64,000 nucleotides of DNA from Flammeovirgaceae bacterium SG7u.111 (lineage in GTDB: Bacteria > Bacteroidota > Bacteroidia > Cytophagales > Flammeovirgaceae), in assembly GCA_034044135.1 (NCBI GenBank), contig CP139021.1, forward strand, positions 4,665,635 through 4,729,634, in the 5' to 3' direction. This document shows, piece by piece, positions 1 to 64,000 of the stretch (position 1 is the stretch's first letter; each line of letters opens with the position of its first letter). The notes below the pieces were generated by a model. That model saw only the letters and a list, made by a program, of their open reading frames with translations, was not told the origin of the DNA and did not search any database. The position numbers and the translations under genes are program-made.

Positions 1-1468
1 GAGCCGTTTTTTCTATTGCATACTTGCCTTTTGGGTTTTCCTCGTACCTCTTTTTTATTTCTTCAGGAGAAATTGGCGGCAAAGACCAAAAGTAATTGCC
101 ATTCCAACTCATGTTGAAAAAGCCTGTCGCATGTGCATTGCTAGGATAGGTCCATTCAATTTCGTTCCCTATGCTCCATTGGAATATACTTGGGTGGTTT
201 CTACTACGGAGCATCGTACTTTTTAGATCGCGCTCTGCCCATTCTTGAAAGTGTTCTGCATAACCTCTGGTGATATAGTCCACCGATTGTTCATTTTGGT
301 TAAGCCTTTTGTCCTTTGGGTTGTCCCATTCGTCAAAAAACTCTTCTTGCACCAAAAAACCCATCTCATCGCAGAGTTGCAAAAACTCATCTGAGGCAGG
401 GTTGTGAGAGACTCTTATAGCATTGCAGCCGCCTTCTTTCAATGTCTCCAACCTTCTTCTCCACACAGCTTTGGGTACTGCTGCTCCAACTAGTCCACCG
501 TCATGATGAAGGCAAACGCCTTTTATTTTCATATTCTTTCCATTCAGGAAAAAGCCCTTGTCCTTGTCAAAATGAATAGTTCTAATTCCAAAAGGCGTCT
601 CGTAAACGTCAATTACTTCACCGCCTTGCACTACAGATGTAACCGCCTTGTAGATGTTTGGAAATTGAATATCCCATAAAAGAGGATTGCTCACATTCAG
701 CTTTTGAGAGAATGTACTCTGAGAGTTTTTTCCCACTTCAAACTTCTCGGTTACTTCGGCAACCAATGCACCTGAAGGATCAAAAACCTGTGTGTGTAGA
801 TCAAATTTTTCGTCAAGCCCTTTTTTGTTTTTTACAGTAACTTTTAAAGAAACCGTAGCACTTGATTTGGTGATTTCGGGAGTGGTGATGAACGTACCCC
901 AAACAGGAATATGCAAATCTGCCGTAGTGATAAGCTTCACATTGCGGTAGATGCCCGAACCCGAGTACCATCTGCTATCGGCATAACGTGAGTGGTCTAC
1001 CTTCACTAACAGATTGTTCCCATCAGTTTGTAGTTGATCGGTTATGTCAAAATAAAAGGGGGAATATCCGTAAGGGTGCTCGCCTAGTTTTTTTCCGTTG
1101 AGCCATACTTCTGAATTGTTATAAACCCCATCGAAATAAATATAAAACGTGTGACCAGGTTCTGGGTCGAGTTTAAACTCTTTTTGATAGAGGCCATACC
1201 CTCCTGGCAAATAACCTGTGGCTCCTTCTCCATTAATAGAATCAAAAGAAGCTTCTACGCTCCAGTCGTGCGGAAGTTGAACATTTTTCCAATTAATCGC
1301 ATTTATTTGTGGAGCTTGGAATTCATCTTTGTCTACCAAAGAAAATTTCCAGTTTGAGTTGAAATCAATTTCTCTATTATGTAAGTTATCTTTGCCAGCA
1401 GGAAAAACAAAGTACGCCCCAATGACAATAAAAAAGAAAAATGTAAATGAATAATAGTATTTTTTCAT
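1..1468 (-). CDS. Glycoside hydrolase family 2 protein (beta-galactosidase-like), C-terminus outside window
   Basis: The frame is open from ATG at 1468 to the window edge, giving about 489 residues with the C-terminus missing. It starts with a hydrophobic membrane or signal segment ([19 protein letters not shown]). A GH2 sugar-binding domain follows ([12 protein letters not shown], then [19 protein letters not shown]), then an Ig-like domain and the start of a TIM barrel. Typical GH2 motifs are [20 protein letters not shown] and SIGNEIEW, the latter holding the acid/base Glu; the nucleophile Glu lies beyond the edge. GH2 enzymes remove terminal beta-galactosyl or related residues from oligosaccharides, here probably in the periplasm. 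It is divergent from the TPR-LuxR regulator at 1673 and near the GH86 operon, which fits agar or galactan breakdown. Family call is firm; substrate is inferred. Confidence 0.88.
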
Positions 1469-1491
1469 GATCATATCTTGAGAAAAAAAAT

Positions 1492-1499
1492 CAAAAATA
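1492..1499 (-). promoter_or_regulatory. Possible Bacteroidota -7 box (TATTTTTG on minus strand) for the GH2 gene
   Basis: The minus strand reads TATTTTTG, matching the Bacteroidota -7 consensus TAnnTTTG, 24 bases upstream of the GH2 ATG. A TTG lies about 17 bases further upstream (1517-1519), which is a little close for the usual -33 element. It is a motif match only, in an AT-rich stretch. Confidence 0.3.
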
Positions 1500-1672
1500 T
1501 CAGCAGCTATAAACACCAATTGCTACCTGACAAAAGTTGTTGAAAAATCCTTTCTTTCCTCAGAACACTACTAGACAAAAACTCAATACATATGTGTAAA
1601 ACAAAAAAATAAACTAGATTTAATATAATTAATACTAATATCGAACTCTGTTTTTCAGGTATTTATAAATCG

Positions 1673-3316
1673 ATGAACAAACAATTAATAAAAAATTCAA
1701 CTAGACACCTTATCTTTTTCTTCTTCATGGGGCTGTACATTACTGCAAATGGACAGGTTCCTGAAAACCTTTCTGTATACGAGCAAGGTGACCTAGAAAA
1801 ATTACTTAGCCAAGCAGAAAGTTTCCGACTAAAAGAGCCAAAAAAGGCAATTTCACTTTTTGAAGAATGCAAAGCCCACTATTACAGCAAGCAAGATACC
1901 TTGGGGGTTATCATTGTACTGGAAAAATTATCGAACCTTTATGCCAACCTTGCCAACTACGACAAATCCTATGACGGCTACTGGGAAGCATTGATCTTGG
2001 CCGAACAGTTGGAAAATGAAAGTGCAAAAGCTTCCATTTACAATGGACTTGGCTGGCTGTATAGTTTTTTTGGTAGGAAAAAAATAGCAGAAGAATACTT
2101 TAACAAAGCGATCAACATCAACAAGAAATTGCTCCAGCAAACTCCCCAGAACAGGCAAATGTTGCTGGATAATTATTATGCAATGGTCACATTGCACAGG
2201 AAAGAGAATGAGTTGTTTCAAGCCCGTTTATATCTTGATAGCTGCAAAATGCTACAAGACCCTAACTCAGACCAAATTTTCTTGAAGGCAGAGCTAGGGT
2301 ACATTCTTACAAAAGAACAAAAGTATAAAGAGGCCGAAGAAATTTTACTTGAAGTAAAAGCTAGTTTTGAACAACGTGACAGCAGTTACCTCATTATCCT
2401 TTATCCTTTTTTGGGAGATGTGTATATGAATATGGGCGACCTGAATACAAGTGAAAAACTTTATTTAGATGCGCTCTCTATTGCCGATGTTTTCAAAAGC
2501 CACCTAGACCTTATCCCCAACATCCTTGAGAAACTGGCAGAAGTTTACCACCTAAAAGGTCTGAACGAGAAAGCATATAATGAAATGAAAGAAGCCAAAC
2601 TGCTAAATGAAAACCAGTTTGGAAGCCGTAGCCAACATAACCAGCGCTTGTTGGAAATCAAAGATATCTACCGAATAGAAATGGAGCGGCAAGAACAGCT
2701 AATTGACGAACAACGCCTTACTTTTTTGGAACAACAACACAAGATTGGAGAACTCCGCTCTTACCTTTTAGCTGGCACTATTGTTTTCCTTATTGTAGTT
2801 GGCTTCATCTTTTACCGATTCCTCCGAACAAGATACAAAGCCGAGAAAAAACTGCTCCGCCAAAAGCAGCAGCTTGAAATGCAAAAAAAGGAGGAAGTCT
2901 TGGTTGTAAAAAACAAAGAACTGACGAGCTCAGCTCTTCAAGCCATTGAAAAAGAAGAACTTTTGGTAGAAACCAAAGAAGAGTTACTAAAGCAAAAAGA
3001 CAACCCTGATCCTAAGGAAATCAATAAAATCATCAAAAAAATAGACCGGAGTACCAACCTGAGCTGGGATGAGTTTGAGCTGAGATTCTTGGCCGTGAAC
3101 CAAGATTTTTATGATAAACTGAGAAGTGGCTTTCCGAACCTGAGCCAAAATGACCATAAACTTTGTGCGCTTATCAAGCTGAACTTCTCTTCCAAAGACA
3201 TGGCCAAACTACTTGGCATTACTGTAGAATCGGTACATACATCGCGCTACCGAATCAGGAAAAAAATGGAATTGGACAGAAGTACAAACCTAGAAGACTT
3301 TATAGCTAAACTCTAA
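1673..3316 (+). CDS. TPR-repeat membrane regulator with C-terminal LuxR-type helix-turn-helix
   Basis: 547 residues. A signal-like N-terminus ends at ANGQ near residue 27. TPR-like helical repeats run to about residue 320, followed by a coiled coil. A single membrane helix lies near 363-384 (LLAGTIVFLIVVGFIFYRF), then a charged coiled coil, and the end (about 488-535, ALIKLNFSSKDMAKLLGITVESVHTSR) is a LuxR/GerE-like HTH. This architecture is common in Bacteroidota: periplasmic TPRs are thought to sense a partner and the cytoplasmic HTH to bind DNA. It is divergent from GH2 and convergent with GH86, whose stop lies 22 bases away; a weak hairpin (AAGCC-TTCTA-GGCTT, 3318-3332) sits between. It is a plausible regulator of this locus, but that is inferred from position only. 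Confidence 0.8.
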   Translation: MNKQLIKNSTRHLIFFFFMGLYITANGQVPENLSVYEQGDLEKLLSQAESFRLKEPKKAISLFEECKAHYYSKQDTLGVIIVLEKLSNLYANLANYDKSYDGYWEALILAEQLENESAKASIYNGLGWLYSFFGRKKIAEEYFNKAININKKLLQQTPQNRQMLLDNYYAMVTLHRKENELFQARLYLDSCKMLQDPNSDQIFLKAELGYILTKEQKYKEAEEILLEVKASFEQRDSSYLIILYPFLGDVYMNMGDLNTSEKLYLDALSIADVFKSHLDLIPNILEKLAEVYHLKGLNEKAYNEMKEAKLLNENQFGSRSQHNQRLLEIKDIYRIEMERQEQLIDEQRLTFLEQQHKIGELRSYLLAGTIVFLIVVGFIFYRFLRTRYKAEKKLLRQKQQLEMQKKEEVLVVKNKELTSSALQAIEKEELLVETKEELLKQKDNPDPKEINKIIKKIDRSTNLSWDEFELRFLAVNQDFYDKLRSGFPNLSQNDHKLCALIKLNFSSKDMAKLLGITVESVHTSRYRIRKKMELDRSTNLEDFIAKL

Positions 3317-3338
3317 GAAGCCTTCTAGGCTTTAGCGG

Positions 3339-5564
3339 CTACTGAACCACAAACTTCTTCCCCAAACTGGTCGAATTATTTCCCAACTTCAACACATACA
3401 CTCCTGCTGGAAGGCTTTTGATATTGATGGGTACGAACTGTTGTGAAATCGTACCCATTTTTACATCACCGCCCACCGAGTTTACAATATAATACTTAGA
3501 GCCAATTGCTTTCGAATCAACCTCTATGTGGAGAGTTCCCGAAACAGGATTAGGGTAAAGCAACATTGATTTTTCAAAGCCCATATCATCCCCCAAGCCC
3601 GTAACAGGAGAATTGGCAGAACGCTCTACCTCTCGGCTGAATGCATAATGCCGCAAAGCTACGCTACTGATATGCCCGCCATTATCCCAAAAAGAAACAG
3701 AAATACTGTTATTTTTTTGAAGAAGGTCAGCTGGTACGGGAATTTCCAACACCCCAAAAAATCGTGGCCTGTCTTTCTGAACATCCCCCCTGTAGTTTTC
3801 AGGGATTTCCAGAATTGTCCCGTTGAACATAACTGTTGGGCGTAGGCTACTACCATGATCTCTACCAATACCTAATCGAAGTACGGCCTCTTCATGCTCA
3901 GCAACTTCAACACCATTGATATTAAAAACCTCAGACACTCCAGCGGAAATAGGTTTATAATAAGCATCTGCATAGTGCTTTACTTCTTTGGACAACTGGT
4001 CAATCTTAACTTCTTGGTTGAACGTATAAGCCAATACGATTGTACCTTCACTTTCCAAGGTTACTCCTTGGGGTGCTGAAGCAAATTCTTCTTTTTTCAA
4101 TACCGGGACTTGCCCTTCTAGGTACACATGTTTCATCTCCACTTTTTCAAGAGAGTTTCCCGAAAAGCCGAAGTGGTTTAAACTAATATTGACAGGTTCA
4201 AATTTCAAATTATTTAATATCACATACGCCTTTTTCCCATCTACGTATGCATCCGTCATTATATCAAGATTGGTCGCATACGAATCTACACGAGTTCCTT
4301 TCACATCGGACCACAATTCAAATATTTTTATATACTCGGTGTACACATAATGCTCGCCTGTTTGCCCGGGCAGTTCATTTGCCTTGCGGAGCAAACGGTT
4401 GTTGTAAGCAGTGCCATCAGCATCCCTTCCCCACTCTGCTTTTAATGGAATGAAGGGAATAGTTTTATTGATGATATTTGGGCGTTCCATAAACTGCATC
4501 ATCATAGAATTGACGGACTTCACAAAAAGCCAATCACGGAAAGGAGTCCATTGCTTGCGATAATCATGCATTTGAGCCCCATATTCTGATACCATAAACG
4601 GCTTCACTTCGTCAAACTTCATGAAGCTGTATTGCTCCATCATATCGAAAGTAGCTTCCATATTGCTGCCCTTTCTGTACTGCTGCGTACCTCCAAAGGC
4701 AGGGAAATCGTACAAATGGATGGTCCAAAAATCCATATTCTCCCCAGCAATATCCATGAACAGTTTCCAGCGGTTTTCCCATTCTTTGAAGTTATCCTCA
4801 TCGTGATTTGGGAATGCAGTACAATAGCCACCAATCACCAAATCTTTGTTGTATTTCCTTATTTCTTTGGCAACGGCATTGTGGAATTTAAAAATCTTTT
4901 CGGGCGAATCGGTGCCATAATCTACCAAGTGCCAGAGCGGCTCGTTGATGATCTCAACATAATTTGGCCTACCCTGCCCTGTAGTTCCTCCAGTGCCAAA
5001 AAACTCTTTGATGAACCTGCCCATGTATTCGCCTGTTGCCGTTCCGAAGGGTTCATCTTGGGTATCGGCTTGGGAAAATGCCCATCCATTTTTGGTTGTT
5101 TGCCCATCGGGCCAAAAAGGGTGCAGTTGGGCGCAGATTATCTGACCATTCCGACTTTCATAGGAATGGTATTGGGTTTTACTTGCATAGGTATTCCTCA
5201 CATTTTGCCCAAAAGTGGCTATATCTACCGAATCGGCATAGCCTGGTCGGTTAGGGTCTTCCTTTACCATGGCATTGAGCCACCAAGAAATACCGCCTGT
5301 ATCCCGCCCCAAATACGCATCGTAACCATTGAGAAAGTTATCTCTTAAATCTGGAGTAAAATTATCTCCATCCCATTCTTGTTCAGTAATATTAGAATGA
5401 ATAGTAATGAATTTGTTTCGGTCAAATGTGGAGATATTGCCTACCTCGTGCCTCAGGTCGAAGTTGATATCTACCTTTACGGAATCTTCTGAACTTGCCC
5501 ACGCTGAAAAGGAGAGGAAAAGAAGGAAGGAAAGGCTTGAAATGTATAGATAGTTTTTCATCAA
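3339..5564 (-). CDS. GH86 beta-agarase/beta-porphyranase with T9SS C-terminal sorting domain
   Basis: 741 residues with a signal peptide (cleavage near AWAS-SED). The catalytic TIM barrel carries YVEIINEPLWHLVDYG with Glu208 as predicted acid/base and FMVSEYGAQ with Glu327 as predicted nucleophile. Two beta-sandwich regions follow (about 420-630), as in characterised GH86 enzymes. The last about 75 residues form a T9SS type A sorting domain (LLYPNPVSGTLHIEV ... LPAGVYVLKL ... KKFVV), so the enzyme is predicted to be exported by type IX secretion and anchored or released at the surface. GH86 members cut beta-1,4 linkages in agarose or porphyran; which one cannot be told from sequence alone. 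It is the last gene of the susC-susD-SGBP-GH86 operon, separated from the SGBP gene by 88 bases with a strong hairpin. Confidence 0.85.
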   Translation of the reverse strand: MMKNYLYISSLSFLLFLSFSAWASSEDSVKVDINFDLRHEVGNISTFDRNKFITIHSNITEQEWDGDNFTPDLRDNFLNGYDAYLGRDTGGISWWLNAMVKEDPNRPGYADSVDIATFGQNVRNTYASKTQYHSYESRNGQIICAQLHPFWPDGQTTKNGWAFSQADTQDEPFGTATGEYMGRFIKEFFGTGGTTGQGRPNYVEIINEPLWHLVDYGTDSPEKIFKFHNAVAKEIRKYNKDLVIGGYCTAFPNHDEDNFKEWENRWKLFMDIAGENMDFWTIHLYDFPAFGGTQQYRKGSNMEATFDMMEQYSFMKFDEVKPFMVSEYGAQMHDYRKQWTPFRDWLFVKSVNSMMMQFMERPNIINKTIPFIPLKAEWGRDADGTAYNNRLLRKANELPGQTGEHYVYTEYIKIFELWSDVKGTRVDSYATNLDIMTDAYVDGKKAYVILNNLKFEPVNISLNHFGFSGNSLEKVEMKHVYLEGQVPVLKKEEFASAPQGVTLESEGTIVLAYTFNQEVKIDQLSKEVKHYADAYYKPISAGVSEVFNINGVEVAEHEEAVLRLGIGRDHGSSLRPTVMFNGTILEIPENYRGDVQKDRPRFFGVLEIPVPADLLQKNNSISVSFWDNGGHISSVALRHYAFSREVERSANSPVTGLGDDMGFEKSMLLYPNPVSGTLHIEVDSKAIGSKYYIVNSVGGDVKMGTISQQFVPINIKSLPAGVYVLKLGNNSTSLGKKFVVQ

Positions 5565-5591
5565 TAGAATATTTGTTAGCTATAAAACAAG

Positions 5592-5618
5592 GTGAGCGAC
5601 CCCAAAGAAGTCGCTCAC
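5592..5618 (-). terminator. Intra-operon hairpin between SGBP and GH86 genes
   Basis: A perfect 9-bp stem (GTGAGCGAC / GTCGCTCAC) with a 9-base loop lies in the 88-base gap. On the minus strand it is followed by CTTGTTTTAT, a weak U-tract. It may act as a partial terminator or an mRNA-stabilising hairpin that sets different levels for the binding genes and the enzyme. Confidence 0.55.
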
Positions 5619-5652
5619 ATTTTTAATTATACATACCTAAAACAAATTATAA

Positions 5653-7218
5653 TTATGGCCTTAAATCTAATTCTGCAACAGTGATATTATCCATGTAGAA
5701 ATTCAATTCTTGAGAATTAAACTCATTATGTCCTCTAATATTAAAGCTATAATTATTGTCAGTTGCTGGCTTCATTCTTCCTGACCTATAAACCCACTTT
5801 CCTTCAGGGAAGTCTGCGTCAAAAGCAACGTTGTCCCCAATGCCCCAATCAGTCTCAGGAGCCCAGTAGAAACGGATATTAGGAGTTGAGGTTTTATCTC
5901 CCAAATTCTCAACATACACCCAGCAGCCAACTTCATAAGTCTTACCACCTTCAAGAGGTACAGTAACATTATTTCCTAAGTCATCTTTGTGGCCCATGAT
6001 CATGCCACCATTAGCATCAAAGTCGATTTTGATACTCTTATCTCCTTCATAAGCCATAGCATTGGTTACTGAAGAAGAATACATTTCCCATACGCCACCC
6101 CACCATAGGTAAGCCCAGTTGGCATCGGTAGATTTTTCAAACCCGTAATCATAACTTGTTTCGGGTAGCATATTTACTAATGTGAATACAGCAGGTTGGT
6201 CAGTAAAAGAGGTAGCACTTACTCCATCAACTGTTCTCAAATTGCCTACGGAAGCATCATAGCTTACGGTAATGATGTCTGAGTTGTAAATGGCAGCATC
6301 CAAAGCCATATCAATGATATTATTAGCTCCAGATTGCAATGAAAAACCTGTTACGTTTACTGGATAAGTTTTGCCGTCGTTAGTAACAGATAGAGTTATT
6401 GATGAAGCAGGGTTGATGGCCGGAGAGAACATATCTCTACTAAACTCCATACTGAGTACTTTTGCATCAGCTTTAATCCCAACTAATTCGACAGGGTCAG
6501 TTGATGGAATTACGTTCATGTAATCGGTATAAGAAATAGTATCTGCACCAAGAGGGCTTGAAGCGATGAGCATCATGTTATACTTTTCCATGCTACTAAA
6601 CCTCGCAGTAGCAGGGTTTCCTTCAAAAGTTACTACTTTCCCACTCTCGCTAGTGAAGACCCAAGCAAAGGTAGTTGGCTCTCCTACAGAAGTACTTGTA
6701 AGCAACACTTCCCTAGAAGCAATTACTTCATTGAGCGCTCCGTTGGCATTAGTTAATGCTGTACCTTCTTTCACTCGTACTGCTTCAAAGTTAGCCTTGA
6801 CGCTGTCAAGCACGGTTACCATGAAAGTAGTGTCATACTTATTTACACCTTGATCCACCCCATTGAAGAACACATTCCCTGCATAGATTTGCTCCATTTT
6901 CACTTCATACACACCAGCCTTCATGAACTTAGCTTTTACTATTTGCTGGAAAGAAACTGTATTGCTAGTCTCATCATCCAGCTCTACTACTCCTTCTGGA
7001 AATGTCCAAGTCCTTGACTGTACACCTCTCGAAAGGTCGGCAAAGTCCATTTCACCATATATTTGCAACCTACTTTCTACTGTTCCAAAAGAAGTTGTTA
7101 CATAGGCATCGTTTGGCTCACCAGTTGGCGCAATATACTCATCGCTACAGCCCCACATAAGGAGCAAGGACGCTGTAACTGCTAAAAAATATTTTATATA
7201 TCTTTTCATTTTTATCAA
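5653..7218 (-). CDS. Surface glycan-binding lipoprotein (SGBP-B-like) with PKD/Ig-like domains and C-terminal CBM-like domain
   Basis: 521 residues. A lipobox (SLLLMWGC, Cys24; Cys21 if the second Met is the start) predicts an outer-membrane lipoprotein. The middle (about 30-335) looks like PKD/Ig-like beta domains (VVELDDETSNTVSF, TTFAWVFTSESGKVVTF). The last about 165 residues are a beta-sandwich of CBM4/9 or galactose-binding type, rich in Trp and Tyr (DANWAYLWWGGVWEMY, then YMDNITV). It lies 21 bases after susD, exactly where PULs carry the second surface glycan-binding protein. Role: capture of the polysaccharide at the surface for the neighbouring SusCD. No catalytic motif is seen. The name is by position and architecture. 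Confidence 0.75.
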   Translation of the reverse strand: MIKMKRYIKYFLAVTASLLLMWGCSDEYIAPTGEPNDAYVTTSFGTVESRLQIYGEMDFADLSRGVQSRTWTFPEGVVELDDETSNTVSFQQIVKAKFMKAGVYEVKMEQIYAGNVFFNGVDQGVNKYDTTFMVTVLDSVKANFEAVRVKEGTALTNANGALNEVIASREVLLTSTSVGEPTTFAWVFTSESGKVVTFEGNPATARFSSMEKYNMMLIASSPLGADTISYTDYMNVIPSTDPVELVGIKADAKVLSMEFSRDMFSPAINPASSITLSVTNDGKTYPVNVTGFSLQSGANNIIDMALDAAIYNSDIITVSYDASVGNLRTVDGVSATSFTDQPAVFTLVNMLPETSYDYGFEKSTDANWAYLWWGGVWEMYSSSVTNAMAYEGDKSIKIDFDANGGMIMGHKDDLGNNVTVPLEGGKTYEVGCWVYVENLGDKTSTPNIRFYWAPETDWGIGDNVAFDADFPEGKWVYRSGRMKPATDNNYSFNIRGHNEFNSQELNFYMDNITVAELDLRP

Positions 7219-7239
7219 GTTTAAATGATGTTTAGTTGA

Positions 7240-9003
7240 TTAAAGATTGCCATTAGCTTGAACCTCGATAGAAGGAACAGGGAAGTAATCGTGAGCAGTA
7301 CTAGAGTAATTTGCTGCTGGCTTCACAAAATCTAACCTTACCCTCTGGTTGAGGTACAATGGGAAAATCTTAGGCTGAGTAGCAGGAATAGGGTTGCCTA
7401 ATCTGCCTTCAATCTTTACCTCTTCTGCCCTTCTTGCATCAAACACTTCTTTCACTATTCCCCATCTCACCAAGTCGTACCATCTGTGCCCCTCGAAAGA
7501 AAGCTCCAACGGACGCTCAACCATTCTTAGGTGAGTCATGATTGATTCTTTGTTCACTGCCGTAAGTGGGTGGCTGTCCAAGCCGTTGGCGAAGCGAGAT
7601 ACGTGAAGCTGAGGGATTTGGCCTCCATTATCAGCCCTGTATTGCTCCAAAGTAAGCACGCCAGCTCTTTCCCTTACCATATCTATGTAAGATATCGCTT
7701 CGGCTACACCACCGTCACCGTCTCTTTCAAGTACAGCTTCTGCATACATCAAATACACATCTGCCAAACGAATATGTCTAAAGTTGACTCCAGACCTTCC
7801 TCCAGTAGCTACGTCCTCAGAATCAGCCCAATACCAGTTTGTCCATTTTTTCACTTTTGAACCTTGCCCGTAGCTAAAGTTAGCTTTAGAGTTTTCATCA
7901 GCGGTACTAGTCAATGGTGCATTGTAATACTCCCCGTCACCAAATTCAACCACAATAGATGCATATGTTCTTCTAGAGTAGCGCTTACCAAAGTTATCTG
8001 GGTTTGCTATATCAATAGAGTCTCCTGCTACAAAAAGCTCTTGCAACCAGTAAGTTGGCATACAGGAGTTGTACCCCCCACCACCTGTGATACTTGCAAA
8101 ACCACTTGCTATAGAAGTAGCTTCTGAACCTGTAACACCATTGATATCGTCATGATTATTACCACCTGCACCAGGCTTGTAGTTATCAGAGAAAACTACT
8201 TCAAAAATTGACTCAGAGTTAAATTCCCCTTCAGAAGTAAAGTTCTCCATGTAATCATCTGTAAGGCGGTAAAGACCTTTATCGATCACTTCTTTGAAAT
8301 AAGTAGCAGCTTTCGCCCAGTCTTTTTCATATAGGTACGTTTTACCCAACATAGAAGCGGCAGCACCCCAAGTCACACGACCTAGTTCAGCATCCCCCCA
8401 TTTTTCAGGAAGGTTGTTATACGCAAACTCAAAATCAGGGATAACCATTTGAGAAATAACTTCGGCTCTTGGAGAGAATTCTTTTTTCAAGTCATCGTCA
8501 AGCTCAGCAACAGTTGTATGAATTACAGCACCATTGTAAGTATGAGCTAACCAGAAATAATTTAAACCCCTGATAAATCTTGCTTGAGCTTCAATCAACA
8601 CCTTGTCTTCCTCTGTCATTCCCGAGATTCCGTCTTTTTGCAAGTTGTCAATTACTTGGTTTGCTCTAAACACACCAATATAAAGTTCAGACCAACGATT
8701 AGTAACAAAGTCAGATGCATCATTCCAAGCCAAGTTAGTATACTGCAAGTGCACACCATACCAGCTTTCAGTACCTCCAAAATCACTTCTAAGCATTTGC
8801 TTATTTAGCTCCCCCCCACTAACTGAAGGAAATTGCAAAGCACTGTATACAGCATTTAGCCCTTTATCGAAATCTGAGGCAGATTTCCAAAACGAACCTG
8901 TTGTTACCGCATTGGGATTTACCTGTTCCAAATCATCTTCACATGAACTCATCACAAGGAGAAAGCTCAAAAGTGATATCAAATAAAATTTAAATTTTTT
9001 CAT
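7240..9003 (-). CDS. SusD/RagB-family nutrient-binding outer-membrane lipoprotein (locus 1)
   Basis: 587 residues; lipobox LLVMSSC with Cys21. The N-terminus has the SusD-like signature (NAVTTGSFWKSASDFDKGLNAVY), TPR-like helices follow, and the C-terminus has the RagB/SusD motifs RHIRLADVYLMYAEA and ELSFEGHRWYDLVRWG. SusD proteins form the lid on the SusC channel and bind the oligosaccharide. It lies 86 bases downstream of susC and 21 bases upstream of the SGBP gene, in one operon. Confidence 0.95.
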   Translation of the reverse strand: MKKFKFYLISLLSFLLVMSSCEDDLEQVNPNAVTTGSFWKSASDFDKGLNAVYSALQFPSVSGGELNKQMLRSDFGGTESWYGVHLQYTNLAWNDASDFVTNRWSELYIGVFRANQVIDNLQKDGISGMTEEDKVLIEAQARFIRGLNYFWLAHTYNGAVIHTTVAELDDDLKKEFSPRAEVISQMVIPDFEFAYNNLPEKWGDAELGRVTWGAAASMLGKTYLYEKDWAKAATYFKEVIDKGLYRLTDDYMENFTSEGEFNSESIFEVVFSDNYKPGAGGNNHDDINGVTGSEATSIASGFASITGGGGYNSCMPTYWLQELFVAGDSIDIANPDNFGKRYSRRTYASIVVEFGDGEYYNAPLTSTADENSKANFSYGQGSKVKKWTNWYWADSEDVATGGRSGVNFRHIRLADVYLMYAEAVLERDGDGGVAEAISYIDMVRERAGVLTLEQYRADNGGQIPQLHVSRFANGLDSHPLTAVNKESIMTHLRMVERPLELSFEGHRWYDLVRWGIVKEVFDARRAEEVKIEGRLGNPIPATQPKIFPLYLNQRVRLDFVKPAANYSSTAHDYFPVPSIEVQANGNL

Positions 9004-9089
9004 ATTTATTTATTCTTTAAGCAGGGTTCTACAAAAAGTTAAAAACCTACTGTTGGATTAAAAATTTAGTTTAGAAGTAAGGCTGTAGA

Positions 9090-12000
9090 CTAGAAGTCAA
9101 CCTGGATACCCATCATTATCTTCCTTGTTACAGGGTAGCTACCTTTGTCAATACCCCTTGTAGAAACACCATTTCCACCTACTTCAGGATCGTACCCTTC
9201 GTAGTCAGTGAAAGTGAATAAATTTTGAGCATTGGCATAAACCCTCAACCTGTCAATCTTGTTGTTGAACATGGCTTTAGGAAAGCTATAGCCTAACGAA
9301 ATCGTACGAACTCTTAAGAAGCTACCTTCTTCTAAAAAGAAATCTGACCTTGAACGGAAGTTATCGTGTTCAGAGTTTTGCCTTGCAGCCATAACATCAG
9401 AATCTGAATTGGCCTCGGTCCACATGTAGTACAAGTCTTTATGCCTCTTCATACTATATGCAAACAATTTAGATCCATTAAATACTTTATTTCCATGAGA
9501 GTAGAAGAAGTGTACATTGAAATCAAATCCTTTGTAATCTGCTCCTAATTTTAAACCTGCTTCAAATTTCGGCATTCCCGAACCTTGATACACCCTATCT
9601 TCGTCATTGATCTGACCATCAGTAGCATCTGGAATGCCGTCACCGTCAGTATCTACAGTAAGTTGGTCAATGTATTTCAAATCACCTAAGCGAGCGTTTG
9701 GCATGTATTCTTTTACAGCAGCAAGCTCATCCTCCGTTTTAATAATTCCATCGGTAGGAATAAGGAAGAATGCACCCGCCTCGTAGCCTGGTCTCATGTA
9801 CGTAGTGATATCTTGTTGATTAGCTCTCCAGTTACCCGGCTTACTATCAGTTAATGGAATACTCTCCAAACCAGCTAAATCAGTAATTTCATTTTGATTA
9901 GCAGTAAACACACCGGTTACGTTCCAATTCAACCCAGAACTTGACGTATGTCTATAGTTTGCCGAAAGTTCAATACCTTGGTTAACCATATTACCAATGT
10001 TCGAAACCTTAGACTTATAATCACTATTCCAGTCATTTGGAACATTTGTTCCGGTAGAGGCTGGTAGCAATACATCCAAGAGCATGTCTTTCTTGTCGTT
10101 TTTATATACATCGGCAGTAAAACTCAATTTCCCACTGAACATAGAGAGATCGACACCAATGTTTCTTGAAATATTTGATTCCCAACCAATAAGAGGGTTT
10201 GCATAACCACGCTGAATAGCGCCTGATACCAACTCGTCAGAACCTTCAGGTCCCCACACATAATCGATATTTGCATCTATGAAGCCCTCGTACAAATAAT
10301 TAGGAATACCTTCGTTACCAACTTCTGCATAACTACCCCTCAGCTTCAAGCTTTCAATTGCATCTACACCTTGTAAAAATGCTTCTTCACTGATATTCCA
10401 ACCAACAGAAACACCTGGGAAGGTTCCATATCGATTAGATTCTCCAAATTTAGAGGAGCCATCATGTCTGATACTTGCTGAAAATAGGTACTTGTCTTTG
10501 AAACTATATTGAACTCTTGCCAACTTACCAATCAAAACATTTGTCGTATTATAACCATTGAGCCTAGTCAATTCACTACCTCCGTTGAATACTTGAACAT
10601 CGTTGCTGATAAAGTTTCTCTTTTCAGTAGTTACTTCTTTAAATTCAGTATTCTCGTATGTATAACCTGCTAGTAAAGAGACATTGTGTGAGCCAAATTT
10701 CTTCTCGTACCTCAAAACATTTTCAAGTGTTCTTTTAGTTTGATACCTAAAATCTTCCTGCAAAATTGCATCTTTGCGGCTACCTAGCTCATTAAGCGTC
10801 CCATCTTCTGCATAAACCAAATACTGTGGTCTCCAAAAGTTTCTTTGATAGTTGTACTTGTTCAGACCAAAATTCACTTGATAAGTTAATCCATCAATGA
10901 TTTCGTATTTCAAGTTACCAGCAATATTGTAGCTATTTTCATCACGTACATCCGTCTGGTCAAGCAATTGAGAGAAATAACCTACATGATCTGGGTTATT
11001 GCCAGGAATGATCACCTCACTACCATTTTGTTCTAAATCTCCTAGCGGCTTACGATATGGACCTTGGAAAATTGCAAACTCGTACAAGCCCCATGGTTCC
11101 TGATCTTTTTGAGTAGCCTGAATCCCTACACTGGCAAAAGCCTCAAATTTTCCTTTTTTGAATGTGGCATTACCTCTTGTAGAAAACCTTTCATACCCAG
11201 ATTGGATTAGAATACCGTCCTGATTAAAGTAGTTGGTATTTACACTAAACTTAAGGTTATCCTGACCTCCAGATAGTGTCAAGTTATGGCTTTGGATTGC
11301 AGCATTGTCGTTTACAATAGAACCTACGAAGTCGGTATTATAATCCAATGCATCCGGATTGTAGAACAAAATTGAAGAATTACCTCCTTCGGCTCTGTTT
11401 ACCATTTCATCTACATACAAATGCTCTTCGGTATTCATTAGAGGAGTACCCGAAGTGATGTTCTGTATACCATAGTAAGAAGAAAAGCTTACTTTAGTTT
11501 TTCCTACTTCACCTCTTTTGGTTGTGATTAAAATCACACCGTTCGATGCTCTAGTACCATAAACAGCAGCCGCTGCTCCATCTTTCAAGATATCTACAGT
11601 TGCAATGTCTTCCGAAGCAATGTTAGGGTTTCCTTGGTAAGGAATGCCATCCACTACATAAAGCGGAGATGAAGAACCAGAGATTGATCCCAAACCTCTA
11701 ATTTGGATGTTTGCCTGATCACCTGGGCGACCACTGCTTTCTGTCACACTTACGCCAGCCATCTGACCTTGAAGTGATTTGGTAAAGTCAGAGGCAACTA
11801 CACGGGTCATTTCTTCAGCCTTAATAGAGGATACCGCACCTGTTACTTCCTTTTTCTTTTGAGTACCATAACCAATAACCACTACCTCTTCTAGTTGCTG
11901 GATATCTTCTTCGAGTGTAATTGTAAAAACAGTTTGCCCTTCTATTGCTACTTCTTGGGCTATAAAACCTATAAAACTAAAAACCAGAAGGTTGTTTCCA

Positions 12001-12209
12001 TCTTCTACGTTTACACTGAACTTACCGTCAATGTCCGTAACTGTACCTTTATCTGTTCCTTTTATGATTACACTAACTCCTGGGAGGGGATCACCAGCAT
12101 TATCGGTGACTGTTCCTGAGATAGGGGTTTGCGCAGCGGCAAGAAACCCAAACAAGATGAGCTGAAAAGATAGAACCCACCTTTTCCATTTTGTAGTTGC
12201 TTTTTTCAT
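9090..12209 (-). CDS. SusC/RagA-family TonB-dependent outer-membrane transporter (locus 1)
   Basis: 1039 residues. Signal peptide (AAAQTPISG), then a carboxypeptidase-regulatory-like domain (ISGTVTDNAGDPLPGVSVIIKG), the SusC signature and TonB-box-like segment (LEEVVVIGYGTQKKKEVTGAVSS), a plug domain (SPLYVVDGIP) and a 22-strand type barrel ending IMMGIQVDF. It imports oligosaccharides using energy from TonB. First gene of the locus-1 operon. No anti-sigma factor or hybrid sensor lies directly upstream; the nearest candidate regulator is the TPR-LuxR gene at the other end of the locus. Confidence 0.95.
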   Translation of the reverse strand: MKKATTKWKRWVLSFQLILFGFLAAAQTPISGTVTDNAGDPLPGVSVIIKGTDKGTVTDIDGKFSVNVEDGNNLLVFSFIGFIAQEVAIEGQTVFTITLEEDIQQLEEVVVIGYGTQKKKEVTGAVSSIKAEEMTRVVASDFTKSLQGQMAGVSVTESSGRPGDQANIQIRGLGSISGSSSPLYVVDGIPYQGNPNIASEDIATVDILKDGAAAAVYGTRASNGVILITTKRGEVGKTKVSFSSYYGIQNITSGTPLMNTEEHLYVDEMVNRAEGGNSSILFYNPDALDYNTDFVGSIVNDNAAIQSHNLTLSGGQDNLKFSVNTNYFNQDGILIQSGYERFSTRGNATFKKGKFEAFASVGIQATQKDQEPWGLYEFAIFQGPYRKPLGDLEQNGSEVIIPGNNPDHVGYFSQLLDQTDVRDENSYNIAGNLKYEIIDGLTYQVNFGLNKYNYQRNFWRPQYLVYAEDGTLNELGSRKDAILQEDFRYQTKRTLENVLRYEKKFGSHNVSLLAGYTYENTEFKEVTTEKRNFISNDVQVFNGGSELTRLNGYNTTNVLIGKLARVQYSFKDKYLFSASIRHDGSSKFGESNRYGTFPGVSVGWNISEEAFLQGVDAIESLKLRGSYAEVGNEGIPNYLYEGFIDANIDYVWGPEGSDELVSGAIQRGYANPLIGWESNISRNIGVDLSMFSGKLSFTADVYKNDKKDMLLDVLLPASTGTNVPNDWNSDYKSKVSNIGNMVNQGIELSANYRHTSSSGLNWNVTGVFTANQNEITDLAGLESIPLTDSKPGNWRANQQDITTYMRPGYEAGAFFLIPTDGIIKTEDELAAVKEYMPNARLGDLKYIDQLTVDTDGDGIPDATDGQINDEDRVYQGSGMPKFEAGLKLGADYKGFDFNVHFFYSHGNKVFNGSKLFAYSMKRHKDLYYMWTEANSDSDVMAARQNSEHDNFRSRSDFFLEEGSFLRVRTISLGYSFPKAMFNNKIDRLRVYANAQNLFTFTDYEGYDPEVGGNGVSTRGIDKGSYPVTRKIMMGIQVDF

Positions 12210-12561
12210 TTAATCATATTTAATGTTTAAGAAAAATCATTTGCTTATCCCGATATCGGTATCGTTACCGAAATAAGAAAGCCACTAAACTTTTAGCGTG
12301 ATACAATTATGCGGCTATAACCCACCCAAGTCAAGTAACTTTACTGAACTTAAACTGAACTGAACCTTAACAATAAGTCAACAATAGCCCTTAATTGAAC
12401 TTAAATAAGGTTTTTCAAAAATCAAGTCTTGACAAATCGAGAAACCATCTAACAAGTATGACCAAATGGCTTTACACAAAAAAAGCCTTGCCACATACGT
12501 GGCAAGGCTTCAAAATCTATTACAATAACATACTTTAGTATATCTATGCTTTTTTTATCAT
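12210..12561. other. Intergenic region upstream of susC, locus 1
   Basis: The 352 bases hold no open frame that looks real. A partly self-complementary stretch (CCGATATCGGTATCGTTACCG, about 12249-12269) lies 40-60 bases upstream of the susC start and could be an operator. The strong terminator at 12483-12510 serves the permease gene beyond. No clear TAnnTTTG promoter box was found. Confidence 0.4.
12483..12510 (-). terminator. Rho-independent terminator after the ABC permease gene
   Basis: A perfect 12-bp stem AAGCCTTGCCAC / GTGGCAAGGCTT with a 4-base loop. The run of As on its left reads as Us on the minus-strand transcript. It lies 52 bases past the permease stop and shields the susC promoter from read-through. 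Confidence 0.9.
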
Positions 12562-14949
12562 TTATTCATCTTTCAGAGACTTCACAGGGTTCGCCGTAGC
12601 CGCTTTAATTGTGTGGTAACTTACGGTGAGAAACGTGATAAGAATGGTAAGAAATGCTGAGGCAACAAAAGTTGTCCATTTGATTTCGGTTTGGTAGGCA
12701 AATGCCTGAAGCCAGTCGCTCATAAAGTACCATGAAACAGGGAAAGAAATCAAAATTGCGACCCCAATGAGGTAAATAAAATCTTTGGATATGAGCACAA
12801 CGATGCTCGGCACACTCGCACCTATCACTTTCCTTATCCCAATCTCTTTGGTGCGCTGCTCAGCTGAGAATGATGCCAAGCCTAGCAAGCCCAAGCAGGC
12901 GATAAGGATCGTTAGCCCTGAAAAAGTAGTAAAGATCGTCCCTCTTCGTGCATCTTCCTCATAAGCATCGGCAAAGTTTTGGTCGAGGAAATCATATTCA
13001 AAGGGACGGGTTGGGAATACTTCGCCCCAAGCACTTTTTATCAGGTCTACCGTTTCCCTAATATCCCCTGTGTTCATCTTTATATGCACTACCCTATCGT
13101 TAGTGCCATACATCAAAATCATTGGCTCAATTTTGCTATGCAGCGATTGCTGGTGAAAATCTTTGATCACCCCTACTACTTCGGCATACTGAGGTTCTTC
13201 GTCCTCTTCTCCCCTTCCTCCTAACTGCACTTTCTTGCCCAGTGGCTCTTCCCAACTCATCCGGCGAGCCGTCTCCTCATTTATCAACACACTGTTAAGC
13301 GTATCCGCAGGATAATCTAGGGAAAAACCTCTTCCTTCCACCAGCTCCATCCCCATGGTGTTCAGGAAATTATGATCTATCCTAAAAGGTCGGAAGGCTT
13401 TTTCTTCCATTCCCGTAGCCGTTTCCACCGTAAAAATCTGCCTACCCCCTATCGAACTCGTCCGCCCCCAAGCTGTAGCAGCATTTATAATTTCCTCATT
13501 TTGGATAAGTTTATTTCTAAGCACCGAAAATTTCGCCCGCTCTTCCTGCTCCCTTGGCAGGGAAACTGTCATTACCTGCTCTTTGTCATAACCCAGGTCT
13601 TTATCTTGCATAAAACTGAGCTGATCGAACACAATCCAGGTACAAATTAGCATGAACATAGAAATAGAAAATTGCAGCACAACCAACACCTTTCTGAATA
13701 GTGCATTATTTTTTCCTGAAACCACTTTTCCTTTCAGTACCATAATGGGTTGAAATTTCGAAAGCACCAAGGCTGGGTAGCTTCCACCGAGCAATCCGGT
13801 AATAAGCGTAATGAGCAAAAGGACTATTAGCACCATTGGACTACCGAGCACTTCCATCCCAATTTGTTTTCCTGCTACATCGTTAAAAAACGGCAGCAAC
13901 GACACTACCACTAGCAGGCTCAGCAACAATGCCACAAAAGACAATACAATAGACTCGGTGAGGAACTGGGCGATGAGCTGGCCTCTCCTAGACCCCATCA
14001 CCTTCCTTACCCCAACTTCTTTCGCCCTACTGGCAGAACGAGCCGTAGCCAAATTCATATAATTGATGCCCGCTATCACCAGCATAAATACCGCCACTAT
14101 CGCCATTATATATACATACAAGATATTGCCCCCATTTTCCCCTTCCATGTTCGAATACAAATGGATGCTAGCCAAAGGCTGCAAATCGTATTGGATATCG
14201 ATATTCATCCGCTTAAAAATCTCTGCCATGTATTTCTCGTACATCTCGGGCAAGAGTGATTTGAGTTCGGCGGCTTTCTCGGGTGTGGGAATGACCAAGT
14301 AAGTGCTCAAATAAAAGCTTCCCCAGTTATCTGATGTTTTTTGGTCATCGTTGAGCGACATTAACGCGGCAAAATCGATGTGGGAGTTGCGAGGGACATC
14401 TTCCACTACCCCAGTTACCTTCAGCGAAGTATTATCTTGCATAGAAAGAATTTTCCCAACCGGGCTTTCACTCCCAAAATATTTCGCAGCCACTTCCTCT
14501 GTAAGCACAATCGAATTGGGCTCGCCTAGCGCTGTAGCGGGATCGCCTTCAATTAGCTTAAAATCAAAAACCTCAAAAATGGTAGAATCAACAGCTATCA
14601 CATCCTCTTGATAGAGACGAGTATCGCCATTTTGGAATAAAACCCTCCCCATTCCAAAAAACCGCACATAATTTTCCACCAATGGGTAGTCTTCCATCAA
14701 TTGCGGTCCGGTAGGCGCTTGGGTAGATCCCCAGCTAAAAGACTTATCGGGTTCGGAAATATGGGAGACTACACGATAGATTTTCTCATGGTTTCCATGG
14801 AATCGGTCGAAACTCACTTCATCGAGCACATAAAAGAAAAGCAAGGTACTCGAGGCAATTCCGATAGTAAGCCCAATCAGGTTGATCGCGCTGTAAGCCT
14901 TGTTTTTCAACAGCGAGCGGATAGCAGTTTTTAGGAGGTTTTTAAACAT
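12562..14949 (-). CDS. MacB/FtsX-type ABC transporter permease
   Basis: 795 residues from the ATG at 14949 (MFKNLLKTAIRSLLKNK), the usual start for this family; an upstream in-frame ATG at 15075 would add 42 unlike residues. The order is a first membrane helix (NLIGLTIGIASSTLLFFYV), a periplasmic MacB-PCD domain, three-helix FtsX block (YIMAIVAVFMLVIAGINYMN, with ATARSASRAKEVGVRKVMGS), a second MacB-PCD domain and a second FtsX block with SAEQRTKEIGIRKVIGAS. Large twin-FtsX permeases of this kind are very frequent in Cytophagales and work with a separate ATPase as mechanotransmission or efflux complexes. No ATPase gene is adjacent. The substrate is unknown. Confidence 0.88.
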   Translation of the reverse strand: MFKNLLKTAIRSLLKNKAYSAINLIGLTIGIASSTLLFFYVLDEVSFDRFHGNHEKIYRVVSHISEPDKSFSWGSTQAPTGPQLMEDYPLVENYVRFFGMGRVLFQNGDTRLYQEDVIAVDSTIFEVFDFKLIEGDPATALGEPNSIVLTEEVAAKYFGSESPVGKILSMQDNTSLKVTGVVEDVPRNSHIDFAALMSLNDDQKTSDNWGSFYLSTYLVIPTPEKAAELKSLLPEMYEKYMAEIFKRMNIDIQYDLQPLASIHLYSNMEGENGGNILYVYIMAIVAVFMLVIAGINYMNLATARSASRAKEVGVRKVMGSRRGQLIAQFLTESIVLSFVALLLSLLVVVSLLPFFNDVAGKQIGMEVLGSPMVLIVLLLITLITGLLGGSYPALVLSKFQPIMVLKGKVVSGKNNALFRKVLVVLQFSISMFMLICTWIVFDQLSFMQDKDLGYDKEQVMTVSLPREQEERAKFSVLRNKLIQNEEIINAATAWGRTSSIGGRQIFTVETATGMEEKAFRPFRIDHNFLNTMGMELVEGRGFSLDYPADTLNSVLINEETARRMSWEEPLGKKVQLGGRGEEDEEPQYAEVVGVIKDFHQQSLHSKIEPMILMYGTNDRVVHIKMNTGDIRETVDLIKSAWGEVFPTRPFEYDFLDQNFADAYEEDARRGTIFTTFSGLTILIACLGLLGLASFSAEQRTKEIGIRKVIGASVPSIVVLISKDFIYLIGVAILISFPVSWYFMSDWLQAFAYQTEIKWTTFVASAFLTILITFLTVSYHTIKAATANPVKSLKDE

Positions 14950-15080
14950 ATTCGTAGGTTTTTCTAGTATAGAGCCAAACCTACGATTCTTGTCGTAATA
15001 ATTCACACCCTTTTTTACCAACGGGGAAATGAGTGTGTAAAAGGGGCAGGAAATCGAGTTGAAACCAAAAGGCATAAAAA

Positions 15081-15105
15081 AAGGTCTTTAGAGACTAAAG
15101 ACCTT
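15081..15105 (-). terminator. Terminator after tRNA-His
   Basis: An 11-bp perfect stem AAGGTCTTTAG / CTAAAGACCTT with a 3-base loop; the A-run at 15075-15080 gives Us on the minus strand. It lies 45 bases past the tRNA 3' end. Confidence 0.85.
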
Positions 15106-15149
15106 CAAATCGGTAACCAATATTAATAATAAATAAAGGAGAGTAAAAG

Positions 15150-15224
15150 GGCGGATAATGGGACTCGAACCCACGACCAACGGTACCACAAACCGCTACT
15201 CTAACCAGCTGAGCTATATCCGCC
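15150..15224 (-). tRNA. tRNA-His (anticodon GTG)
   Basis: The minus strand starts GGCGGATATAGCTCAG and folds as a full cloverleaf. The anticodon loop is TTGTGGT, closed by GCGGT/ACCGT, giving GTG for His. The T-arm contains GTGGGTTCGAGTCCC. The extra G at the 5' end (15224) opposite C73 (15150) is the G-1 identity element of tRNA-His. The CCA end is not encoded (C then TT follows). It lies downstream of pyrC and may be cotranscribed with it. Confidence 0.95.
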
Positions 15225-15270
15225 GTTTTGGGAGTGCAAATCTAAATAAAGATTCTATTTTGCCAAATAT

Positions 15271-16608
15271 TTATCTCAAAAATCTTAATCTTTTTCCTTT
15301 CACATGCTCATCGAACTCACCTTTTTCATAGACCAAGTGCCCAGAAACTATCGTATGTGTTACGCTAGAAGAGAATTCATAACCTTCAAAGGGAGACCAA
15401 GCGCATTTTTGGTAAATGTTTTCAGGTTTTACTGTATAAGGCTTTTCGGGGTCAATTAATACCAAATCGGCCCAGTAGCCTTCCCTTATATATCCCCTAT
15501 CTTCTATTTGGAAACACTTTGCAGGTGCATGGCACATTTTTTCCACCACTTTTTCCATACTAATTTTACCTTGCTTATAAAACTCGACCATCAGGTTGAG
15601 GCTGTGCTGCACCAAAGGCAAGCCCGAAGGCGCATTCCAATAGTTATTGTCTTTCTCTTCTTTGGTATGAGGAGCGTGGTCTGTGGCAATAATATCCAAC
15701 CTATCGTCCAACAAAGCTTCCAATAATTTTTCCTTATTAGATGCTTCTTTAATAGCAGGGTTACATTTTATAAGTGTCCCCAATCGCTCATAATCCGTCT
15801 TATCGAACCAAAGATGATGCACACAAACCTCTGCGGTAATTTTCTTTTCTTCGAGCGGAAGTTCATTGCTGAATAGCTCCAATTCCTTCGCTGTACTTAT
15901 GTGCAAAATATGTAGTCGAGTTCCGTGCTTCTTAGCCAGTTCTACCGCCATAGAAGAAGATTTGTAGCAAGCCTCTACGCTACGAATATCCGGATGATAA
16001 CTGATCGGCATGTCATCCCCATATTTTTCTTTATAGATAGCAGAGTTTTCCCTGATAGTCGCCTCATCCTCGCAGTGTGTGGCAATAAGCATAGTACTAC
16101 GCTTGAAAAGGTTTTCCAGCACCTCTTTATCATCCACCAACATATTTCCCGTAGAAGAACCCATGAACACCTTCAGCCCACATACCCTTTTAGGGTCTGT
16201 TTTGAGCGCCTCTTCCAAATTATCGTTCGAAACCCCCATAAAAAAGGAGTAGTTCGCCAAAGAAACATCAGCCGCCCTACTGTATTTTTCTTCCAACAAT
16301 TCCTGAGTTAGCGCTTGAGGAACCGTATTGGGCATTTCCATAAAAGTAGTAGTCCCACCCGCCACGGCAGCCTTTGCTTCGGTATATATTTCAGCTTTGT
16401 GGGTAAGACCCGGCTCTCTAAAATGCACTTGGTCGTCTATTACCCCCGGCATCAAAAACTTGCCGGCAGCATCTATTTCTATTTCTGCATTAACCCCTTC
16501 TAGCACTTTATCAATTTTCTCTATAAAACCATCTTTTACCAACACGTCCTTTTCTTCGATGGCACCTTCATTTACCACACGGGCATTTCTAATCAGTATG
16601 GATTTCAT
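15271..16608 (-). CDS. pyrC: Dihydroorotase
   Basis: 445 residues. It closes or opens the dihydroorotate ring in de novo pyrimidine synthesis (carbamoyl-aspartate to dihydroorotate), in the cytoplasm. Amidohydrolase features: DDQVHFREPG with metal ligands His62 and the substrate-binding Arg64; Lys146 in CGLKVFMGSSTGNM is the expected carbamylated lysine; His178 (ATHCED), His233/His236 (LHILHIST) and Asp310 (ATDHAPHTKEEK). Length and motifs fit the type I bacterial enzyme. It stands alone apart from the tRNA downstream; no other pyr genes are nearby. Confidence 0.95.
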   Translation of the reverse strand: MKSILIRNARVVNEGAIEEKDVLVKDGFIEKIDKVLEGVNAEIEIDAAGKFLMPGVIDDQVHFREPGLTHKAEIYTEAKAAVAGGTTTFMEMPNTVPQALTQELLEEKYSRAADVSLANYSFFMGVSNDNLEEALKTDPKRVCGLKVFMGSSTGNMLVDDKEVLENLFKRSTMLIATHCEDEATIRENSAIYKEKYGDDMPISYHPDIRSVEACYKSSSMAVELAKKHGTRLHILHISTAKELELFSNELPLEEKKITAEVCVHHLWFDKTDYERLGTLIKCNPAIKEASNKEKLLEALLDDRLDIIATDHAPHTKEEKDNNYWNAPSGLPLVQHSLNLMVEFYKQGKISMEKVVEKMCHAPAKCFQIEDRGYIREGYWADLVLIDPEKPYTVKPENIYQKCAWSPFEGYEFSSSVTHTIVSGHLVYEKGEFDEHVKGKRLRFLR

Positions 16609-16689
16609 ATTTTTTACTTTTTTTGAATGTTCAACTCCTCCAACACAATTCTTTTACACTGGATATATTAAGGGCGGAAAGGTACAAAA

Positions 16690-16717
16690 AAAGCCTCGGT
16701 GTTTCCACCGAGGCTTT
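16690..16717 (-). terminator. Terminator after the KTSC-like gene
   Basis: A perfect 12-bp stem AAAGCCTCGGTG / CACCGAGGCTTT with a TTTC loop, flanked by an A-run (16686-16692) that reads as Us on the minus strand. It lies 41 bases past the stop of the gene at 16758, which supports that gene being real. Confidence 0.88.
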
Positions 16718-16757
16718 CTCAGAATTTTATAAAAACTTAAGTATCTTTTATCTTTTT

Positions 16758-17051
16758 CTATACAAATAAAAACGTGAACAGACGCTGTAATACAGATGGG
16801 GTCTTATCGGTCACATTCAGTAACCCTTCTTCTCTTTTTGTACTCACCAAACTAATAAGTGCATGACCCGCCGAATCTGAAGATATAATGGAGTTAAAAT
16901 CATCGAAAGTAATATTATGATACCTTCTGGTCTGTCCCTTTTTCTTTCCGCTTTTATATTTCACATCGAGCTTGAATGTCTCGTGGTCATAAATCATATA
17001 CTCAACCAGACTCGAATTCGGAATAAACTTTTCTTTTAAAATCTGCCTCAT
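16758..17051 (-). CDS. Small KTSC-domain-like protein
   Basis: 97 residues. The segment FIPNSSLVEYMIYDHETFKL continues into a short basic loop and YHNITFDDFNSIISSDSAGHAL. The order of S-S, YD, VxYxSG, a VP-like position and S-x-G resembles the KTSC domain, a small fold of unclear function often found beside nucleic-acid genes. No membrane segment is visible. A strong terminator follows. It is divergent from ligA, with 422 bases between. Family assignment is by eye and moderate. Confidence 0.6.
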   Translation of the reverse strand: MRQILKEKFIPNSSLVEYMIYDHETFKLDVKYKSGKKKGQTRRYHNITFDDFNSIISSDSAGHALISLVSTKREEGLLNVTDKTPSVLQRLFTFLFV

Positions 17052-19522
<2,471 letters not shown>

Positions 19523-19534
19523 GAAGCTGTTTCT

Positions 19535-19564
19535 ATGTAAAAATGATTTTTGTGTTTTTTACAT
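19535..19564 (+). terminator. Weak hairpin after ligA
   Basis: ATGTAAAAA pairs with TTTTTACAT across a 12-base loop, 13 bases after the ligA stop. The stem is AT-rich, so it is only a possible terminator. Confidence 0.4.
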
Positions 19565-19663
19565 GAAAGCCGAACGCCAGCACATCGTTTTCCGTTCAAA
19601 ATGATTGATGGGACGTGAGAAGTTGGATAATACCATTCTTTTTTACCTTAACAACAGAAAAAA

Positions 19664-20131
19664 ATGATAGAGTGGGTAACAGTCATCACCTTGGTTCTTT
19701 TTGGACTGGTGCTGCTTATTTTAGAATTGATTTTTATTCCCGGCACTACCGTTATTGGTTTTGTAGGATTGGTCAGTGGAGGTTATGGCGTTTACCTTGG
19801 CTACGATTATTTTGGAACGACAACCGGCACTATGATTTTAGCAGGAAGCATTGCTATTTCCATGGTCGGTTTTTATTTTAGTTTCAAATCAGGAACATGG
19901 CACAAGTTCGCCCTCAATCAAGTAATTTCCTCTCGGGTAAACGAAGACAGTGAGCCAGTGATTATTGGGGACGAAGGCAAAGCTATTTCTGCTTTGAGGC
20001 CCTTTGGGTCAGCGGATTTCGGGACTATTACCAAAGAAGTAAGAACCATTGGCGATTATGTAGACAAAGGTGCGAAAATAAAAGTGATACAGGTAAATGG
20101 CCCAAACATCATTGTAGAACCTGTAAAATAA
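19664..20131 (+). CDS. NfeD-like membrane protein
   Basis: 155 residues. About three membrane helices occupy residues 5-75 (VTVITLVLFGLVLLILELIF, TVIGFVGLVSGGYGVYLG, MILAGSIAISMVGFYFSF). The C-terminal about 60 residues (GDEGKAISALRPFGSADFG ... VDKGAKIKVIQVNGPNIIVEP) form the OB fold typical of NfeD. Such proteins usually pair with an SPFH/stomatin partner that shapes membrane microdomains, but no partner is adjacent here. A terminator follows. Confidence 0.85.
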   Translation: MIEWVTVITLVLFGLVLLILELIFIPGTTVIGFVGLVSGGYGVYLGYDYFGTTTGTMILAGSIAISMVGFYFSFKSGTWHKFALNQVISSRVNEDSEPVIIGDEGKAISALRPFGSADFGTITKEVRTIGDYVDKGAKIKVIQVNGPNIIVEPVK

Positions 20132-20201
20132 CACAAGAGGCTGCACTTATCAGCCTCTTGTGAAAAACGTTATCAACCCCATGCAACCACATGGGGTTTT
20201 T
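20132..20201 (+). terminator. Two tandem hairpins after the NfeD-like gene
   Basis: The first hairpin has a 12-bp stem CACAAGAGGCTG / CAGCCTCTTGTG (20132-20162) without a T-run. The second (20175-20198) is AACCCCATG / CATGGGGTT, followed by Ts, a standard rho-independent terminator for the plus strand. The caspase gene ends only 9 bases away on the other strand, so the pair may serve both. Confidence 0.75.
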
Positions 20202-20209
20202 CATGCTTA

Positions 20210-22006
20210 TTATTTTGACATTGCCAAGCGAAACCCTAGCCCGTTGAAACCTGCGCTTGGTGGATAAGAGCTCCTATCAGTTGTCCTACAACTCTCCGCA
20301 CTGTTTGTCCAGTTTCCTCCACGGCAAATCCGCTTCACTCCCGTAGAAGGACCTTTCGGGTTGCTACTATCCTTACTTCTTGCATAAAAATCTGTAGCAT
20401 ACCAGTCGTTACACCATTCCCACACATTTCCGCTCATATCGTAAACCCCCAAGGCATTAGGTTGCTTTGTCCCCACTGGCTGCGTTTTCCCTGCAGAATT
20501 TACTTTATACCAACCCATGTTTTTCAAAGTATTACCTCCCGAATACGTATGGTCTTTTCCTCCCGACCTTGCCGCAAACTCCCATTCTGCTTCGGTAGGA
20601 AGTCTATACTTCTTTCCTGAAGTGCTCGCCATCCACTTCGCATAAGCAGTTGCTCCCATCCACGTAACCGAAATCACGGGGCAACGTGGGTCATTTGCAA
20701 AAGCACTTCCCTTAAAATAAAAACCATTGTTATATCCTATTGCACAGCCCTCGTCTTGAATATCCAAGAGCTCTTCTCCATTATAAATACCATTTGCCCC
20801 ACAACCCACGGCATTCAAAAAATTGATAAATTCAGCATGGGTAACTTCGTGTTTGGCTATGTAAAAATCAGAGACTTTTACATTATGGACAGGGCGCTCA
20901 TTTTTACCGCCCAAATTGCTCCCCATCAGAAAACTCCCACCCTTTACAAAAACCATATTGGGAATTAGGTCGGCTGGCGCAGGAGTTGGCACAAATACTT
21001 GCTTGACACCCTTAGCCACTAGCTCCAATGTTTTGCTTGGCTCAATAATCATCACTTCTGACCAATTACCTAATTTTATGTCATATTTCCCGGGCTGTAA
21101 CTCAAACTGCAATACCTCGTGCTTTTTCACCTTGCCCATATTTTGTTTGCCTATCCACAAGTCCCCGTCTATATTGCTTGTCAACTTCACCTTTCCTTTC
21201 AGCTGCGTTCGTGTGATCACCACATCGTTCAGTGAATTATTAGTATTTACCACTGGCTGTTGCTGGCCTTTTCTGGTAAAATAAAAATCGCCTGTAAGCT
21301 TGCTCCATTCCTGCGGAACTTGCGTACCACCCGTCGCATTTCTCACTCCTATTCGGGTCAGTTTAAACATTTGCTCAATAGAAACAGGTTTTTTCATGTT
21401 TTTTACCAACTCAGCAGTATAAGGACCATTTGAACTTTGCCCATCTGCTGCTACGGCTCCAGCACTGGTGGCAAAAGCGATGATAGTCCCACTGGTAGGA
21501 TCAATCACCTTGAAGCCCCTGTCCCCACCTCTGGACCAAGAACGGAAAGGATCATTTCGGCAAGCATCCAATATCACAATGTTTATTTTGTCATTGTTTT
21601 GGTCGAACTTCCTTGCCAGCTTACTCATGGAAATAGCCTCGAAGTCCACCATGTTCTTGTCTTGTAATTTTGCATCTACGGGAATGAGATAATTTTCCCC
21701 TCCAACCTGAATTCCATGGCCTGCATAATACAATAAAACCACATCGTAATCAGGAATTTTATTAAGAAAGGTAGAAATAGCATAAGCCATTTCCGAAAGA
21801 GAAGCATCCGTCCTTTTGATCACATCAAAATCAAGGTCTTCCAAGGTGGAAGCCATCAAATTTGCATCGTTTACAGGATTTTTGAGGGCTTTCCCTCCAG
21901 GATAATCAGCATTTCCCATCACCAAGGCTAAGCGGCGCTCATTGGACTGGGCAATTAGCAGGCTTGCACAAAGCAATGTTACAACCGTAAGTAAATACCG
22001 TTTCAT
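20210..22006 (-). CDS. Secreted caspase-like (peptidase C14) protein fused to a formylglycine-generating-enzyme-like domain
   Basis: 598 residues with a signal peptide (CASLLIAQ-SNE), so the protein is predicted outside the cytoplasm. Residues 24-245 are a caspase/metacaspase p20-like domain: NADYPGGKALKNPVNDA, catalytic His97 in YYAGHGIQ and Cys149 in ILDACRNDPF. A linker with a PEGA-like beta region follows. Residues about 345-596 are an FGE/SUMF1 fold (MVFVKGGSFLMGS, RLPTEAEWEFAARSGG, SGNVWEWCNDWY, CRGGNWTNSAESCRTTDRS). The paired active-site Cys of true FGE (GGSFLC and CYRYRC) is not conserved, so the FGE part is likely structural or binding. Caspase-FGE fusions are known in Bacteroidota, but their role is unclear. 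Confidence 0.88.
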   Translation of the reverse strand: MKRYLLTVVTLLCASLLIAQSNERRLALVMGNADYPGGKALKNPVNDANLMASTLEDLDFDVIKRTDASLSEMAYAISTFLNKIPDYDVVLLYYAGHGIQVGGENYLIPVDAKLQDKNMVDFEAISMSKLARKFDQNNDKINIVILDACRNDPFRSWSRGGDRGFKVIDPTSGTIIAFATSAGAVAADGQSSNGPYTAELVKNMKKPVSIEQMFKLTRIGVRNATGGTQVPQEWSKLTGDFYFTRKGQQQPVVNTNNSLNDVVITRTQLKGKVKLTSNIDGDLWIGKQNMGKVKKHEVLQFELQPGKYDIKLGNWSEVMIIEPSKTLELVAKGVKQVFVPTPAPADLIPNMVFVKGGSFLMGSNLGGKNERPVHNVKVSDFYIAKHEVTHAEFINFLNAVGCGANGIYNGEELLDIQDEGCAIGYNNGFYFKGSAFANDPRCPVISVTWMGATAYAKWMASTSGKKYRLPTEAEWEFAARSGGKDHTYSGGNTLKNMGWYKVNSAGKTQPVGTKQPNALGVYDMSGNVWEWCNDWYATDFYARSKDSSNPKGPSTGVKRICRGGNWTNSAESCRTTDRSSYPPSAGFNGLGFRLAMSK

Positions 22007-22294
22007 AGTTTCATGTTAATTAGAGAGTTACTTGACACAAGTACAAAAATAAGGCTTCCCAACTGTCGGTCAAGCTTTATTTCACCTCGTATCTTAAAGT
22101 TAATTTATCTTTCATTTTCCCTTTAGCAAATGCTCAAAAAGGAAATCATTATTGGGTAGTAAGTAAAAAAGAAGAGTTTGTATGCTTTATATATTTACAA
22201 CCTCAAAAGTAAAAGCATTTGTTCTTTTTTTAAGGACGACATTTCAATTTTAAAGTTGGTTTTTTTTTCAATTTCCTGACAAAAGCCTGTCCCT

Positions 22295-22816
22295 ATGCAA
22301 AGCCCTTGTCATATGCACATAAAAATCTTTGTAGTAGATTTGGCAAAACGTCAAACACTATTTGCTAATATGTATTCAGAAAACGACTTAGATTTAGGCA
22401 AAAAACCACTTCAATTTATAAAAAACATCACGTTCTCCCACACAGCTTGGGGCTTAGATTCCCCTCGTGGATTTGCCTCTATTGACACTGGCAATGGAAT
22501 AGAAACACTTTGTTTTTGGTCGGAGAAAGAAAAGGCGGAGCAAAGCGCCATTGGAGACTGGGAAGGCTATAGGCTCACCGAAATAGAAATGGGCGAACTG
22601 TTGGAAAACTGGCTAGTAGGTTTGGGGAAGCACCACGGCTTGGCTTGCATAGATTGGGAAAAAGACGAAAACCTTGAAATAGTAAGTCCATTCGGCATCA
22701 TCATCCATCTTATAGACTTTTACAAATCATCCGATTACGAGTTCGATTTCACCATGTTCAATGGGCTGGAAGATATAGAATATGCCGTGAAAGACATTTT
22801 GGGAATGGACTATTAG
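22295..22816 (+). CDS. Hypothetical cytoplasmic protein, DUF2750-like
   Basis: Up to 173 residues; the second Met at 22313 (MHIKIFVVD) is an equally good start. No signal peptide or membrane helix. The central part (FWSEKEKAEQSAIGDWEGYR then LTEIEMGELLENWLVGLGK) resembles DUF2750, whose members place an acidic WxxxxxAE segment before a WLxxL helix. Function unknown. A good terminator follows directly, which supports a real gene. No operon partner. Confidence 0.6.
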   Translation: MQSPCHMHIKIFVVDLAKRQTLFANMYSENDLDLGKKPLQFIKNITFSHTAWGLDSPRGFASIDTGNGIETLCFWSEKEKAEQSAIGDWEGYRLTEIEMGELLENWLVGLGKHHGLACIDWEKDENLEIVSPFGIIIHLIDFYKSSDYEFDFTMFNGLEDIEYAVKDILGMDY

Positions 22817-22817
22817 A

Positions 22818-22869
22818 AGCTGCAAACTAAGTATGCCTACCCTATACCGACCATTGCAGCTATTTTTTT
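22818..22869 (+). terminator. Terminator after the DUF2750-like gene
   Basis: AGCTGCAA (22818-22825) pairs with TTGCAGCT (22854-22861) across a 28-base loop, followed by ATTTTTTT. It starts right after the stop codon. Confidence 0.6.
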
Positions 22870-22932
22870 AGTCTGCTGTTGGTTACTGATCGTATGTTTC
22901 TAGCTACTGGGGGCTAAAAGGAAAGACCTTAG

Positions 22933-23514
22933 CTAAAAAAACAAGAAATAAATACCTAATACGATGGCTACAATTACCATAAAAACAAGCAAAAAAATAG
23001 CGGGACTCCGTTTTTCCCTCATCTTCGCTACTTTAGGCTGAGCCCTTCGCAACTCCCATTCGTATGATTTCTCCACTTTTTCCTCTAGCTGAAAAATCTG
23101 GAACTCATCAGGATTGTTTCGTTTTAGCAACTGGAGCTCGTGCCTGATCTTGGAGAGTTCAAAGGAGTCTTTCGCCAGCAAAAGCCGCTGGTTTAGCTCA
23201 CTTATTTTCTTCTGTTGCAACTTACTGTCTTCGCCCTCATCTCCCTCTTCTATTTTCTTTAAAAGGCTCAAAAGCGAATGGTTGATCTGATTAAATGCCT
23301 AATCGGTATTTTCCAAGCCCAAGCCTGCATCTCTCACTTTCTTTTTGTACAACGCACTTATTTTTATCGCTTCCTCATACTCGAAATACAACGTTTCATT
23401 TTCCTTCAAAAGGGAAATAAGCACATCTATTGCCCGCTCAGTTTTCCCACCAGCAAGCAACTTACGCACTTCGGTTATGTTTAAATTTCTTTCAGGTATG
23501 TACGAATGATAAAA
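22933..23514 (-). pseudogene. Broken gene: EAD11-like N-terminal domain, in-frame TAG, then coiled coil and C-terminal membrane anchor
   Basis: On the minus strand one frame is open from 23514 to 23302, has TAG at 23301-23299, and continues in the same frame to 22933. Upstream of the TAG it reads VRKLLAGGKTERAIDVLISL, then KENETLYFEYEEAIKISALY; after it reads AFNQINHSLLSLLKKIEE. Together these resemble effector-associated domain 11 (a GKTEEALxxL helix, then an RINxALLxLL helix), known from bacterial conflict and NTPase-effector systems. The rest is a charged coiled coil and a final membrane helix (AIFLLVFMVIVAIVLGIYFLFF). No ATG precedes the first part (GTG at 23469 is possible). A 112-residue protein could still start at TTG 23271. 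One base change would restore the full frame. The EAD11 call is by eye. Confidence 0.55.
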
Positions 23515-23781
23515 CTATTACTTAAAAATAGATTTTTAGATTGGAAACACTCAACCTTACCACTAATTTATAATTAAGGACATGCATCAATTCACCTGAA
23601 CCAACTACACTCCATACTCTTGTGCTATTTCCCCCAATCCATCGAAAAACCACCATCAGACCCTCTTATGTATGGTTTTTACAAGTTCTTGGTCATTTTT
23701 TTTTGCTTTGTCTAGAAGATTTTTTCGACCATTGTAGGTACATCATTTCAACATAACCACCACCTTAATTATCAATGATTC

Positions 23782-26145
23782 ATGAAACTTCCTTACCTTA
23801 CTTTTGTCCTGTTTTTTGTATCTACCCTATTTATTAGCAGTTGCTCTAACCCCACAGGTTCGGCTTCTTCCAACCAAAGAATTGTTCTTGATTTCAATGA
23901 ACAATGGAAGTTTTTAAAGGACACTGCCAACCATCAAGCTTGGCAAGAAATCCAACTTCCGCATTCTATGAAAATAGAACCCTTAGTGGTAAATGACATG
24001 TGGCAAGGAACGGCTTGGTACAAAAAATCTTTCAAGCTCGGTCCTCAAAAAGGGAAAAAAGCATTTCTCTACTTTGAAGGAGTAATGCATGAAGCAAATA
24101 TTTATCTGAACGGGGTAAAAATAGCCAATCATAAAGGCGGTTTTTTACCTTTTTCGATTGATCTCACCAACCAACTGGCAGAAGGAAAGGATAATGAGAT
24201 TTTGGTGAAGGTGAACAATGAAGACAATCCCATGATACCTCCTGGGAAAGCCATCAACACACTTGATTTTAGCTACTATGGAGGTATTTACAGAGATGTC
24301 CAATTACTCCTGAAAAACGATGTATATATCACCGATGCAGTTCATGCAAACAAGGCTAACAGTGGTGGCGTATTGATTCATTTTACGGAAATAAGCCCCG
24401 AAATAGCGAAGGGAATAGTGAAAATTCATGTTAAAAACGAATCGGACAAGCCTAAAAGAGTTCAGTTCAAGGCTTCAATCGGTTCTAGCAGCATCAACTC
24501 TAATAAGGTGACAATTTACGCAAATAGTGACACTACGCTAGAACAAACCATCGAAATTGCCAAGCCTAAACTCTGGTCGCCTCAAGCTCCTGAGCTGTAC
24601 AATGCGACTATCAACTTATTGGTAGATGGAGAAATAAACGACCACGTAGAGACAAGAACCGGCATTAGAAAAATAGAATTGGCAGAAGATGGTTTTCGCC
24701 TCAACGGGGAAAAGATTTTCATAAGAGGGACAAACCGCCATCAAGAATATCCTTATGTAGGTTATGCCATTTCGGACAGTGCCCAATACAGAGATGCAGT
24801 GAAGATCAAAAATGCAGGGTTTGACCTAGTAAGGCTTTCCCACTACCCGCAAGACGAAGCGTTTCTGGCTGCCTGCGATGAGCTAGGTATCATTGTAATG
24901 AACTGTATTTCAGGCTGGCAGTTCATTGGCAACGAAGAATTTGTAAAAAACTCTCACCAAGAAATCAGAGATTTGGCAAGAAGAGACCGGAACCATCCTA
25001 GTGTTTTCTTCTGGGAAATTTCTCTCAACGAGTCGGGCATGGACGATGCTTATATGACAAGGGCTAATGAAATCCTCGATGAGGAACTTCCCTACAAAGA
25101 CATCTTTAGCGTGGCCTGGATCGACCATCCTTCTTACGATTTGTTCATTCCCGCAAGGCAACATGGCAAAGCTCCTGATTATTGGAATTTTTATAAAGAA
25201 GGAAAAAGAAAAGTATTCATTGCAGAATATGGGGATTGGGAATATTATGCCCAAAACGCTGGGTTTAACCAAACCGCCTTTGCCGACCTGAGCGAAGCAG
25301 AGCGAACTAGCCGCCAGCTGAGAGGAGATGGCGAAACCAGACTGTTGCAGCAAGCGATGAACTTTCAAGAAGCGACAAATTCCAACCGAAAAGGAGAAGG
25401 AACAATTGGCCATGCCAACTGGGTAATGTTCGATTATAACCGTGGTTATGCCGACGATTTGGAGGCTTCGGGAATCAGCGATATTTTCCGTATACCCAAA
25501 TTCGCTTACCATTTCTACCAAAGCCAACGCCCAAGTAGCGAAACCTATTCGCACCCTGGCATTACAGCCGGACCGATGGTCAAAATTGCCAGCTACTGGA
25601 CCAAAAACTCACCTAAAAAAATCCGGGTATATAGCAACACAGAGGAAGTTGCCCTTTCACTCAATGGAAAACTAATTGCCAAACAGAAAAGCACATTAGA
25701 CAAATACAGCAGCCACCTCGGCTATCCTTATTTCGTGTTTGAAATCCCAGCTTTTGACGCAGGAGAATTGAAGGCAGAAGGCTTTGTGTCTGGAAAAAAA
25801 GTCTGCGAAGACCTTGTGAAAAGCCCAAAAACGGCTAAAGCCATTCAACTGGAAATAGATCTATCTGGCGTTTCCCTAGCCCCAAACAGTGCCGATGTAG
25901 CTTTTATCTATGCCAAAGTGGTAGATGAAAACGGAACGATAATCCCTACTGCGCAACATACTATTAAATTCAACATCAGCAGCAACGAAGCCCAGCTGAT
26001 TGGGGAAAATCCTTTTACAGCTGAAGCAGGAATTGCTTCCATCCTATTGAGAACAAGCTCTTTTACAAAAGAAATTACGATTACCGCTGAAGCGGAAGGT
26101 TTGGTAAAAAGTAGTCTAACTATTCCTATCCAAGGCGGGAAATAA
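23782..26145 (+). CDS. GH2 beta-galactosidase-like lipoprotein
   Basis: 787 residues. Lipobox TLFISSC with Cys21. Domains in order: sugar-binding jelly roll (about 33-180), Ig-like (180-290), TIM barrel (290-600), then two C-terminal Ig-like domains with the family's typical SLNGKLIAKQ segment. Predicted acid/base Glu417 in FFWEISLNESG and nucleophile Glu482 in VFIAEYGDWEYY. The barrel motifs RGTNRHQEYPYVGYA and VRLSHYPQDEAFLAACDELG fit the GH2 branch found in agar and galactan loci. It likely trims galactosyl ends from imported oligosaccharides, anchored in a membrane. Convergent with the next gene across a shared hairpin. Confidence 0.88.
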   Translation: MKLPYLTFVLFFVSTLFISSCSNPTGSASSNQRIVLDFNEQWKFLKDTANHQAWQEIQLPHSMKIEPLVVNDMWQGTAWYKKSFKLGPQKGKKAFLYFEGVMHEANIYLNGVKIANHKGGFLPFSIDLTNQLAEGKDNEILVKVNNEDNPMIPPGKAINTLDFSYYGGIYRDVQLLLKNDVYITDAVHANKANSGGVLIHFTEISPEIAKGIVKIHVKNESDKPKRVQFKASIGSSSINSNKVTIYANSDTTLEQTIEIAKPKLWSPQAPELYNATINLLVDGEINDHVETRTGIRKIELAEDGFRLNGEKIFIRGTNRHQEYPYVGYAISDSAQYRDAVKIKNAGFDLVRLSHYPQDEAFLAACDELGIIVMNCISGWQFIGNEEFVKNSHQEIRDLARRDRNHPSVFFWEISLNESGMDDAYMTRANEILDEELPYKDIFSVAWIDHPSYDLFIPARQHGKAPDYWNFYKEGKRKVFIAEYGDWEYYAQNAGFNQTAFADLSEAERTSRQLRGDGETRLLQQAMNFQEATNSNRKGEGTIGHANWVMFDYNRGYADDLEASGISDIFRIPKFAYHFYQSQRPSSETYSHPGITAGPMVKIASYWTKNSPKKIRVYSNTEEVALSLNGKLIAKQKSTLDKYSSHLGYPYFVFEIPAFDAGELKAEGFVSGKKVCEDLVKSPKTAKAIQLEIDLSGVSLAPNSADVAFIYAKVVDENGTIIPTAQHTIKFNISSNEAQLIGENPFTAEAGIASILLRTSSFTKEITITAEAEGLVKSSLTIPIQGGK

Positions 26146-26189
26146 CAGAATTAAAAAACACCAGCTATTAATAAGAGTATCTTCACCAA

Positions 26190-26218
26190 AGAAGCCCTAC
26201 CAAATTAGTAGGGCTTCT
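26190..26218. terminator. Bidirectional hairpin between convergent genes
   Basis: An 11-bp perfect stem AGAAGCCCTAC / GTAGGGCTTCT with a 7-base loop, between the GH2 stop (26145) and the stop at 26261. No strong T-run on either side. Confidence 0.65.
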
Positions 26219-26260
26219 GAATTACGTAACATATCACCATGAATTTTGCATAAAAAACCT

Positions 26261-28810
26261 CTATTCCAACCGAATACTTTGGATCTGTACTCCGGACCTG
26301 TCATCACCAATTGCCTGAGAGGTATCAATAGAGATCTGCAAGGTTTCGACCTTTGAAATATCAAAAGTTGCGTCTTCCCTTCCCGACTCAAAATAATAAG
26401 GCAGAAAATCTGGATATGGTCGCGGCAAGGTCACCAACTTGCTTTCTATCAACTCGGAAAGCTTTACTCGGTAATCTCCCTTGCTAGGGTGCAAACAAAC
26501 CATCCCTCCAAATATTTCTGCCTCACTGGTAATCAGGGATACTTTTACCCAAGCCGTATCGGTTTTAACTGAGTTTCCATGAACCACAATTTCCTTGTAA
26601 CTTGTAAGTTCTGTCTCTCTTGCTGAAACCTTCTTTCCAAAATGGTAGCGTAGCGAATAGTCAGGCTGAGGATTATCCTCTGGCTTAAAAAGTTCATCAT
26701 AAGTCAGGTTCAACATTGCTTTTGTAGGATCTGCTGTAGGCAAAAATTTCACACCTGGCATCCATTGCATATTCAACTCTTCAAAATCGGTGAGCGCATT
26801 AAACAAGTAAAGTGCCGAGCCAACTGGCACCACACTCACTTTATATGAGTTTTGCCATTCAAAATCCCAATCGGATGGGCTGCCTGCCTTGCCTCCTGGG
26901 TAGGTCACTTCGCCAGTTTCCTCAGTCACCACAATATAATAGTGAAGAAAGCCACTTTTTACTGCTTCCTTGGGAAGTTGAACTTCGTAATCGTAACCTG
27001 AAACACGGGTCATTTTATAGGACTTAGGCCTCCAAGTCCCAATCTTTACCTCTACACTTTGCGGCAAGCTAGCACTTACCACTTTGGCTTTGATTGTATA
27101 AACCTCATTCTCATTTATTTGACTTGGAGGGCTATGTAGCATATATTCTTTACCCAAGGTTGATTTTGGTGCAATAAATTCCCCAAGTTCAAAATTCTTG
27201 AATCTTTCTTCGGCTTTCCTATTGTATTCCTTCCCTTTTTGCGAAAGTAAATACGTACCCGGCTGCACTTCAAAAGAAGAATTTGCCGATTCAGCGGAAA
27301 AAGTATTGCCTTCATTTATCCCTTTGATAGAAAAACCCTTGCCCAAATCTGGCAAGTTCACCGACATGTTCCATTTGCGCCAATTGATCACAGCCAACGT
27401 CCTGTCCAAGCTGTTTTTCCCAAAAAGGTTATCCACCCAAATAGCATCGGGCAACACTTCCAGTCTCCATAAGCCATCCTCCAGTTTATCGAGGAAATAA
27501 GCTCCTTGGCCTTCGTACTGCACCAGTGAGGAATTTCCAAAGCCTGCTATTTCTTCCAACTCCTCTATACCTGAAGGCTTGGTTTTGGTTGAGTTGGTAT
27601 AAAAGAACTTTCCGTCTCCAAGGTATTCAGCCAAATCTTGCTGATAACTCACAGAAAACCCATCGAAAGAAGCATTTTGAGGATACGAACCAAAGTCTTT
27701 GTAGAGCGGGATTTTATGAAAAACCTCCGAGGAAATTTTCAAGGCCAACGCCTTTTGTGGAGCATAGACCAAGTTCATGTAATGTGTATCGTATTCCGTA
27801 TTGGCATAAGCCAAAAAAGTAGGGTCGTAAGAAAAATGCGTTGCCCATTGGATACCCGCCGTCCTGAAACTCCGAGCCATGGCTGGGTAAATATACGAGC
27901 GGCCAACATCGGCAGCATCAAATTCATAGACAACTTTGGCTTTTTTCCTAAAGCCTTTGTACCCCTTAAAAGGAACATCATAGTTATCTACATTAGGCAA
28001 CAAATTCCCTCCTAGCTCTTCTTTTGAACCTAGTCCTGTTGGATACCACTGAAAAGTCCCTCCGTCGATGCCCGCTTTGTAATAGGCATCTGCCAAGTGA
28101 ATACTATGGCTCACATTATAAAAAACAGGCTTTTTGCAACCCGTCCTTTTCATAGACTTCACCATTTTGCCCACATAGGCTGTCACTTCTTCTGCTTCCT
28201 CTCCATGATGGGGCTCATTACTTATCTCAAAAGCAACAATGTTCGGGTCATTTTTATAGGCTATTCTTGTATAAGGATTTATGTGGTTCAAAAACTGAAA
28301 AAGATAGTTTTCCTGAGCTTTAATGGCAGCCTCATTAGTAAGGCAATCAGCTTTGCCATATTTGTGGGAAAACCCTGGCGTGTCTTCGTCAGGTTCTGGC
28401 CAACCATTTCCCCAAAAAGCAATGGGCGTGATCAAAGACTTGATGCCTCTTTCATTGAGTTTGAACAACAAATAATCGAATAATTCTAAATGCTCATTCG
28501 CAAGTAGATTACCCACAGAATCACTGATTTCGGTATCCCACACATGGACACGAAAAGCATCGAACCCAAGGCGGGCAAAATGGTAAACATCATTGTCTAT
28601 CGCCTTCTTGGGGTCGACACCCAGCTTTTGCGCCGAACGATAAGCGTGGGCAAAAGGCACGGTATAGTTCACCCCAAAACCATGGACTTCCGAACCGTCT
28701 GGCCAAAGCATAACACCTTGGTTATTAACAGTCACCGGTTTATCTTGGGCATAAGCCGCCAAGCCACATACCACAAAAATGAATAGTGTAATTGTCTTTT
28801 TCATAATCAT
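26261..28810 (-). CDS. Secreted clan GH-A (GH5-like) glycoside hydrolase with C-terminal beta domains
   Basis: 849 residues; a second start at 28804 (MKKTITLF) is as likely. Signal peptide ends near AAYA-QDK. The TIM barrel has FDAFRVHVWDTEI, IVAFEISNEPHHGEE with Glu199 as predicted acid/base, and KVVYEFDAADVG with Glu296 as predicted nucleophile, so it belongs to clan GH-A and looks GH5-like. The C-terminal half (about 500-849) has beta-rich domains (VEVKIGTWRPKSYKMTRVSG) suggesting accessory or binding modules. No T9SS tail is seen. It lies 64 bases downstream of the GH53 gene, so it probably joins the galactan operon. Substrate unknown. Confidence 0.75.
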   Translation of the reverse strand: MIMKKTITLFIFVVCGLAAYAQDKPVTVNNQGVMLWPDGSEVHGFGVNYTVPFAHAYRSAQKLGVDPKKAIDNDVYHFARLGFDAFRVHVWDTEISDSVGNLLANEHLELFDYLLFKLNERGIKSLITPIAFWGNGWPEPDEDTPGFSHKYGKADCLTNEAAIKAQENYLFQFLNHINPYTRIAYKNDPNIVAFEISNEPHHGEEAEEVTAYVGKMVKSMKRTGCKKPVFYNVSHSIHLADAYYKAGIDGGTFQWYPTGLGSKEELGGNLLPNVDNYDVPFKGYKGFRKKAKVVYEFDAADVGRSYIYPAMARSFRTAGIQWATHFSYDPTFLAYANTEYDTHYMNLVYAPQKALALKISSEVFHKIPLYKDFGSYPQNASFDGFSVSYQQDLAEYLGDGKFFYTNSTKTKPSGIEELEEIAGFGNSSLVQYEGQGAYFLDKLEDGLWRLEVLPDAIWVDNLFGKNSLDRTLAVINWRKWNMSVNLPDLGKGFSIKGINEGNTFSAESANSSFEVQPGTYLLSQKGKEYNRKAEERFKNFELGEFIAPKSTLGKEYMLHSPPSQINENEVYTIKAKVVSASLPQSVEVKIGTWRPKSYKMTRVSGYDYEVQLPKEAVKSGFLHYYIVVTEETGEVTYPGGKAGSPSDWDFEWQNSYKVSVVPVGSALYLFNALTDFEELNMQWMPGVKFLPTADPTKAMLNLTYDELFKPEDNPQPDYSLRYHFGKKVSARETELTSYKEIVVHGNSVKTDTAWVKVSLITSEAEIFGGMVCLHPSKGDYRVKLSELIESKLVTLPRPYPDFLPYYFESGREDATFDISKVETLQISIDTSQAIGDDRSGVQIQSIRLE

Positions 28811-28874
28811 ATTTTAAAAGCGGTATTTAGCAAAACTGAATACCTGTAAGAAATCAGAATAGAGAAGGTTGCTC

Positions 28875-30089
28875 TTAATCGTCTAGCCCATAGTCTAAAT
28901 CCATAAAGTCAAAACCCTGATTGGCATTTCCTTTATAATCGTAAAAAGCATTGTTTTCCCAAGAAGAACCCGTTCCCCATCTATCTTTCAGCTGGGAAGT
29001 GACCCATGCCGGCTCCCAATAAATCACTCCGATACCTCCGCCATCTACTACACTTTGCGTAATATCTTTCATGATATTCTTGTGCCCTTCTAGGGTAAAT
29101 GGATAGCCTGAGACCATTCCGCTCCCGCCAAACAAGTTGTTATAGCTATCATTTCCTTCGGTGATCCAGGGGTAGGCTACTTCTAAAATCATTACATCTT
29201 TATTGAAAGTAGATTTGAAACCAGCAATGGTCGATTTCAGTTGGGGCAAGCTTACTTGGGTATGCCAAATTGGGTAATAAGAAAACCCGATGATATCAAA
29301 ATCCGAAACAACGTTATTCTTGGTGATGTTATCAAACCACCACTTTACGTTTTTTGGGTCGGCGACGTGGAGGATGACTTTGGGCTCAATATCAGACGTT
29401 TCGGCAACTTTTCTAATAGCAGCAATAGCACTGTTCACTACTTGCTGCATATTACTCCAACCATCATCGCACACATTGCAAGATGGAAAAGCAGCAGGCG
29501 CATTGGAAAACAACATGCCGCAATTGGTCTCATTTCCCACTTGAATCATTTCAGGCATCAAGCCCTTTTCTTCCAAGTAGCTTAGTGTATTGAAGGTATA
29601 TTGATAAACCGAATCTGCTAATACGGAAATGTTTGTTATATCCATCCAAGCCGCAGGAATTTTTTGATTTTCAGGATCTGCCCAATCGTCGGAGTAATGG
29701 AAATCCAACAATACCTCCATTCCTTGGGCTTTAGCCAAACGAATAGATTTTTCCACATCCAAAAGATCGTTGTACAACTGTGTCCCCGACCCTCCATAAA
29801 CTTCTTTGGTCCACGCAGGGTTATGCCATAACCTGAACCTTGCCAAATTAGCACCCTTCTTCCCGAACGTGGTATATGGATCTTCCGCCACACCTTCATT
29901 GAGGTAAACCCCTCCTTTATCTAAGATTTGATTGACATAGGATAAATCTGCTCCAAAGTAAAATGTTGATGTTTCAGTAGGTTCTTCAGGCAGATCAATA
30001 GGCTCCGGATCATCAGTCCCACTACAATTCACAAAAAACACCAAAAAGATCGCAGATAAAATGAAGTTGTTTTTTTTAAGTAAAGCCAT
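28875..30089 (-). CDS. GH53 endo-beta-1,4-galactanase lipoprotein
   Basis: 404 residues. Lipobox FLVFFVNC with Cys22. GH53 signatures are clear: FYFGADLSYVNQILDKGGVY at the N-terminus, ANLARFRLWHNPAW, VLLDFHYSDDWADPENQ, predicted acid/base Glu187 in MIQVGNETNCGML and nucleophile Glu303 in DVMILEVAYPW. The enzyme cuts internal beta-1,4 links in galactan such as pectic arabinogalactan side chains. The lipid anchor suggests a surface or periplasmic-leaflet enzyme. It follows the susE-like gene after a terminator-like hairpin, so it may depend on read-through. Confidence 0.93.
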   Translation of the reverse strand: MALLKKNNFILSAIFLVFFVNCSGTDDPEPIDLPEEPTETSTFYFGADLSYVNQILDKGGVYLNEGVAEDPYTTFGKKGANLARFRLWHNPAWTKEVYGGSGTQLYNDLLDVEKSIRLAKAQGMEVLLDFHYSDDWADPENQKIPAAWMDITNISVLADSVYQYTFNTLSYLEEKGLMPEMIQVGNETNCGMLFSNAPAAFPSCNVCDDGWSNMQQVVNSAIAAIRKVAETSDIEPKVILHVADPKNVKWWFDNITKNNVVSDFDIIGFSYYPIWHTQVSLPQLKSTIAGFKSTFNKDVMILEVAYPWITEGNDSYNNLFGGSGMVSGYPFTLEGHKNIMKDITQSVVDGGGIGVIYWEPAWVTSQLKDRWGTGSSWENNAFYDYKGNANQGFDFMDLDYGLDD

Positions 30090-30118
30090 CTATCTTATAT
30101 TTTTCTTTCAATAAATAA

Positions 30119-30159
30119 ACAAAAAAAAATGACCGCCCTTCTCAATGAAAAAACGGTCA
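30119..30159 (-). terminator. Hairpin with U-tract after the susE-like gene
   Basis: On the minus strand TGACCG pairs with CGGTCA across an 18-base loop, followed by nine Us (A-run at about 30121-30129). The stem is short, so termination is probably partial. Confidence 0.55.
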
Positions 30160-30173
30160 CTTCAACTATATTT

Positions 30174-31889
30174 TTATTGGCTAAGTAAGAGCACTTTTCC
30201 AAATAGGTCTATTTCAACAGTATAAGTACCAGCTGCCCCAACTACCTCAAAATTACTGTCTGGATCGGCTTTATCGCCTAACACATCGCTGCTCCCTTCT
30301 GTAAAATGGCTATAGCCATATTGAGGATCTACCCAGTCATTCGTACCGAAAAACCTGAAAGTGTTCCCAACTTCTAAAGTTAAGCTTCCGGTAAACTTGC
30401 CCCCGTTTACCCAAGTTAGACCTTCAAAAGCCCAGCTGGTATTATCTCCGGCCACAAACAAAGTAGGTGCAGTTGCCGACTCGGCCGCAATGGTCTTATT
30501 TTCCAAATCGACAGTGATTTTATAAATTCCTGTCGCACCATTGAAAAGGAAGTTTGAATCACCGTCACCCTTATCCCCAAGGTCACCCGTTACGCCCCCA
30601 GTGAAGTAACTGTACCCGTATTGGGTTGCGCTCCACTCTGCTTCATCAAACAACCTCCACATATTCCCATTGGTAAAATTGCCAATCACTTCAAACACGC
30701 CGTCTCCCTTATTTTCTAGTTGCAAAGCCGATGCAAGATCCCAACCCTGGTCATCACCTATAATGAATAAACTGCTTCCATCTGGCTCAGGCTCCGGTTC
30801 TATAATTTCCCCCACTTCCATCGTAATCGTTTTTTCAGTCAACGACACAGTGATTTCGTACGTCCCAGATGCCCCTCCAAAGGAAAAGTTAGCATCGCCT
30901 CCACCATCGCTGGTCAAGTCCGAAGGGACAGTGCCATCTGCAAAGTAATCGAAGTTGTATTGGGTAGCGCCCCAGTCTGGCAATTCGAAGAATCTCCAAA
31001 TACCTCCGTTTGCAAAAGTAGTAGTGCCTTTGAATGTATTAGGCCCAACTGCGGTCAAGGAAAAAGCATTTGCCAAATCCCAACCCTGATCAGAACCTAT
31101 AATGTACAAAGTAGGAGGAGGAGAAAGGGTAATCGTTTTTGTATTTACATTGATATAAATAGCATAGCTACCGTCCGTTCCTGTATACCTAAAGTTAGCA
31201 TCGTCATCACCTGCATTTTCAAATTCGGCAGGGATAGCTCCTCCAGCAAAATCATCCGCATTTATTTGCGGAGCATCCCACGATGGAGTCTCGAAAAACC
31301 GAAATGTTTCACCGTTCACAAACGCCCCAACTCCTTCGTATTCACCAGGTCCTGTGCTTACCAATTCTACGGCTTTCGCCAAATCCCAGCCTATAGCCCC
31401 TCCTATCATATAGATTGGGGGGAAAACCACGGAATAAGGAGTAATAGTTGTGCTAATGACACCCGAATAAACAGGTTTCACATTATCGTTTATTTGAGAT
31501 ACAACCCTGAACTCTACTTCCACAGGCTGCTCAGGTGCAGCACCAAGTGCCAAAAGAGCCTTGTTGATCTCACCTATTGCTGTGGTCAGGGTTAATTCTT
31601 GCGTAGTGCCCAACTCTTGCACAGTAGAAAAACTAGCTCCCGCTAATGCAACTTGAACTTTGTAGGTTACCGAAGCGGAAAACCCAAAATCACTTGGACT
31701 CCATTTGAATGGTTCGAAGGCGCTTTCTGCATTTTCGAACAAAAATGTATAAGAATCTGAAGCAAGGGCATCTAAATTATTCGCCTCTACCGATGATTTG
31801 AGCGTTGCCTTCTCCACCAGATCTTCTTGGCAAGAACCAAGAAAAACCGAGTAGGCAATGAGTAAGTATATATATAAGAGCTTTTTCAT
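30174..31889 (-). CDS. SusE/SusF-type outer-membrane lipoprotein with four starch-binding-like repeats
   Basis: 571 residues. Lipobox SVFLGSC with Cys20. An N-terminal SusE domain (about 40-150, TFLFENAESAFEPFKWSPSD) is followed by four tandem repeats of about 100 residues, each starting like LYIIGSDQGWDLANA and carrying WRFFELPDWGATQYNFDYF. Such repeats form surface glycan-binding domains in SusE and SusF proteins; aromatic residues in the W-x-x-x-Q-Y segment are the likely contacts. It lies 5 bases after susD in the locus-2 operon. The fourth repeat is slightly divergent (FVAGDNTSWAFEG). Role: holding polysaccharide at the surface. Confidence 0.88.
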   Translation of the reverse strand: MKKLLYIYLLIAYSVFLGSCQEDLVEKATLKSSVEANNLDALASDSYTFLFENAESAFEPFKWSPSDFGFSASVTYKVQVALAGASFSTVQELGTTQELTLTTAIGEINKALLALGAAPEQPVEVEFRVVSQINDNVKPVYSGVISTTITPYSVVFPPIYMIGGAIGWDLAKAVELVSTGPGEYEGVGAFVNGETFRFFETPSWDAPQINADDFAGGAIPAEFENAGDDDANFRYTGTDGSYAIYINVNTKTITLSPPPTLYIIGSDQGWDLANAFSLTAVGPNTFKGTTTFANGGIWRFFELPDWGATQYNFDYFADGTVPSDLTSDGGGDANFSFGGASGTYEITVSLTEKTITMEVGEIIEPEPEPDGSSLFIIGDDQGWDLASALQLENKGDGVFEVIGNFTNGNMWRLFDEAEWSATQYGYSYFTGGVTGDLGDKGDGDSNFLFNGATGIYKITVDLENKTIAAESATAPTLFVAGDNTSWAFEGLTWVNGGKFTGSLTLEVGNTFRFFGTNDWVDPQYGYSHFTEGSSDVLGDKADPDSNFEVVGAAGTYTVEIDLFGKVLLLSQ

Positions 31890-31894
31890 ATTTC

Positions 31895-33451
31895 TTAATA
31901 TTCAGGGTTTTGGATAAGATTAGGGTTTGCCGAAATTTGTGCAGCAGGTACTGGGAAAAGGTTTCTATGAGAAGAAGTAGCTACACCTTCAGCTACTTTC
32001 CCTTTCCAGGGCCACTGGTAGCTTCCATTGGTAAACTGCCCAAAGCGGATCAAATCCGTTCTTCTATGTCCTTCCCAAAACAACTCTCTTGCACGCTCAT
32101 CCAAAATAAAATCAAGCGTCAACTCTCCATCTGCGATATTTCCTGAAGCATCGCCATAAGCTCTTTCCCTCAGTTCATTCACATAGCCAAGTGCCAAGGC
32201 TCTTGAACCTCCAGTTCCACCTCTTAGCACCGCTTCGGCATACATAAGGTAAGCATCGGCCAAGCGGAACATCGGCCAGTCGGTATCTACCTGAACATTG
32301 TGCTGTGAATCGGAAGGAGTTCCATCCAATTTCCTGTTTCTGAACTTTGTAATGGCATAACCGTCGGTAAAAAGCCCGATATCGTTGATTTCCAAAGACT
32401 GTCCATCCGTCCAGAATAAGGCACGTTTGTCATTGTCCATATCAAACTTATTGACCAAAGCAGAAGTAGTCCTCAGCCCAGCCCAAGCATCAGCAGTGCC
32501 AAACATACCCTGAGCATCCATAGAGCCACCTATTTGAGAATGCACCAAGTACACCATCCCGCCAAATGTTTGTGTATTTACACCGTCGTAGGTAATAGGT
32601 AAAATCATTTCTGGGCTAGTATGGTTATCTGCCACAAAAGTGTGCAAATACTGAGTAGAAATAGAATAAGGACCATTGATCACTTTGTCCAACACTGCAA
32701 TAGCCTCATCGTACATGGCAACTCCTTTATACACTTCCGCATTCAAGTACAGCTTGCCAAGCAACATCCAAACCGCACCTTTATCTGCTCTCCCGTATTC
32801 AAAACCTGCATCGCCAACCAATGGCTCAATGGCTTGCAGTTCCCCAACTACGTAATCAAACAGATCACCTCGTGTAATTCTATCGGGAAAAAATGCGCCT
32901 GGCAGGTCCTCTTCAGTAACGAAGGGCATCGTACCAAACAAATCAATTCCATGGGAATACGCTAATGCCCTTAAAAACCTAGCTTCTGCATTAAACGTTT
33001 GTATATCGGCATCTTCGCTACCCGCCGTTAGGCGAATGAACTCATTGGAAAGTGCCACGGTGTACATAATTCGAGAATGCATGGCAGCTACAAACACATC
33101 CGTTGGTGTCCATGTATGCCAGTGAAAATCTTTGATAGTGGCATCGTTCCAAGACAAAACCGCTTCATCGGTAGTCAATTCCTGATGGTTCCAATACTGG
33201 CGCAAATAATTACCAAAGCCTTCGTCAATCCCTTCAATATCTGCCTGACCTGCTGGACCCTGCTGGCCGCTTAGGGCAAACGTTGCATAAAGCTTGGCCA
33301 AGCCTTCTTTATAATCTTCGGTGGTTTTATAGACATTTTCCGAACTTACCACATTAGGGTCTATTGGCACTACATCTAGATCGCCCACACACGCACTTAC
33401 CAAAAGTGCAGTAGCAACAACCATTGCTGTTTTTATGATTATTCTTTTCAT
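31895..33451 (-). CDS. SusD/RagB-family lipoprotein (locus 2)
   Basis: 518 residues. Lipobox ALLVSAC with Cys21. SusD features include ENVYKTTEDYKEGLAKLYA at the start, FRLADAYLMYAEAVLRGG and DERARELFWEGHRRTDLIRFG near the end, and the closing NLFPVPAAQISANPNL. It pairs with the SusC 18 bases upstream as the lid of the oligosaccharide channel. Confidence 0.95.
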   Translation of the reverse strand: MKRIIIKTAMVVATALLVSACVGDLDVVPIDPNVVSSENVYKTTEDYKEGLAKLYATFALSGQQGPAGQADIEGIDEGFGNYLRQYWNHQELTTDEAVLSWNDATIKDFHWHTWTPTDVFVAAMHSRIMYTVALSNEFIRLTAGSEDADIQTFNAEARFLRALAYSHGIDLFGTMPFVTEEDLPGAFFPDRITRGDLFDYVVGELQAIEPLVGDAGFEYGRADKGAVWMLLGKLYLNAEVYKGVAMYDEAIAVLDKVINGPYSISTQYLHTFVADNHTSPEMILPITYDGVNTQTFGGMVYLVHSQIGGSMDAQGMFGTADAWAGLRTTSALVNKFDMDNDKRALFWTDGQSLEINDIGLFTDGYAITKFRNRKLDGTPSDSQHNVQVDTDWPMFRLADAYLMYAEAVLRGGTGGSRALALGYVNELRERAYGDASGNIADGELTLDFILDERARELFWEGHRRTDLIRFGQFTNGSYQWPWKGKVAEGVATSSHRNLFPVPAAQISANPNLIQNPEY

Positions 33452-33469
33452 TTCTTTATGTCTTTAAGC

Positions 33470-36400
33470 TTAGAAATTAAGATTGACTCCAAAGAGGATA
33501 GTCCTTGGTCTTGGGTAGATGTTATTATCTATGCCTCCTTCTACTTCTGGGTCAATTCCTTTGTAGTCTGTGATAATAAAAGCATTTTGAACAGTAAGGC
33601 TCAACCTTGCGTCAATATCACTTGTCCACAAGTCCTCAAAACTGTAGCCTACACTTATATTATCCATTTTGAAGAACGATGCATCTTGCACGTAGTAGTC
33701 TGACCAGTATTGAGGGTTTACAAAACCCAAGTCAGCCGCTTCGGTGCGAATATTTGAGAAGTAACCAGTTGCATCGTATAAACCTGAGTAGGTATTATTA
33801 GACAATCCATTGTTATACACATAATTATTCAAGCTTATGCGACCTGAAAAAGAGAAGTCGAGTTGTTTGTATGCTAACCTCGAATTGATACCTATCAAAT
33901 AATCCGCATTGGGGTTTCTATTGTGATATTTATTGAATTCATTACTTATCACTTCCCCACCTTCTCCAGAGCGATCCACATACAAACCTTCTACTGGTTG
34001 CCCGCTCTCATCATATACTTGTTGGAATGTATAAAAAGAATTGGGCGCATTCCCTACTGTATGAATTTGGATATTATTACCAACACCACCTGAAATACCG
34101 CCAACATTTACACCCGGATCAGAAGGGTCATCCGTTTTATTAAGCTTGGTGATCTCTCGGTTGTTGTAAGAAAGGTTAGCCGAAATAGACCATGAAATAT
34201 CATTTGTAGTGATTGGTCTAGCTGTCAATGAAACCTCATATCCTTTTATTTCCATCGTACCTACATTTGTAATGAGGTAATTGCCAAAGTTGCTGCCATC
34301 GGCTATTGGAATCCTGTTGAGCACATCTTGTGTTTCACGCTGGTAAACATCGATACTACCAATCAACTTATCTTCTAAGAAACCAAAGTCAATACCTGCA
34401 TTGATAGTCGTTGTTTCTTCCCACTTCAGGTTGGCGTCGTAAGCCGAAGGGCGAAGTGTATTGATAAACGAATCTCCAAATTGGTAAGAAGCGCCGCCTA
34501 TACTCCTTTGGTACTTGGCCAAAGCAGGATAGTAAGGGTCCGATAAATCGGGAGAAAGACCTTGCTGCCCTGTGATACCGTATCCTAACCTAAGTTTCAT
34601 GTTAGAAACCACTTCAGATTCGGACAAAAAACCTTCTTCGTTTATTTTCCAAGCAAAGGCTAACGCTGGGAAAGTACCCCATTGATTATCGCCTGTAAAC
34701 CTAGAAGAACCATCCCTTCTCACGGTTGCCGTTGCAATGTATTTATCGTTGAGTGTGTAGATAGCACGACCAAAGAAGGACACCAAAAAGTTTTCTGACT
34801 TAAACTGAGAATCCTCTACTATTTGGTTTTCATCGCCATTACGGTCAAAAGCAGTACCTCCTCTTTCAAAATGCTGCCAAGAATATCCACCTGTTACATC
34901 TAGTTTACTCGTACCAAATGTTTTGTTGTAATTCAGGTAAAAATCGAGCAGTTCAGAGCTGGTTTCATTAGTATAATCCCTCAACCTTCCATTGTCTCCT
35001 GTATAATCGCGGTATGTCCATGTAGAACCTGGCAATGCGTTGTCAAAGCCATCTGTGTCGGTTTTATCCATACCTAAATTGAGGTTTGCCCTTAGCTCTG
35101 GTAAGAAGGGAAGCTTGTAGTCTAGCTGAACATTTCCAATAAGCCTGCTTACATCAGATTGATTATCTCTTAGCGCAAGCGAGGCAACGGGATTGCTCAC
35201 AAATGTATTGGCAGGACCTTCTAGATCCATACTACCGTCGGGAAGTGTAGTGGTGGTATAGGCAAAATAACCACCATACTTTGAGTTCCCATTATACACT
35301 GGTTGGGTAGGATCAAAATTAACCGCTTGGCCAACAGCTCCCTCATCCCCAAAGTTGGAGTGGGCAAATGTTCCCTTAGCGTTCAGGTTGACCTTTAAGT
35401 TATCATTCAAAAACGTTGGGCTTAGGTTCAAAGACAGAGAATGCCTTTTTGCCGAAGTTGTTTTCAAAATACCTTGCTCGTCGGTATACCCATAAGATGC
35501 CCTAAAAGGGATACCTTTTACCATACCATTGGCGCTCAAGTTATGGTTGTGAGAGATGGCATCTCTAAATATCTCTTTTTGCCAGTCCGTATTTTCCTCC
35601 CCCAATCGGGCCATCACCGTTTCATCAATCCCTGAAAAACCTGACTCGTTAAGGTCATTGATCAGGGTACGGTACTCGTCTCCGCTTAGTACGTCCACAT
35701 ACTTGATAGGAGAACTTACCGAAACCTGACTGTTGAGATTGAGCTTTAGCTTGCCTTCTTTTCCCTTTTTGGTGGTAATAATAATTACACCGTTCGAAGC
35801 CCTAGAGCCATAGATAGCTGCTGCTGAGGCATCTTTCAAAATGGTGAACGATTCTATATCGTTGGGATTGAGCGTATTGAGTGGATTGGATAATCCACTT
35901 ACGTTGCCATCGTCCAGAGGGAAGCCATCTATTACGATGAGAGGATCATTTGTAGCACCTCCTAGAGAAGAGCCACCCCTGATACGGATAGTAGAGGCAC
36001 TGCCAGGTGCACCACCTGCGCTTGTTACTGTTACGCCGGCTACTCGCCCGGTCAATAAATCTTGAGGGGAAGTAGTGACCCCTTGGTTGAATTCTTTGGT
36101 ACCAATAGTGGCTACCGCTCCGGTGAGGTCGTCTTTTTGTACTTCACCGTACCCAATTACTACTACTTCTTGCAATGCAGTAATATCCAAATCGAGCACG
36201 ATATCTAAACTACTCCTGCCAGAAACACTTACTTCTTGGGTTACAAAACCCACAAAAGAAAATACCAAAGTTGCATCATCTGCTACCGTGAGCGTGTACT
36301 CGCCCTCTATGTTTGTGACAGTCCCTTTGTTCGTTCCTTTTTCAAGGATACTTACACCGGGAAGAGAGCTTCCGTCTTCTGCTGTAGTTACTTTTCCTGA

Positions 36401-36472
36401 TATGGTTACTTGTCCATAAATAATTGTGGAAGTAAACATGAGCAAACAAATCAATTGTAATCGTCTTCTCAT
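33470..36472 (-). CDS. SusC/RagA-family TonB-dependent transporter (locus 2)
   Basis: 1000 residues. Signal peptide (TSTIIYGQ-VTI), carboxypeptidase-regulatory-like domain (ISGKVTTAEDGSSLPGVSIL), SusC signature (LQEVVVIGYGEVQKDDLTGA), plug (DPLIVIDGFPLDDG) and a barrel ending TILFGVNLNF. First gene of the susC-susD-susE operon. It is divergent from the hybrid sensor at 36888, which is the expected regulator. Confidence 0.95.
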   Translation of the reverse strand: MRRRLQLICLLMFTSTIIYGQVTISGKVTTAEDGSSLPGVSILEKGTNKGTVTNIEGEYTLTVADDATLVFSFVGFVTQEVSVSGRSSLDIVLDLDITALQEVVVIGYGEVQKDDLTGAVATIGTKEFNQGVTTSPQDLLTGRVAGVTVTSAGGAPGSASTIRIRGGSSLGGATNDPLIVIDGFPLDDGNVSGLSNPLNTLNPNDIESFTILKDASAAAIYGSRASNGVIIITTKKGKEGKLKLNLNSQVSVSSPIKYVDVLSGDEYRTLINDLNESGFSGIDETVMARLGEENTDWQKEIFRDAISHNHNLSANGMVKGIPFRASYGYTDEQGILKTTSAKRHSLSLNLSPTFLNDNLKVNLNAKGTFAHSNFGDEGAVGQAVNFDPTQPVYNGNSKYGGYFAYTTTTLPDGSMDLEGPANTFVSNPVASLALRDNQSDVSRLIGNVQLDYKLPFLPELRANLNLGMDKTDTDGFDNALPGSTWTYRDYTGDNGRLRDYTNETSSELLDFYLNYNKTFGTSKLDVTGGYSWQHFERGGTAFDRNGDENQIVEDSQFKSENFLVSFFGRAIYTLNDKYIATATVRRDGSSRFTGDNQWGTFPALAFAWKINEEGFLSESEVVSNMKLRLGYGITGQQGLSPDLSDPYYPALAKYQRSIGGASYQFGDSFINTLRPSAYDANLKWEETTTINAGIDFGFLEDKLIGSIDVYQRETQDVLNRIPIADGSNFGNYLITNVGTMEIKGYEVSLTARPITTNDISWSISANLSYNNREITKLNKTDDPSDPGVNVGGISGGVGNNIQIHTVGNAPNSFYTFQQVYDESGQPVEGLYVDRSGEGGEVISNEFNKYHNRNPNADYLIGINSRLAYKQLDFSFSGRISLNNYVYNNGLSNNTYSGLYDATGYFSNIRTEAADLGFVNPQYWSDYYVQDASFFKMDNISVGYSFEDLWTSDIDARLSLTVQNAFIITDYKGIDPEVEGGIDNNIYPRPRTILFGVNLNF

Positions 36473-36507
36473 TTTCGTACGCTTATGTTGATGTTAATTT
36501 TACCTTT

Positions 36508-36515
36508 CAAAGGTA
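36508..36515 (-). promoter_or_regulatory. Predicted promoter -7 box (TACCTTTG) for susC, locus 2
   Basis: The minus strand reads TACCTTTG, a full match to TAnnTTTG, 36 bases upstream of the ATG. A TTG lies at 36539-36541, about 23 bases further up, roughly at the -33 position. Confidence 0.45.
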
Positions 36516-36795
36516 ATTTTGAGCGAGATCATCAAGCGCAACGAATCTTACAGAAAGTATGAATTTTAGCACATTGGGCTAGCGAAAAACAGATTTCAAG
36601 CTAAAAAATCGAGTTTTACTAAAAAAACATTCAACCTTAAAAGCAAGCTCCTTTTTTTATTTCGTTCAAAAACATCCTAAAAAACACAAGCACTATCCTT
36701 TCGGTTCGGTTCAAAAAAAAACGTTATTCCTGAGCTTATTCCCAAGCAGTATTTATTTTAATGGCCTCCAATGATCTACCCTATTCTTAGCTGAG

Positions 36796-36803
36796 TATAT
36801 TTG
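36796..36803 (+). promoter_or_regulatory. Possible promoter -7 box (TATATTTG) for the hybrid sensor
   Basis: TATATTTG is a full match to TAnnTTTG, 85 bases upstream of the sensor ATG. No clear -33 TTTG was seen. Confidence 0.35.
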
Positions 36804-36887
36804 TTATTCCAACAACATTACTTTAGTACATAGGCTTTACAAACGGGTAAACTGAACCCAGCTAACTTTTGTCTAAGTCATATAAAG

Positions 36888-39800
36888 ATGAATTTTCTCT
36901 ATTATTTATATTACACCCTATCTTCCATTAACCGCCCTTTCGAAACTACGTTGAAAGGGCTGGGGCTACTCTCATGGCTTCTTGTAGCCCTAAGCCATAG
37001 CAGTAAAGCCGAAGACTTGTTTTTTTCCACATTATCAATGAAAGATGGGCTTCCTTCCAATATTATGGCGGGAATTGCCCAAGATAAGCATGGGTTCCTC
37101 TGGGTAGCTACAGGTGGTGGGTTGGCAAGATACGATGGCTATGACTTCGATGTTTTCAAGAAAGATATATCCCAAAATTCATTACCCTCCAACGAGCTCA
37201 CTGCAATAGTGGCACAGGGAGGTTATGTTTGGGTAGGGAGCTGGGGTGGGTTGTGCAAAGTCAACACCGAAACTTTTGAAGTCACCCGCATAAAACTAGA
37301 TAGCTCTGAAGTGGTACGGACGCTCCATTTGGGAAAGAATAATATCCTTTGGGTAGGAACTGGAAATGGACTGGTTCGCTATGAACTGGACTCTCAAACG
37401 CAGACACTTTTTGACAAACACAATAGCGCACTGAGCCATAATATGGTCCGAAGCCTTTACGAAGACGATAAAGGAATACTCTGGGTGGGTACTTACAATG
37501 GGTTGAACAGGCTAGACCCAAATACAAAAAAGATTCGCAGCATTGAACTGGACAAACCAAGCATTCCTGAAAACAACTTGATACTGGACATTAAGCCTTT
37601 TTCTACCCAAGCAGATTCTTTAATTTGGATAGGTACCGAAACAGGCATTCACCTTCTTAATACACATACATTTGTAATAGAAAAATTAAGCAAGGAAGAA
37701 ATTAAATTTAGCAACGAGGTTATTAAATGTGTTTATACCGATGCGGAAGAAAAGCTATGGCTTGGAACTGATTTCGGTCTCAATATAGTAGACACAAAAA
37801 AGAATAGCCTCAATGTCCATTTCCATAACCCAAAGAAACCCTATTCAATTACCAGCAATGTTATTTGGCAAATTTTTGAAGATGCTGGCGGCATCATCTG
37901 GTTTGCCACTTCCAATGGACTGGCTCGGGTAAACAAGCACAGTAATTTCTATTCTTTCCAAGAAGTCTCGCACAGTTTTGACCAATTGGTTATTGGGAAT
38001 CAGGTAAAGTCAATTTTGATTGATTCTGAAGGCAATTACTGGTTGGCCACCCAATACGGTGTGGAACTTATAAATAAGCGTACTGGAAAAAAAACGACAT
38101 TTAGCACGGACTCCCCTAGCCCTCGGAAAATCTTGCTCAACAATGTTTATGCCCTAGAAGAGGATATTTACGGACGGATATGGATAGGTACAGCAGGGGG
38201 AATAAACGTTTGGGATAAAAACACCAATACGATGACCAGCATAACGGCATCGGACAAAAATGGGCTTACGTCCAACTATGTAGGAAATTTTTCCCAACAA
38301 CCCGACGGTACACTTTGGGTAAGCTATTGGCATGGTGGAGTCTTCAAAATAGATGGAGACTTCCAAACCCTTGAGAACATCCGTTTTATACCTGTAAAAA
38401 ACTTAAGTACTGGCTCTGAAAAGCATATTTTTGGAAGAGGGTATTTATGGTATAATGAAAATGACAAACTACTAAAAGTTGACCCTTCTACCCTCAAGGC
38501 AACATCGGTAACGGCATTTGATGAAGTTGCTGCAAACAAAACAATTTACAGTATTTATTTTTCCAATAAAGGAGATTTATGGGCAACCACAAGCAACGGT
38601 TTCATCCAGTATTCCCCAAAATACGGCAGAGCAGAATTTTACCCAATAAACACAGGGGTTGAAATTATCCTCACTAGTTTGATAGAAGATGACAATGGGA
38701 ATATATGGGGTTCGTCAAACACCTCATTACTAAAAATATCTCCCAACAATTATCATATTGATATTTACCCGCTCGATAAGAACCTCCCTATCAACAACTT
38801 TTATTATGGGTGCGCTGCTATTGACAAAAAGGGAGAATTGATTTTTGGAGGTGACAATGGATTTATCGTTTTTGACCCAAAAAACGTTGTGCCCAACCGT
38901 TACAAACCTCCGGTTTATATTACCAGCTTAGAAGTCAACAACAAAAAATTATTTGTAAGCGAGGAAAACAATCTCCTTATTAAAGACATTCCCTTCACGT
39001 CGTCTATAGAGCTAGAATACCAAGAAAGATCTGTTTCTTTCGAATTCTCTTCCTTGTTTTTCTGGCAACCAGAAACAAATTTTTACGCCTACAAGCTCGA
39101 AGGATTTGACGAAGATTGGAAATATGTATCGGGGGCAAAAAATATTGCAAGCTACTCAAAATTGCCCGTAGGAAACTACATATTCAAAGTAAAAGGATCT
39201 AATAACTTTGGGGACCTGAATGGAAACGAAGCTTCGCTGAGCCTTACCGTCTCCCCACCGTTTTTCCTCAGCAAATTCTTCATTGCTGCTTATATTATCC
39301 TTGCCGTTCTAGCAATTTATTATGCACTTCGCATCTATTCGCAACGGGTACACCTCAAAAATGAGCTAAAAATCACACTTCTCGAAAATGAGCATGCCAA
39401 GGAAATTGAAAAAACGAAGGAGCATTTTTTTACAAATATTTCGCATGAACTGAGAACACCAATTAGCCTGATATTGCCGCCCATCCATGAAATACAAAAA
39501 GGTGGAGATCTGAACGAGAAAAACGAAAACCTGATCTCCCTTGCGGAAAAAAATTCAAGAAGACTCTTGAAGCTAGTGAACCAAATCTTGGATTTCAACA
39601 AAATAGAAACCGATACTCTTCAACTCAATGTATCACAAGTCGAAATGGTGTCGTTTTGCCAAGAAGTAGTTTCCCTATTTACCGACAAGGCTAAGAGGCA
39701 CGATATTGAGCTTACTTTCAGCAATAAAATCCCTGAGCAAACTACATGGGTAGATGCCGAAAAAATAGAAACTGTTCTTTTCAACCTTTTATCCAACGCA

Positions 39801-40997
39801 TTCAAATTCACCCCAAACGGAGGCAAAGTGGAACTAACAATCGACATAGATGAAGCAAGCCAAGAGCTAAAAGAAGGGGCAATTGTATTTAAAATAAGCG
39901 ATACTGGAATTGGTATTTCTCCCGAAGAACAAACGAAGATTTTTGAGCGGTTTTACCAAACGAAAGATGGAAAAAAAATGGGATCGAGCAGTGGGATTGG
40001 GCTTACCCTCGCCGCTGAATATGTAGAGCTCCACCATGGCAGCATAAAAGTAGAAAGCGAAGTAGACCAAGGGACAACGTTCACCGCCCTCTTGCCACTG
40101 GGCACAAAACATTTGCCTATGGAGACCATAGACTCGAATGAAAACATTAACCTGCTGGCAAAAAAATCGGTACATGGCAGGAAAGGTGGCTCTACCCAAT
40201 TTCAATTCGACCTAGAATCTGACAAGCCTTTGGTCTTGCTCATTGAAGACAACAATGATATTGTAGAATTCATCAGAAATAGCCTAAGCCACAAATATAA
40301 TTTTATTTCGGCTGAAAACGGCGAGGAAGGCTTAGTAAAAGCCAATAGTTTTTTACCCCAAGTGATAGTCAGCGATATTATGATGCCCATTATGGACGGG
40401 CTTACTTTCTGTGGAAAAGTGAAGGAAAACCCCAAAACAAGCCATGTAGGCATTATTTTGCTCACGGCAAAAAGCCTCACCTCCCAAAGGGTAGAGGGAA
40501 TTAGAAAAGGGGCAGATGCCTATATTACCAAACCTTTTGAAATTGACCTACTTGAAGCCTATATAGACCATCTTATCCACCGAACAGAAGAACTAACCAA
40601 CTACTTCAATAATGAGCTGATCCGCTTGCCCTCAGACCCTGACGCTATGAACAATGAGGACACCAAATTTGTAAAACAGGTGATGGATATAATAGAAGCC
40701 AACATCTCCAATTCGAACCTATCCGTGGAAATGATCAGCAATGAGATGGCAATGAGCTCCACTCATTTGTACCGAAAACTAAAAGCGACTACCGATCATT
40801 CTGCAAACGAAATTATCAAAAAATATAGATTGAAAAAAGCTTCTATCCTCCTACAAAATAAAGAAGGGAATATTACCGATATTATGTACGATGTAGGCTT
40901 CTCTAGCCTTTCTTACTTTTCAAAATGCTTTAAAGCAGAATATGGTCTTCCCCCCAAAAAGTACCAAGAAAATATGGGGAAGAAAACTGTTTTTTAA
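36888..40997 (+). CDS. Hybrid two-component system sensor-regulator (HTCS)
   Basis: 1369 residues. After an N-terminal membrane segment come about 14 beta-propeller (Reg_prop) repeats (KHGFLWVATGGGLARYDGYD, GILWVGTYNGLNRLD), a Y_Y_Y domain (about 690-800), a membrane helix (FFIAAYIILAVLAIYYAL), a HisKA domain with His853 (FFTNISHELRTP), a HATPase (LFNLLSNAFKFTPNGG, SDTGIGISPE), a receiver with Asp1163 (VIVSDIMMPIMDG) and an AraC-type HTH (about 1270-1365, DIMYDVGFSSLSYFSKCFKAEYG). HTCS proteins sense an oligosaccharide in the periplasm and switch on the adjacent PUL. Its divergent position next to susC of locus 2 makes that locus its target. All catalytic residues are in place. Confidence 0.96.
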   Translation: MNFLYYLYYTLSSINRPFETTLKGLGLLSWLLVALSHSSKAEDLFFSTLSMKDGLPSNIMAGIAQDKHGFLWVATGGGLARYDGYDFDVFKKDISQNSLPSNELTAIVAQGGYVWVGSWGGLCKVNTETFEVTRIKLDSSEVVRTLHLGKNNILWVGTGNGLVRYELDSQTQTLFDKHNSALSHNMVRSLYEDDKGILWVGTYNGLNRLDPNTKKIRSIELDKPSIPENNLILDIKPFSTQADSLIWIGTETGIHLLNTHTFVIEKLSKEEIKFSNEVIKCVYTDAEEKLWLGTDFGLNIVDTKKNSLNVHFHNPKKPYSITSNVIWQIFEDAGGIIWFATSNGLARVNKHSNFYSFQEVSHSFDQLVIGNQVKSILIDSEGNYWLATQYGVELINKRTGKKTTFSTDSPSPRKILLNNVYALEEDIYGRIWIGTAGGINVWDKNTNTMTSITASDKNGLTSNYVGNFSQQPDGTLWVSYWHGGVFKIDGDFQTLENIRFIPVKNLSTGSEKHIFGRGYLWYNENDKLLKVDPSTLKATSVTAFDEVAANKTIYSIYFSNKGDLWATTSNGFIQYSPKYGRAEFYPINTGVEIILTSLIEDDNGNIWGSSNTSLLKISPNNYHIDIYPLDKNLPINNFYYGCAAIDKKGELIFGGDNGFIVFDPKNVVPNRYKPPVYITSLEVNNKKLFVSEENNLLIKDIPFTSSIELEYQERSVSFEFSSLFFWQPETNFYAYKLEGFDEDWKYVSGAKNIASYSKLPVGNYIFKVKGSNNFGDLNGNEASLSLTVSPPFFLSKFFIAAYIILAVLAIYYALRIYSQRVHLKNELKITLLENEHAKEIEKTKEHFFTNISHELRTPISLILPPIHEIQKGGDLNEKNENLISLAEKNSRRLLKLVNQILDFNKIETDTLQLNVSQVEMVSFCQEVVSLFTDKAKRHDIELTFSNKIPEQTTWVDAEKIETVLFNLLSNAFKFTPNGGKVELTIDIDEASQELKEGAIVFKISDTGIGISPEEQTKIFERFYQTKDGKKMGSSSGIGLTLAAEYVELHHGSIKVESEVDQGTTFTALLPLGTKHLPMETIDSNENINLLAKKSVHGRKGGSTQFQFDLESDKPLVLLIEDNNDIVEFIRNSLSHKYNFISAENGEEGLVKANSFLPQVIVSDIMMPIMDGLTFCGKVKENPKTSHVGIILLTAKSLTSQRVEGIRKGADAYITKPFEIDLLEAYIDHLIHRTEELTNYFNNELIRLPSDPDAMNNEDTKFVKQVMDIIEANISNSNLSVEMISNEMAMSSTHLYRKLKATTDHSANEIIKKYRLKKASILLQNKEGNITDIMYDVGFSSLSYFSKCFKAEYGLPPKKYQENMGKKTVF

Positions 40998-41927
40998 TCA
41001 CCCTGCCAAGGAAGTTTTGCTTACTTTGTTGAGCCTGAACTGCCTATACCAAAGGTTAAGAGCCACACCTAAAATTGAAAGCATCATACCGATATAAGCT
41101 ACCCAACCATAGGTTTCTTCAAAAAAGATATAGCCAAAGCTGAGGGCAAAAACGATACTTGTATAACGGATGATCACCACTTTGGACAGGGCTTCTATTT
41201 GCAGCGATTTGGTCATGAGGTACTGGGCTATTTGCGTGAGCAAGCCTATACCAAGCAACAAAAGCCAATCCCAACCCATAGGAGTTTTCCACTCAAAAAA
41301 GAGGCAGTACAGACCTGTAAGAGGTAGGGTAATGAGCGGGAAATAAAAAATAATTACAAGAGGATGTTCCGAAGTTTTGAGCTTTCTAATGAAATTATGC
41401 GCCAACCCTGAGGAAAATGACGCTATCAAACCAAATAAAATATAAATCCATTTTACCCTTGGGTCAAAGCCTTCTACCAAGAAAATCCCTACAAATGCCA
41501 ATAGGAAAAATACCCATTGGAGTTTGTACACCTTCTCTTTTACAATAAAGACTCCCAGCAAAGTGGCGAAAACAGGGGCAATAAACCCGAGCATAACGGC
41601 ACTTGCCAAAGGAATGGCTTGCAACGTGATAAAGTAAAGAATGAGCGCGATAGCACCTGCCACTCCTCTCAAGATCAAATACTTTTTATTATTCCCCCAA
41701 ATAGAGACCTTTTGCACTTTGAGCATCGTAACACTCATAACCAAGGATATAAGAGAACGGAAAAACACTACCTCTACGGCAGGAATGTGTTGGGCAAGCT
41801 TTACCAGCAACCCCATGCAGCTAAAGAAAAACACTGCCCCAAACATATACCAAACACCTTTTGTAAATATCACCTTTTCAGTTTTTTGTTCATCAAACCT
41901 GTAGAGAATAAATACTTTCCCCCACAA
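40998..41927 (-). CDS. EamA/DMT-family membrane transporter
   Basis: 309 residues with about ten hydrophobic helices in two EamA halves (GVWYMFGAVFFFSCMGLLVK; WVFFLLAFVGIFLVEGFDP). The first about 23 residues are hydrophilic and an internal start is possible. DMT transporters export small metabolites; the substrate cannot be told. Its stop codon (40998-41000) directly abuts the stop of the hybrid sensor, with no base between, so no terminator fits there. Confidence 0.85.
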   Translation of the reverse strand: MWGKVFILYRFDEQKTEKVIFTKGVWYMFGAVFFFSCMGLLVKLAQHIPAVEVVFFRSLISLVMSVTMLKVQKVSIWGNNKKYLILRGVAGAIALILYFITLQAIPLASAVMLGFIAPVFATLLGVFIVKEKVYKLQWVFFLLAFVGIFLVEGFDPRVKWIYILFGLIASFSSGLAHNFIRKLKTSEHPLVIIFYFPLITLPLTGLYCLFFEWKTPMGWDWLLLLGIGLLTQIAQYLMTKSLQIEALSKVVIIRYTSIVFALSFGYIFFEETYGWVAYIGMMLSILGVALNLWYRQFRLNKVSKTSLAG

Positions 41928-41982
41928 TGTAAGCTCTTACAACAAGGGTGCGGTAATTTCAGTTTGCCCAAAACCAAAAAAA

Positions 41983-42004
41983 TGCCCCGCCAAAAGACGG
42001 GGCA
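41983..42004 (-). terminator. Terminator after the TonB-like gene
   Basis: TGCCCCG (41983-41989) pairs with CGGGGCA (41998-42004), with an A-run at 41976-41982 reading as Us on the minus strand. It lies about 65 bases after the TonB stop. Confidence 0.8.
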
Positions 42005-42069
42005 AATGTTAATTGTAGCTTTAGTTTATTTTGGTTCTTTACACTCCTTAGAGCGAATGTGTTTGTATG

Positions 42070-42897
42070 TTATTTCGCCAACTTAAAGTTGATTGGCAAT
42101 ACAATTCTTTGCTTAACAGCTCTACCACGTTGCTTACCTGGAGACCATTTCTTCGCTTTCTCGAAAATCCTAACAGCTTCTTCGTCACAGCCACCGCCTA
42201 TACCTCTAATCACATTCACATCAGTAAGCGAGCCATCGGTATCAACCACAAACTGCACATATACTTTCCCTTCTACACCCATTCTTTTCGCTTGTGCAGG
42301 ATATTTGATATTTTTACCAACCCACTGTAAGAATTTAGTAACACCACCTTTTGGAGTTGCACCCTCTTCTACTATTTCGAAGATCTGGTCAGCAGTTTCC
42401 TCTTCTTCGGGCTCCTCTTCTACCATTACCTCTACTTCCTGGATGATGGTTTCTTCATCAGCTTCCATGTCGAGGTTAACCTCTATCTCCTGCTCAATTT
42501 CTTCTTCGTCAGGCACCTCTACAATTTCAGGAGCTTGAACTTTTGGTGGTGGAGGTGGTTTTTGCTCAGTTGGAGGTACTTCCATCATTTCCTCAGCAAT
42601 GTCGTCTAGTTGACCAAGGTCTACCAGCTCAGCTTCATCATAATCTGGAAATTCAAATGCCGCAAGAACCAAAGCAAGACTGAAAATCATACCTGCGTTT
42701 CTGATAAGCGGGCGGTACTTATTAATGTCTGCCGATGGCACTTTCTTGATTAGCGGGTCAGAATAATCTATACTTTCTATATCCTTTGCCCCATTAATTT
42801 TCAACAGATAGCGCAGAAGAAAGATCATTCCGATTACCCCGAACACAAAAATACCTACTACACCTAGCAGACCGATTGAGTGGAGAAATTCTACCAT
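42070..42897 (-). CDS. TonB-family energy transducer with an extra N-terminal membrane helix
   Basis: 275 residues. An N-terminal hydrophobic helix (about 7-30) precedes the usual TonB anchor (about 65-82, NAGMIFSLALVLAAFEF). A proline-rich segment (PPTEQKPPPPPKVQAPE), a long acidic stretch (EEEIEQEIEVNLDMEADEE) and a TonB C-terminal domain follow (FLQWVGKNIKYPAQAKRMGV, GKVYVQFVVDTDGSL). TonB carries inner-membrane energy to SusC-type receptors. No exbB or exbD is adjacent. The two-helix N-terminus differs from the single-anchor form usual in the group; the first helix may be a fused extension. Confidence 0.9.
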   Translation of the reverse strand: MVEFLHSIGLLGVVGIFVFGVIGMIFLLRYLLKINGAKDIESIDYSDPLIKKVPSADINKYRPLIRNAGMIFSLALVLAAFEFPDYDEAELVDLGQLDDIAEEMMEVPPTEQKPPPPPKVQAPEIVEVPDEEEIEQEIEVNLDMEADEETIIQEVEVMVEEEPEEEETADQIFEIVEEGATPKGGVTKFLQWVGKNIKYPAQAKRMGVEGKVYVQFVVDTDGSLTDVNVIRGIGGGCDEEAVRIFEKAKKWSPGKQRGRAVKQRIVLPINFKLAK

Positions 42898-43416
42898 TTT
42901 AAAAATAGTTTAGTTGTAAAAAAAATTTTGTCGTATAGTTTTAATTCGCTTTTTCACGTCCAAAAAAACGCTTTAGAGAACATTTTCGATAGTGTAATGC
43001 AGCTTTAGAAAAAAGATACAAGGCAGACAAAAAATAATTTCAAAAAAATAGTAAAACCGCCTTTTTGGCATCTTGAAGGGAGTTCTTTTTAAAAAAATCA
43101 CGACTACAAAAAATGATCGGGATTAAAATCTCGCCTAGCTAACCAAAGCCTCTTCAAAGGAAGCCTACAAACAGCGAAAAACACATGACATACATCATGT
43201 CAATTTGAAACTTTTGTAATGTTTTATCCGTAGTCGTTTTTAAGCTATTGGTAGAATTTTTATACAAGCCTATTTTTCTGCATGACTGTTTACCTTATTT
43301 TTATTAGCTTTATAAAATCAACACATCGTACTCGACCAATTTTCTATCTTCTCAACTCCCTCTTTTGAGGTCATTCTTAGTTTAACTTTAAACAAAGGCT
43401 AATCATTCGTCACTTA
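42898..43416. other. Long intergenic region, divergent
   Basis: The 519 bases between the TonB-like gene and the surface module are AT-rich. No convincing frame, RNA or repeat was seen; one imperfect ATGACATACATCATGTCA palindrome (about 43185-43202) could be an operator. Confidence 0.35.
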
Positions 43417-43932
43417 ATGTATCAAGCAAAGATGAAATCTATCGGCACGATCATATTCTTGTTGTTTACGACCAGTATGTACGGCCAATCAGTTTACCTT
43501 CAAAGGTCTGCTGTGGGCATGGCAGGCTTTTCTGGCAAAACTACCTCAAGCCAGCAGCGCCTTTACATACAACAAAGTATAGGTCAAAAAGGAGTGATTG
43601 GAACAGCCATGCTTGGTAAAAAGGCAATTTTTCAAGGTTTTTTACAACCTTTCAGTCCAAGAGCTACTTCTTTATCAGCCGGAACGCCCAATTCATCCCT
43701 AATAGTTTACCCCAACCCATTTGAAGGAACACTCACGGTCGAAACCACATTTGATACCTCTTCAGCAGCCGTGATAAAAGTCTATAACATACTTGGAAAC
43801 ATAATTTACACACATAACTATGCCCATAACGGACCCCTAGATTTAGAATTAAACCATCTGCCTGCAGGGCAGTACATCCTCCACCTACACAGTAATTCCA
43901 GTCTTTTTATTCATAAAATACAAAAGAAGTAG
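43417..43932 (+). CDS. Small secreted protein with T9SS type A sorting domain
   Basis: 171 residues; the start at 43432 (MKSIGTIIFLLF) gives a cleaner signal peptide ending YGQ-SVY. Residues about 30-80 are a short domain (QRLYIQQSIGQKGVIGTAML), seen in Bacteroidota T9SS proteins. The C-terminal about 80 residues are a sorting domain (SLIVYPNPFEGTLTVET ... LPAGQYILHLHSN). Predicted to pass the outer membrane by T9SS. Its stop codon is directly followed by the ATG of the next gene, so the two are translationally linked. Confidence 0.8.
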   Translation: MYQAKMKSIGTIIFLLFTTSMYGQSVYLQRSAVGMAGFSGKTTSSQQRLYIQQSIGQKGVIGTAMLGKKAIFQGFLQPFSPRATSLSAGTPNSSLIVYPNPFEGTLTVETTFDTSSAAVIKVYNILGNIIYTHNYAHNGPLDLELNHLPAGQYILHLHSNSSLFIHKIQKK

Positions 43933-44604
43933 ATGTTAAAAATTTCTCTTACCATTCTTTTTTCATTGATTGTTTTCACAGCTACTGCCCAAGAGTTTTT
44001 TATGGGCATGGGCAACACCACATCTTCTTTTGACTATAAAAATTCAAAAGGAGAAAAGCTGGAAAACCTTCGCCCAAACAACGATTTGTACATGGAGGCA
44101 GGCTATAAACTCCATATCTTCACCGAAAACCTAAACATCGTCCCTACCCTATCTTATATTCAATATGGAGCTTCAGGAACTGAGCAAAACTATTCCCTTG
44201 ACTGGGAAATGGCTTACTTGGGGACAAATATTGGATTGGAGTATAATCTCTTTTATATCAGTGATTTCTTCAATCAAATGAATGGATTTGTAAAAGATAG
44301 AGAGGGCCTTATCCTCTACCTGAAAGCTTCCTTTTCTGGAGAATTCATGCTGAGTGGAACACAACGGATCAACAACGACACCTATGACCTTGCAGGAGTG
44401 GAACAATTTGATAAACCCTTCTTTTTTGGAAGAGGTGGCGGTGGTTTGAACTACTCTTTTTCTGAAGACATTTCCATTTATGGGCAGTATATGTTTGGAA
44501 AAAGCTTCCCTATAATTGCCAGCAACTCCAACGATCAGGAAGAACTCAGCATTCTTACCCATCAGTTTAGCTTCGGCATCCTCATTGGCATCAATCACAA
44601 ATAA
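43933..44604 (+). CDS. Outer-membrane beta-barrel protein
   Basis: 223 residues. Signal peptide ends TATAQ-EFF. Alternating polar and aromatic strands (YKLHIFTENLNIVPTLSYIQ, ISIYGQYMFGKS) end with FSFGILIGINHK, the terminal-strand pattern of a small outer-membrane barrel. Second gene of a three-gene operon with a secreted protein before and a fibre-like protein after. It could anchor one of them; this is inferred. Confidence 0.75.
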   Translation: MLKISLTILFSLIVFTATAQEFFMGMGNTTSSFDYKNSKGEKLENLRPNNDLYMEAGYKLHIFTENLNIVPTLSYIQYGASGTEQNYSLDWEMAYLGTNIGLEYNLFYISDFFNQMNGFVKDREGLILYLKASFSGEFMLSGTQRINNDTYDLAGVEQFDKPFFFGRGGGGLNYSFSEDISIYGQYMFGKSFPIIASNSNDQEELSILTHQFSFGILIGINHK

Positions 44605-44644
44605 GTAAGCATTCTTTTACCCAATATCTGTAAAACGCATACCT

Positions 44645-46534
44645 ATGAAAAAGCTACTATTTCTTCTTTTACTAGCACCATTTTCGACTTCCGTTTTTGC
44701 CCAATCGCAAGGCATAAGCTACCAGGCGTTTATTGCCAGCGCAAATGAACTAGAGATACCAGGAATCGATATCGACGGACCGGCTGTGCAAAATGCGCCC
44801 ATTTCATTGAGGTTTACCATCATAAGTGAAACAGGCACTATTGAATACCAAGAAATACAAAACACATCTACAGATGAATATGGGATGATCAATGTGATTA
44901 TTGCTGAAGGAGAAATTACTGCTGAAAGCCCTGGAAATTTTACGAATATCGACTGGAACGGATTACCAAAAAATTTGAAAGTAGAAATCAGTTTGGAAGA
45001 AAATGGGAATATCTTTGAACAATTTAGCGAGCAAGCCTTGTACTTCGTCCCCTATGCCTTTCACCGCAACATTACTGCTACGGGCACTCTCATAGTAGAT
45101 GGTGCCTCTACGCTCAATAGTTCCTTAAATGTAAAAGGGGCTACCACACTAAACAACACGCTAAACGTAACAAACGAAAGCACGAGCAACCTATCAGGGA
45201 TACTCAATGTGGATGGAGCTTCAAACCTGAATGAACTAAATGTTAGCAAAGAGACCAACCTAAACGGCCAGGTAACCATCTCTACTTCCCTAACTGGAGG
45301 CGAAACCTCGTATGGAGCTTACCCCCTACGGGTGGAAGGCAGCAACCAAGGGGTAGCAATTAAGGTAAATGGAACTAGAAACTCAGGCAAAAACTTCTTG
45401 ACATTTATGGATGCAGCTGGCGTACAAGGTCGAATAGAAGGACAGACTCTCAGTGAGCTACACAATAGTTTTCGTTATATTTGGGACATTACCTTGCAGG
45501 GCATTGACGTAGCAGCTGCTGTAGCAGAAGCTGCTGCTGCTGCCGCACAATTTCCTTCAGGTCCTGCCGAAGCAGCCGCAGTTTCTGCCTACGCAGGCTT
45601 ACAAACTGCACATTATACCGAATGGATAATAGACCAAGAAACTTCCATAGGTATAGCTTTTGAAAGTGGTGGAGCAGATTATGCTGAGTTTTTGGAGAAA
45701 AATGATCCTTCCGAAACCTTCCTACCGGGAGAAGTGGTGGGCGTAATTGGTGGAAAAATTTCTAAAAATACAGCAGATGCAGATCATCTTATGGTTATTT
45801 CCACCAACCCGATAGTCGTGGGAAATTTACCCAAACAAAAAGAGGAAACTAAGTACGAAAAAGTTGCATTTATAGGGCAAGTCCCAGTGCGAGTAGCAGG
45901 AAAAGTAGCTGTTGGAGATTACATCTTACCCTCCCAAAACAATGATGGAATTGGGGTTGCTGTATCTCCTTCGGAAATGACAGTTGAGGATTACAACAAA
46001 ATAATTGGCATTGCTTGGTCCGAATCTCAAAACGCTTTCACCAGCCTCGTTAATGTAGCCGTGGGGATCAATACCAACGACTTGGCCGCAGTAGTTGCCA
46101 AGCAAGAAAAACAACTCCAAGCCATGCAGCAGCAAATTGATCAAATAATGGCGATGCTTGCAGGAGACACACTTGAAACCCCTCAAGTTATTTCCAAAAC
46201 AACAACTCAATCCATCTCTACAACCGATACTTCCAGCACACTTTCAATCTCCAAACAATTAGCAGAGTCGCATGCTAATGGAAAGACTTTTTCAGCTATT
46301 TCAGATCAAGAATTTGAAAAATGGCTAACCGACTATGGGTATATTTTTGAAGAAACCATGGCTGATCTGAATTCTTTTTTTGCAAGTAAAAATGTGGATG
46401 TGAGCAACTATCCAGAAGTGAAGTCGATCATTGAAAATCCGACCGAAGCACTCAGGAATATGCGAAGCGGGAAATACATGCCTACGCTCTGGCAATCATT
46501 GGAAAAAAGACATTTGCAACATTTGAGGGATTGA
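44645..46534 (+). CDS. Secreted fibre-like surface protein with repeat stalk and Peptidase-G2-like domain
   Basis: 629 residues. Signal peptide (STSVFAQ-SQG). Residues 20-145 form a conserved head (ISYQAFIASANELEIPG ... LYFVPYAFHRN). Residues 145-215 are repeats (GTLIVDGASTLNSSLNVKGA, TTLNNTLNVTNES), like a beta-helical stalk in phage tail fibres. An Ala-rich stretch (about 292-325) follows. Residues about 340-475 (GGADYAEFLEKNDPSETFLP ... GKVAVGDYILPS) resemble the intramolecular-chaperone Peptidase G2 domain of tail fibres. A coiled coil (VAKQEKQLQAMQQQIDQIMAM) and a Ser/Thr-rich tail follow. Probable trimeric surface fibre or adhesin. No T9SS tail is seen. Confidence 0.7.
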   Translation: MKKLLFLLLLAPFSTSVFAQSQGISYQAFIASANELEIPGIDIDGPAVQNAPISLRFTIISETGTIEYQEIQNTSTDEYGMINVIIAEGEITAESPGNFTNIDWNGLPKNLKVEISLEENGNIFEQFSEQALYFVPYAFHRNITATGTLIVDGASTLNSSLNVKGATTLNNTLNVTNESTSNLSGILNVDGASNLNELNVSKETNLNGQVTISTSLTGGETSYGAYPLRVEGSNQGVAIKVNGTRNSGKNFLTFMDAAGVQGRIEGQTLSELHNSFRYIWDITLQGIDVAAAVAEAAAAAAQFPSGPAEAAAVSAYAGLQTAHYTEWIIDQETSIGIAFESGGADYAEFLEKNDPSETFLPGEVVGVIGGKISKNTADADHLMVISTNPIVVGNLPKQKEETKYEKVAFIGQVPVRVAGKVAVGDYILPSQNNDGIGVAVSPSEMTVEDYNKIIGIAWSESQNAFTSLVNVAVGINTNDLAAVVAKQEKQLQAMQQQIDQIMAMLAGDTLETPQVISKTTTQSISTTDTSSTLSISKQLAESHANGKTFSAISDQEFEKWLTDYGYIFEETMADLNSFFASKNVDVSNYPEVKSIIENPTEALRNMRSGKYMPTLWQSLEKRHLQHLRD

Positions 46535-46751
46535 TGATCCTCAACTTCTTTTACACTAGTTACAATCTTTTCTTTAATGGACTTCACCAAGCCTCTAAAA
46601 GATTACTGGGGAAAGCAAACATTTTTCTTAATTTTGGGCGAGAGAAACGAGAAGAGCAGACTGTGAAAGTAAGGCAAGCGAATTTTGTCTGATCTTTTAC
46701 TTCCAATGTCTTTCTACAATCATATCCTATCAATAAAAAAACTTTAAAGTT

Positions 46752-47945
46752 ATGCCAGGAACCGAATTGTTTGGTGCGGAAGAAAAAAAAGAAGTAATGG
46801 ACGTGCTGGAAACCGGCATTTTGTTCAGATATAACCACGACGAGCCTCGCCAAGGCATTTGGAAAGCCAAAGAGCTAGAGGAAGAAGTGAAGAAATTTAC
46901 CGGTGCGAAATATGCCCATGCCGTTACCAGCGGTTCTACGGCAGTTGCCTGCGTGATGGCAGCGGCAGGCCTTGGCTTCGGCGATGAGGTGGTAGTTACA
47001 CCATTTACTTATATAGCCACGGTAGAGGCGGTAATGTACGCCGGTGCGCTTCCTATTTTTGCCGAAGTAGACGAAAATCTTTGCATCACAGCTGAAGGAA
47101 TAGAAAAAGCTATTACGCCTAATACTAAAGCGGTAATGCTGGTACACATGTGCGGTGCTGCGGCTGATATGGACGCAATCCAAGTGGTTTGCGACAAGCA
47201 TAATTTGATTTTGGTTGAAGATGCAGGTCAAGCACTTGGCGCTTTTTACAAAGGAAAATCAGTTGGCCTTTTTGGTGTAGCTGGTGCATTTTCTTTCGAT
47301 TTCTTCAAAATCACCACAGCTGGTGAAGGCGGCGTATTCATCACCGATAGCGAAGAAGCTTACAACATAGCTCAACAATTCTCTGACCACGGGCACGACC
47401 ACATTGGCGATAACCGAGGAATGGAGCAACACCCAATCGTTGGTTTCAACTACCGACTTAGCGAGTTGCATGCAGCCGTTGGTTTGGCTCAAATGAGAAA
47501 AGTGGAATACATCCGCGAGCAAAGCAGAAAAAACAAGGCTTATATAAAAGAACAGTTGGCAACGGTAGATGGCGTTACTTTCCGCCCTATGCCCGATGCT
47601 GAAGGAGATTCTGGAACGTTCCTTAACTTCTTTTTGCCCGATACAGAAACAGCGCAAAAAGTGATGGCGCAGTTTAAAGAAGACGGCGTTGGCGGATGCA
47701 ACTATTGGTACACAAACATGTACCACTTCATCAACCAGTGGGATCACTTGAGAAACTTGAAGACTCCGTACAAACTCCCTATCCACCACCTAGGCGCACC
47801 TCAAGATTACAACAACCTTGACTTGCCTAAATCTCAAGAAGTAGTTGGCAGATTGATTTCTTTAGGTATCCGTTGCACATGGACGGAAGCCGAAATGGAA
47901 GAGTTGGCTGGCAAAATGGTGAAGTCGATAAAAGCTGTTCTTTAG
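46752..47945 (+). CDS. kdnA: DegT-family aminotransferase, predicted 8-amino-3,8-dideoxy-octulosonate (Kdo8N) synthase
   Basis: 397 residues. It is a PLP-dependent sugar aminotransferase of the DegT/DnrJ/EryC1/StrS fold, with Lys186 in FSFDFFKITTAGEGGVF as the PLP lysine and Asp157 in VEDAGQALGA. The partner immediately downstream is a KdnB-like oxidase. KdnA and KdnB were described in Shewanella oneidensis, where KdnB oxidises C8 of Kdo and KdnA aminates it, making 8-amino-Kdo for the LPS core. The pair order and motifs fit; the exact substrate is inferred. Role: sugar building block for the outer leaflet. A start at the ATG after AAAGTT (46752) fits the family N-terminus. Confidence 0.85.
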   Translation: MPGTELFGAEEKKEVMDVLETGILFRYNHDEPRQGIWKAKELEEEVKKFTGAKYAHAVTSGSTAVACVMAAAGLGFGDEVVVTPFTYIATVEAVMYAGALPIFAEVDENLCITAEGIEKAITPNTKAVMLVHMCGAAADMDAIQVVCDKHNLILVEDAGQALGAFYKGKSVGLFGVAGAFSFDFFKITTAGEGGVFITDSEEAYNIAQQFSDHGHDHIGDNRGMEQHPIVGFNYRLSELHAAVGLAQMRKVEYIREQSRKNKAYIKEQLATVDGVTFRPMPDAEGDSGTFLNFFLPDTETAQKVMAQFKEDGVGGCNYWYTNMYHFINQWDHLRNLKTPYKLPIHHLGAPQDYNNLDLPKSQEVVGRLISLGIRCTWTEAEMEELAGKMVKSIKAVL

Positions 47946-47967
47946 AAAGAAGATAACATTCCAAATC

Positions 47968-47995
47968 GTAGAGAGAAGGCATGCCTTCTCTCTAC
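47968..47995. repeat. Perfect 28-base palindrome between kdnA and kdnB
   Basis: A self-complementary 28-mer, GTAGAGAGAAGGC followed at once by ATGCCTTCTCTCTAC, with no separate loop. It lies 22 bases after the kdnA stop and 34 bases before the kdnB ATG. It has no T-run. It could be a processing or attenuation hairpin or a dimeric regulator site. Confidence 0.6.
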
Positions 47996-48028
47996 TACTA
48001 TTTGACATTAGATTTACCTTATTACATC

Positions 48029-49108
48029 ATGCACAAGATTTTAAAAAACGTAGATAAAGTTGTTTACGGTAGAGGCAGCTTTAACCAACTGGACGATATT
48101 TTAGCACCTATAAGGGCTGAAAATGATAATTTCATGGTCTTTGTAGTGGACAAATATTTTGAAGGCAAGCCTCTTGCCGATCGTGTTCCTGCCAAACCTG
48201 AAGACGTTGTTTTATTTGTAGATGTTGACGAACACGAGCCAACTACGGTACAAGTGGATACTATTCGCGATACAGTAAAAAGCGAGAAAGGCGTTCCTTC
48301 GGGCCTCATCGGAATAGGTGGAGGTAGCATTATGGACATTGCCAAAGCTGCTTCGCTTATGTTTACCAACGATGGTTCTTCTTCGCTTTACCAAGGTTTG
48401 AACTTGGTGAAAAATCCGGGAATCTACCATGCTGGCGTGCCTACCCTCTCGGGAACTGGTGCCGAGTGCTCAACTACTGCGGTAGTGACTGGTCCTGAAA
48501 AAAAATTGGGCTTGAAATGCGAATGGACTCCTTTCAACCAAATAGTGTTAGATCCGGAATTGATCTACAATGCCCCAAGAAACCAGTGGTTTTACACAGG
48601 CATGGATACGTACATCCACTGTATAGAATCGGAAACGGGTACATTCAAAAATGCCTTTAGCTCGGCGTATGCACAAGCATCGCTGGAACTTTGCCGCGAC
48701 GTGTTTTTGAGACCTGGCGGTGGGCAAAGCCCCGAAGGCGATGACAAACTGATGGTCGCTTCGCTGATGGGCGGATTGAGCTTAACTTACTCTGAAGTAG
48801 GCGCTTGCCATGCACTTTCTTACGGTTTATCTTTTGTATTTGGCTACCGTCACGGCATTGCCAACTGCATCGCTTTCGATAAGTTGGAAGATTTTTATGG
48901 TGACGGAGTAAAAGAGTTTAGGGAAATGGTAGCCCACAACCAAGTGGAAATACCTCAGAACCTAGCAAAAACTTGGACGGATGAGCAAATCACCCAAATG
49001 GCTGAAGTTTCTTACAAACTTGGGCACATGTGGACGCATGCAATAGGTCCTGATTGGGAGGAGAAACTTACTTTGAAAGATATAGAAGCGCTGTTCAGAA
49101 GACTGTAA
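48029..49108 (+). CDS. kdnB: Iron-type alcohol dehydrogenase, predicted 3-deoxy-manno-octulosonate 8-oxidase
   Basis: 359 residues from the ATG at 48029 (MHKILKNVDKVVYGRGSF). An in-frame ATG at 47981 exists but sits inside the palindrome and adds 16 unlike residues. It has the nucleotide-binding GIGGGSIMDIAKAA (residues 95-108) and the predicted metal ligands Asp193, His197, His261 and His275 (GMDTYIHCIES, GACHALSYGL, GYRHGIANC). KdnB oxidises Kdo at C8 before the KdnA step. Both genes are probably one transcript, closed by the terminator at 49138. Confidence 0.85.
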   Translation: MHKILKNVDKVVYGRGSFNQLDDILAPIRAENDNFMVFVVDKYFEGKPLADRVPAKPEDVVLFVDVDEHEPTTVQVDTIRDTVKSEKGVPSGLIGIGGGSIMDIAKAASLMFTNDGSSSLYQGLNLVKNPGIYHAGVPTLSGTGAECSTTAVVTGPEKKLGLKCEWTPFNQIVLDPELIYNAPRNQWFYTGMDTYIHCIESETGTFKNAFSSAYAQASLELCRDVFLRPGGGQSPEGDDKLMVASLMGGLSLTYSEVGACHALSYGLSFVFGYRHGIANCIAFDKLEDFYGDGVKEFREMVAHNQVEIPQNLAKTWTDEQITQMAEVSYKLGHMWTHAIGPDWEEKLTLKDIEALFRRL

Positions 49109-49137
49109 TAGAGGTTAGAGGACAGAAGTTAGAGATC

Positions 49138-49174
49138 AAAAAATACCCCATGCCAAGACATGGGGTATTTTTTT
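49138..49174 (+). terminator. Strong terminator after kdnB
   Basis: A 15-bp stem AAAAAATACCCCATG / CATGGGGTATTTTTT with a CCAAGA loop and further Ts, 30 bases after the kdnB stop. Confidence 0.92.
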
Positions 49175-49263
49175 GATCTATTCTATTTTTGATTCTTAGG
49201 AGCCTTTCAACTCTTCTCCAATTTCCCCTAAAACTCGAGCGTCAAAAGGCCAAGGCTTATTTT

Positions 49264-49442
49264 AGTAACTTTTGCCTACACCTTTTTAGAAACCTATAAC
49301 CTTCAAGGACAAAAGGTCCCTATCCTAAAACAATCTTTCGATACAGGAAAAACAAACTCTCACTCTTCAGTTTACGGAAATATCTTCAGGAATCTATTCC
49401 TTAACCATAGAAGGAAAATGCAAGAAATTTTTAGTGAAGTAA
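49264..49442 (+). pseudogene. Degenerate T9SS C-terminal sorting domain (gene remnant)
   Basis: One frame reads TYNLQGQKVPILKQSFDTGK (from 49292) and the next reads QTLTLQFTEISSGIYSLTIE then GKCKKFLVK and a stop at 49440-49442. Joined across a one-base shift near 49355 they give a standard type A sorting domain. No upstream body of the gene is found, so this is a decayed tail of a lost secreted protein at the edge of the IS-rich zone. Confidence 0.65.
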
Positions 49443-49781
49443 ATATTTGAAGGTAGAGGATTGAAGAGTCTACTATAGGACTGATGATAATTGCCACCAT
49501 TTGAATTAGCGAACAATTTATCTTAGAGAATAGACATATTCGAAAAATAGGCAAAGAAAATAAAGGAACAACTTGAATTCTGGCTCCTTAAATACTATAA
49601 TCATAGAAAGACAATGAATTACCTACCCTAATTCTAAAAGTTACGGATAACCAACTGATATTAAACATTACGGAACGTTTTATTAGGTTGAATGGCATAC
49701 TGGCTACAATTCAATTTCTATAAAAAATCAAACTGGCACTAAATTGACGCTTTTCTACAATTAAAAGAGCAGGAAATTATC
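49443..49781. other. AT-rich non-coding stretch before the first IS
   Basis: The 339 bases hold only short interrupted frames (e.g. ISIKNQTGTKLTLF near 49720) and no recognisable gene, RNA or repeat. It looks like decayed coding sequence. Confidence 0.35.
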
Positions 49782-49838
49782 TTAGCCCCCAATAAGGTTG
49801 GAGTGTTCTTTTAGACTTCAAAACAATAGATTTGAACC

Positions 49839-50150
49839 ATGAAATACAAGAAATGGACACTAGAAGAGAAGCTGGAGATTCTAAGGCTATCGGAAGAAAT
49901 AGGCATCTTAGAAGCCTGCCGCCAGCGGAAAGTAAGCACGGGCACTTTCTATAGCTGGAAGAAGAAATTCGAACACCAAGGTGAAGCGGGGCTAAAAGCG
50001 AACTACCAGGTCAAGGGCAAGGAACTCAAACAGGCAGAAGAGGAAAACAGGCTTCTCCGCAAGTTGCTCGCCGACAGGGAGATAGAACTGGAGGTACAAC
50101 GGGAGCTCTTAAAAAAAAAGTTTGGGACGTGCGATCCAAGAAAGATTTAG
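49839..50150 (+). CDS. IS3-family transposase OrfA
   Basis: 103 residues. HTH (EEIGILEACRQRKVSTGTFY) followed by a leucine-zipper coiled coil (EENRLLRKLLADREIELEVQ), the standard OrfA layout. Near the end the frame reads TTA AAA AAA AAG, where A AAA AAG at 50114-50120 is the classic -1 slippery heptamer leading into orfB. Confidence 0.85.
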   Translation: MKYKKWTLEEKLEILRLSEEIGILEACRQRKVSTGTFYSWKKKFEHQGEAGLKANYQVKGKELKQAEEENRLLRKLLADREIELEVQRELLKKKFGTCDPRKI

Positions 50151-51048
50151 TGGACAGCTTTTACGGGCGCTATAAGACAAGCAAGGCCAAGCTCGTCAAA
50201 TGGGCGGGCCTGGCAGAAAGCAGTTATATTACCACAAGCCTAGCGGGGGCAGGAAAGGGAACAGGCCCTCTGTGGAGACTTATCACCAAACAAAGGGATA
50301 TGTAGGGGAACAGGAGGTCTTGGGGTCTATCAAAGCCATTTTGGGACATGAATTTATAGACTGTGGCTATCGCCTGATGGCCTCTTACCTACAAAAAGGG
50401 GGCTATCGCATCAACCATAAGAAAGTATACAGGATCATGAAACAGGCAGGGCTCTTAAAAACCGCGGACAGGATAGACAGGGGCGGCGCCGGCCGCAAGT
50501 TTGTGGAGTTCAGGAAGGTAAAGACCTCTAGGCCCATGGAATGCCTGGAAATGGATATCAAGATGGTATGGATACCTGCCATGGGGAAAAACGCCTATCT
50601 GTTGTCGCTCATAGATGTACATACCCGCAGGATATTGGGGGGCATGTTCTCCTTCAGTATCAAGCAAGAGCAGGTCATCGGCTTCTTGTCGGCGGTGTTG
50701 GAGGAATATGAATGTCCTGGCAACGTGGTCATCAGGAGCGATAACGGAAGCCAGTTTATAGCTACACGGGTGCGGGAATACTTGGGCTTGGTAGGCGTGG
50801 GACAGGAGTTCACCCATGTGGCCACCCCAGAAGAAAATGCCCATATAGAAGCCTATCATGGCATATTGAGACAAGATGTTTTTGATAGGGTAGAGTATAC
50901 GGCCTTTGGGGAAATAGAGCAGGTCTTGAAGAGGTATGTGCATTTCTACAACCACGACAGGCTGCATGGGCTGTTGGGAAAGGTGACACCTATCGAGAAA
51001 TGGGAAGCCTGTGAACACTTGATATTGCCCAGAAAAAAAACCGCTTGA
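50120..51048 (+). pseudogene. IS3-family transposase OrfB, frameshifted
   Basis: After the -1 slip, the frame reads VWDVRSKKDLVDSFYGRYKT then LVKWAGLAESSY up to about 50225. There the family reading jumps to another register (YYHKPSGGRKGNRP), consistent with a 2-base insertion or 1-base loss at TATATTACC. The rest is an intact rve-type integrase core: Asp in CLEMDIKMVW, Asp in IRSDNGSQF and Glu in HIEAYHG. An ATG at 50200 could still give a 282-residue piece. Likely inactive because the N-terminal part is out of frame. Confidence 0.7.
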
Positions 51049-51106
51049 ATTTTTAACCCGATTCTAAAAGGTTACTCTTGTTTTATAGGGGTTAAAACAA
51101 TAAAGC

Positions 51107-51219
51107 GGTTGAGGGGGCGTCTCTCGTTTGTTGCAACAAGAGTTTCCAGAGCTGAATAAACGTTATTGGGGCAGGCATTTTTTGGCAGTGGTGGGGTACG
51201 GGGCATCGAGTACGGGCAA
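51107..51219 (+). pseudogene. IS200/IS605-type TnpA fragment
   Basis: The frame from about 51119 reads VSRLLQQEFPELNKRYWGRH then FLAVVGYGASSTGN, the middle of a Y1-type transposase of IS200/IS605. The N- and C-terminal parts are missing. It is cut at 51220 by the inverted-repeat end of the next IS, so that IS probably inserted into it. Confidence 0.7.
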
Positions 51220-51265
51220 TGATGTGTCCCCCATTTTTAAACAGAATCGGTTTTTTAATAAGGTC

Positions 51266-52105
51266 TTAATTGATTAAATAATTCATGGAAGGTATTGGCG
51301 GTTCAATAGATGGATGCTCCCTTTCATGATTGTAATAATAGAAATAATTCTTGAGACCTTCAGCCAGTTGAGTCCCATTCGCAAAATCATGCAGGAATAC
51401 ATACTCATATTTCACAATCCTCCATAGCCTTTCTATGAAGGCATTATCGGTAGCCCTGCCTTTTCCGTCCATACTCAACTTGGTCTTGCCCACCTCAAGG
51501 ACCGCTGAGGCGAATACGTCCGAAGTATATTGGCTTCCTTGGTCGGTATTGACAATCTCAGGCTTTCCCCAGCTACTGCATGCCCTTTCAAATACTTCCG
51601 CACACCATCCAGCCGTCATTGTATTGCTCAGCGACCAGTCCAGTACGAAACGGGTAGCCACATCAATCCATGCGGCCAGATATAGATACCCCCCTGACAG
51701 CCCGATGTATGTGATGTCCGTCTGCCAGGCTTGATTGGTCCTTTCTATCTCCATGCCTCTAAGCAGGTAGGGACAAACCTTGTTCCCCGGTGCCGGCTTT
51801 GAAGTATGGGACCCGGAAAGTATTGAGCTGAGTCCCATGACCTCGTAGTATAAGCGGCTGACTTTCTTGAGGTTGGCATTGATGCCATGTACCCTCTTCA
51901 GCCAAGTGCGCATCCTGCGTGGCCCTTTGTCTGGGCGGACCAGATAGTGCTCACCCATCAGGCGCATGATCCTAAGATTCATGCCGCTTTCTGGGACAGG
52001 CTGGTAATAAAGCCTCCCCCTATTTATCCCGAGCAGCTGGCACTGCCTGACCAGACTCAAATTCTCCGAACGGCTGATACCCCGCAATTTTGCCTCTTGG
52101 CACAT
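51266..52105 (-). CDS. IS3-family transposase OrfB, copy 1
   Basis: 279 residues. rve-type DDE core: Asp in WQTDITYIGL, Asp in VNTDQGSQYTSDVF and Glu in NAFIERLWRIVKYE. The N-terminus holds an HTH_21-like region (RRMRTWLKRVHGI). The ATG overlaps the orfA stop by one base (TGATG), so it depends on translational coupling or slipping at the A-run in CTAAAAAAAACG. The sequence matches the copy at 56886 residue for residue. Confidence 0.92.
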   Translation of the reverse strand: MCQEAKLRGISRSENLSLVRQCQLLGINRGRLYYQPVPESGMNLRIMRLMGEHYLVRPDKGPRRMRTWLKRVHGINANLKKVSRLYYEVMGLSSILSGSHTSKPAPGNKVCPYLLRGMEIERTNQAWQTDITYIGLSGGYLYLAAWIDVATRFVLDWSLSNTMTAGWCAEVFERACSSWGKPEIVNTDQGSQYTSDVFASAVLEVGKTKLSMDGKGRATDNAFIERLWRIVKYEYVFLHDFANGTQLAEGLKNYFYYYNHEREHPSIEPPIPSMNYLIN

Positions 52106-52388
52106 CAGTCGAGCGTTTTTTTTAGAAACTCATTCTCTACCTGTAGCTTGCCGATAATCCGCAGCAAATCGTCTTGGGCTTTCTCGTTTTCCTTTGAAAC
52201 TTTGTGCCTACTGTTTCCATGCTCAAATAGCACATCGCTCTGCTCAAGCAGAATCTCCTTCCATTTCTTTATCTGGGAGGGGGCACCTTGAACTTCTGTG
52301 CAATCTGGGGAATTGTCAGGTGTTCCTTGACTGCCTCAATGGCTACCTGCTTCTTGAATTTGGTAGTGTAACTTTTTCGCTTTGCCAT
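52105..52388 (-). pseudogene. IS3-family OrfA, frameshifted, copy 1
   Basis: From ATG 52388 it reads MAKRKSYTTKFKKQVAIEAV then KEHLTIPQIAQKFKVPPPR and stops. A one-base gain at GGTGCCCCCTCCC restores SQIKKWKEILLEQSDVLFEH and the normal end LKKTLD. The length, 284 bases, is one short of a full frame. The same change is in copy 2. OrfA is therefore probably not made as a full protein. Confidence 0.75.
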
Positions 52389-52532
52389 AATCGAATATAA
52401 AGTTTTTTCGGACCTTATTCAGTTGTTCGATTTTTGGGGTACACTACAAATCAATTAGCATTTTCTATAAATATGTCAGCCCTTCAGGCTTTTTCGGGGA
52501 TACATTCATTAGAACAAATAAATTATAAGCAT

Positions 52533-52911
52533 ATGAATATGAAAAAACTAGCACTACTTCTTATCTCCCTCACTCCCATCTGGTTTTCTTGTACACCCAC
52601 AGCCATTGAAACGGATGACTGCAAAGGCGATGTGGAAGATACAAGGTGGAAAATAGACCCATGGAACAAAGGAGCTTGGCAAACAGATGCTTACCGCAAT
52701 GTATTTCTGGATGCGGGCTATCCTCAAGAAGAAATAGACGCCAAGCTTGCCAAGGCGTATGCCGATCTGTTGAAGGACCCAACCTCGTGTATTTTGAAGT
52801 GGAAGATTCTTTAAGTTATGTTTCCGACCTAAAGAACAAGGATGCCCGCACAGAGGGACTCTTTCCTACGGGATGATGGTGGCGGTGCGGTTCGATAAGA
52901 AAGAGGTGTTC
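52533..52911 (+). pseudogene. GH8 (reducing-end xylose-releasing oligoxylanase-like) lipoprotein, frameshifted and truncated
   Basis: From ATG 52533 it has a lipobox (TPIWFSC) and reads GAWQTDAYRNVFLDAGYPQE then EIDAKLAKAYADLLKDPTS. The next frame continues NLVYFEVEDSLSYVSDLKNK, DARTEG, and a third reads LSYGMMVAVRFDKKEVF. Joined, this is the N-terminal region of a GH8 enzyme of the Rex type. At least two frameshifts, and the last about 250 residues are gone. The sequence beyond 52911 is unrelated. Confidence 0.75.
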
Positions 52912-53266
52912 AATTTCAAGTTGAAGTTTCTCTGTCTCTAAGTCAGGTATGTTTGTCTTATTCTCAGCCATATTTGGTCTCACATAATATTCGCTAGCGT
53001 TTGGCTATGCAGCGTGCGCCTTTAAACCAACACACTTGCAAGCTGCAAATAGCCAAATTGATTTTCCAAATATAATATTCAAACCGTCAAATCAAAGATT
53101 TGGCGGGGATTCCATAACGCTAAAACATTACATATATTTGACTGTCAGCATGCTATCTGAAGTGATGAATATCGCTTAAAAAAGCGGTTAATTTAAGACT
53201 ACAATTTGGGGATATTATAAATAATTATAATAATTTTGCACTTCGTGTTTATTTAAAAAAATAGCT
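52912..53266. other. Junction sequence upstream of the acetylation cassette
   Basis: The 355 bases become increasingly AT-rich toward the MBOAT gene. On the minus strand a start-like fragment (MAENKTNIPDLETEKLQLEI, ATG near 52971) runs into the GH8 remnant and is cut there, which suggests a rearrangement joint. An imperfect pair TAGCGTT ... AACGCTA (about 52993 and 53116) bounds a stretch with no frame. Nothing else is recognised. Confidence 0.4.
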
Positions 53267-54685
53267 TTGGTTTTTAGTTCTACAATATTTCTATTCATTT
53301 TTCTGCCCCTAGTGATAATAGTAAACTATTTACTTTCAAATAAAATAAGAAATAGTTTTTTACTTTTAGTCAGCTTATTCTTTTATGCATGGGGAGAAGG
53401 TATACTAGTATTAGTAATGTTAGGCTCTATTTATATAAATTATATAGCAGGCGTTGGTATATCTGAATTATCAAACAAGAAAATAGCAAAAATAGTATTG
53501 GCGTTAGCCATTTGTGCAAATCTGTCAATTTTATTCTATTTTAAATACTCTAATTTTTTCATTGATAACCTGTCAATTTTAGTCAATTTTGAAAACTTTA
53601 ACTTCAAAGAGATTTTGCTTCCGATTGGTATATCTTTTTTTACTTTTCAAGGAATATCCTATTTAATAGATGTCTTTAGGAATGATACAAAGGTTCAAAA
53701 GAACCCTATTCATTTAGGATTATATATATCATTATTCCCTCAATTAATTGCTGGTCCGATAGTTAGATATCATGACATCGCAATGGAAATTGAAAATCGC
53801 AAAATTGATTTATCTATGTTTTCCGATGGATTATTTCGATTCATTAGAGGATTGTCAAAAAAAGTTTTAATAGCTAACTCTGCAGCATTAATTGCAGATA
53901 AAGCATTTGAAATGAATATCAACGAACTACCTACGTTAGTCAGCTGGCTGGGAATCATCTGTTACGCGCTTCAAATTTATTTTGATTTTTCAGGTTATTC
54001 TGACATGGCTATTGGACTTGGCAAAATATTAGGGTTTAATTTTAAGGAGAATTTCAACTATCCCTATATTTCAAGATCCATTCAGGATTTTTGGCGTAGA
54101 TGGCATATTTCATTGTCTACGTGGTTTAGAGATTATCTTTATATTTCATTAGGAGGCAATAGACTTGGTAAATGGATTACATATAGGAATCTTTTTATCG
54201 TATTTTTAGTGACGGGCCTTTGGCACGGAGCAAGTTGGAATTTTATTGTTTGGGGTTTATTTCATGGTCTTTTCTTAATTCTTGAGCGGAATAATATTAT
54301 CAACGTCAAAATGTTTCCTAGATTTATTCAGCATATTTATTTGCTGTTAGTAGTTCTTGTTGCTTGGGTGTTTTTTAGGACCGACAATTTGCTTGATTCT
54401 ATATATTATCTAAGTACCATGATTGGATTCAATAATGGCAATAATTATGAACCAATAATGTATTTAACAAATTATACATTATTGATGCTATTGACTGGTG
54501 TTATTTTTGTCACACCAATTAGATTATGGTTGGAGATGAAGCTTAGAATCAATTTTTTTATTTGGAAAAGACTGAACTCTATAAATTTATTTTTAAAACC
54601 ACTTAGTTATCTCTTTTTGTTAATTCTGGTGTTAGTTGAATTAGCGCAATCTAGCTATAATCCATTTATTTACTTCCGTTTTTAA
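53267..54685 (+). CDS. MBOAT-family O-acyltransferase (AlgI-like)
   Basis: 472 residues from a TTG start at 53267 (MVFSSTIFLFIFLPL), matching the family N-terminus. About ten membrane helices. MBOAT motifs: SFFTFQGISYLIDVFRN, FPQLIAGPIVRY, YFDFSGYSDMAIGLG, FWRRWHISLSTWFRDYLYI and the catalytic His320 in GLWHGASWNF. It moves acetyl groups across the inner membrane for polysaccharide acetylation. It is 7 bases upstream of its SGNH partner, so the two form an operon. Codon use is strongly AT-rich compared with genes on both sides, which points to horizontal transfer. Confidence 0.92.
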   Translation: MVFSSTIFLFIFLPLVIIVNYLLSNKIRNSFLLLVSLFFYAWGEGILVLVMLGSIYINYIAGVGISELSNKKIAKIVLALAICANLSILFYFKYSNFFIDNLSILVNFENFNFKEILLPIGISFFTFQGISYLIDVFRNDTKVQKNPIHLGLYISLFPQLIAGPIVRYHDIAMEIENRKIDLSMFSDGLFRFIRGLSKKVLIANSAALIADKAFEMNINELPTLVSWLGIICYALQIYFDFSGYSDMAIGLGKILGFNFKENFNYPYISRSIQDFWRRWHISLSTWFRDYLYISLGGNRLGKWITYRNLFIVFLVTGLWHGASWNFIVWGLFHGLFLILERNNIINVKMFPRFIQHIYLLLVVLVAWVFFRTDNLLDSIYYLSTMIGFNNGNNYEPIMYLTNYTLLMLLTGVIFVTPIRLWLEMKLRINFFIWKRLNSINLFLKPLSYLFLLILVLVELAQSSYNPFIYFRF

Positions 54686-54692
54686 TATTATC

Positions 54693-56387
54693 ATGGGTAG
54701 ATTCGCATTCTTATTTAGTATTCTTTTTACTATTACAATTTTAGTTGGTTTCTTTTTGAGCAGTTTTCGCTCTCTTCCTACAAATTCTTATGTTGCTCTG
54801 GAAGGTAAATTCAAGAAAGATGATGTGTTTCAGGTTTTTTATAAACTAAAAGGAGGACAAATTCAGGAGATTAACTCTAAAAGAATGAAAGTTGAAGGAA
54901 GTGAACTTATTCAACAAATTATTTTTGAATTACCTGAAATTGATTCTATTACTGAATTTAGAATTGACCTAGGTATTAATTCTTCACAAGAAGAAATTGG
55001 ATTGAACTCAATTTCAATCTATACAAATTCAGGATCTTTTGAATTTACAGGCGACGAGATTTGGAAAGTATTTAGAGTCAATCCCTTCCTAGAGCGAAAT
55101 GATAATATTTTAACTACTAAAATAATTTCTAACAGATATGATCCCTATATCATCTCGGATGATATGAGTAGCAAGATGCAATCATTATTTGTACCTTATC
55201 AAGTAGTCGATTATCCATTTTTGTATGCGTTTTTATTCACTTTGTTGTTTACAACTATTTTAGTAATAAACCCTTTGCATATTTCTATAGTCAATTTATC
55301 AAAGTATTTATTTATTTTATTGTTTTTCATTATTCTATTGATGCCAATCATTGATCAATTATTCTCGATTTCCCCAGATATCGAAAACCAAGAAAAAAGA
55401 GAGTTAAGTCAATTACCGGAATTTTCAGTATCTAAAGAATATGCTTATAGATTTGAAAATTATTTTAATGATAATTTCGGCTTTAGAGACCACTTAATTA
55501 GCCTAGGGTCAAAGTTTAAAGCGATTATATTTAATACCTCCAATAATCCTAACGAGACAATGATAGGTAAAGATGGTTGGTTATTTTATAATAAGAAAAG
55601 TATTTTTGAAAGCTATACTCATTCAAATTTATTGACTGCTGAGCAACTTATAGTTTTGAAAAATAGATTAGAAAAAAGAAAAGTAGATTTGAAAAAAGAA
55701 GGAATAGACTATTTACTTGCTTTTTGGCCTAATAAGCATAGTATTTATCCAGAAAAACTTCCATTGGCGATGAAGATGCAAGTGAAAGATACATTAAGTT
55801 TGGCTGACCAATTAATTGAATATTTTACTGAGCAAGATGTTAATATCAACTTTATAGATATTAGGTCCGCTTTGATTGATAAAAAGAGTAGTTATCAAAT
55901 ATACAAAAAGCTAGATACTCATTGGAATCTATTAGGTGGATACTTTGCTTACTACAATTTCCTCGAAAAAAGTAAACCTTTAATCAATGTTGCCCCGATT
56001 GGTTTAGATTCTTATTCTATTTCTTGGGAAGAATCTAAAAAAGGAGATTTGGTGGGTATATTGGGTCTTAGTAATAATACTGTATTTAAAGAGCAAATCC
56101 CCTCCTTAAGATTACGAGATAAATCATTAACATATTCTCAAGAATCGACTATTTCATTTCCTGCTAGATCAATAATAACTAGAAATCCTAATGCTAAAGA
56201 AAGACGTAAAGTTCTGTTCTTTGGAGACTCATATTCTACATGTTTAGAGCCTTTTTTGTCTCAGACTTTTATGGACGTCATATATATACGATCTCGCTTT
56301 GATGTTGAGATGGTTAAAAAAGTTAATCCAGATATTGTTATCGATGCATTTGTTGAGAGACAAATGATAGAAAAAATAGGAGAATGA
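54693..56387 (+). CDS. AlgX/AlgJ-like SGNH O-acetyltransferase with an extra N-terminal beta domain
   Basis: 564 residues. Membrane helix 1-22, then about 140 residues of beta-rich sequence (DVFQVFYKLKGGQIQEINSK ... FELPEIDSITEFRIDLGINS), like lectin-like modules in surface-polysaccharide enzymes. Two more membrane helices (about 172-192 and 203-224) lead to the AlgX/AlgJ-type domain with GKDGWLFYNKKSIFE, Asp408/His410 in KLDTHWNLLGG and Asp512/Ser513 in FFGDSYSTCL, the SGNH-type catalytic set. It would pass acetyl from the MBOAT to a periplasmic glycan. The fusion of an N-terminal beta domain and extra helices is unusual for AlgJ/AlgX. AT-rich like its partner. Confidence 0.88.
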   Translation: MGRFAFLFSILFTITILVGFFLSSFRSLPTNSYVALEGKFKKDDVFQVFYKLKGGQIQEINSKRMKVEGSELIQQIIFELPEIDSITEFRIDLGINSSQEEIGLNSISIYTNSGSFEFTGDEIWKVFRVNPFLERNDNILTTKIISNRYDPYIISDDMSSKMQSLFVPYQVVDYPFLYAFLFTLLFTTILVINPLHISIVNLSKYLFILLFFIILLMPIIDQLFSISPDIENQEKRELSQLPEFSVSKEYAYRFENYFNDNFGFRDHLISLGSKFKAIIFNTSNNPNETMIGKDGWLFYNKKSIFESYTHSNLLTAEQLIVLKNRLEKRKVDLKKEGIDYLLAFWPNKHSIYPEKLPLAMKMQVKDTLSLADQLIEYFTEQDVNINFIDIRSALIDKKSSYQIYKKLDTHWNLLGGYFAYYNFLEKSKPLINVAPIGLDSYSISWEESKKGDLVGILGLSNNTVFKEQIPSLRLRDKSLTYSQESTISFPARSIITRNPNAKERRKVLFFGDSYSTCLEPFLSQTFMDVIYIRSRFDVEMVKKVNPDIVIDAFVERQMIEKIGE

Positions 56388-56394
56388 GGAACTA

Positions 56395-56424
56395 AACCAC
56401 TCTGTACTGGAAGTACAGAGGTTT
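56395..56424 (+). repeat. Hairpin after the acetylation operon
   Basis: CTCTGTACT / AGTACAGAG (56400-56420) with a GGA loop, extended by AAACC / GGTTT-like flanks. It lies 13 bases after the stop without a T-run. The shape is like subterminal hairpins of IS200/IS605 elements, or it may be a terminator. Confidence 0.5.
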
Positions 56425-56602
56425 GTGAGTAGGGACTGAAAGTCACACTCTTATTTCAACATAAAGTTGGAATTTTCGCTATCATTCATTATCCTTGCAA
56501 TGGTGTTCTAAATATTCATTCTCCATCTCATCTGTGATGCGGTGTAGTGTACCCCAAAAATCGAACAACTGAATAAGGTCCGAAAAAACTTTATATTCGA
56601 TT

Positions 56603-56886
56603 ATGGCAAAGCGAAAAAGTTACACTACCAAATTCAAGAAGCAGGTAGCCATTGAGGCAGTCAAGGAACACCTGACAATTCCCCAGATTGCACAGAAGTT
56701 CAAGGTGCCCCCTCCCAGATAAAGAAATGGAAGGAGATTCTGCTTGAGCAGAGCGATGTGCTATTTGAGCATGGAAACAGTAGGCACAAAGTTTCAAAGG
56801 AAAACGAGAAAGCCCAAGACGATTTGCTGCGGATTATCGGCAAGCTACAGGTAGAGAATGAGTTTCTAAAAAAAACGCTCGACTGA
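56603..56886 (+). pseudogene. IS3-family OrfA, frameshifted, copy 2
   Basis: Identical to copy 1, including the one-base loss in GGTGCCCCCTCCC that stops the frame at KFKVPPPR. The normal C-terminus (SQIKKWKEILLEQSDVLFEH onward) is in the -1 frame and ends TGA at 56884-56886. Confidence 0.75.
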
Positions 56887-57725
56887 TGTGCCAAGAGGCA
56901 AAATTGCGGGGTATCAGCCGTTCGGAGAATTTGAGTCTGGTCAGGCAGTGCCAGCTGCTCGGGATAAATAGGGGGAGGCTTTATTACCAGCCTGTCCCAG
57001 AAAGCGGCATGAATCTTAGGATCATGCGCCTGATGGGTGAGCACTATCTGGTCCGCCCAGACAAAGGGCCACGCAGGATGCGCACTTGGCTGAAGAGGGT
57101 ACATGGCATCAATGCCAACCTCAAGAAAGTCAGCCGCTTATACTACGAGGTCATGGGACTCAGCTCAATACTTTCCGGGTCCCATACTTCAAAGCCGGCA
57201 CCGGGGAACAAGGTTTGTCCCTACCTGCTTAGAGGCATGGAGATAGAAAGGACCAATCAAGCCTGGCAGACGGACATCACATACATCGGGCTGTCAGGGG
57301 GGTATCTATATCTGGCCGCATGGATTGATGTGGCTACCCGTTTCGTACTGGACTGGTCGCTGAGCAATACAATGACGGCTGGATGGTGTGCGGAAGTATT
57401 TGAAAGGGCATGCAGTAGCTGGGGAAAGCCTGAGATTGTCAATACCGACCAAGGAAGCCAATATACTTCGGACGTATTCGCCTCAGCGGTCCTTGAGGTG
57501 GGCAAGACCAAGTTGAGTATGGACGGAAAAGGCAGGGCTACCGATAATGCCTTCATAGAAAGGCTATGGAGGATTGTGAAATATGAGTATGTATTCCTGC
57601 ATGATTTTGCGAATGGGACTCAACTGGCTGAAGGTCTCAAGAATTATTTCTATTATTACAATCATGAAAGGGAGCATCCATCTATTGAACCGCCAATACC
57701 TTCCATGAATTATTTAATCAATTAA
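56886..57725 (+). CDS. IS3-family transposase OrfB, copy 2
   Basis: 279 residues, identical to the OrfB at 51266-52105. DDE residues are present (QTDITYI, NTDQGSQY, FIERLW). The start ATG overlaps the orfA stop by one base. It would supply OrfB but no OrfAB fusion. Confidence 0.92.
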   Translation: MCQEAKLRGISRSENLSLVRQCQLLGINRGRLYYQPVPESGMNLRIMRLMGEHYLVRPDKGPRRMRTWLKRVHGINANLKKVSRLYYEVMGLSSILSGSHTSKPAPGNKVCPYLLRGMEIERTNQAWQTDITYIGLSGGYLYLAAWIDVATRFVLDWSLSNTMTAGWCAEVFERACSSWGKPEIVNTDQGSQYTSDVFASAVLEVGKTKLSMDGKGRATDNAFIERLWRIVKYEYVFLHDFANGTQLAEGLKNYFYYYNHEREHPSIEPPIPSMNYLIN

Positions 57726-57745
57726 GACCTTATTAAAAAACCGAT

Positions 57746-57898
57746 CCTGTCTAATGCCCCTGTAAAAATCCACGTCCTATGGACGTGGTCAGAGACCGTT
57801 CCACGGGTTTTACCCTAGTAGAAATATCGACCCATGTTTACTTTTATGAAGTTGTCCCCACAACAAAAAAAGTAAAACAAATGAGTCGATTCTTAAAA
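57746..57898. other. Unassigned remnant between IS copy 2 and the IS982 element
   Basis: 153 bases. A stem CCACGTCC / GGACGTGG (57771-57789) and a possible start MSRFLKLT at 57881 that is cut by the IS982 end suggest debris of another element. No family can be named. Confidence 0.35.
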
Positions 57899-58003
57899 TT
57901 AACGTGAGTTTTTTTTTGCTAACCTACTGAAATATAAGTTCTTATATAGGAAAAATGAGATTTTAAATTGATATTAGGTTTTCCAAGACAAAACATCAAC
58001 TAA

Positions 58004-58867
58004 GAGCATGTTTAAAAATTTAATTCATGTTTTCTTTTGAGCCTGTTGAGTATTATTTGGCAGTTTTGCCATAGCACCCAAGCTTCTTGGCTTTTTGTGG
58101 TCTTTTCATAGTCCTTGGACAGCCTCCTGAAGAAATTGAGCGTCCCGAAAGTCCTTTCCGTGACCCACCTCCACTTGATGGGCACGAAGCCCTTGGCGGT
58201 CGGTGGGCAAGAGGAAATCTCGACCCCCACACCCCTGATATTTTCCTCCACCCAGCCCATGAAGCCTTCTTTGTAGGCATGGTCGGCCAGTATCTTCTTA
58301 ATCCTATCCAGGTAGCCCAGCAAGGGGTCGGCCACCCGTTGCCCTGCCGCCCCATCAGGCTCGTTGGCCGGGCCGGCGAGCACGCCCCATACCAACCCCA
58401 ACGTGTCGGTGACCACGTGCCTTTTCCTGCCGTCCACCTTCTTGTTACCGTCTATGCCGGTGTCCTGGCCTATGAAAGGCGCACGCCTTACCGACTGGCT
58501 GTCAATGGATAGCATACTGGGGGTCTCCTTTTTGTTTTCCCCCACTCTCCATTTCTTGTTCAACTGGGCGTTGATACGCTCCAAGGTGTTGTCCTGTTTC
58601 CATCTGCGGAAATAATAATAGACACTCTGCCATGGGGGGTATCCACCGGAGAGGTTCCGCCATTGCATCCCCGTGCGCAAGATATAAAATATGCCATCCA
58701 CCACGTCGCGCAAATCATATTTACGCTTTCTTTGCACAGGTAGGCATTCTTTGATATATTCCCATTGCTGGGCAGTCAATCGGCTTTGGTCGGTTTCCAT
58801 AAACTTTGTTGTTTGGTCACTACAAAGTTTTGGGCTGCCCAGCTTTTTTCAAAATTTAAACATGCTC
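58004..58867 (-). mobile_element. IS5-family element, complete
   Basis: 864 bases flanked by TAA on both sides (58001-58003 and 58868-58870) as target duplication. Terminal repeats: GAGCATGTTTAAA at the left and TTTAAACATGCTC at the right. One transposase gene inside. It looks intact and is the youngest layer here. Confidence 0.92.
58012..58800 (-). CDS. IS5-family transposase
   Basis: 262 residues. N-terminal DUF4096-type domain (LRDVVDGIFYILRTGMQWRN), DDE core with Asp in MLSIDSQSVRRAP, Asp in ILADHAYKEGF and Glu in WVTERTFGTLNFF. The start at 58800 follows the right-end repeat by about 65 bases. Full length and intact. Confidence 0.92.
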   Translation of the reverse strand: METDQSRLTAQQWEYIKECLPVQRKRKYDLRDVVDGIFYILRTGMQWRNLSGGYPPWQSVYYYFRRWKQDNTLERINAQLNKKWRVGENKKETPSMLSIDSQSVRRAPFIGQDTGIDGNKKVDGRKRHVVTDTLGLVWGVLAGPANEPDGAAGQRVADPLLGYLDRIKKILADHAYKEGFMGWVEENIRGVGVEISSCPPTAKGFVPIKWRWVTERTFGTLNFFRRLSKDYEKTTKSQEAWVLWQNCQIILNRLKRKHELNF

Positions 58868-58882
58868 TAAAATCTCATTCCA

Positions 58883-59719
58883 ATGGCACAATTTAATGAA
58901 AATATCTTGATAAAGATCTTCATCGATATCGATGATTTCTGTAAATGTCACGAAGCATGGCTCGAAGCACACCCTGGCAGGCCCTATGGGGAATGGAGAT
59001 CCAACCTTAGCAGGAGCGAGGCGATGACTATCTTGGTATGCTATCAATTATCGGGCTATAAGAACTTTGCCTATTACTATGAGAAGATGGTGCTCCCCGA
59101 GCTTTCAGGTTATTTCCCAGGCTTGGTGGGGTACAAGAGCTTTCTGTCGCTCATACCTTCCTGTCTCGACCAATTGTACATGTATGCCACTTGGCAGGCC
59201 GCCCAATCTGCCAGGACGGGCATCTACTATGTGGACAGCAAGAAACTGCCCGTATGCGACAATAGGCGCATCCACAGCAACAAGGTCTTTGCAGGGGTGG
59301 CAGGACGGGGGAAATCATCCACGGGCTGGTTCTACGGGCTCAAGCTCCACTTGGTGGTCAACAATATGGGCGAGGCCGTCTCTTTCCTGTTCACGCCCGC
59401 CAATGTGGGGGACAACAACCATAAGGTGCTCGGCCACCTGTTGGACAGGCTCAAGGGGGCATGTTATGGCGACAGGGGATACCTGTCCAGCCTCTTTGAA
59501 GAGTTCTATTGCAAAGGGCTCAAGCTTGTCACGAAGATCCGCAAGAACATGAAGAACGCCTTGGTGCCCTTACATGAAAGATATAGGCTCATGAAGAGGG
59601 CGATGATCGAATCGGTCAATGATATCTTGATGACCGTATGCGACATAGACCATACCAGGCACAGAAGCCCTGTCAATGCAATCGCGCACATGACATGCGC
59701 GCTCATCGCCTACAATTAA
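58883..59719 (+). CDS. IS982-family transposase
   Basis: 278 residues, full length. DDE residues in IYYVDSKKLPVCDN, ACYGDRGYLSSLFEE and MIESVNDILMTVCDIDHTRH, the typical IS982 ending. The nested IS5 element separates this gene from its own left end, so expression may be altered. Confidence 0.9.
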   Translation: MAQFNENILIKIFIDIDDFCKCHEAWLEAHPGRPYGEWRSNLSRSEAMTILVCYQLSGYKNFAYYYEKMVLPELSGYFPGLVGYKSFLSLIPSCLDQLYMYATWQAAQSARTGIYYVDSKKLPVCDNRRIHSNKVFAGVAGRGKSSTGWFYGLKLHLVVNNMGEAVSFLFTPANVGDNNHKVLGHLLDRLKGACYGDRGYLSSLFEEFYCKGLKLVTKIRKNMKNALVPLHERYRLMKRAMIESVNDILMTVCDIDHTRHRSPVNAIAHMTCALIAYN

Positions 59720-59785
59720 CCAAAGGTCTCATTCCCTAATCTTTTAAATTAGTCCTCGATTTTCAAAAACCTCACGTTACAAAAC

Positions 59786-60630
59786 TAATTCAAAAAAGTA
59801 TTTGACCGAGAGCAAAACACCTCATTCGGCTTTTTATCACCTATAGAGCTGTTGCCTCCTCTGTCAGTTGTAAAGCTCCATATACCGCTTTATTCCTCCA
59901 TACAAATCCTTGCCATTCTCATACGAATAGAGGTAGATATCCTCGTACTTGAGGCTTCGCCAGAAACGCTCGATAAAGATATTATCGGTTGCCCTGCCAA
60001 TACCGTCCATACTTACCCTTGTGCCATTTTTCTCGACAGTTCCAACAAAATCATCACTGGTAAACTGAGAGCCTTGGTCTGTATTGAGTATTTCAGGTGT
60101 CCCATGTTTCTCAATTGCGTTTTTTAGTGTTCGCACGCACCAGTCCGTGTCCATGGTGTTGGACAATGACCAGCCGACAATAAAACGGCTATGGAGATCT
60201 ATCATGGCCATCAGATACATAAAGCCACCCTTGATGGGTATGTTGCCCAAACTTGGTTCGGGCGATGGACCTTCAGCCCTCGGGGCAGGTAGGGGTACTT
60301 TTTATGCCCTTTGTTCCCTTTTGAGGTAGGGGGCCTGGCGCAATGGCCTGGATACACATAAGCTTGTAGAGGCGCTCGACACGCTTATGGTTGACCCTTA
60401 TCCCCTTGTCTTCCCTGAGCCATGTGGTCATGGAGGCTGTCCCCCTAAACGGATGCTTGGTGTATTCTTTATCAATCATATCCATCAGTTTTAGGTTTAA
60501 GGCATTTTCTGGCTTTGGCTTATAACTCAACCCAGACCTGGCGATTGAAAGCAAAGAGCATTGGCGGCTTATACTGAGCTTTGCATGTGCCTTATCAACT
60601 ATTGCCCGCCTTTCTTTAGTTGTGCACTGG
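59786..60630 (-). pseudogene. IS3-family OrfB fragment with frameshifts
   Basis: Pieces read ERRAIVDKAHAKLSISRQCS, then LSIARSGLSYKPKPENAL, then after a shift near 60260 FMYLMAMIDLHSRFIVGWSL and NTDQGSQFTSDDF with Glu in NIFIERFWRS. Another shift after MELYN leads to DRGGNSSIGDKKPNEVF and the end. At least two frameshifts; not functional. Confidence 0.8.
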
Positions 60631-60689
60631 AATGTCTACATTTATTGGTACGGAAATAAGAGGTCGCAATCACGTATATTGCGATAATT

Positions 60690-60989
60690 ATGAAACAGTA
60701 CGAAAAGGAATTTAAAACAATGATAGTGGGCCTGCTCGAATCCGGACAACCAGCCAGGCAAGTGGCGGAAGACTACGGTTTGAGTGCGAGCATGATAAGG
60801 AGATGGCGAAGGGAGTCGAGGGGCGGAAAGGAAGCCTTCACCGGAAAGGGGGTGGCCTCCCTGACACCCGAGCAAAAGAAGATACAACAATTGGAAAAAG
60901 AACTTCGGGAGTCCAGGATGGAGGCCGAGATATTAAAAAAAGCCATCGGCATCTTCTCCCAAAAAGACGGGACAAATACCGGTTCATAG
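60690..60989 (+). CDS. IS3-family transposase OrfA (nested element)
   Basis: 99 residues. HTH (GQPARQVAEDYGLSASMIRR) and leucine zipper (KKIQQLEKELRESRMEAEIL). The A-run at 60935-60941 (TTA AAA AAA GCC) is a likely -1 slippery site producing OrfAB. Confidence 0.85.
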   Translation: MKQYEKEFKTMIVGLLESGQPARQVAEDYGLSASMIRRWRRESRGGKEAFTGKGVASLTPEQKKIQQLEKELRESRMEAEILKKAIGIFSQKDGTNTGS

Positions 60990-61780
60990 AGATGAACCGT
61001 CACCGGTATCCTGTTGGGAAAATGTTGGGTTGTCTAGGGGTGAGCAAAAACGGGTACTATACCTGGGAACGGAGGAAGGACAAAAAGAAGACCTCCCGAA
61101 AAGAGGAACTGAAAAGGAAGGGCATTCTCGTGTCCAGGTCCTATGTGGCCAGATTGATGAAGGAGGAGGGGCTGAGGAGCTGTGTGCGCAAGAAATACAT
61201 TGCCACGACCGGCTCGGGGCACGGCCACCCGGTTGCCGAGAACACCCTGAAAAGGAATTTCAAGGTAGAAGAAACGGGTAAAGTGTGGGTGCCAGATATC
61301 ACATATATAAGGGTAAATGACGGCTGGTGCTACCTGACCAGTATGCTCGACCTTGCCGACAGGAAAGTGGTAGGCTGGTCGCTTTCAAGCGATATGACGG
61401 CCGAGAACACGGTGATAGCGGCTTGGGTGAATGCGAGGAAAAACAGGCAGATAAAAGACGGGTTCGTCCTCCATTCGGACAGAGGTGTGCAATACGCCTG
61501 CAACAAGACAACAAGTGTTTTTTCTTTCAACAGAAAAATGAAACAGAGCATGTCAAGGAAAGGAGACTGTTGGGACAACGCCGTGGCCGAGAGTTTTTTC
61601 AAGAGCATCAAGTACGAGTGGCTCAACAGGTTCGAGTTCACTTCCTACGACGAGGTTTACAGGCAGGTGGCATGGTATATCAACTGGTACAACACCAAAA
61701 GGCTCCACGCTAGCCTTGGCTACAAAACACCTAAAGAAAAAGAAGCGGAACTTAATTTTATTCAATCAATGGCGGCCTAA
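60941..61780 (+). CDS. IS3-family transposase OrfB (nested element), internal deletion
   Basis: The -1 frame after the slip reads SHRHLLPKRRDKYRFIEMNR then VGKMLGCLGVSKNGYYTWER. The usual HTH_21 stretch with the YGSPRI motif is missing: SRKE runs straight into ELKRKGILVSRSYVARLMKE, a loss of roughly 30 residues that keeps the frame. The rve core is complete (WVPDITYI, LHSDRGVQYA, NAVAESFFKS). Probably inactive. Confidence 0.8.
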   Translation, partial: SHRHLLPKRRDKYRFIEMNRHRYPVGKMLGCLGVSKNGYYTWERRKDKKKTSRKEELKRKGILVSRSYVARLMKEEGLRSCVRKKYIATTGSGHGHPVAENTLKRNFKVEETGKVWVPDITYIRVNDGWCYLTSMLDLADRKVVGWSLSSDMTAENTVIAAWVNARKNRQIKDGFVLHSDRGVQYACNKTTSVFSFNRKMKQSMSRKGDCWDNAVAESFFKSIKYEWLNRFEFTSYDEVYRQVAWYINWYNTKRLHASLGYKTPKEKEAELNFIQSMAA

Positions 61781-61815
61781 TCTTTTTGTACCAAATTTTG
61801 TTGCAATACCAAACC

Positions 61816-62078
61816 TCATGATAAGGCTTTCTTTAAAAAATCGATCTCGACCTTTTGCTGGCCAATGATCTCATAAAGCTTTTCTTCCTCGACTGATTTC
61901 TTCGCTTCTTTTTTACCGGAACGAGCGTCAAAAGCTGCGGCAGCATTGGATAAAAACTCCTTCTTCCATTTACCGACCTGTGGGGGTGGAGTCCATATTT
62001 CTTTGCGATCTCATTGACGCTCTCAATTTCTTTAATAGCCTCTGTTTTAACCCCTGTAAAACATTCTTTGACCAACAT
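61816..62078 (-). pseudogene. IS3-family OrfA of the decayed element, one frameshift
   Basis: From ATG 62078 it reads VKTEAIKEIESVNEIAKKYG; after a one-base shift at CACCCCCACAGG it continues PQVGKWKKEFLSNAAAAFDA ... EIDFLKKALS and stops. OrfB begins in the overlapping ATGA. Confidence 0.75.
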
Positions 62079-62100
62079 ATTTTTAATATCGTAGATGACA

Positions 62101-62345
62101 CATTAATAATCAAAAATGTGGAGGACAGCTTGAGAGTTGGTCAAGATTTCATTGGATTAAAAGCGGTAATTGAATCAGATACTGTAAGGGGAATGCTTTA
62201 TATAGATTATCTAAAGGGCAAAAGCCAAAAAAGAAGAAAGAGAAAGAAGGCAAACCAACCTGATGTTGCAAAACCTTTTAAACCCGCAGCTTATTATAAG
62301 TTTTACATATCAGGAGATTCATGTAAACTTGGACTTGGATTTTAG
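62101..62345 (+). pseudogene. C-terminal fragment of an unknown gene cut by the IS3 end
   Basis: The open frame reads TLIIKNVEDSLRVGQDFIGL, then a very basic stretch GKSQKRRKRKKANQPDV and AAYYKFYISGDSCKLGLGF and a stop. No start is present because the IS3 end at about 62100 removes it. The family is not recognised. The 200 bases after it, up to 62545, hold no clear gene. Confidence 0.5.
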
Positions 62346-62545
62346 GTTTTGTTGGTTTCAAAAACACCTCTTTCATACCCCACTCTTCGCCTTTTACAAA
62401 GCCGAACCAATATCAGAGGAATTGAATTCTGTTTTTTCAAACTTAAGAAGAGCAACTTACCTATTCCTTTTACCACAATTTTCAAATAGCATTTTCTTTT
62501 TCCATATTTTTAGAGCAAATTTTTATCAATCTTAATTAAAACAGT

Positions 62546-63127
62546 ATGAAAACGGTTACGAGTAAACTCTTGATGATGCTAGCCTTTGTAGGGCTTTTAT
62601 GTTTTTCTGGCAGTATTCAGGCGCAGGACAAAATTCAGGCAAGCCAAAAAGCGAGTGTTTCGCAGTTTATTGGAAATGACACAGGGATCACTTTCACCTT
62701 CAGCAGGCCTGGGGTAAAAGGAAGGAAAATATGGGGAGAGCTGGTGCCTTACGGCATGGAGCCAGGTAACAAATACTCTGACAACAAGCCATTTCCATGG
62801 AGAGCAGGCGCTAATGAAAATACTACTATTGAAGTAAGTAAAGATGTGAAGATAGAAGGAAATACCTTGGCTGCGGGCAAATACAGTATCCATACTATTC
62901 CCGGTGAAAAAGAATGGGTAGTGATTTTCAACAAGGTAAGTGACCAATGGGGTAGCTATAAGTACGATGAAAAACAGGATGCCTTCCGCATCACGGTTGC
63001 TTCCAAAAAAGCTCCTATGGAAGAATGGCTCACCTATGGTTTTGGTGACATCACAGACAGCAGCGTTGTAGCTTATTTTCATTGGGAAAAGCTACAAGTA
63101 CCTTTCAAGATTGAGGTAGCTAAATAG
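62546..63127 (+). CDS. DUF2911 domain protein, secreted
   Basis: 193 residues. Signal peptide ends SIQAQ-DKI. The body matches DUF2911 (SQFIGNDTGITFTFSRPGVK, GRKIWGELVPYG, LAAGKYSIHTIPGEKEWVVI, FNKVSDQWGSYKYDEKQDAF), a common periplasmic family in Bacteroidota of unknown function. Standalone, closed by a strong terminator. Confidence 0.9.
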   Translation: MKTVTSKLLMMLAFVGLLCFSGSIQAQDKIQASQKASVSQFIGNDTGITFTFSRPGVKGRKIWGELVPYGMEPGNKYSDNKPFPWRAGANENTTIEVSKDVKIEGNTLAAGKYSIHTIPGEKEWVVIFNKVSDQWGSYKYDEKQDAFRITVASKKAPMEEWLTYGFGDITDSSVVAYFHWEKLQVPFKIEVAK

Positions 63128-63151
63128 TTGCCAGTTCAGAAAGGCTAAGCG

Positions 63152-63198
63152 AAAAAGGCAGCAACGGGTCCAAAGTTTAACCGAGTTGCTGCCTTTTT
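63152..63198 (+). terminator. Terminator between DUF2911 and GH5 genes
   Basis: A 14-bp stem AAAAAGGCAGCAAC / GTTGCTGCCTTTTT (63152-63165 and 63185-63198) with a T-run; the A-run on the other side lets it serve the convergent GH5 gene too. Confidence 0.9.
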
Positions 63199-63217
63199 CA
63201 ATGTAATTCACTACTCA

Positions 63218-64000
63218 TTACTTCGGGCAACTGGAGGACAAAGAAGTATATTTTTCCAAAATACCCATTTGAGGTTTATCAACACCCTTTTCGGGCTCTA
63301 CCGAAAGGTGGTACTCTCCCCACCAAGGACCTCCCGCCCAATACGTCCCATTGATGCAATTCGCTTTCAAATACCTCAAAAAGTTGTCAAGGGGAACCAG
63401 CCAACGCTTGTCCTTGGAAGGAACGCCATATTCTCCAATAAACCCTTTGAGCTTGTTGGTTTTGAGCCAGTTGACAAAGGGTTTTACCCTATCTACACCT
63501 ATGTTTGGATATGCATATTCCTCATCATAATTTTTAGCGTACATGCCACTGGCATTGTCGTCAAAATACACATGGGCTTCGAATACTAGATTGTTGGAAG
63601 GATCAGAAAGGTTTTTCAGGTTATCGCTGGCTTTCACCCAACGTTCGGCAGAACTCCAACTATCGCCAGCTACTACAATACGGGTCTTGGTATCATTCTT
63701 CCTTATACCACTGATGGCTTCTTGTGCCATAGAAAACCACGAGGTGCTCGATAGCAAATCGTGAGGTTCGTTCATGATCCCATATCCCCAAATAGTTGGC
63801 GTATTTTTAAATTCGGCCGATAATTTAGACCATACGTCTTTGAAATGAGCAATGCTCAGGTTTTTAGAACCGATGATCTCACTTTTTCCATTTAACTCAT
63901 ACCGGCAATAGTTGTGCAAATCGAGCAACACGACTATATTTCGCTCCTTTGCAGATTGTACAAAATCTTTTATCCTTTTTAACTCTACAGGGTCAAGGCT
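63218..64000 (-). CDS. GH5 endoglucanase-like enzyme, N-terminus outside window
   Basis: 261 residues visible; the frame is open to the window edge. GH5 motifs are VVLLDLHNYCRYEL, TIWGYGIMNEPHDL with the predicted acid/base Glu, VVAGDSWSSAERW, NLVFEAHVYFDD and KGFIGEYGVPSKDKRW with the predicted nucleophile Glu. It ends with SSSCPK and has no T9SS tail. Likely cuts beta-1,4-glucan or a related glycan. It belongs to a gene cluster beyond the window and faces the DUF2911 gene. Confidence 0.9.
   Translation of the reverse strand, partial: SLDPVELKRIKDFVQSAKERNIVVLLDLHNYCRYELNGKSEIIGSKNLSIAHFKDVWSKLSAEFKNTPTIWGYGIMNEPHDLLSSTSWFSMAQEAISGIRKNDTKTRIVVAGDSWSSAERWVKASDNLKNLSDPSNNLVFEAHVYFDDNASGMYAKNYDEEYAYPNIGVDRVKPFVNWLKTNKLKGFIGEYGVPSKDKRWLVPLDNFLRYLKANCINGTYWAGGPWWGEYHLSVEPEKGVDKPQMGILEKYTSLSSSCPK

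Follow-up and report, generated by a model that had tools for sequence, protein, structure and literature searches.

A probably acquired MBOAT-SGNH O-acyltransferase gene pair between inverted, defective IS3-family copies in Flammeovirgaceae bacterium SG7u.111

In the window (the whole analysed stretch of 64,000 nucleotides of contig CP139021.1), two adjacent genes at 53267-56387 probably represent a laterally acquired, two-gene MBOAT-SGNH O-acyltransferase of the type found in flavobacterial polysaccharide clusters, stranded in a nest of insertion sequences (IS; Table 1). The earlier note had described an AT-rich O-acetylation cassette in this position, and this description is supported by the protein families, the motifs, the fold and the genomic context of relatives.

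Table 1. Features of the locus, with the third IS3-family copy of the genome
Feature	Position	Strand	Remarks
IS3-family element outside copy 1	49776..51101	plus	ends from match only; orfA 49839-50150, orfB 50200-51048
IS3-family copy 1	51220-52448 (1229 bp)	minus	both ends present (TG...CA); orfA frameshifted; orfB open 51266-52105
GH8 (exo-oligoxylanase-like) 5' remnant	52449..52945	plus	two frameshifts, truncated; right boundary approximate
Candidate promoter TTTG-N22-TANNTTTG	53205..53238	plus	weak; upstream of MBOAT gene
MBOAT acyltransferase (AlgI/PatA/DltB-like)	53267..54685	plus	472 aa; TTG start; C-terminal FIYFRF
SGNH/AlgX-AlgJ-like acyltransferase	54693..56387	plus	564 aa; N-terminal beta-sandwich, about residues 30-155
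IS3-family copy 2	56543-57745	plus	same sequence and orfA frameshift as copy 1; last 26 bp (outer end) absent
IS200-like element, truncated left end	57746..57901	plus	abuts copy 2; long match 57765-57901, left boundary approximate
IS5-family element	58003..58868	minus	NF033580 162.9 bits, cut-off 110; terminal inverted repeats, 21-bp arms
IS982-family transposase	58883..59719	plus	NF033520 182 bits, cut-off 130
Broken IS3-family transposase, two pieces	59864..60554	minus	both below NF033516 cut-off (E 3.7e-37 and 4.3e-8)
IS3-family element	60690..61780	plus	NF033516 277.2 bits, cut-off 160
Third IS3-family copy in genome	C1:2626319-2627548		intact; without the orfA frameshift of copies 1 and 2

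Families, motifs and predicted fold of the pair

The MBOAT protein matches PF03062 (E 6.7e-26, 91.8 bits, cut-off 27) as well as DltB structures (E 6.7e-28), its conserved histidine is present in a WHG motif, and its C-terminal end satisfies the acyl-shuttle motif FXYXXF. This motif and a conserved histidine are described in PMC12148441 for MBOAT proteins that are paired with an SGNH partner. The SGNH protein matches PF16822 (ALGX; E 2.8e-19, 70.2 bits, cut-off 26.5) and AlgJ (4o8v), with which its DTHW motif aligns, while residues D408/H410 and D512-S513 are invariant in three aligned sequences. Fold matches of its model comprise PatB1 (the best), AlgJ and AlgX, and the model likely places the protein in the membrane by means of three helices. 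The catalytic motifs of the pair look intact. Following the mechanism given for the MBOAT-SGNH class in PMC12148441, the MBOAT protein would load acetyl from acetyl-CoA onto the C-terminal tyrosine of FIYFRF, whereupon the SGNH serine would receive the acetyl group and hand it on to a polysaccharide that lies outside the inner membrane; the extra beta-sandwich of the SGNH protein would perhaps hold the polymer or the assembly machinery. The MBOAT gene starts with TTG, as opposed to ATG in all four relatives compared, and its expression may therefore be weak.

The N-terminal beta-sandwich of the SGNH protein has no Pfam match and no NCBIfam match at E 1. A named fold was not assigned, since the best Foldseek match reached only E 6.4e-3 and CBM60, at a VIA-align 2 Z score of 7.8 (99 residues, 2.7 Å), was tied with other C2-like sandwiches. 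In nine other genomes, polysaccharide-type clusters carry this domain as a lipoprotein-like ORF of its own. Four of these ORFs gave only below-cut-off NCBIfam matches, several of them confined to the signal region, of which the most repeated was to the Riean_0653 family (three of the four ORFs; E 0.005-0.017, 16-17.8 bits, cut-off 57), and Pfam returned two weak, below-cut-off hits in one of the four. The literature search yielded nothing on the N-domain or on this locus, which is no proof of absence.

Composition and distribution of the pair

The GC contents of the MBOAT and SGNH genes are 0.295 and 0.294, respectively, against a mean of 0.426 (sd 0.034) in 306 sampled ORFs of the genome, two of which are at or below 0.31. 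The codon use of the SGNH gene is less extreme than its GC, with 19 of the 306 sampled genes at least as distant. Within the window, the 1-kb bins from 53001 to 56000 range from 0.287 to 0.299 and the other 61 bins from 0.350 to 0.498, which bears out the earlier observation that the pair is much poorer in GC than its surroundings. No match to the SGNH protein was obtained in any of 17 further host-family genomes, and in its own genome it matched only itself, while MBOAT relatives as such occur in all 17 (up to 45% identity). Distant pairs are located among polysaccharide-type genes in Maribacter arcticus (L031; MBOAT 56% and SGNH 35% identity, GC 0.29), Flagellimonas oceanensis (L032; 53% and 28%) and a further genome (G021; 55% and 32%); in these 19-22-kb loci no ORF matched the transposase set of the window and of a second IS nest of the genome (L072). 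A search for the donor gave no sequence of high DNA identity, and the case for lateral transfer is therefore built on composition, absence from relatives and distant homologues, which together suggest that the pair was probably acquired from another bacterium. Carriage on a plasmid was considered and rejected: a tblastn search of plasmids with the SGNH protein returned 13 records, in all of which identity stayed below 60% and the match fell short of 80% of the query. The IS had no match in plasmids.

The segment between the IS copies, which had been taken as a whole to be the cassette, comprises more than the two genes: a frameshifted remnant of the 5' part of a GH8 xylanase-like gene occupies its first 0.5 kb, and the read-through of this remnant matches 1wu4 (E 5.3e-16, query 43-127). 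PF01270 identified no GH8 gene across the genome, although this profile also missed the broken remnant itself. The spacer up to the MBOAT gene (52449-53266) was rejected as a repeated element, its only further genomic matches being 33-42-bp repeats at its left end.

The flanking IS3-family copies and the IS nest

Base-by-base alignment confirmed the earlier claim of two inverted copies identical over 1203 bp, positions 51246-52448 and 56543-57745 aligning without a mismatch and the first difference occurring at 57746; a repeat search likewise identified them as inverted arms 4094 bp apart. The flanking IS reaches the NCBIfam cut-off for IS3 transposases (NF033516; 190.2 bits, cut-off 160). Elements of the IS3 family are characterised by TG...CA ends and by an orfA/orfB overlap with a slippery A run. 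Such ends were found on copy 1 and on the third copy, and in the latter an A-run precedes the overlap. The orfA frameshift corresponds to a run of five C residues in copies 1 and 2 versus six in the third copy, and at four further bases that differ between copy 1 and the third copy, copy 2 is identical to copy 1. Because the frameshift is shared, one of the two flanking copies would be descended from the other, or the two were homogenised by gene conversion.

The earlier note pointed to the layout of a composite transposon; on this reading, the outer IS ends would have mobilised the unit 51220-57745 as a single piece, or would still do so. A foreign-looking cargo between two copies of one IS family is in keeping with this reading, and transposase could come in trans from the intact third copy. 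However, the outer end of copy 2 is missing, neither flanking copy encodes a complete transposase, the SGNH gene is single-copy in the genome, and no matching target duplication was seen. Around the whole unit, CAA precedes position 51220 on the left, and the right boundary is destroyed. Target duplications were also not found around the individual IS3 copies when the flanks of copy 1 (ATT/TTG), copy 2 (right side lost) and the third copy (CGG/ATT) were compared, an outcome that later rearrangement can produce. The lost outer end and the shared frameshift, together with the failure to find a target duplication, thus argue against a self-mobile composite transposon; while the unit could have moved before copy 2 lost its outer end, transposition as one piece is considered improbable.

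The flanks of copy 1 and the third copy raise the further possibility that these two exchanged flanks, inverting about 2.09 Mb, and that the copies are traces of this rearrangement. ATT is both the left flank of copy 1 and the right flank of the third copy, whereas each copy's own two flanks differ, and the two sites lie on opposite replichores (the sign of the gene-corrected skew switches from the 3.40-Mb to the 3.55-Mb sample and a second time from the 7.00-Mb to the 7.40-Mb sample, the samples at 0.15, 0.75 and 4.72 Mb being exceptions). At least one such 3-bp flank match would, however, arise by chance with a probability of about 0.10, none of the remaining five flank pairs matches, and no syntenic relative was found; as for the neighbours of the third copy, they differ in the relative whose DUF1080 gene is the closest (73%). 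The flank match was accordingly given low weight, and we regard an inversion of this size as improbable.

According to the other layout suggested in the earlier note, recombination between the inverted copies would flip 52449-56542 and could switch acetylation on or off. Homologous (RecA) recombination could indeed invert the segment, as two perfectly matching inverted stretches of 1203 bp, separated by 4.1 kb, are ample for it, and rearrangements often stem from IS recombination (PMC11708052). Yet both copies point outward, with the same left IS end facing the cassette on each side, and a flip would leave the immediate surroundings of the pair unaltered. No site-specific recombinase is present among the ORFs of at least 80 aa inside the segment (the GH8 remnant, MBOAT and SGNH only), and the recombinases flanking it are IS transposases. 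A candidate promoter also lies inside, although its pattern is no commoner than chance (5 matches in the window versus 4.1 expected), and no relative with the opposite orientation was found. Since the cassette-proximal IS ends are identical and an internal recombinase ORF is lacking, such a switch is very unlikely.

The stranded-pair reading would instead treat the two IS copies as inactive residents and the nest as having grown around dispensable foreign DNA. Between 48 and 64 kb of the window there are eight transposase ORFs, of which two belong to a single broken gene. Of 40 sampled 20-kb regions of the genome, 33 contained none and the other seven one or two, a comparison that covers only the types seen in the window and L072, so that the sampled regions may hold other IS. 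The IS3-family element outside copy 1 (NF033516 164.7 bits, cut-off 160) has a counterpart in L072 with 99.8% identity over 1326 bp. The IS200-like remnant is 89% identical over 138 bp to C1:2859184, where an IS200 TnpA-like start follows by eye; the L072 proteins compared match NF033573 (IS200/IS605, 131.5 bits). Of eight ORFs of L072 that look like transposases by eye, six reach an NCBIfam transposase cut-off; ORFs 5096-5473 and 9604-10155 gave IS3 matches below cut-off, and for the former an IS66 accessory model also reaches its cut-off. The genome contains a further AT-rich MBOAT pair, likewise lodged in an IS nest.

Comparison with known systems

Composite transposons such as Tn5 and Tn10 consist of inverted IS copies around a cargo, with one copy defective, whereas here one copy has lost its outer end and both carry a frameshift. 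In Bacteroides, capsule promoters lie on short segments flipped by a site-specific invertase, between inverted repeats and beside surface polysaccharide genes. The present locus shares the inverted repeats and the surface polysaccharide genes; in contrast, its repeats are 1.2-kb IS that enclose entire genes, and an invertase was not seen. The locus illustrates how dead IS copies can produce what looks like a perfect composite transposon or switch; inspecting the outer ends, the transposase frames, a third copy and target duplications is a cheap way to separate such a layout from a working element. Of greater use as a lead is the uncharacterised domain shared by the O-acyltransferase and a lipoprotein-like protein from polysaccharide clusters, as this sharing makes testable how such O-acyltransferases find their polymer. 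It may be speculated, with little confidence, that MBOAT-SGNH pairs are interchangeable cartridges for acetylation, passing from one surface-polysaccharide system of Bacteroidota to another. IS nests would recurrently capture and reshuffle them, as with the two AT-rich pairs of this genome, and the beta-sandwich would dock the cartridge to a new polymer.

With respect to the enzymes, the pair resembles AlgI with AlgJ/AlgX of alginate O-acetylation in that an MBOAT gene lies beside a PF16822 AlgX/AlgJ-type SGNH gene, with AlgJ and AlgX among the best folds. It differs in that no alginate genes were recognised around it and that the SGNH model combines three likely membrane helices with the N-terminal beta-sandwich. 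PatA/PatB and Bacillus PatB1, which O-acetylate peptidoglycan, likewise comprise an MBOAT protein with a C-terminal FXYXXF and a conserved histidine and an SGNH partner (PMC12148441). Relatives of the present pair, unlike PatA/PatB, are situated in exopolysaccharide or O-antigen-like clusters, and peptidoglycan is therefore an unlikely substrate. Finally, the MBOAT protein resembles DltB of the DltB/DltD system for D-alanylation of teichoic acid, matching TIGR04091 at E 1.3e-46; this match, however, scores 159.5 bits, far under the cut-off of 375, and the acyl-shuttle motif is carried by the MBOAT protein itself rather than by a DltX-like protein.

IS3 copies and the segment they enclose

The two IS3-family copies flanking the cassette encode an IS3-family transposase B (NF033516, 190.2 bits against a cut-off of 160, copy 1 tested), and their inverted arms were detected mechanically by a repeat search. 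Base-by-base alignment bore out the earlier note's description of identical inverted copies: copy 1 (minus) equals copy 2 (plus) over 1203 bp, the perfect match stopping at 57746. Copy 1 is full-length and bounded by TG...CA; the outer end of copy 2 is gone (last 26 bp absent), and 57765-57901, which follows it, corresponds to the left terminus of an IS200-like element present at another genomic site (89% over 138 bp). The genome (7.72 Mb, two contigs) holds one further full copy, in which orfA is open. Measured against this third copy, both window copies have lost 1 nt from the orfA C tract (C6 to C5) and differ at four further positions, indicating that they derived from each other or were homogenised; as a result of the deletion, neither can produce the OrfAB transposase in cis. 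The C5/C6 difference could be explained by slippage, sequencing error being less likely.

Coordinates of the features discussed (window positions unless prefixed; C1, host genome contig; L072, second IS nest, with its MBOAT pair at C1 about 3.132-3.135 Mb; L031 and L032, loci of Maribacter arcticus and Flagellimonas oceanensis)
Feature	Position	Strand	Remarks
Aminotransferase + iron-type alcohol dehydrogenase	46752-49108		upstream pair
IS3 copy 1	51220-52448	-
5' remnant of GH8 exo-oligoxylanase-like gene	52449-52945		two frameshifts, three frames, truncated; PDB 1wu4, E 5.3e-16
33-42-bp repeat	52451-52493		immediately past the inner end of copy 1; further occurrences at C1:2674045 and C1:2380323, close to other transposase-like ORFs
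Bacteroidota-like promoter match	53205-53238
MBOAT gene	53267-54685	+	GC 0.295
SGNH gene	54693-56387	+	GC 0.294
IS3 copy 2	56543-57745	+
Third IS3 copy	C1:2626319-2627548
Second AT-rich MBOAT	L072:8097-9560		GC 0.31; partner GC 0.26; pair spans L072:7185-9560
Lipoprotein-like N-domain ORFs	L031:5537-6049; L032:11602-12138

No target duplication was found at any copy (flanks ATT/TTG at copy 1 and CGG/ATT at the third copy, the right side of copy 2 being lost). In PMC11708052, missing duplications are commonly ascribed to recombination between IS copies or to adjacent deletions. Copy 1 and the third copy may have exchanged flanks through an inversion of 2.09 Mb, since ATT is common to the left flank of the former and the right flank of the latter, and their locations fall on opposite replichores (sampled GC skew, with a few exceptions); however, at least one such flank match would occur by chance with a probability of 0.10, and the inversion thus remains a lead. 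GCGG precedes the left ends of both copy 2 (56539-56542) and the third copy (C1:2626315-2626318), possibly by chance or through target preference.

The arrangement had been proposed to represent a composite transposon or an invertible on/off switch. A unit delimited by the two outer IS ends cannot move at present, because one of these ends has been lost. The geometry argues against a switch: with the two copies directed outwards from the cassette, the same IS left end adjoins either cassette end in either orientation, and orientation-dependent expression would require transcripts that cross an entire IS counter to the direction of its genes. No recombinase is present among the ORFs of 80 aa or more between the copies. 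RecA-dependent inversion is physically possible. The promoter match inside the segment is one of five in the window against 4.1 expected, a count that is no evidence by itself. The truncated, frameshifted GH8 start implies that the DNA between the copies has itself been pieced together and has decayed, a history more in keeping with an IS nest than with a purpose-built element. No GH8 turned up elsewhere in the genome with PF01270; as this profile failed to pick up the remnant itself, further broken GH8 pieces could escape it. The earlier description is accurate, its mechanism over-read.

Origin and surroundings of the pair

The locus is best read as an MBOAT-SGNH acyltransferase, a known kind, in probably acquired DNA within an IS graveyard. 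The low GC content reported for the cassette was recovered (0.287-0.299 in the three 1-kb bins of 53001-56000), against a mean of 0.426 (sd 0.034) over 306 host ORFs sampled at a minimum length of 300 aa, two of which have a GC content at or below 0.31. In codon distance the MBOAT gene is extreme, equalled or exceeded by 4/306; the SGNH gene is less extreme (19/306).

Among 390 genomes of the order, counting the host, 56 have an SGNH match. The 17 further genomes of the host's family all lack one, and each carries some MBOAT (identity up to 45%). In the suggested search for the pair in relatives, the nearest pairs seen were those of L031 (MBOAT 56%, SGNH 35%; GC 0.29, like the window pair), L032 (53%, 28%) and the genome G021 (55%, 32%), at whose loci no ORF matches the transposase set of the window and L072. 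In all three, ORF translations read by eye place the pair among sugar-nucleotide, glycosyltransferase and related genes; the sole family test at these loci gave a Wzy_C-like match in L031 (29.0 bits, below the cut-off of 31.7).

The upstream aminotransferase-dehydrogenase pair presumably resembles KdnA/KdnB for amino-Kdo. Of the 17 other family genomes, 11 encode its dehydrogenase at 66% identity or more, and the two genes are adjacent in the six relatives' loci read; the cassette and the window IS types are absent from all six, one of which ends 0.8 kb downstream.

Between 48 and 64 kb, the window carries eight ORFs for transposases of the IS3, IS5 and IS982 types; two of these are fragments of a single broken gene. 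Across 40 sampled 20-kb host regions, 33 had no transposase-type match and seven had one or two, a comparison using transposases from the window and L072 only, which other types would escape. The host has five MBOAT genes. The L072 pair, whose partner gene matches only DUF1574, below cut-off, likewise lies among eight transposase ORFs: six score high enough for an NCBIfam transposase model (IS3, IS200/IS605 or ISAs1) to pass its cut-off, and two match IS3 below cut-off, one of these also reaching the cut-off for an IS66 accessory model. A 1326-bp IS3 element is common to both nests (99.8% identity). The three remaining MBOAT loci (GC 0.38-0.42) have no ORF matching the same transposase set within 18-19 kb. 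As the L072 nest was met while inspecting MBOAT paralogues, two of five is an observation rather than a tested association. On the 53.6-kb contig C2, perhaps a plasmid, ORFs that by eye resemble glycosyltransferases and flippases make up what looks like a polysaccharide cluster, which includes an MBOAT of its own and a partner gene of GC 0.32.

N-terminal domain of the SGNH protein

When folded with its relatives, the SGNH protein forms a confident beta-sandwich at about residues 30-155 (pLDDT 85), and its N-terminal part has no Pfam or NCBIfam match at E 1. Structure comparison places this N-domain with C2/CBM60-like sandwiches (Z under 8), a predicted fold placement that is not decisive. The SGNH protein of G021 contains two copies of the domain, and the two named flavobacteria, L031 and L032, each have it as a stand-alone lipoprotein-like ORF. 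It was found in 10 of 395 Bacteroidota genomes searched, the host's being one; the ten do not include G021, which may or may not have been among the 395. The remaining nine fall into a single different family within the same class, each having a 176-185-aa ORF which, by eye, lies among polysaccharide-type genes in 9/9 loci (L176-L184); in L177 a gene for a Polysacc_synt flippase (E 8.2e-54) adjoins it. No MBOAT or SGNH relative was detected near these nine ORFs (E 1e-3, 15.5-20 kb read), and the small lipoprotein-like ORFs tested gave no family match above cut-off. The link between N-domain and lipoprotein is the part worth pursuing.

Predicted function and known counterparts

Profile matches upheld both family assignments, MBOAT and SGNH/AlgX. 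A WHG histidine motif is present in the MBOAT, whose last six residues, FIYFRF, are the same in L031, L032, G021 and the genome G045 and fit the FXYXXF acyl-shuttle motif; the SGNH protein has DTHW and GDSY motifs and aligns with AlgJ (E 4.3e-4). On these features and the fold matches, we read the two as a predicted working acyltransferase pair, acetyl being the likeliest group transferred. The MBOAT starts with TTG (ATG in 4/4 compared relatives), which may lead to weak translation. PatB1, AlgJ and AlgX are among the best matches to the predicted SGNH fold, a resemblance drawn from a mediocre model (pLDDT 62). The MBOAT terminus likewise recalls PatA, for which PMC12148441 describes the acetyl group as carried by the invariant tyrosine of a C-terminal hexapeptide.
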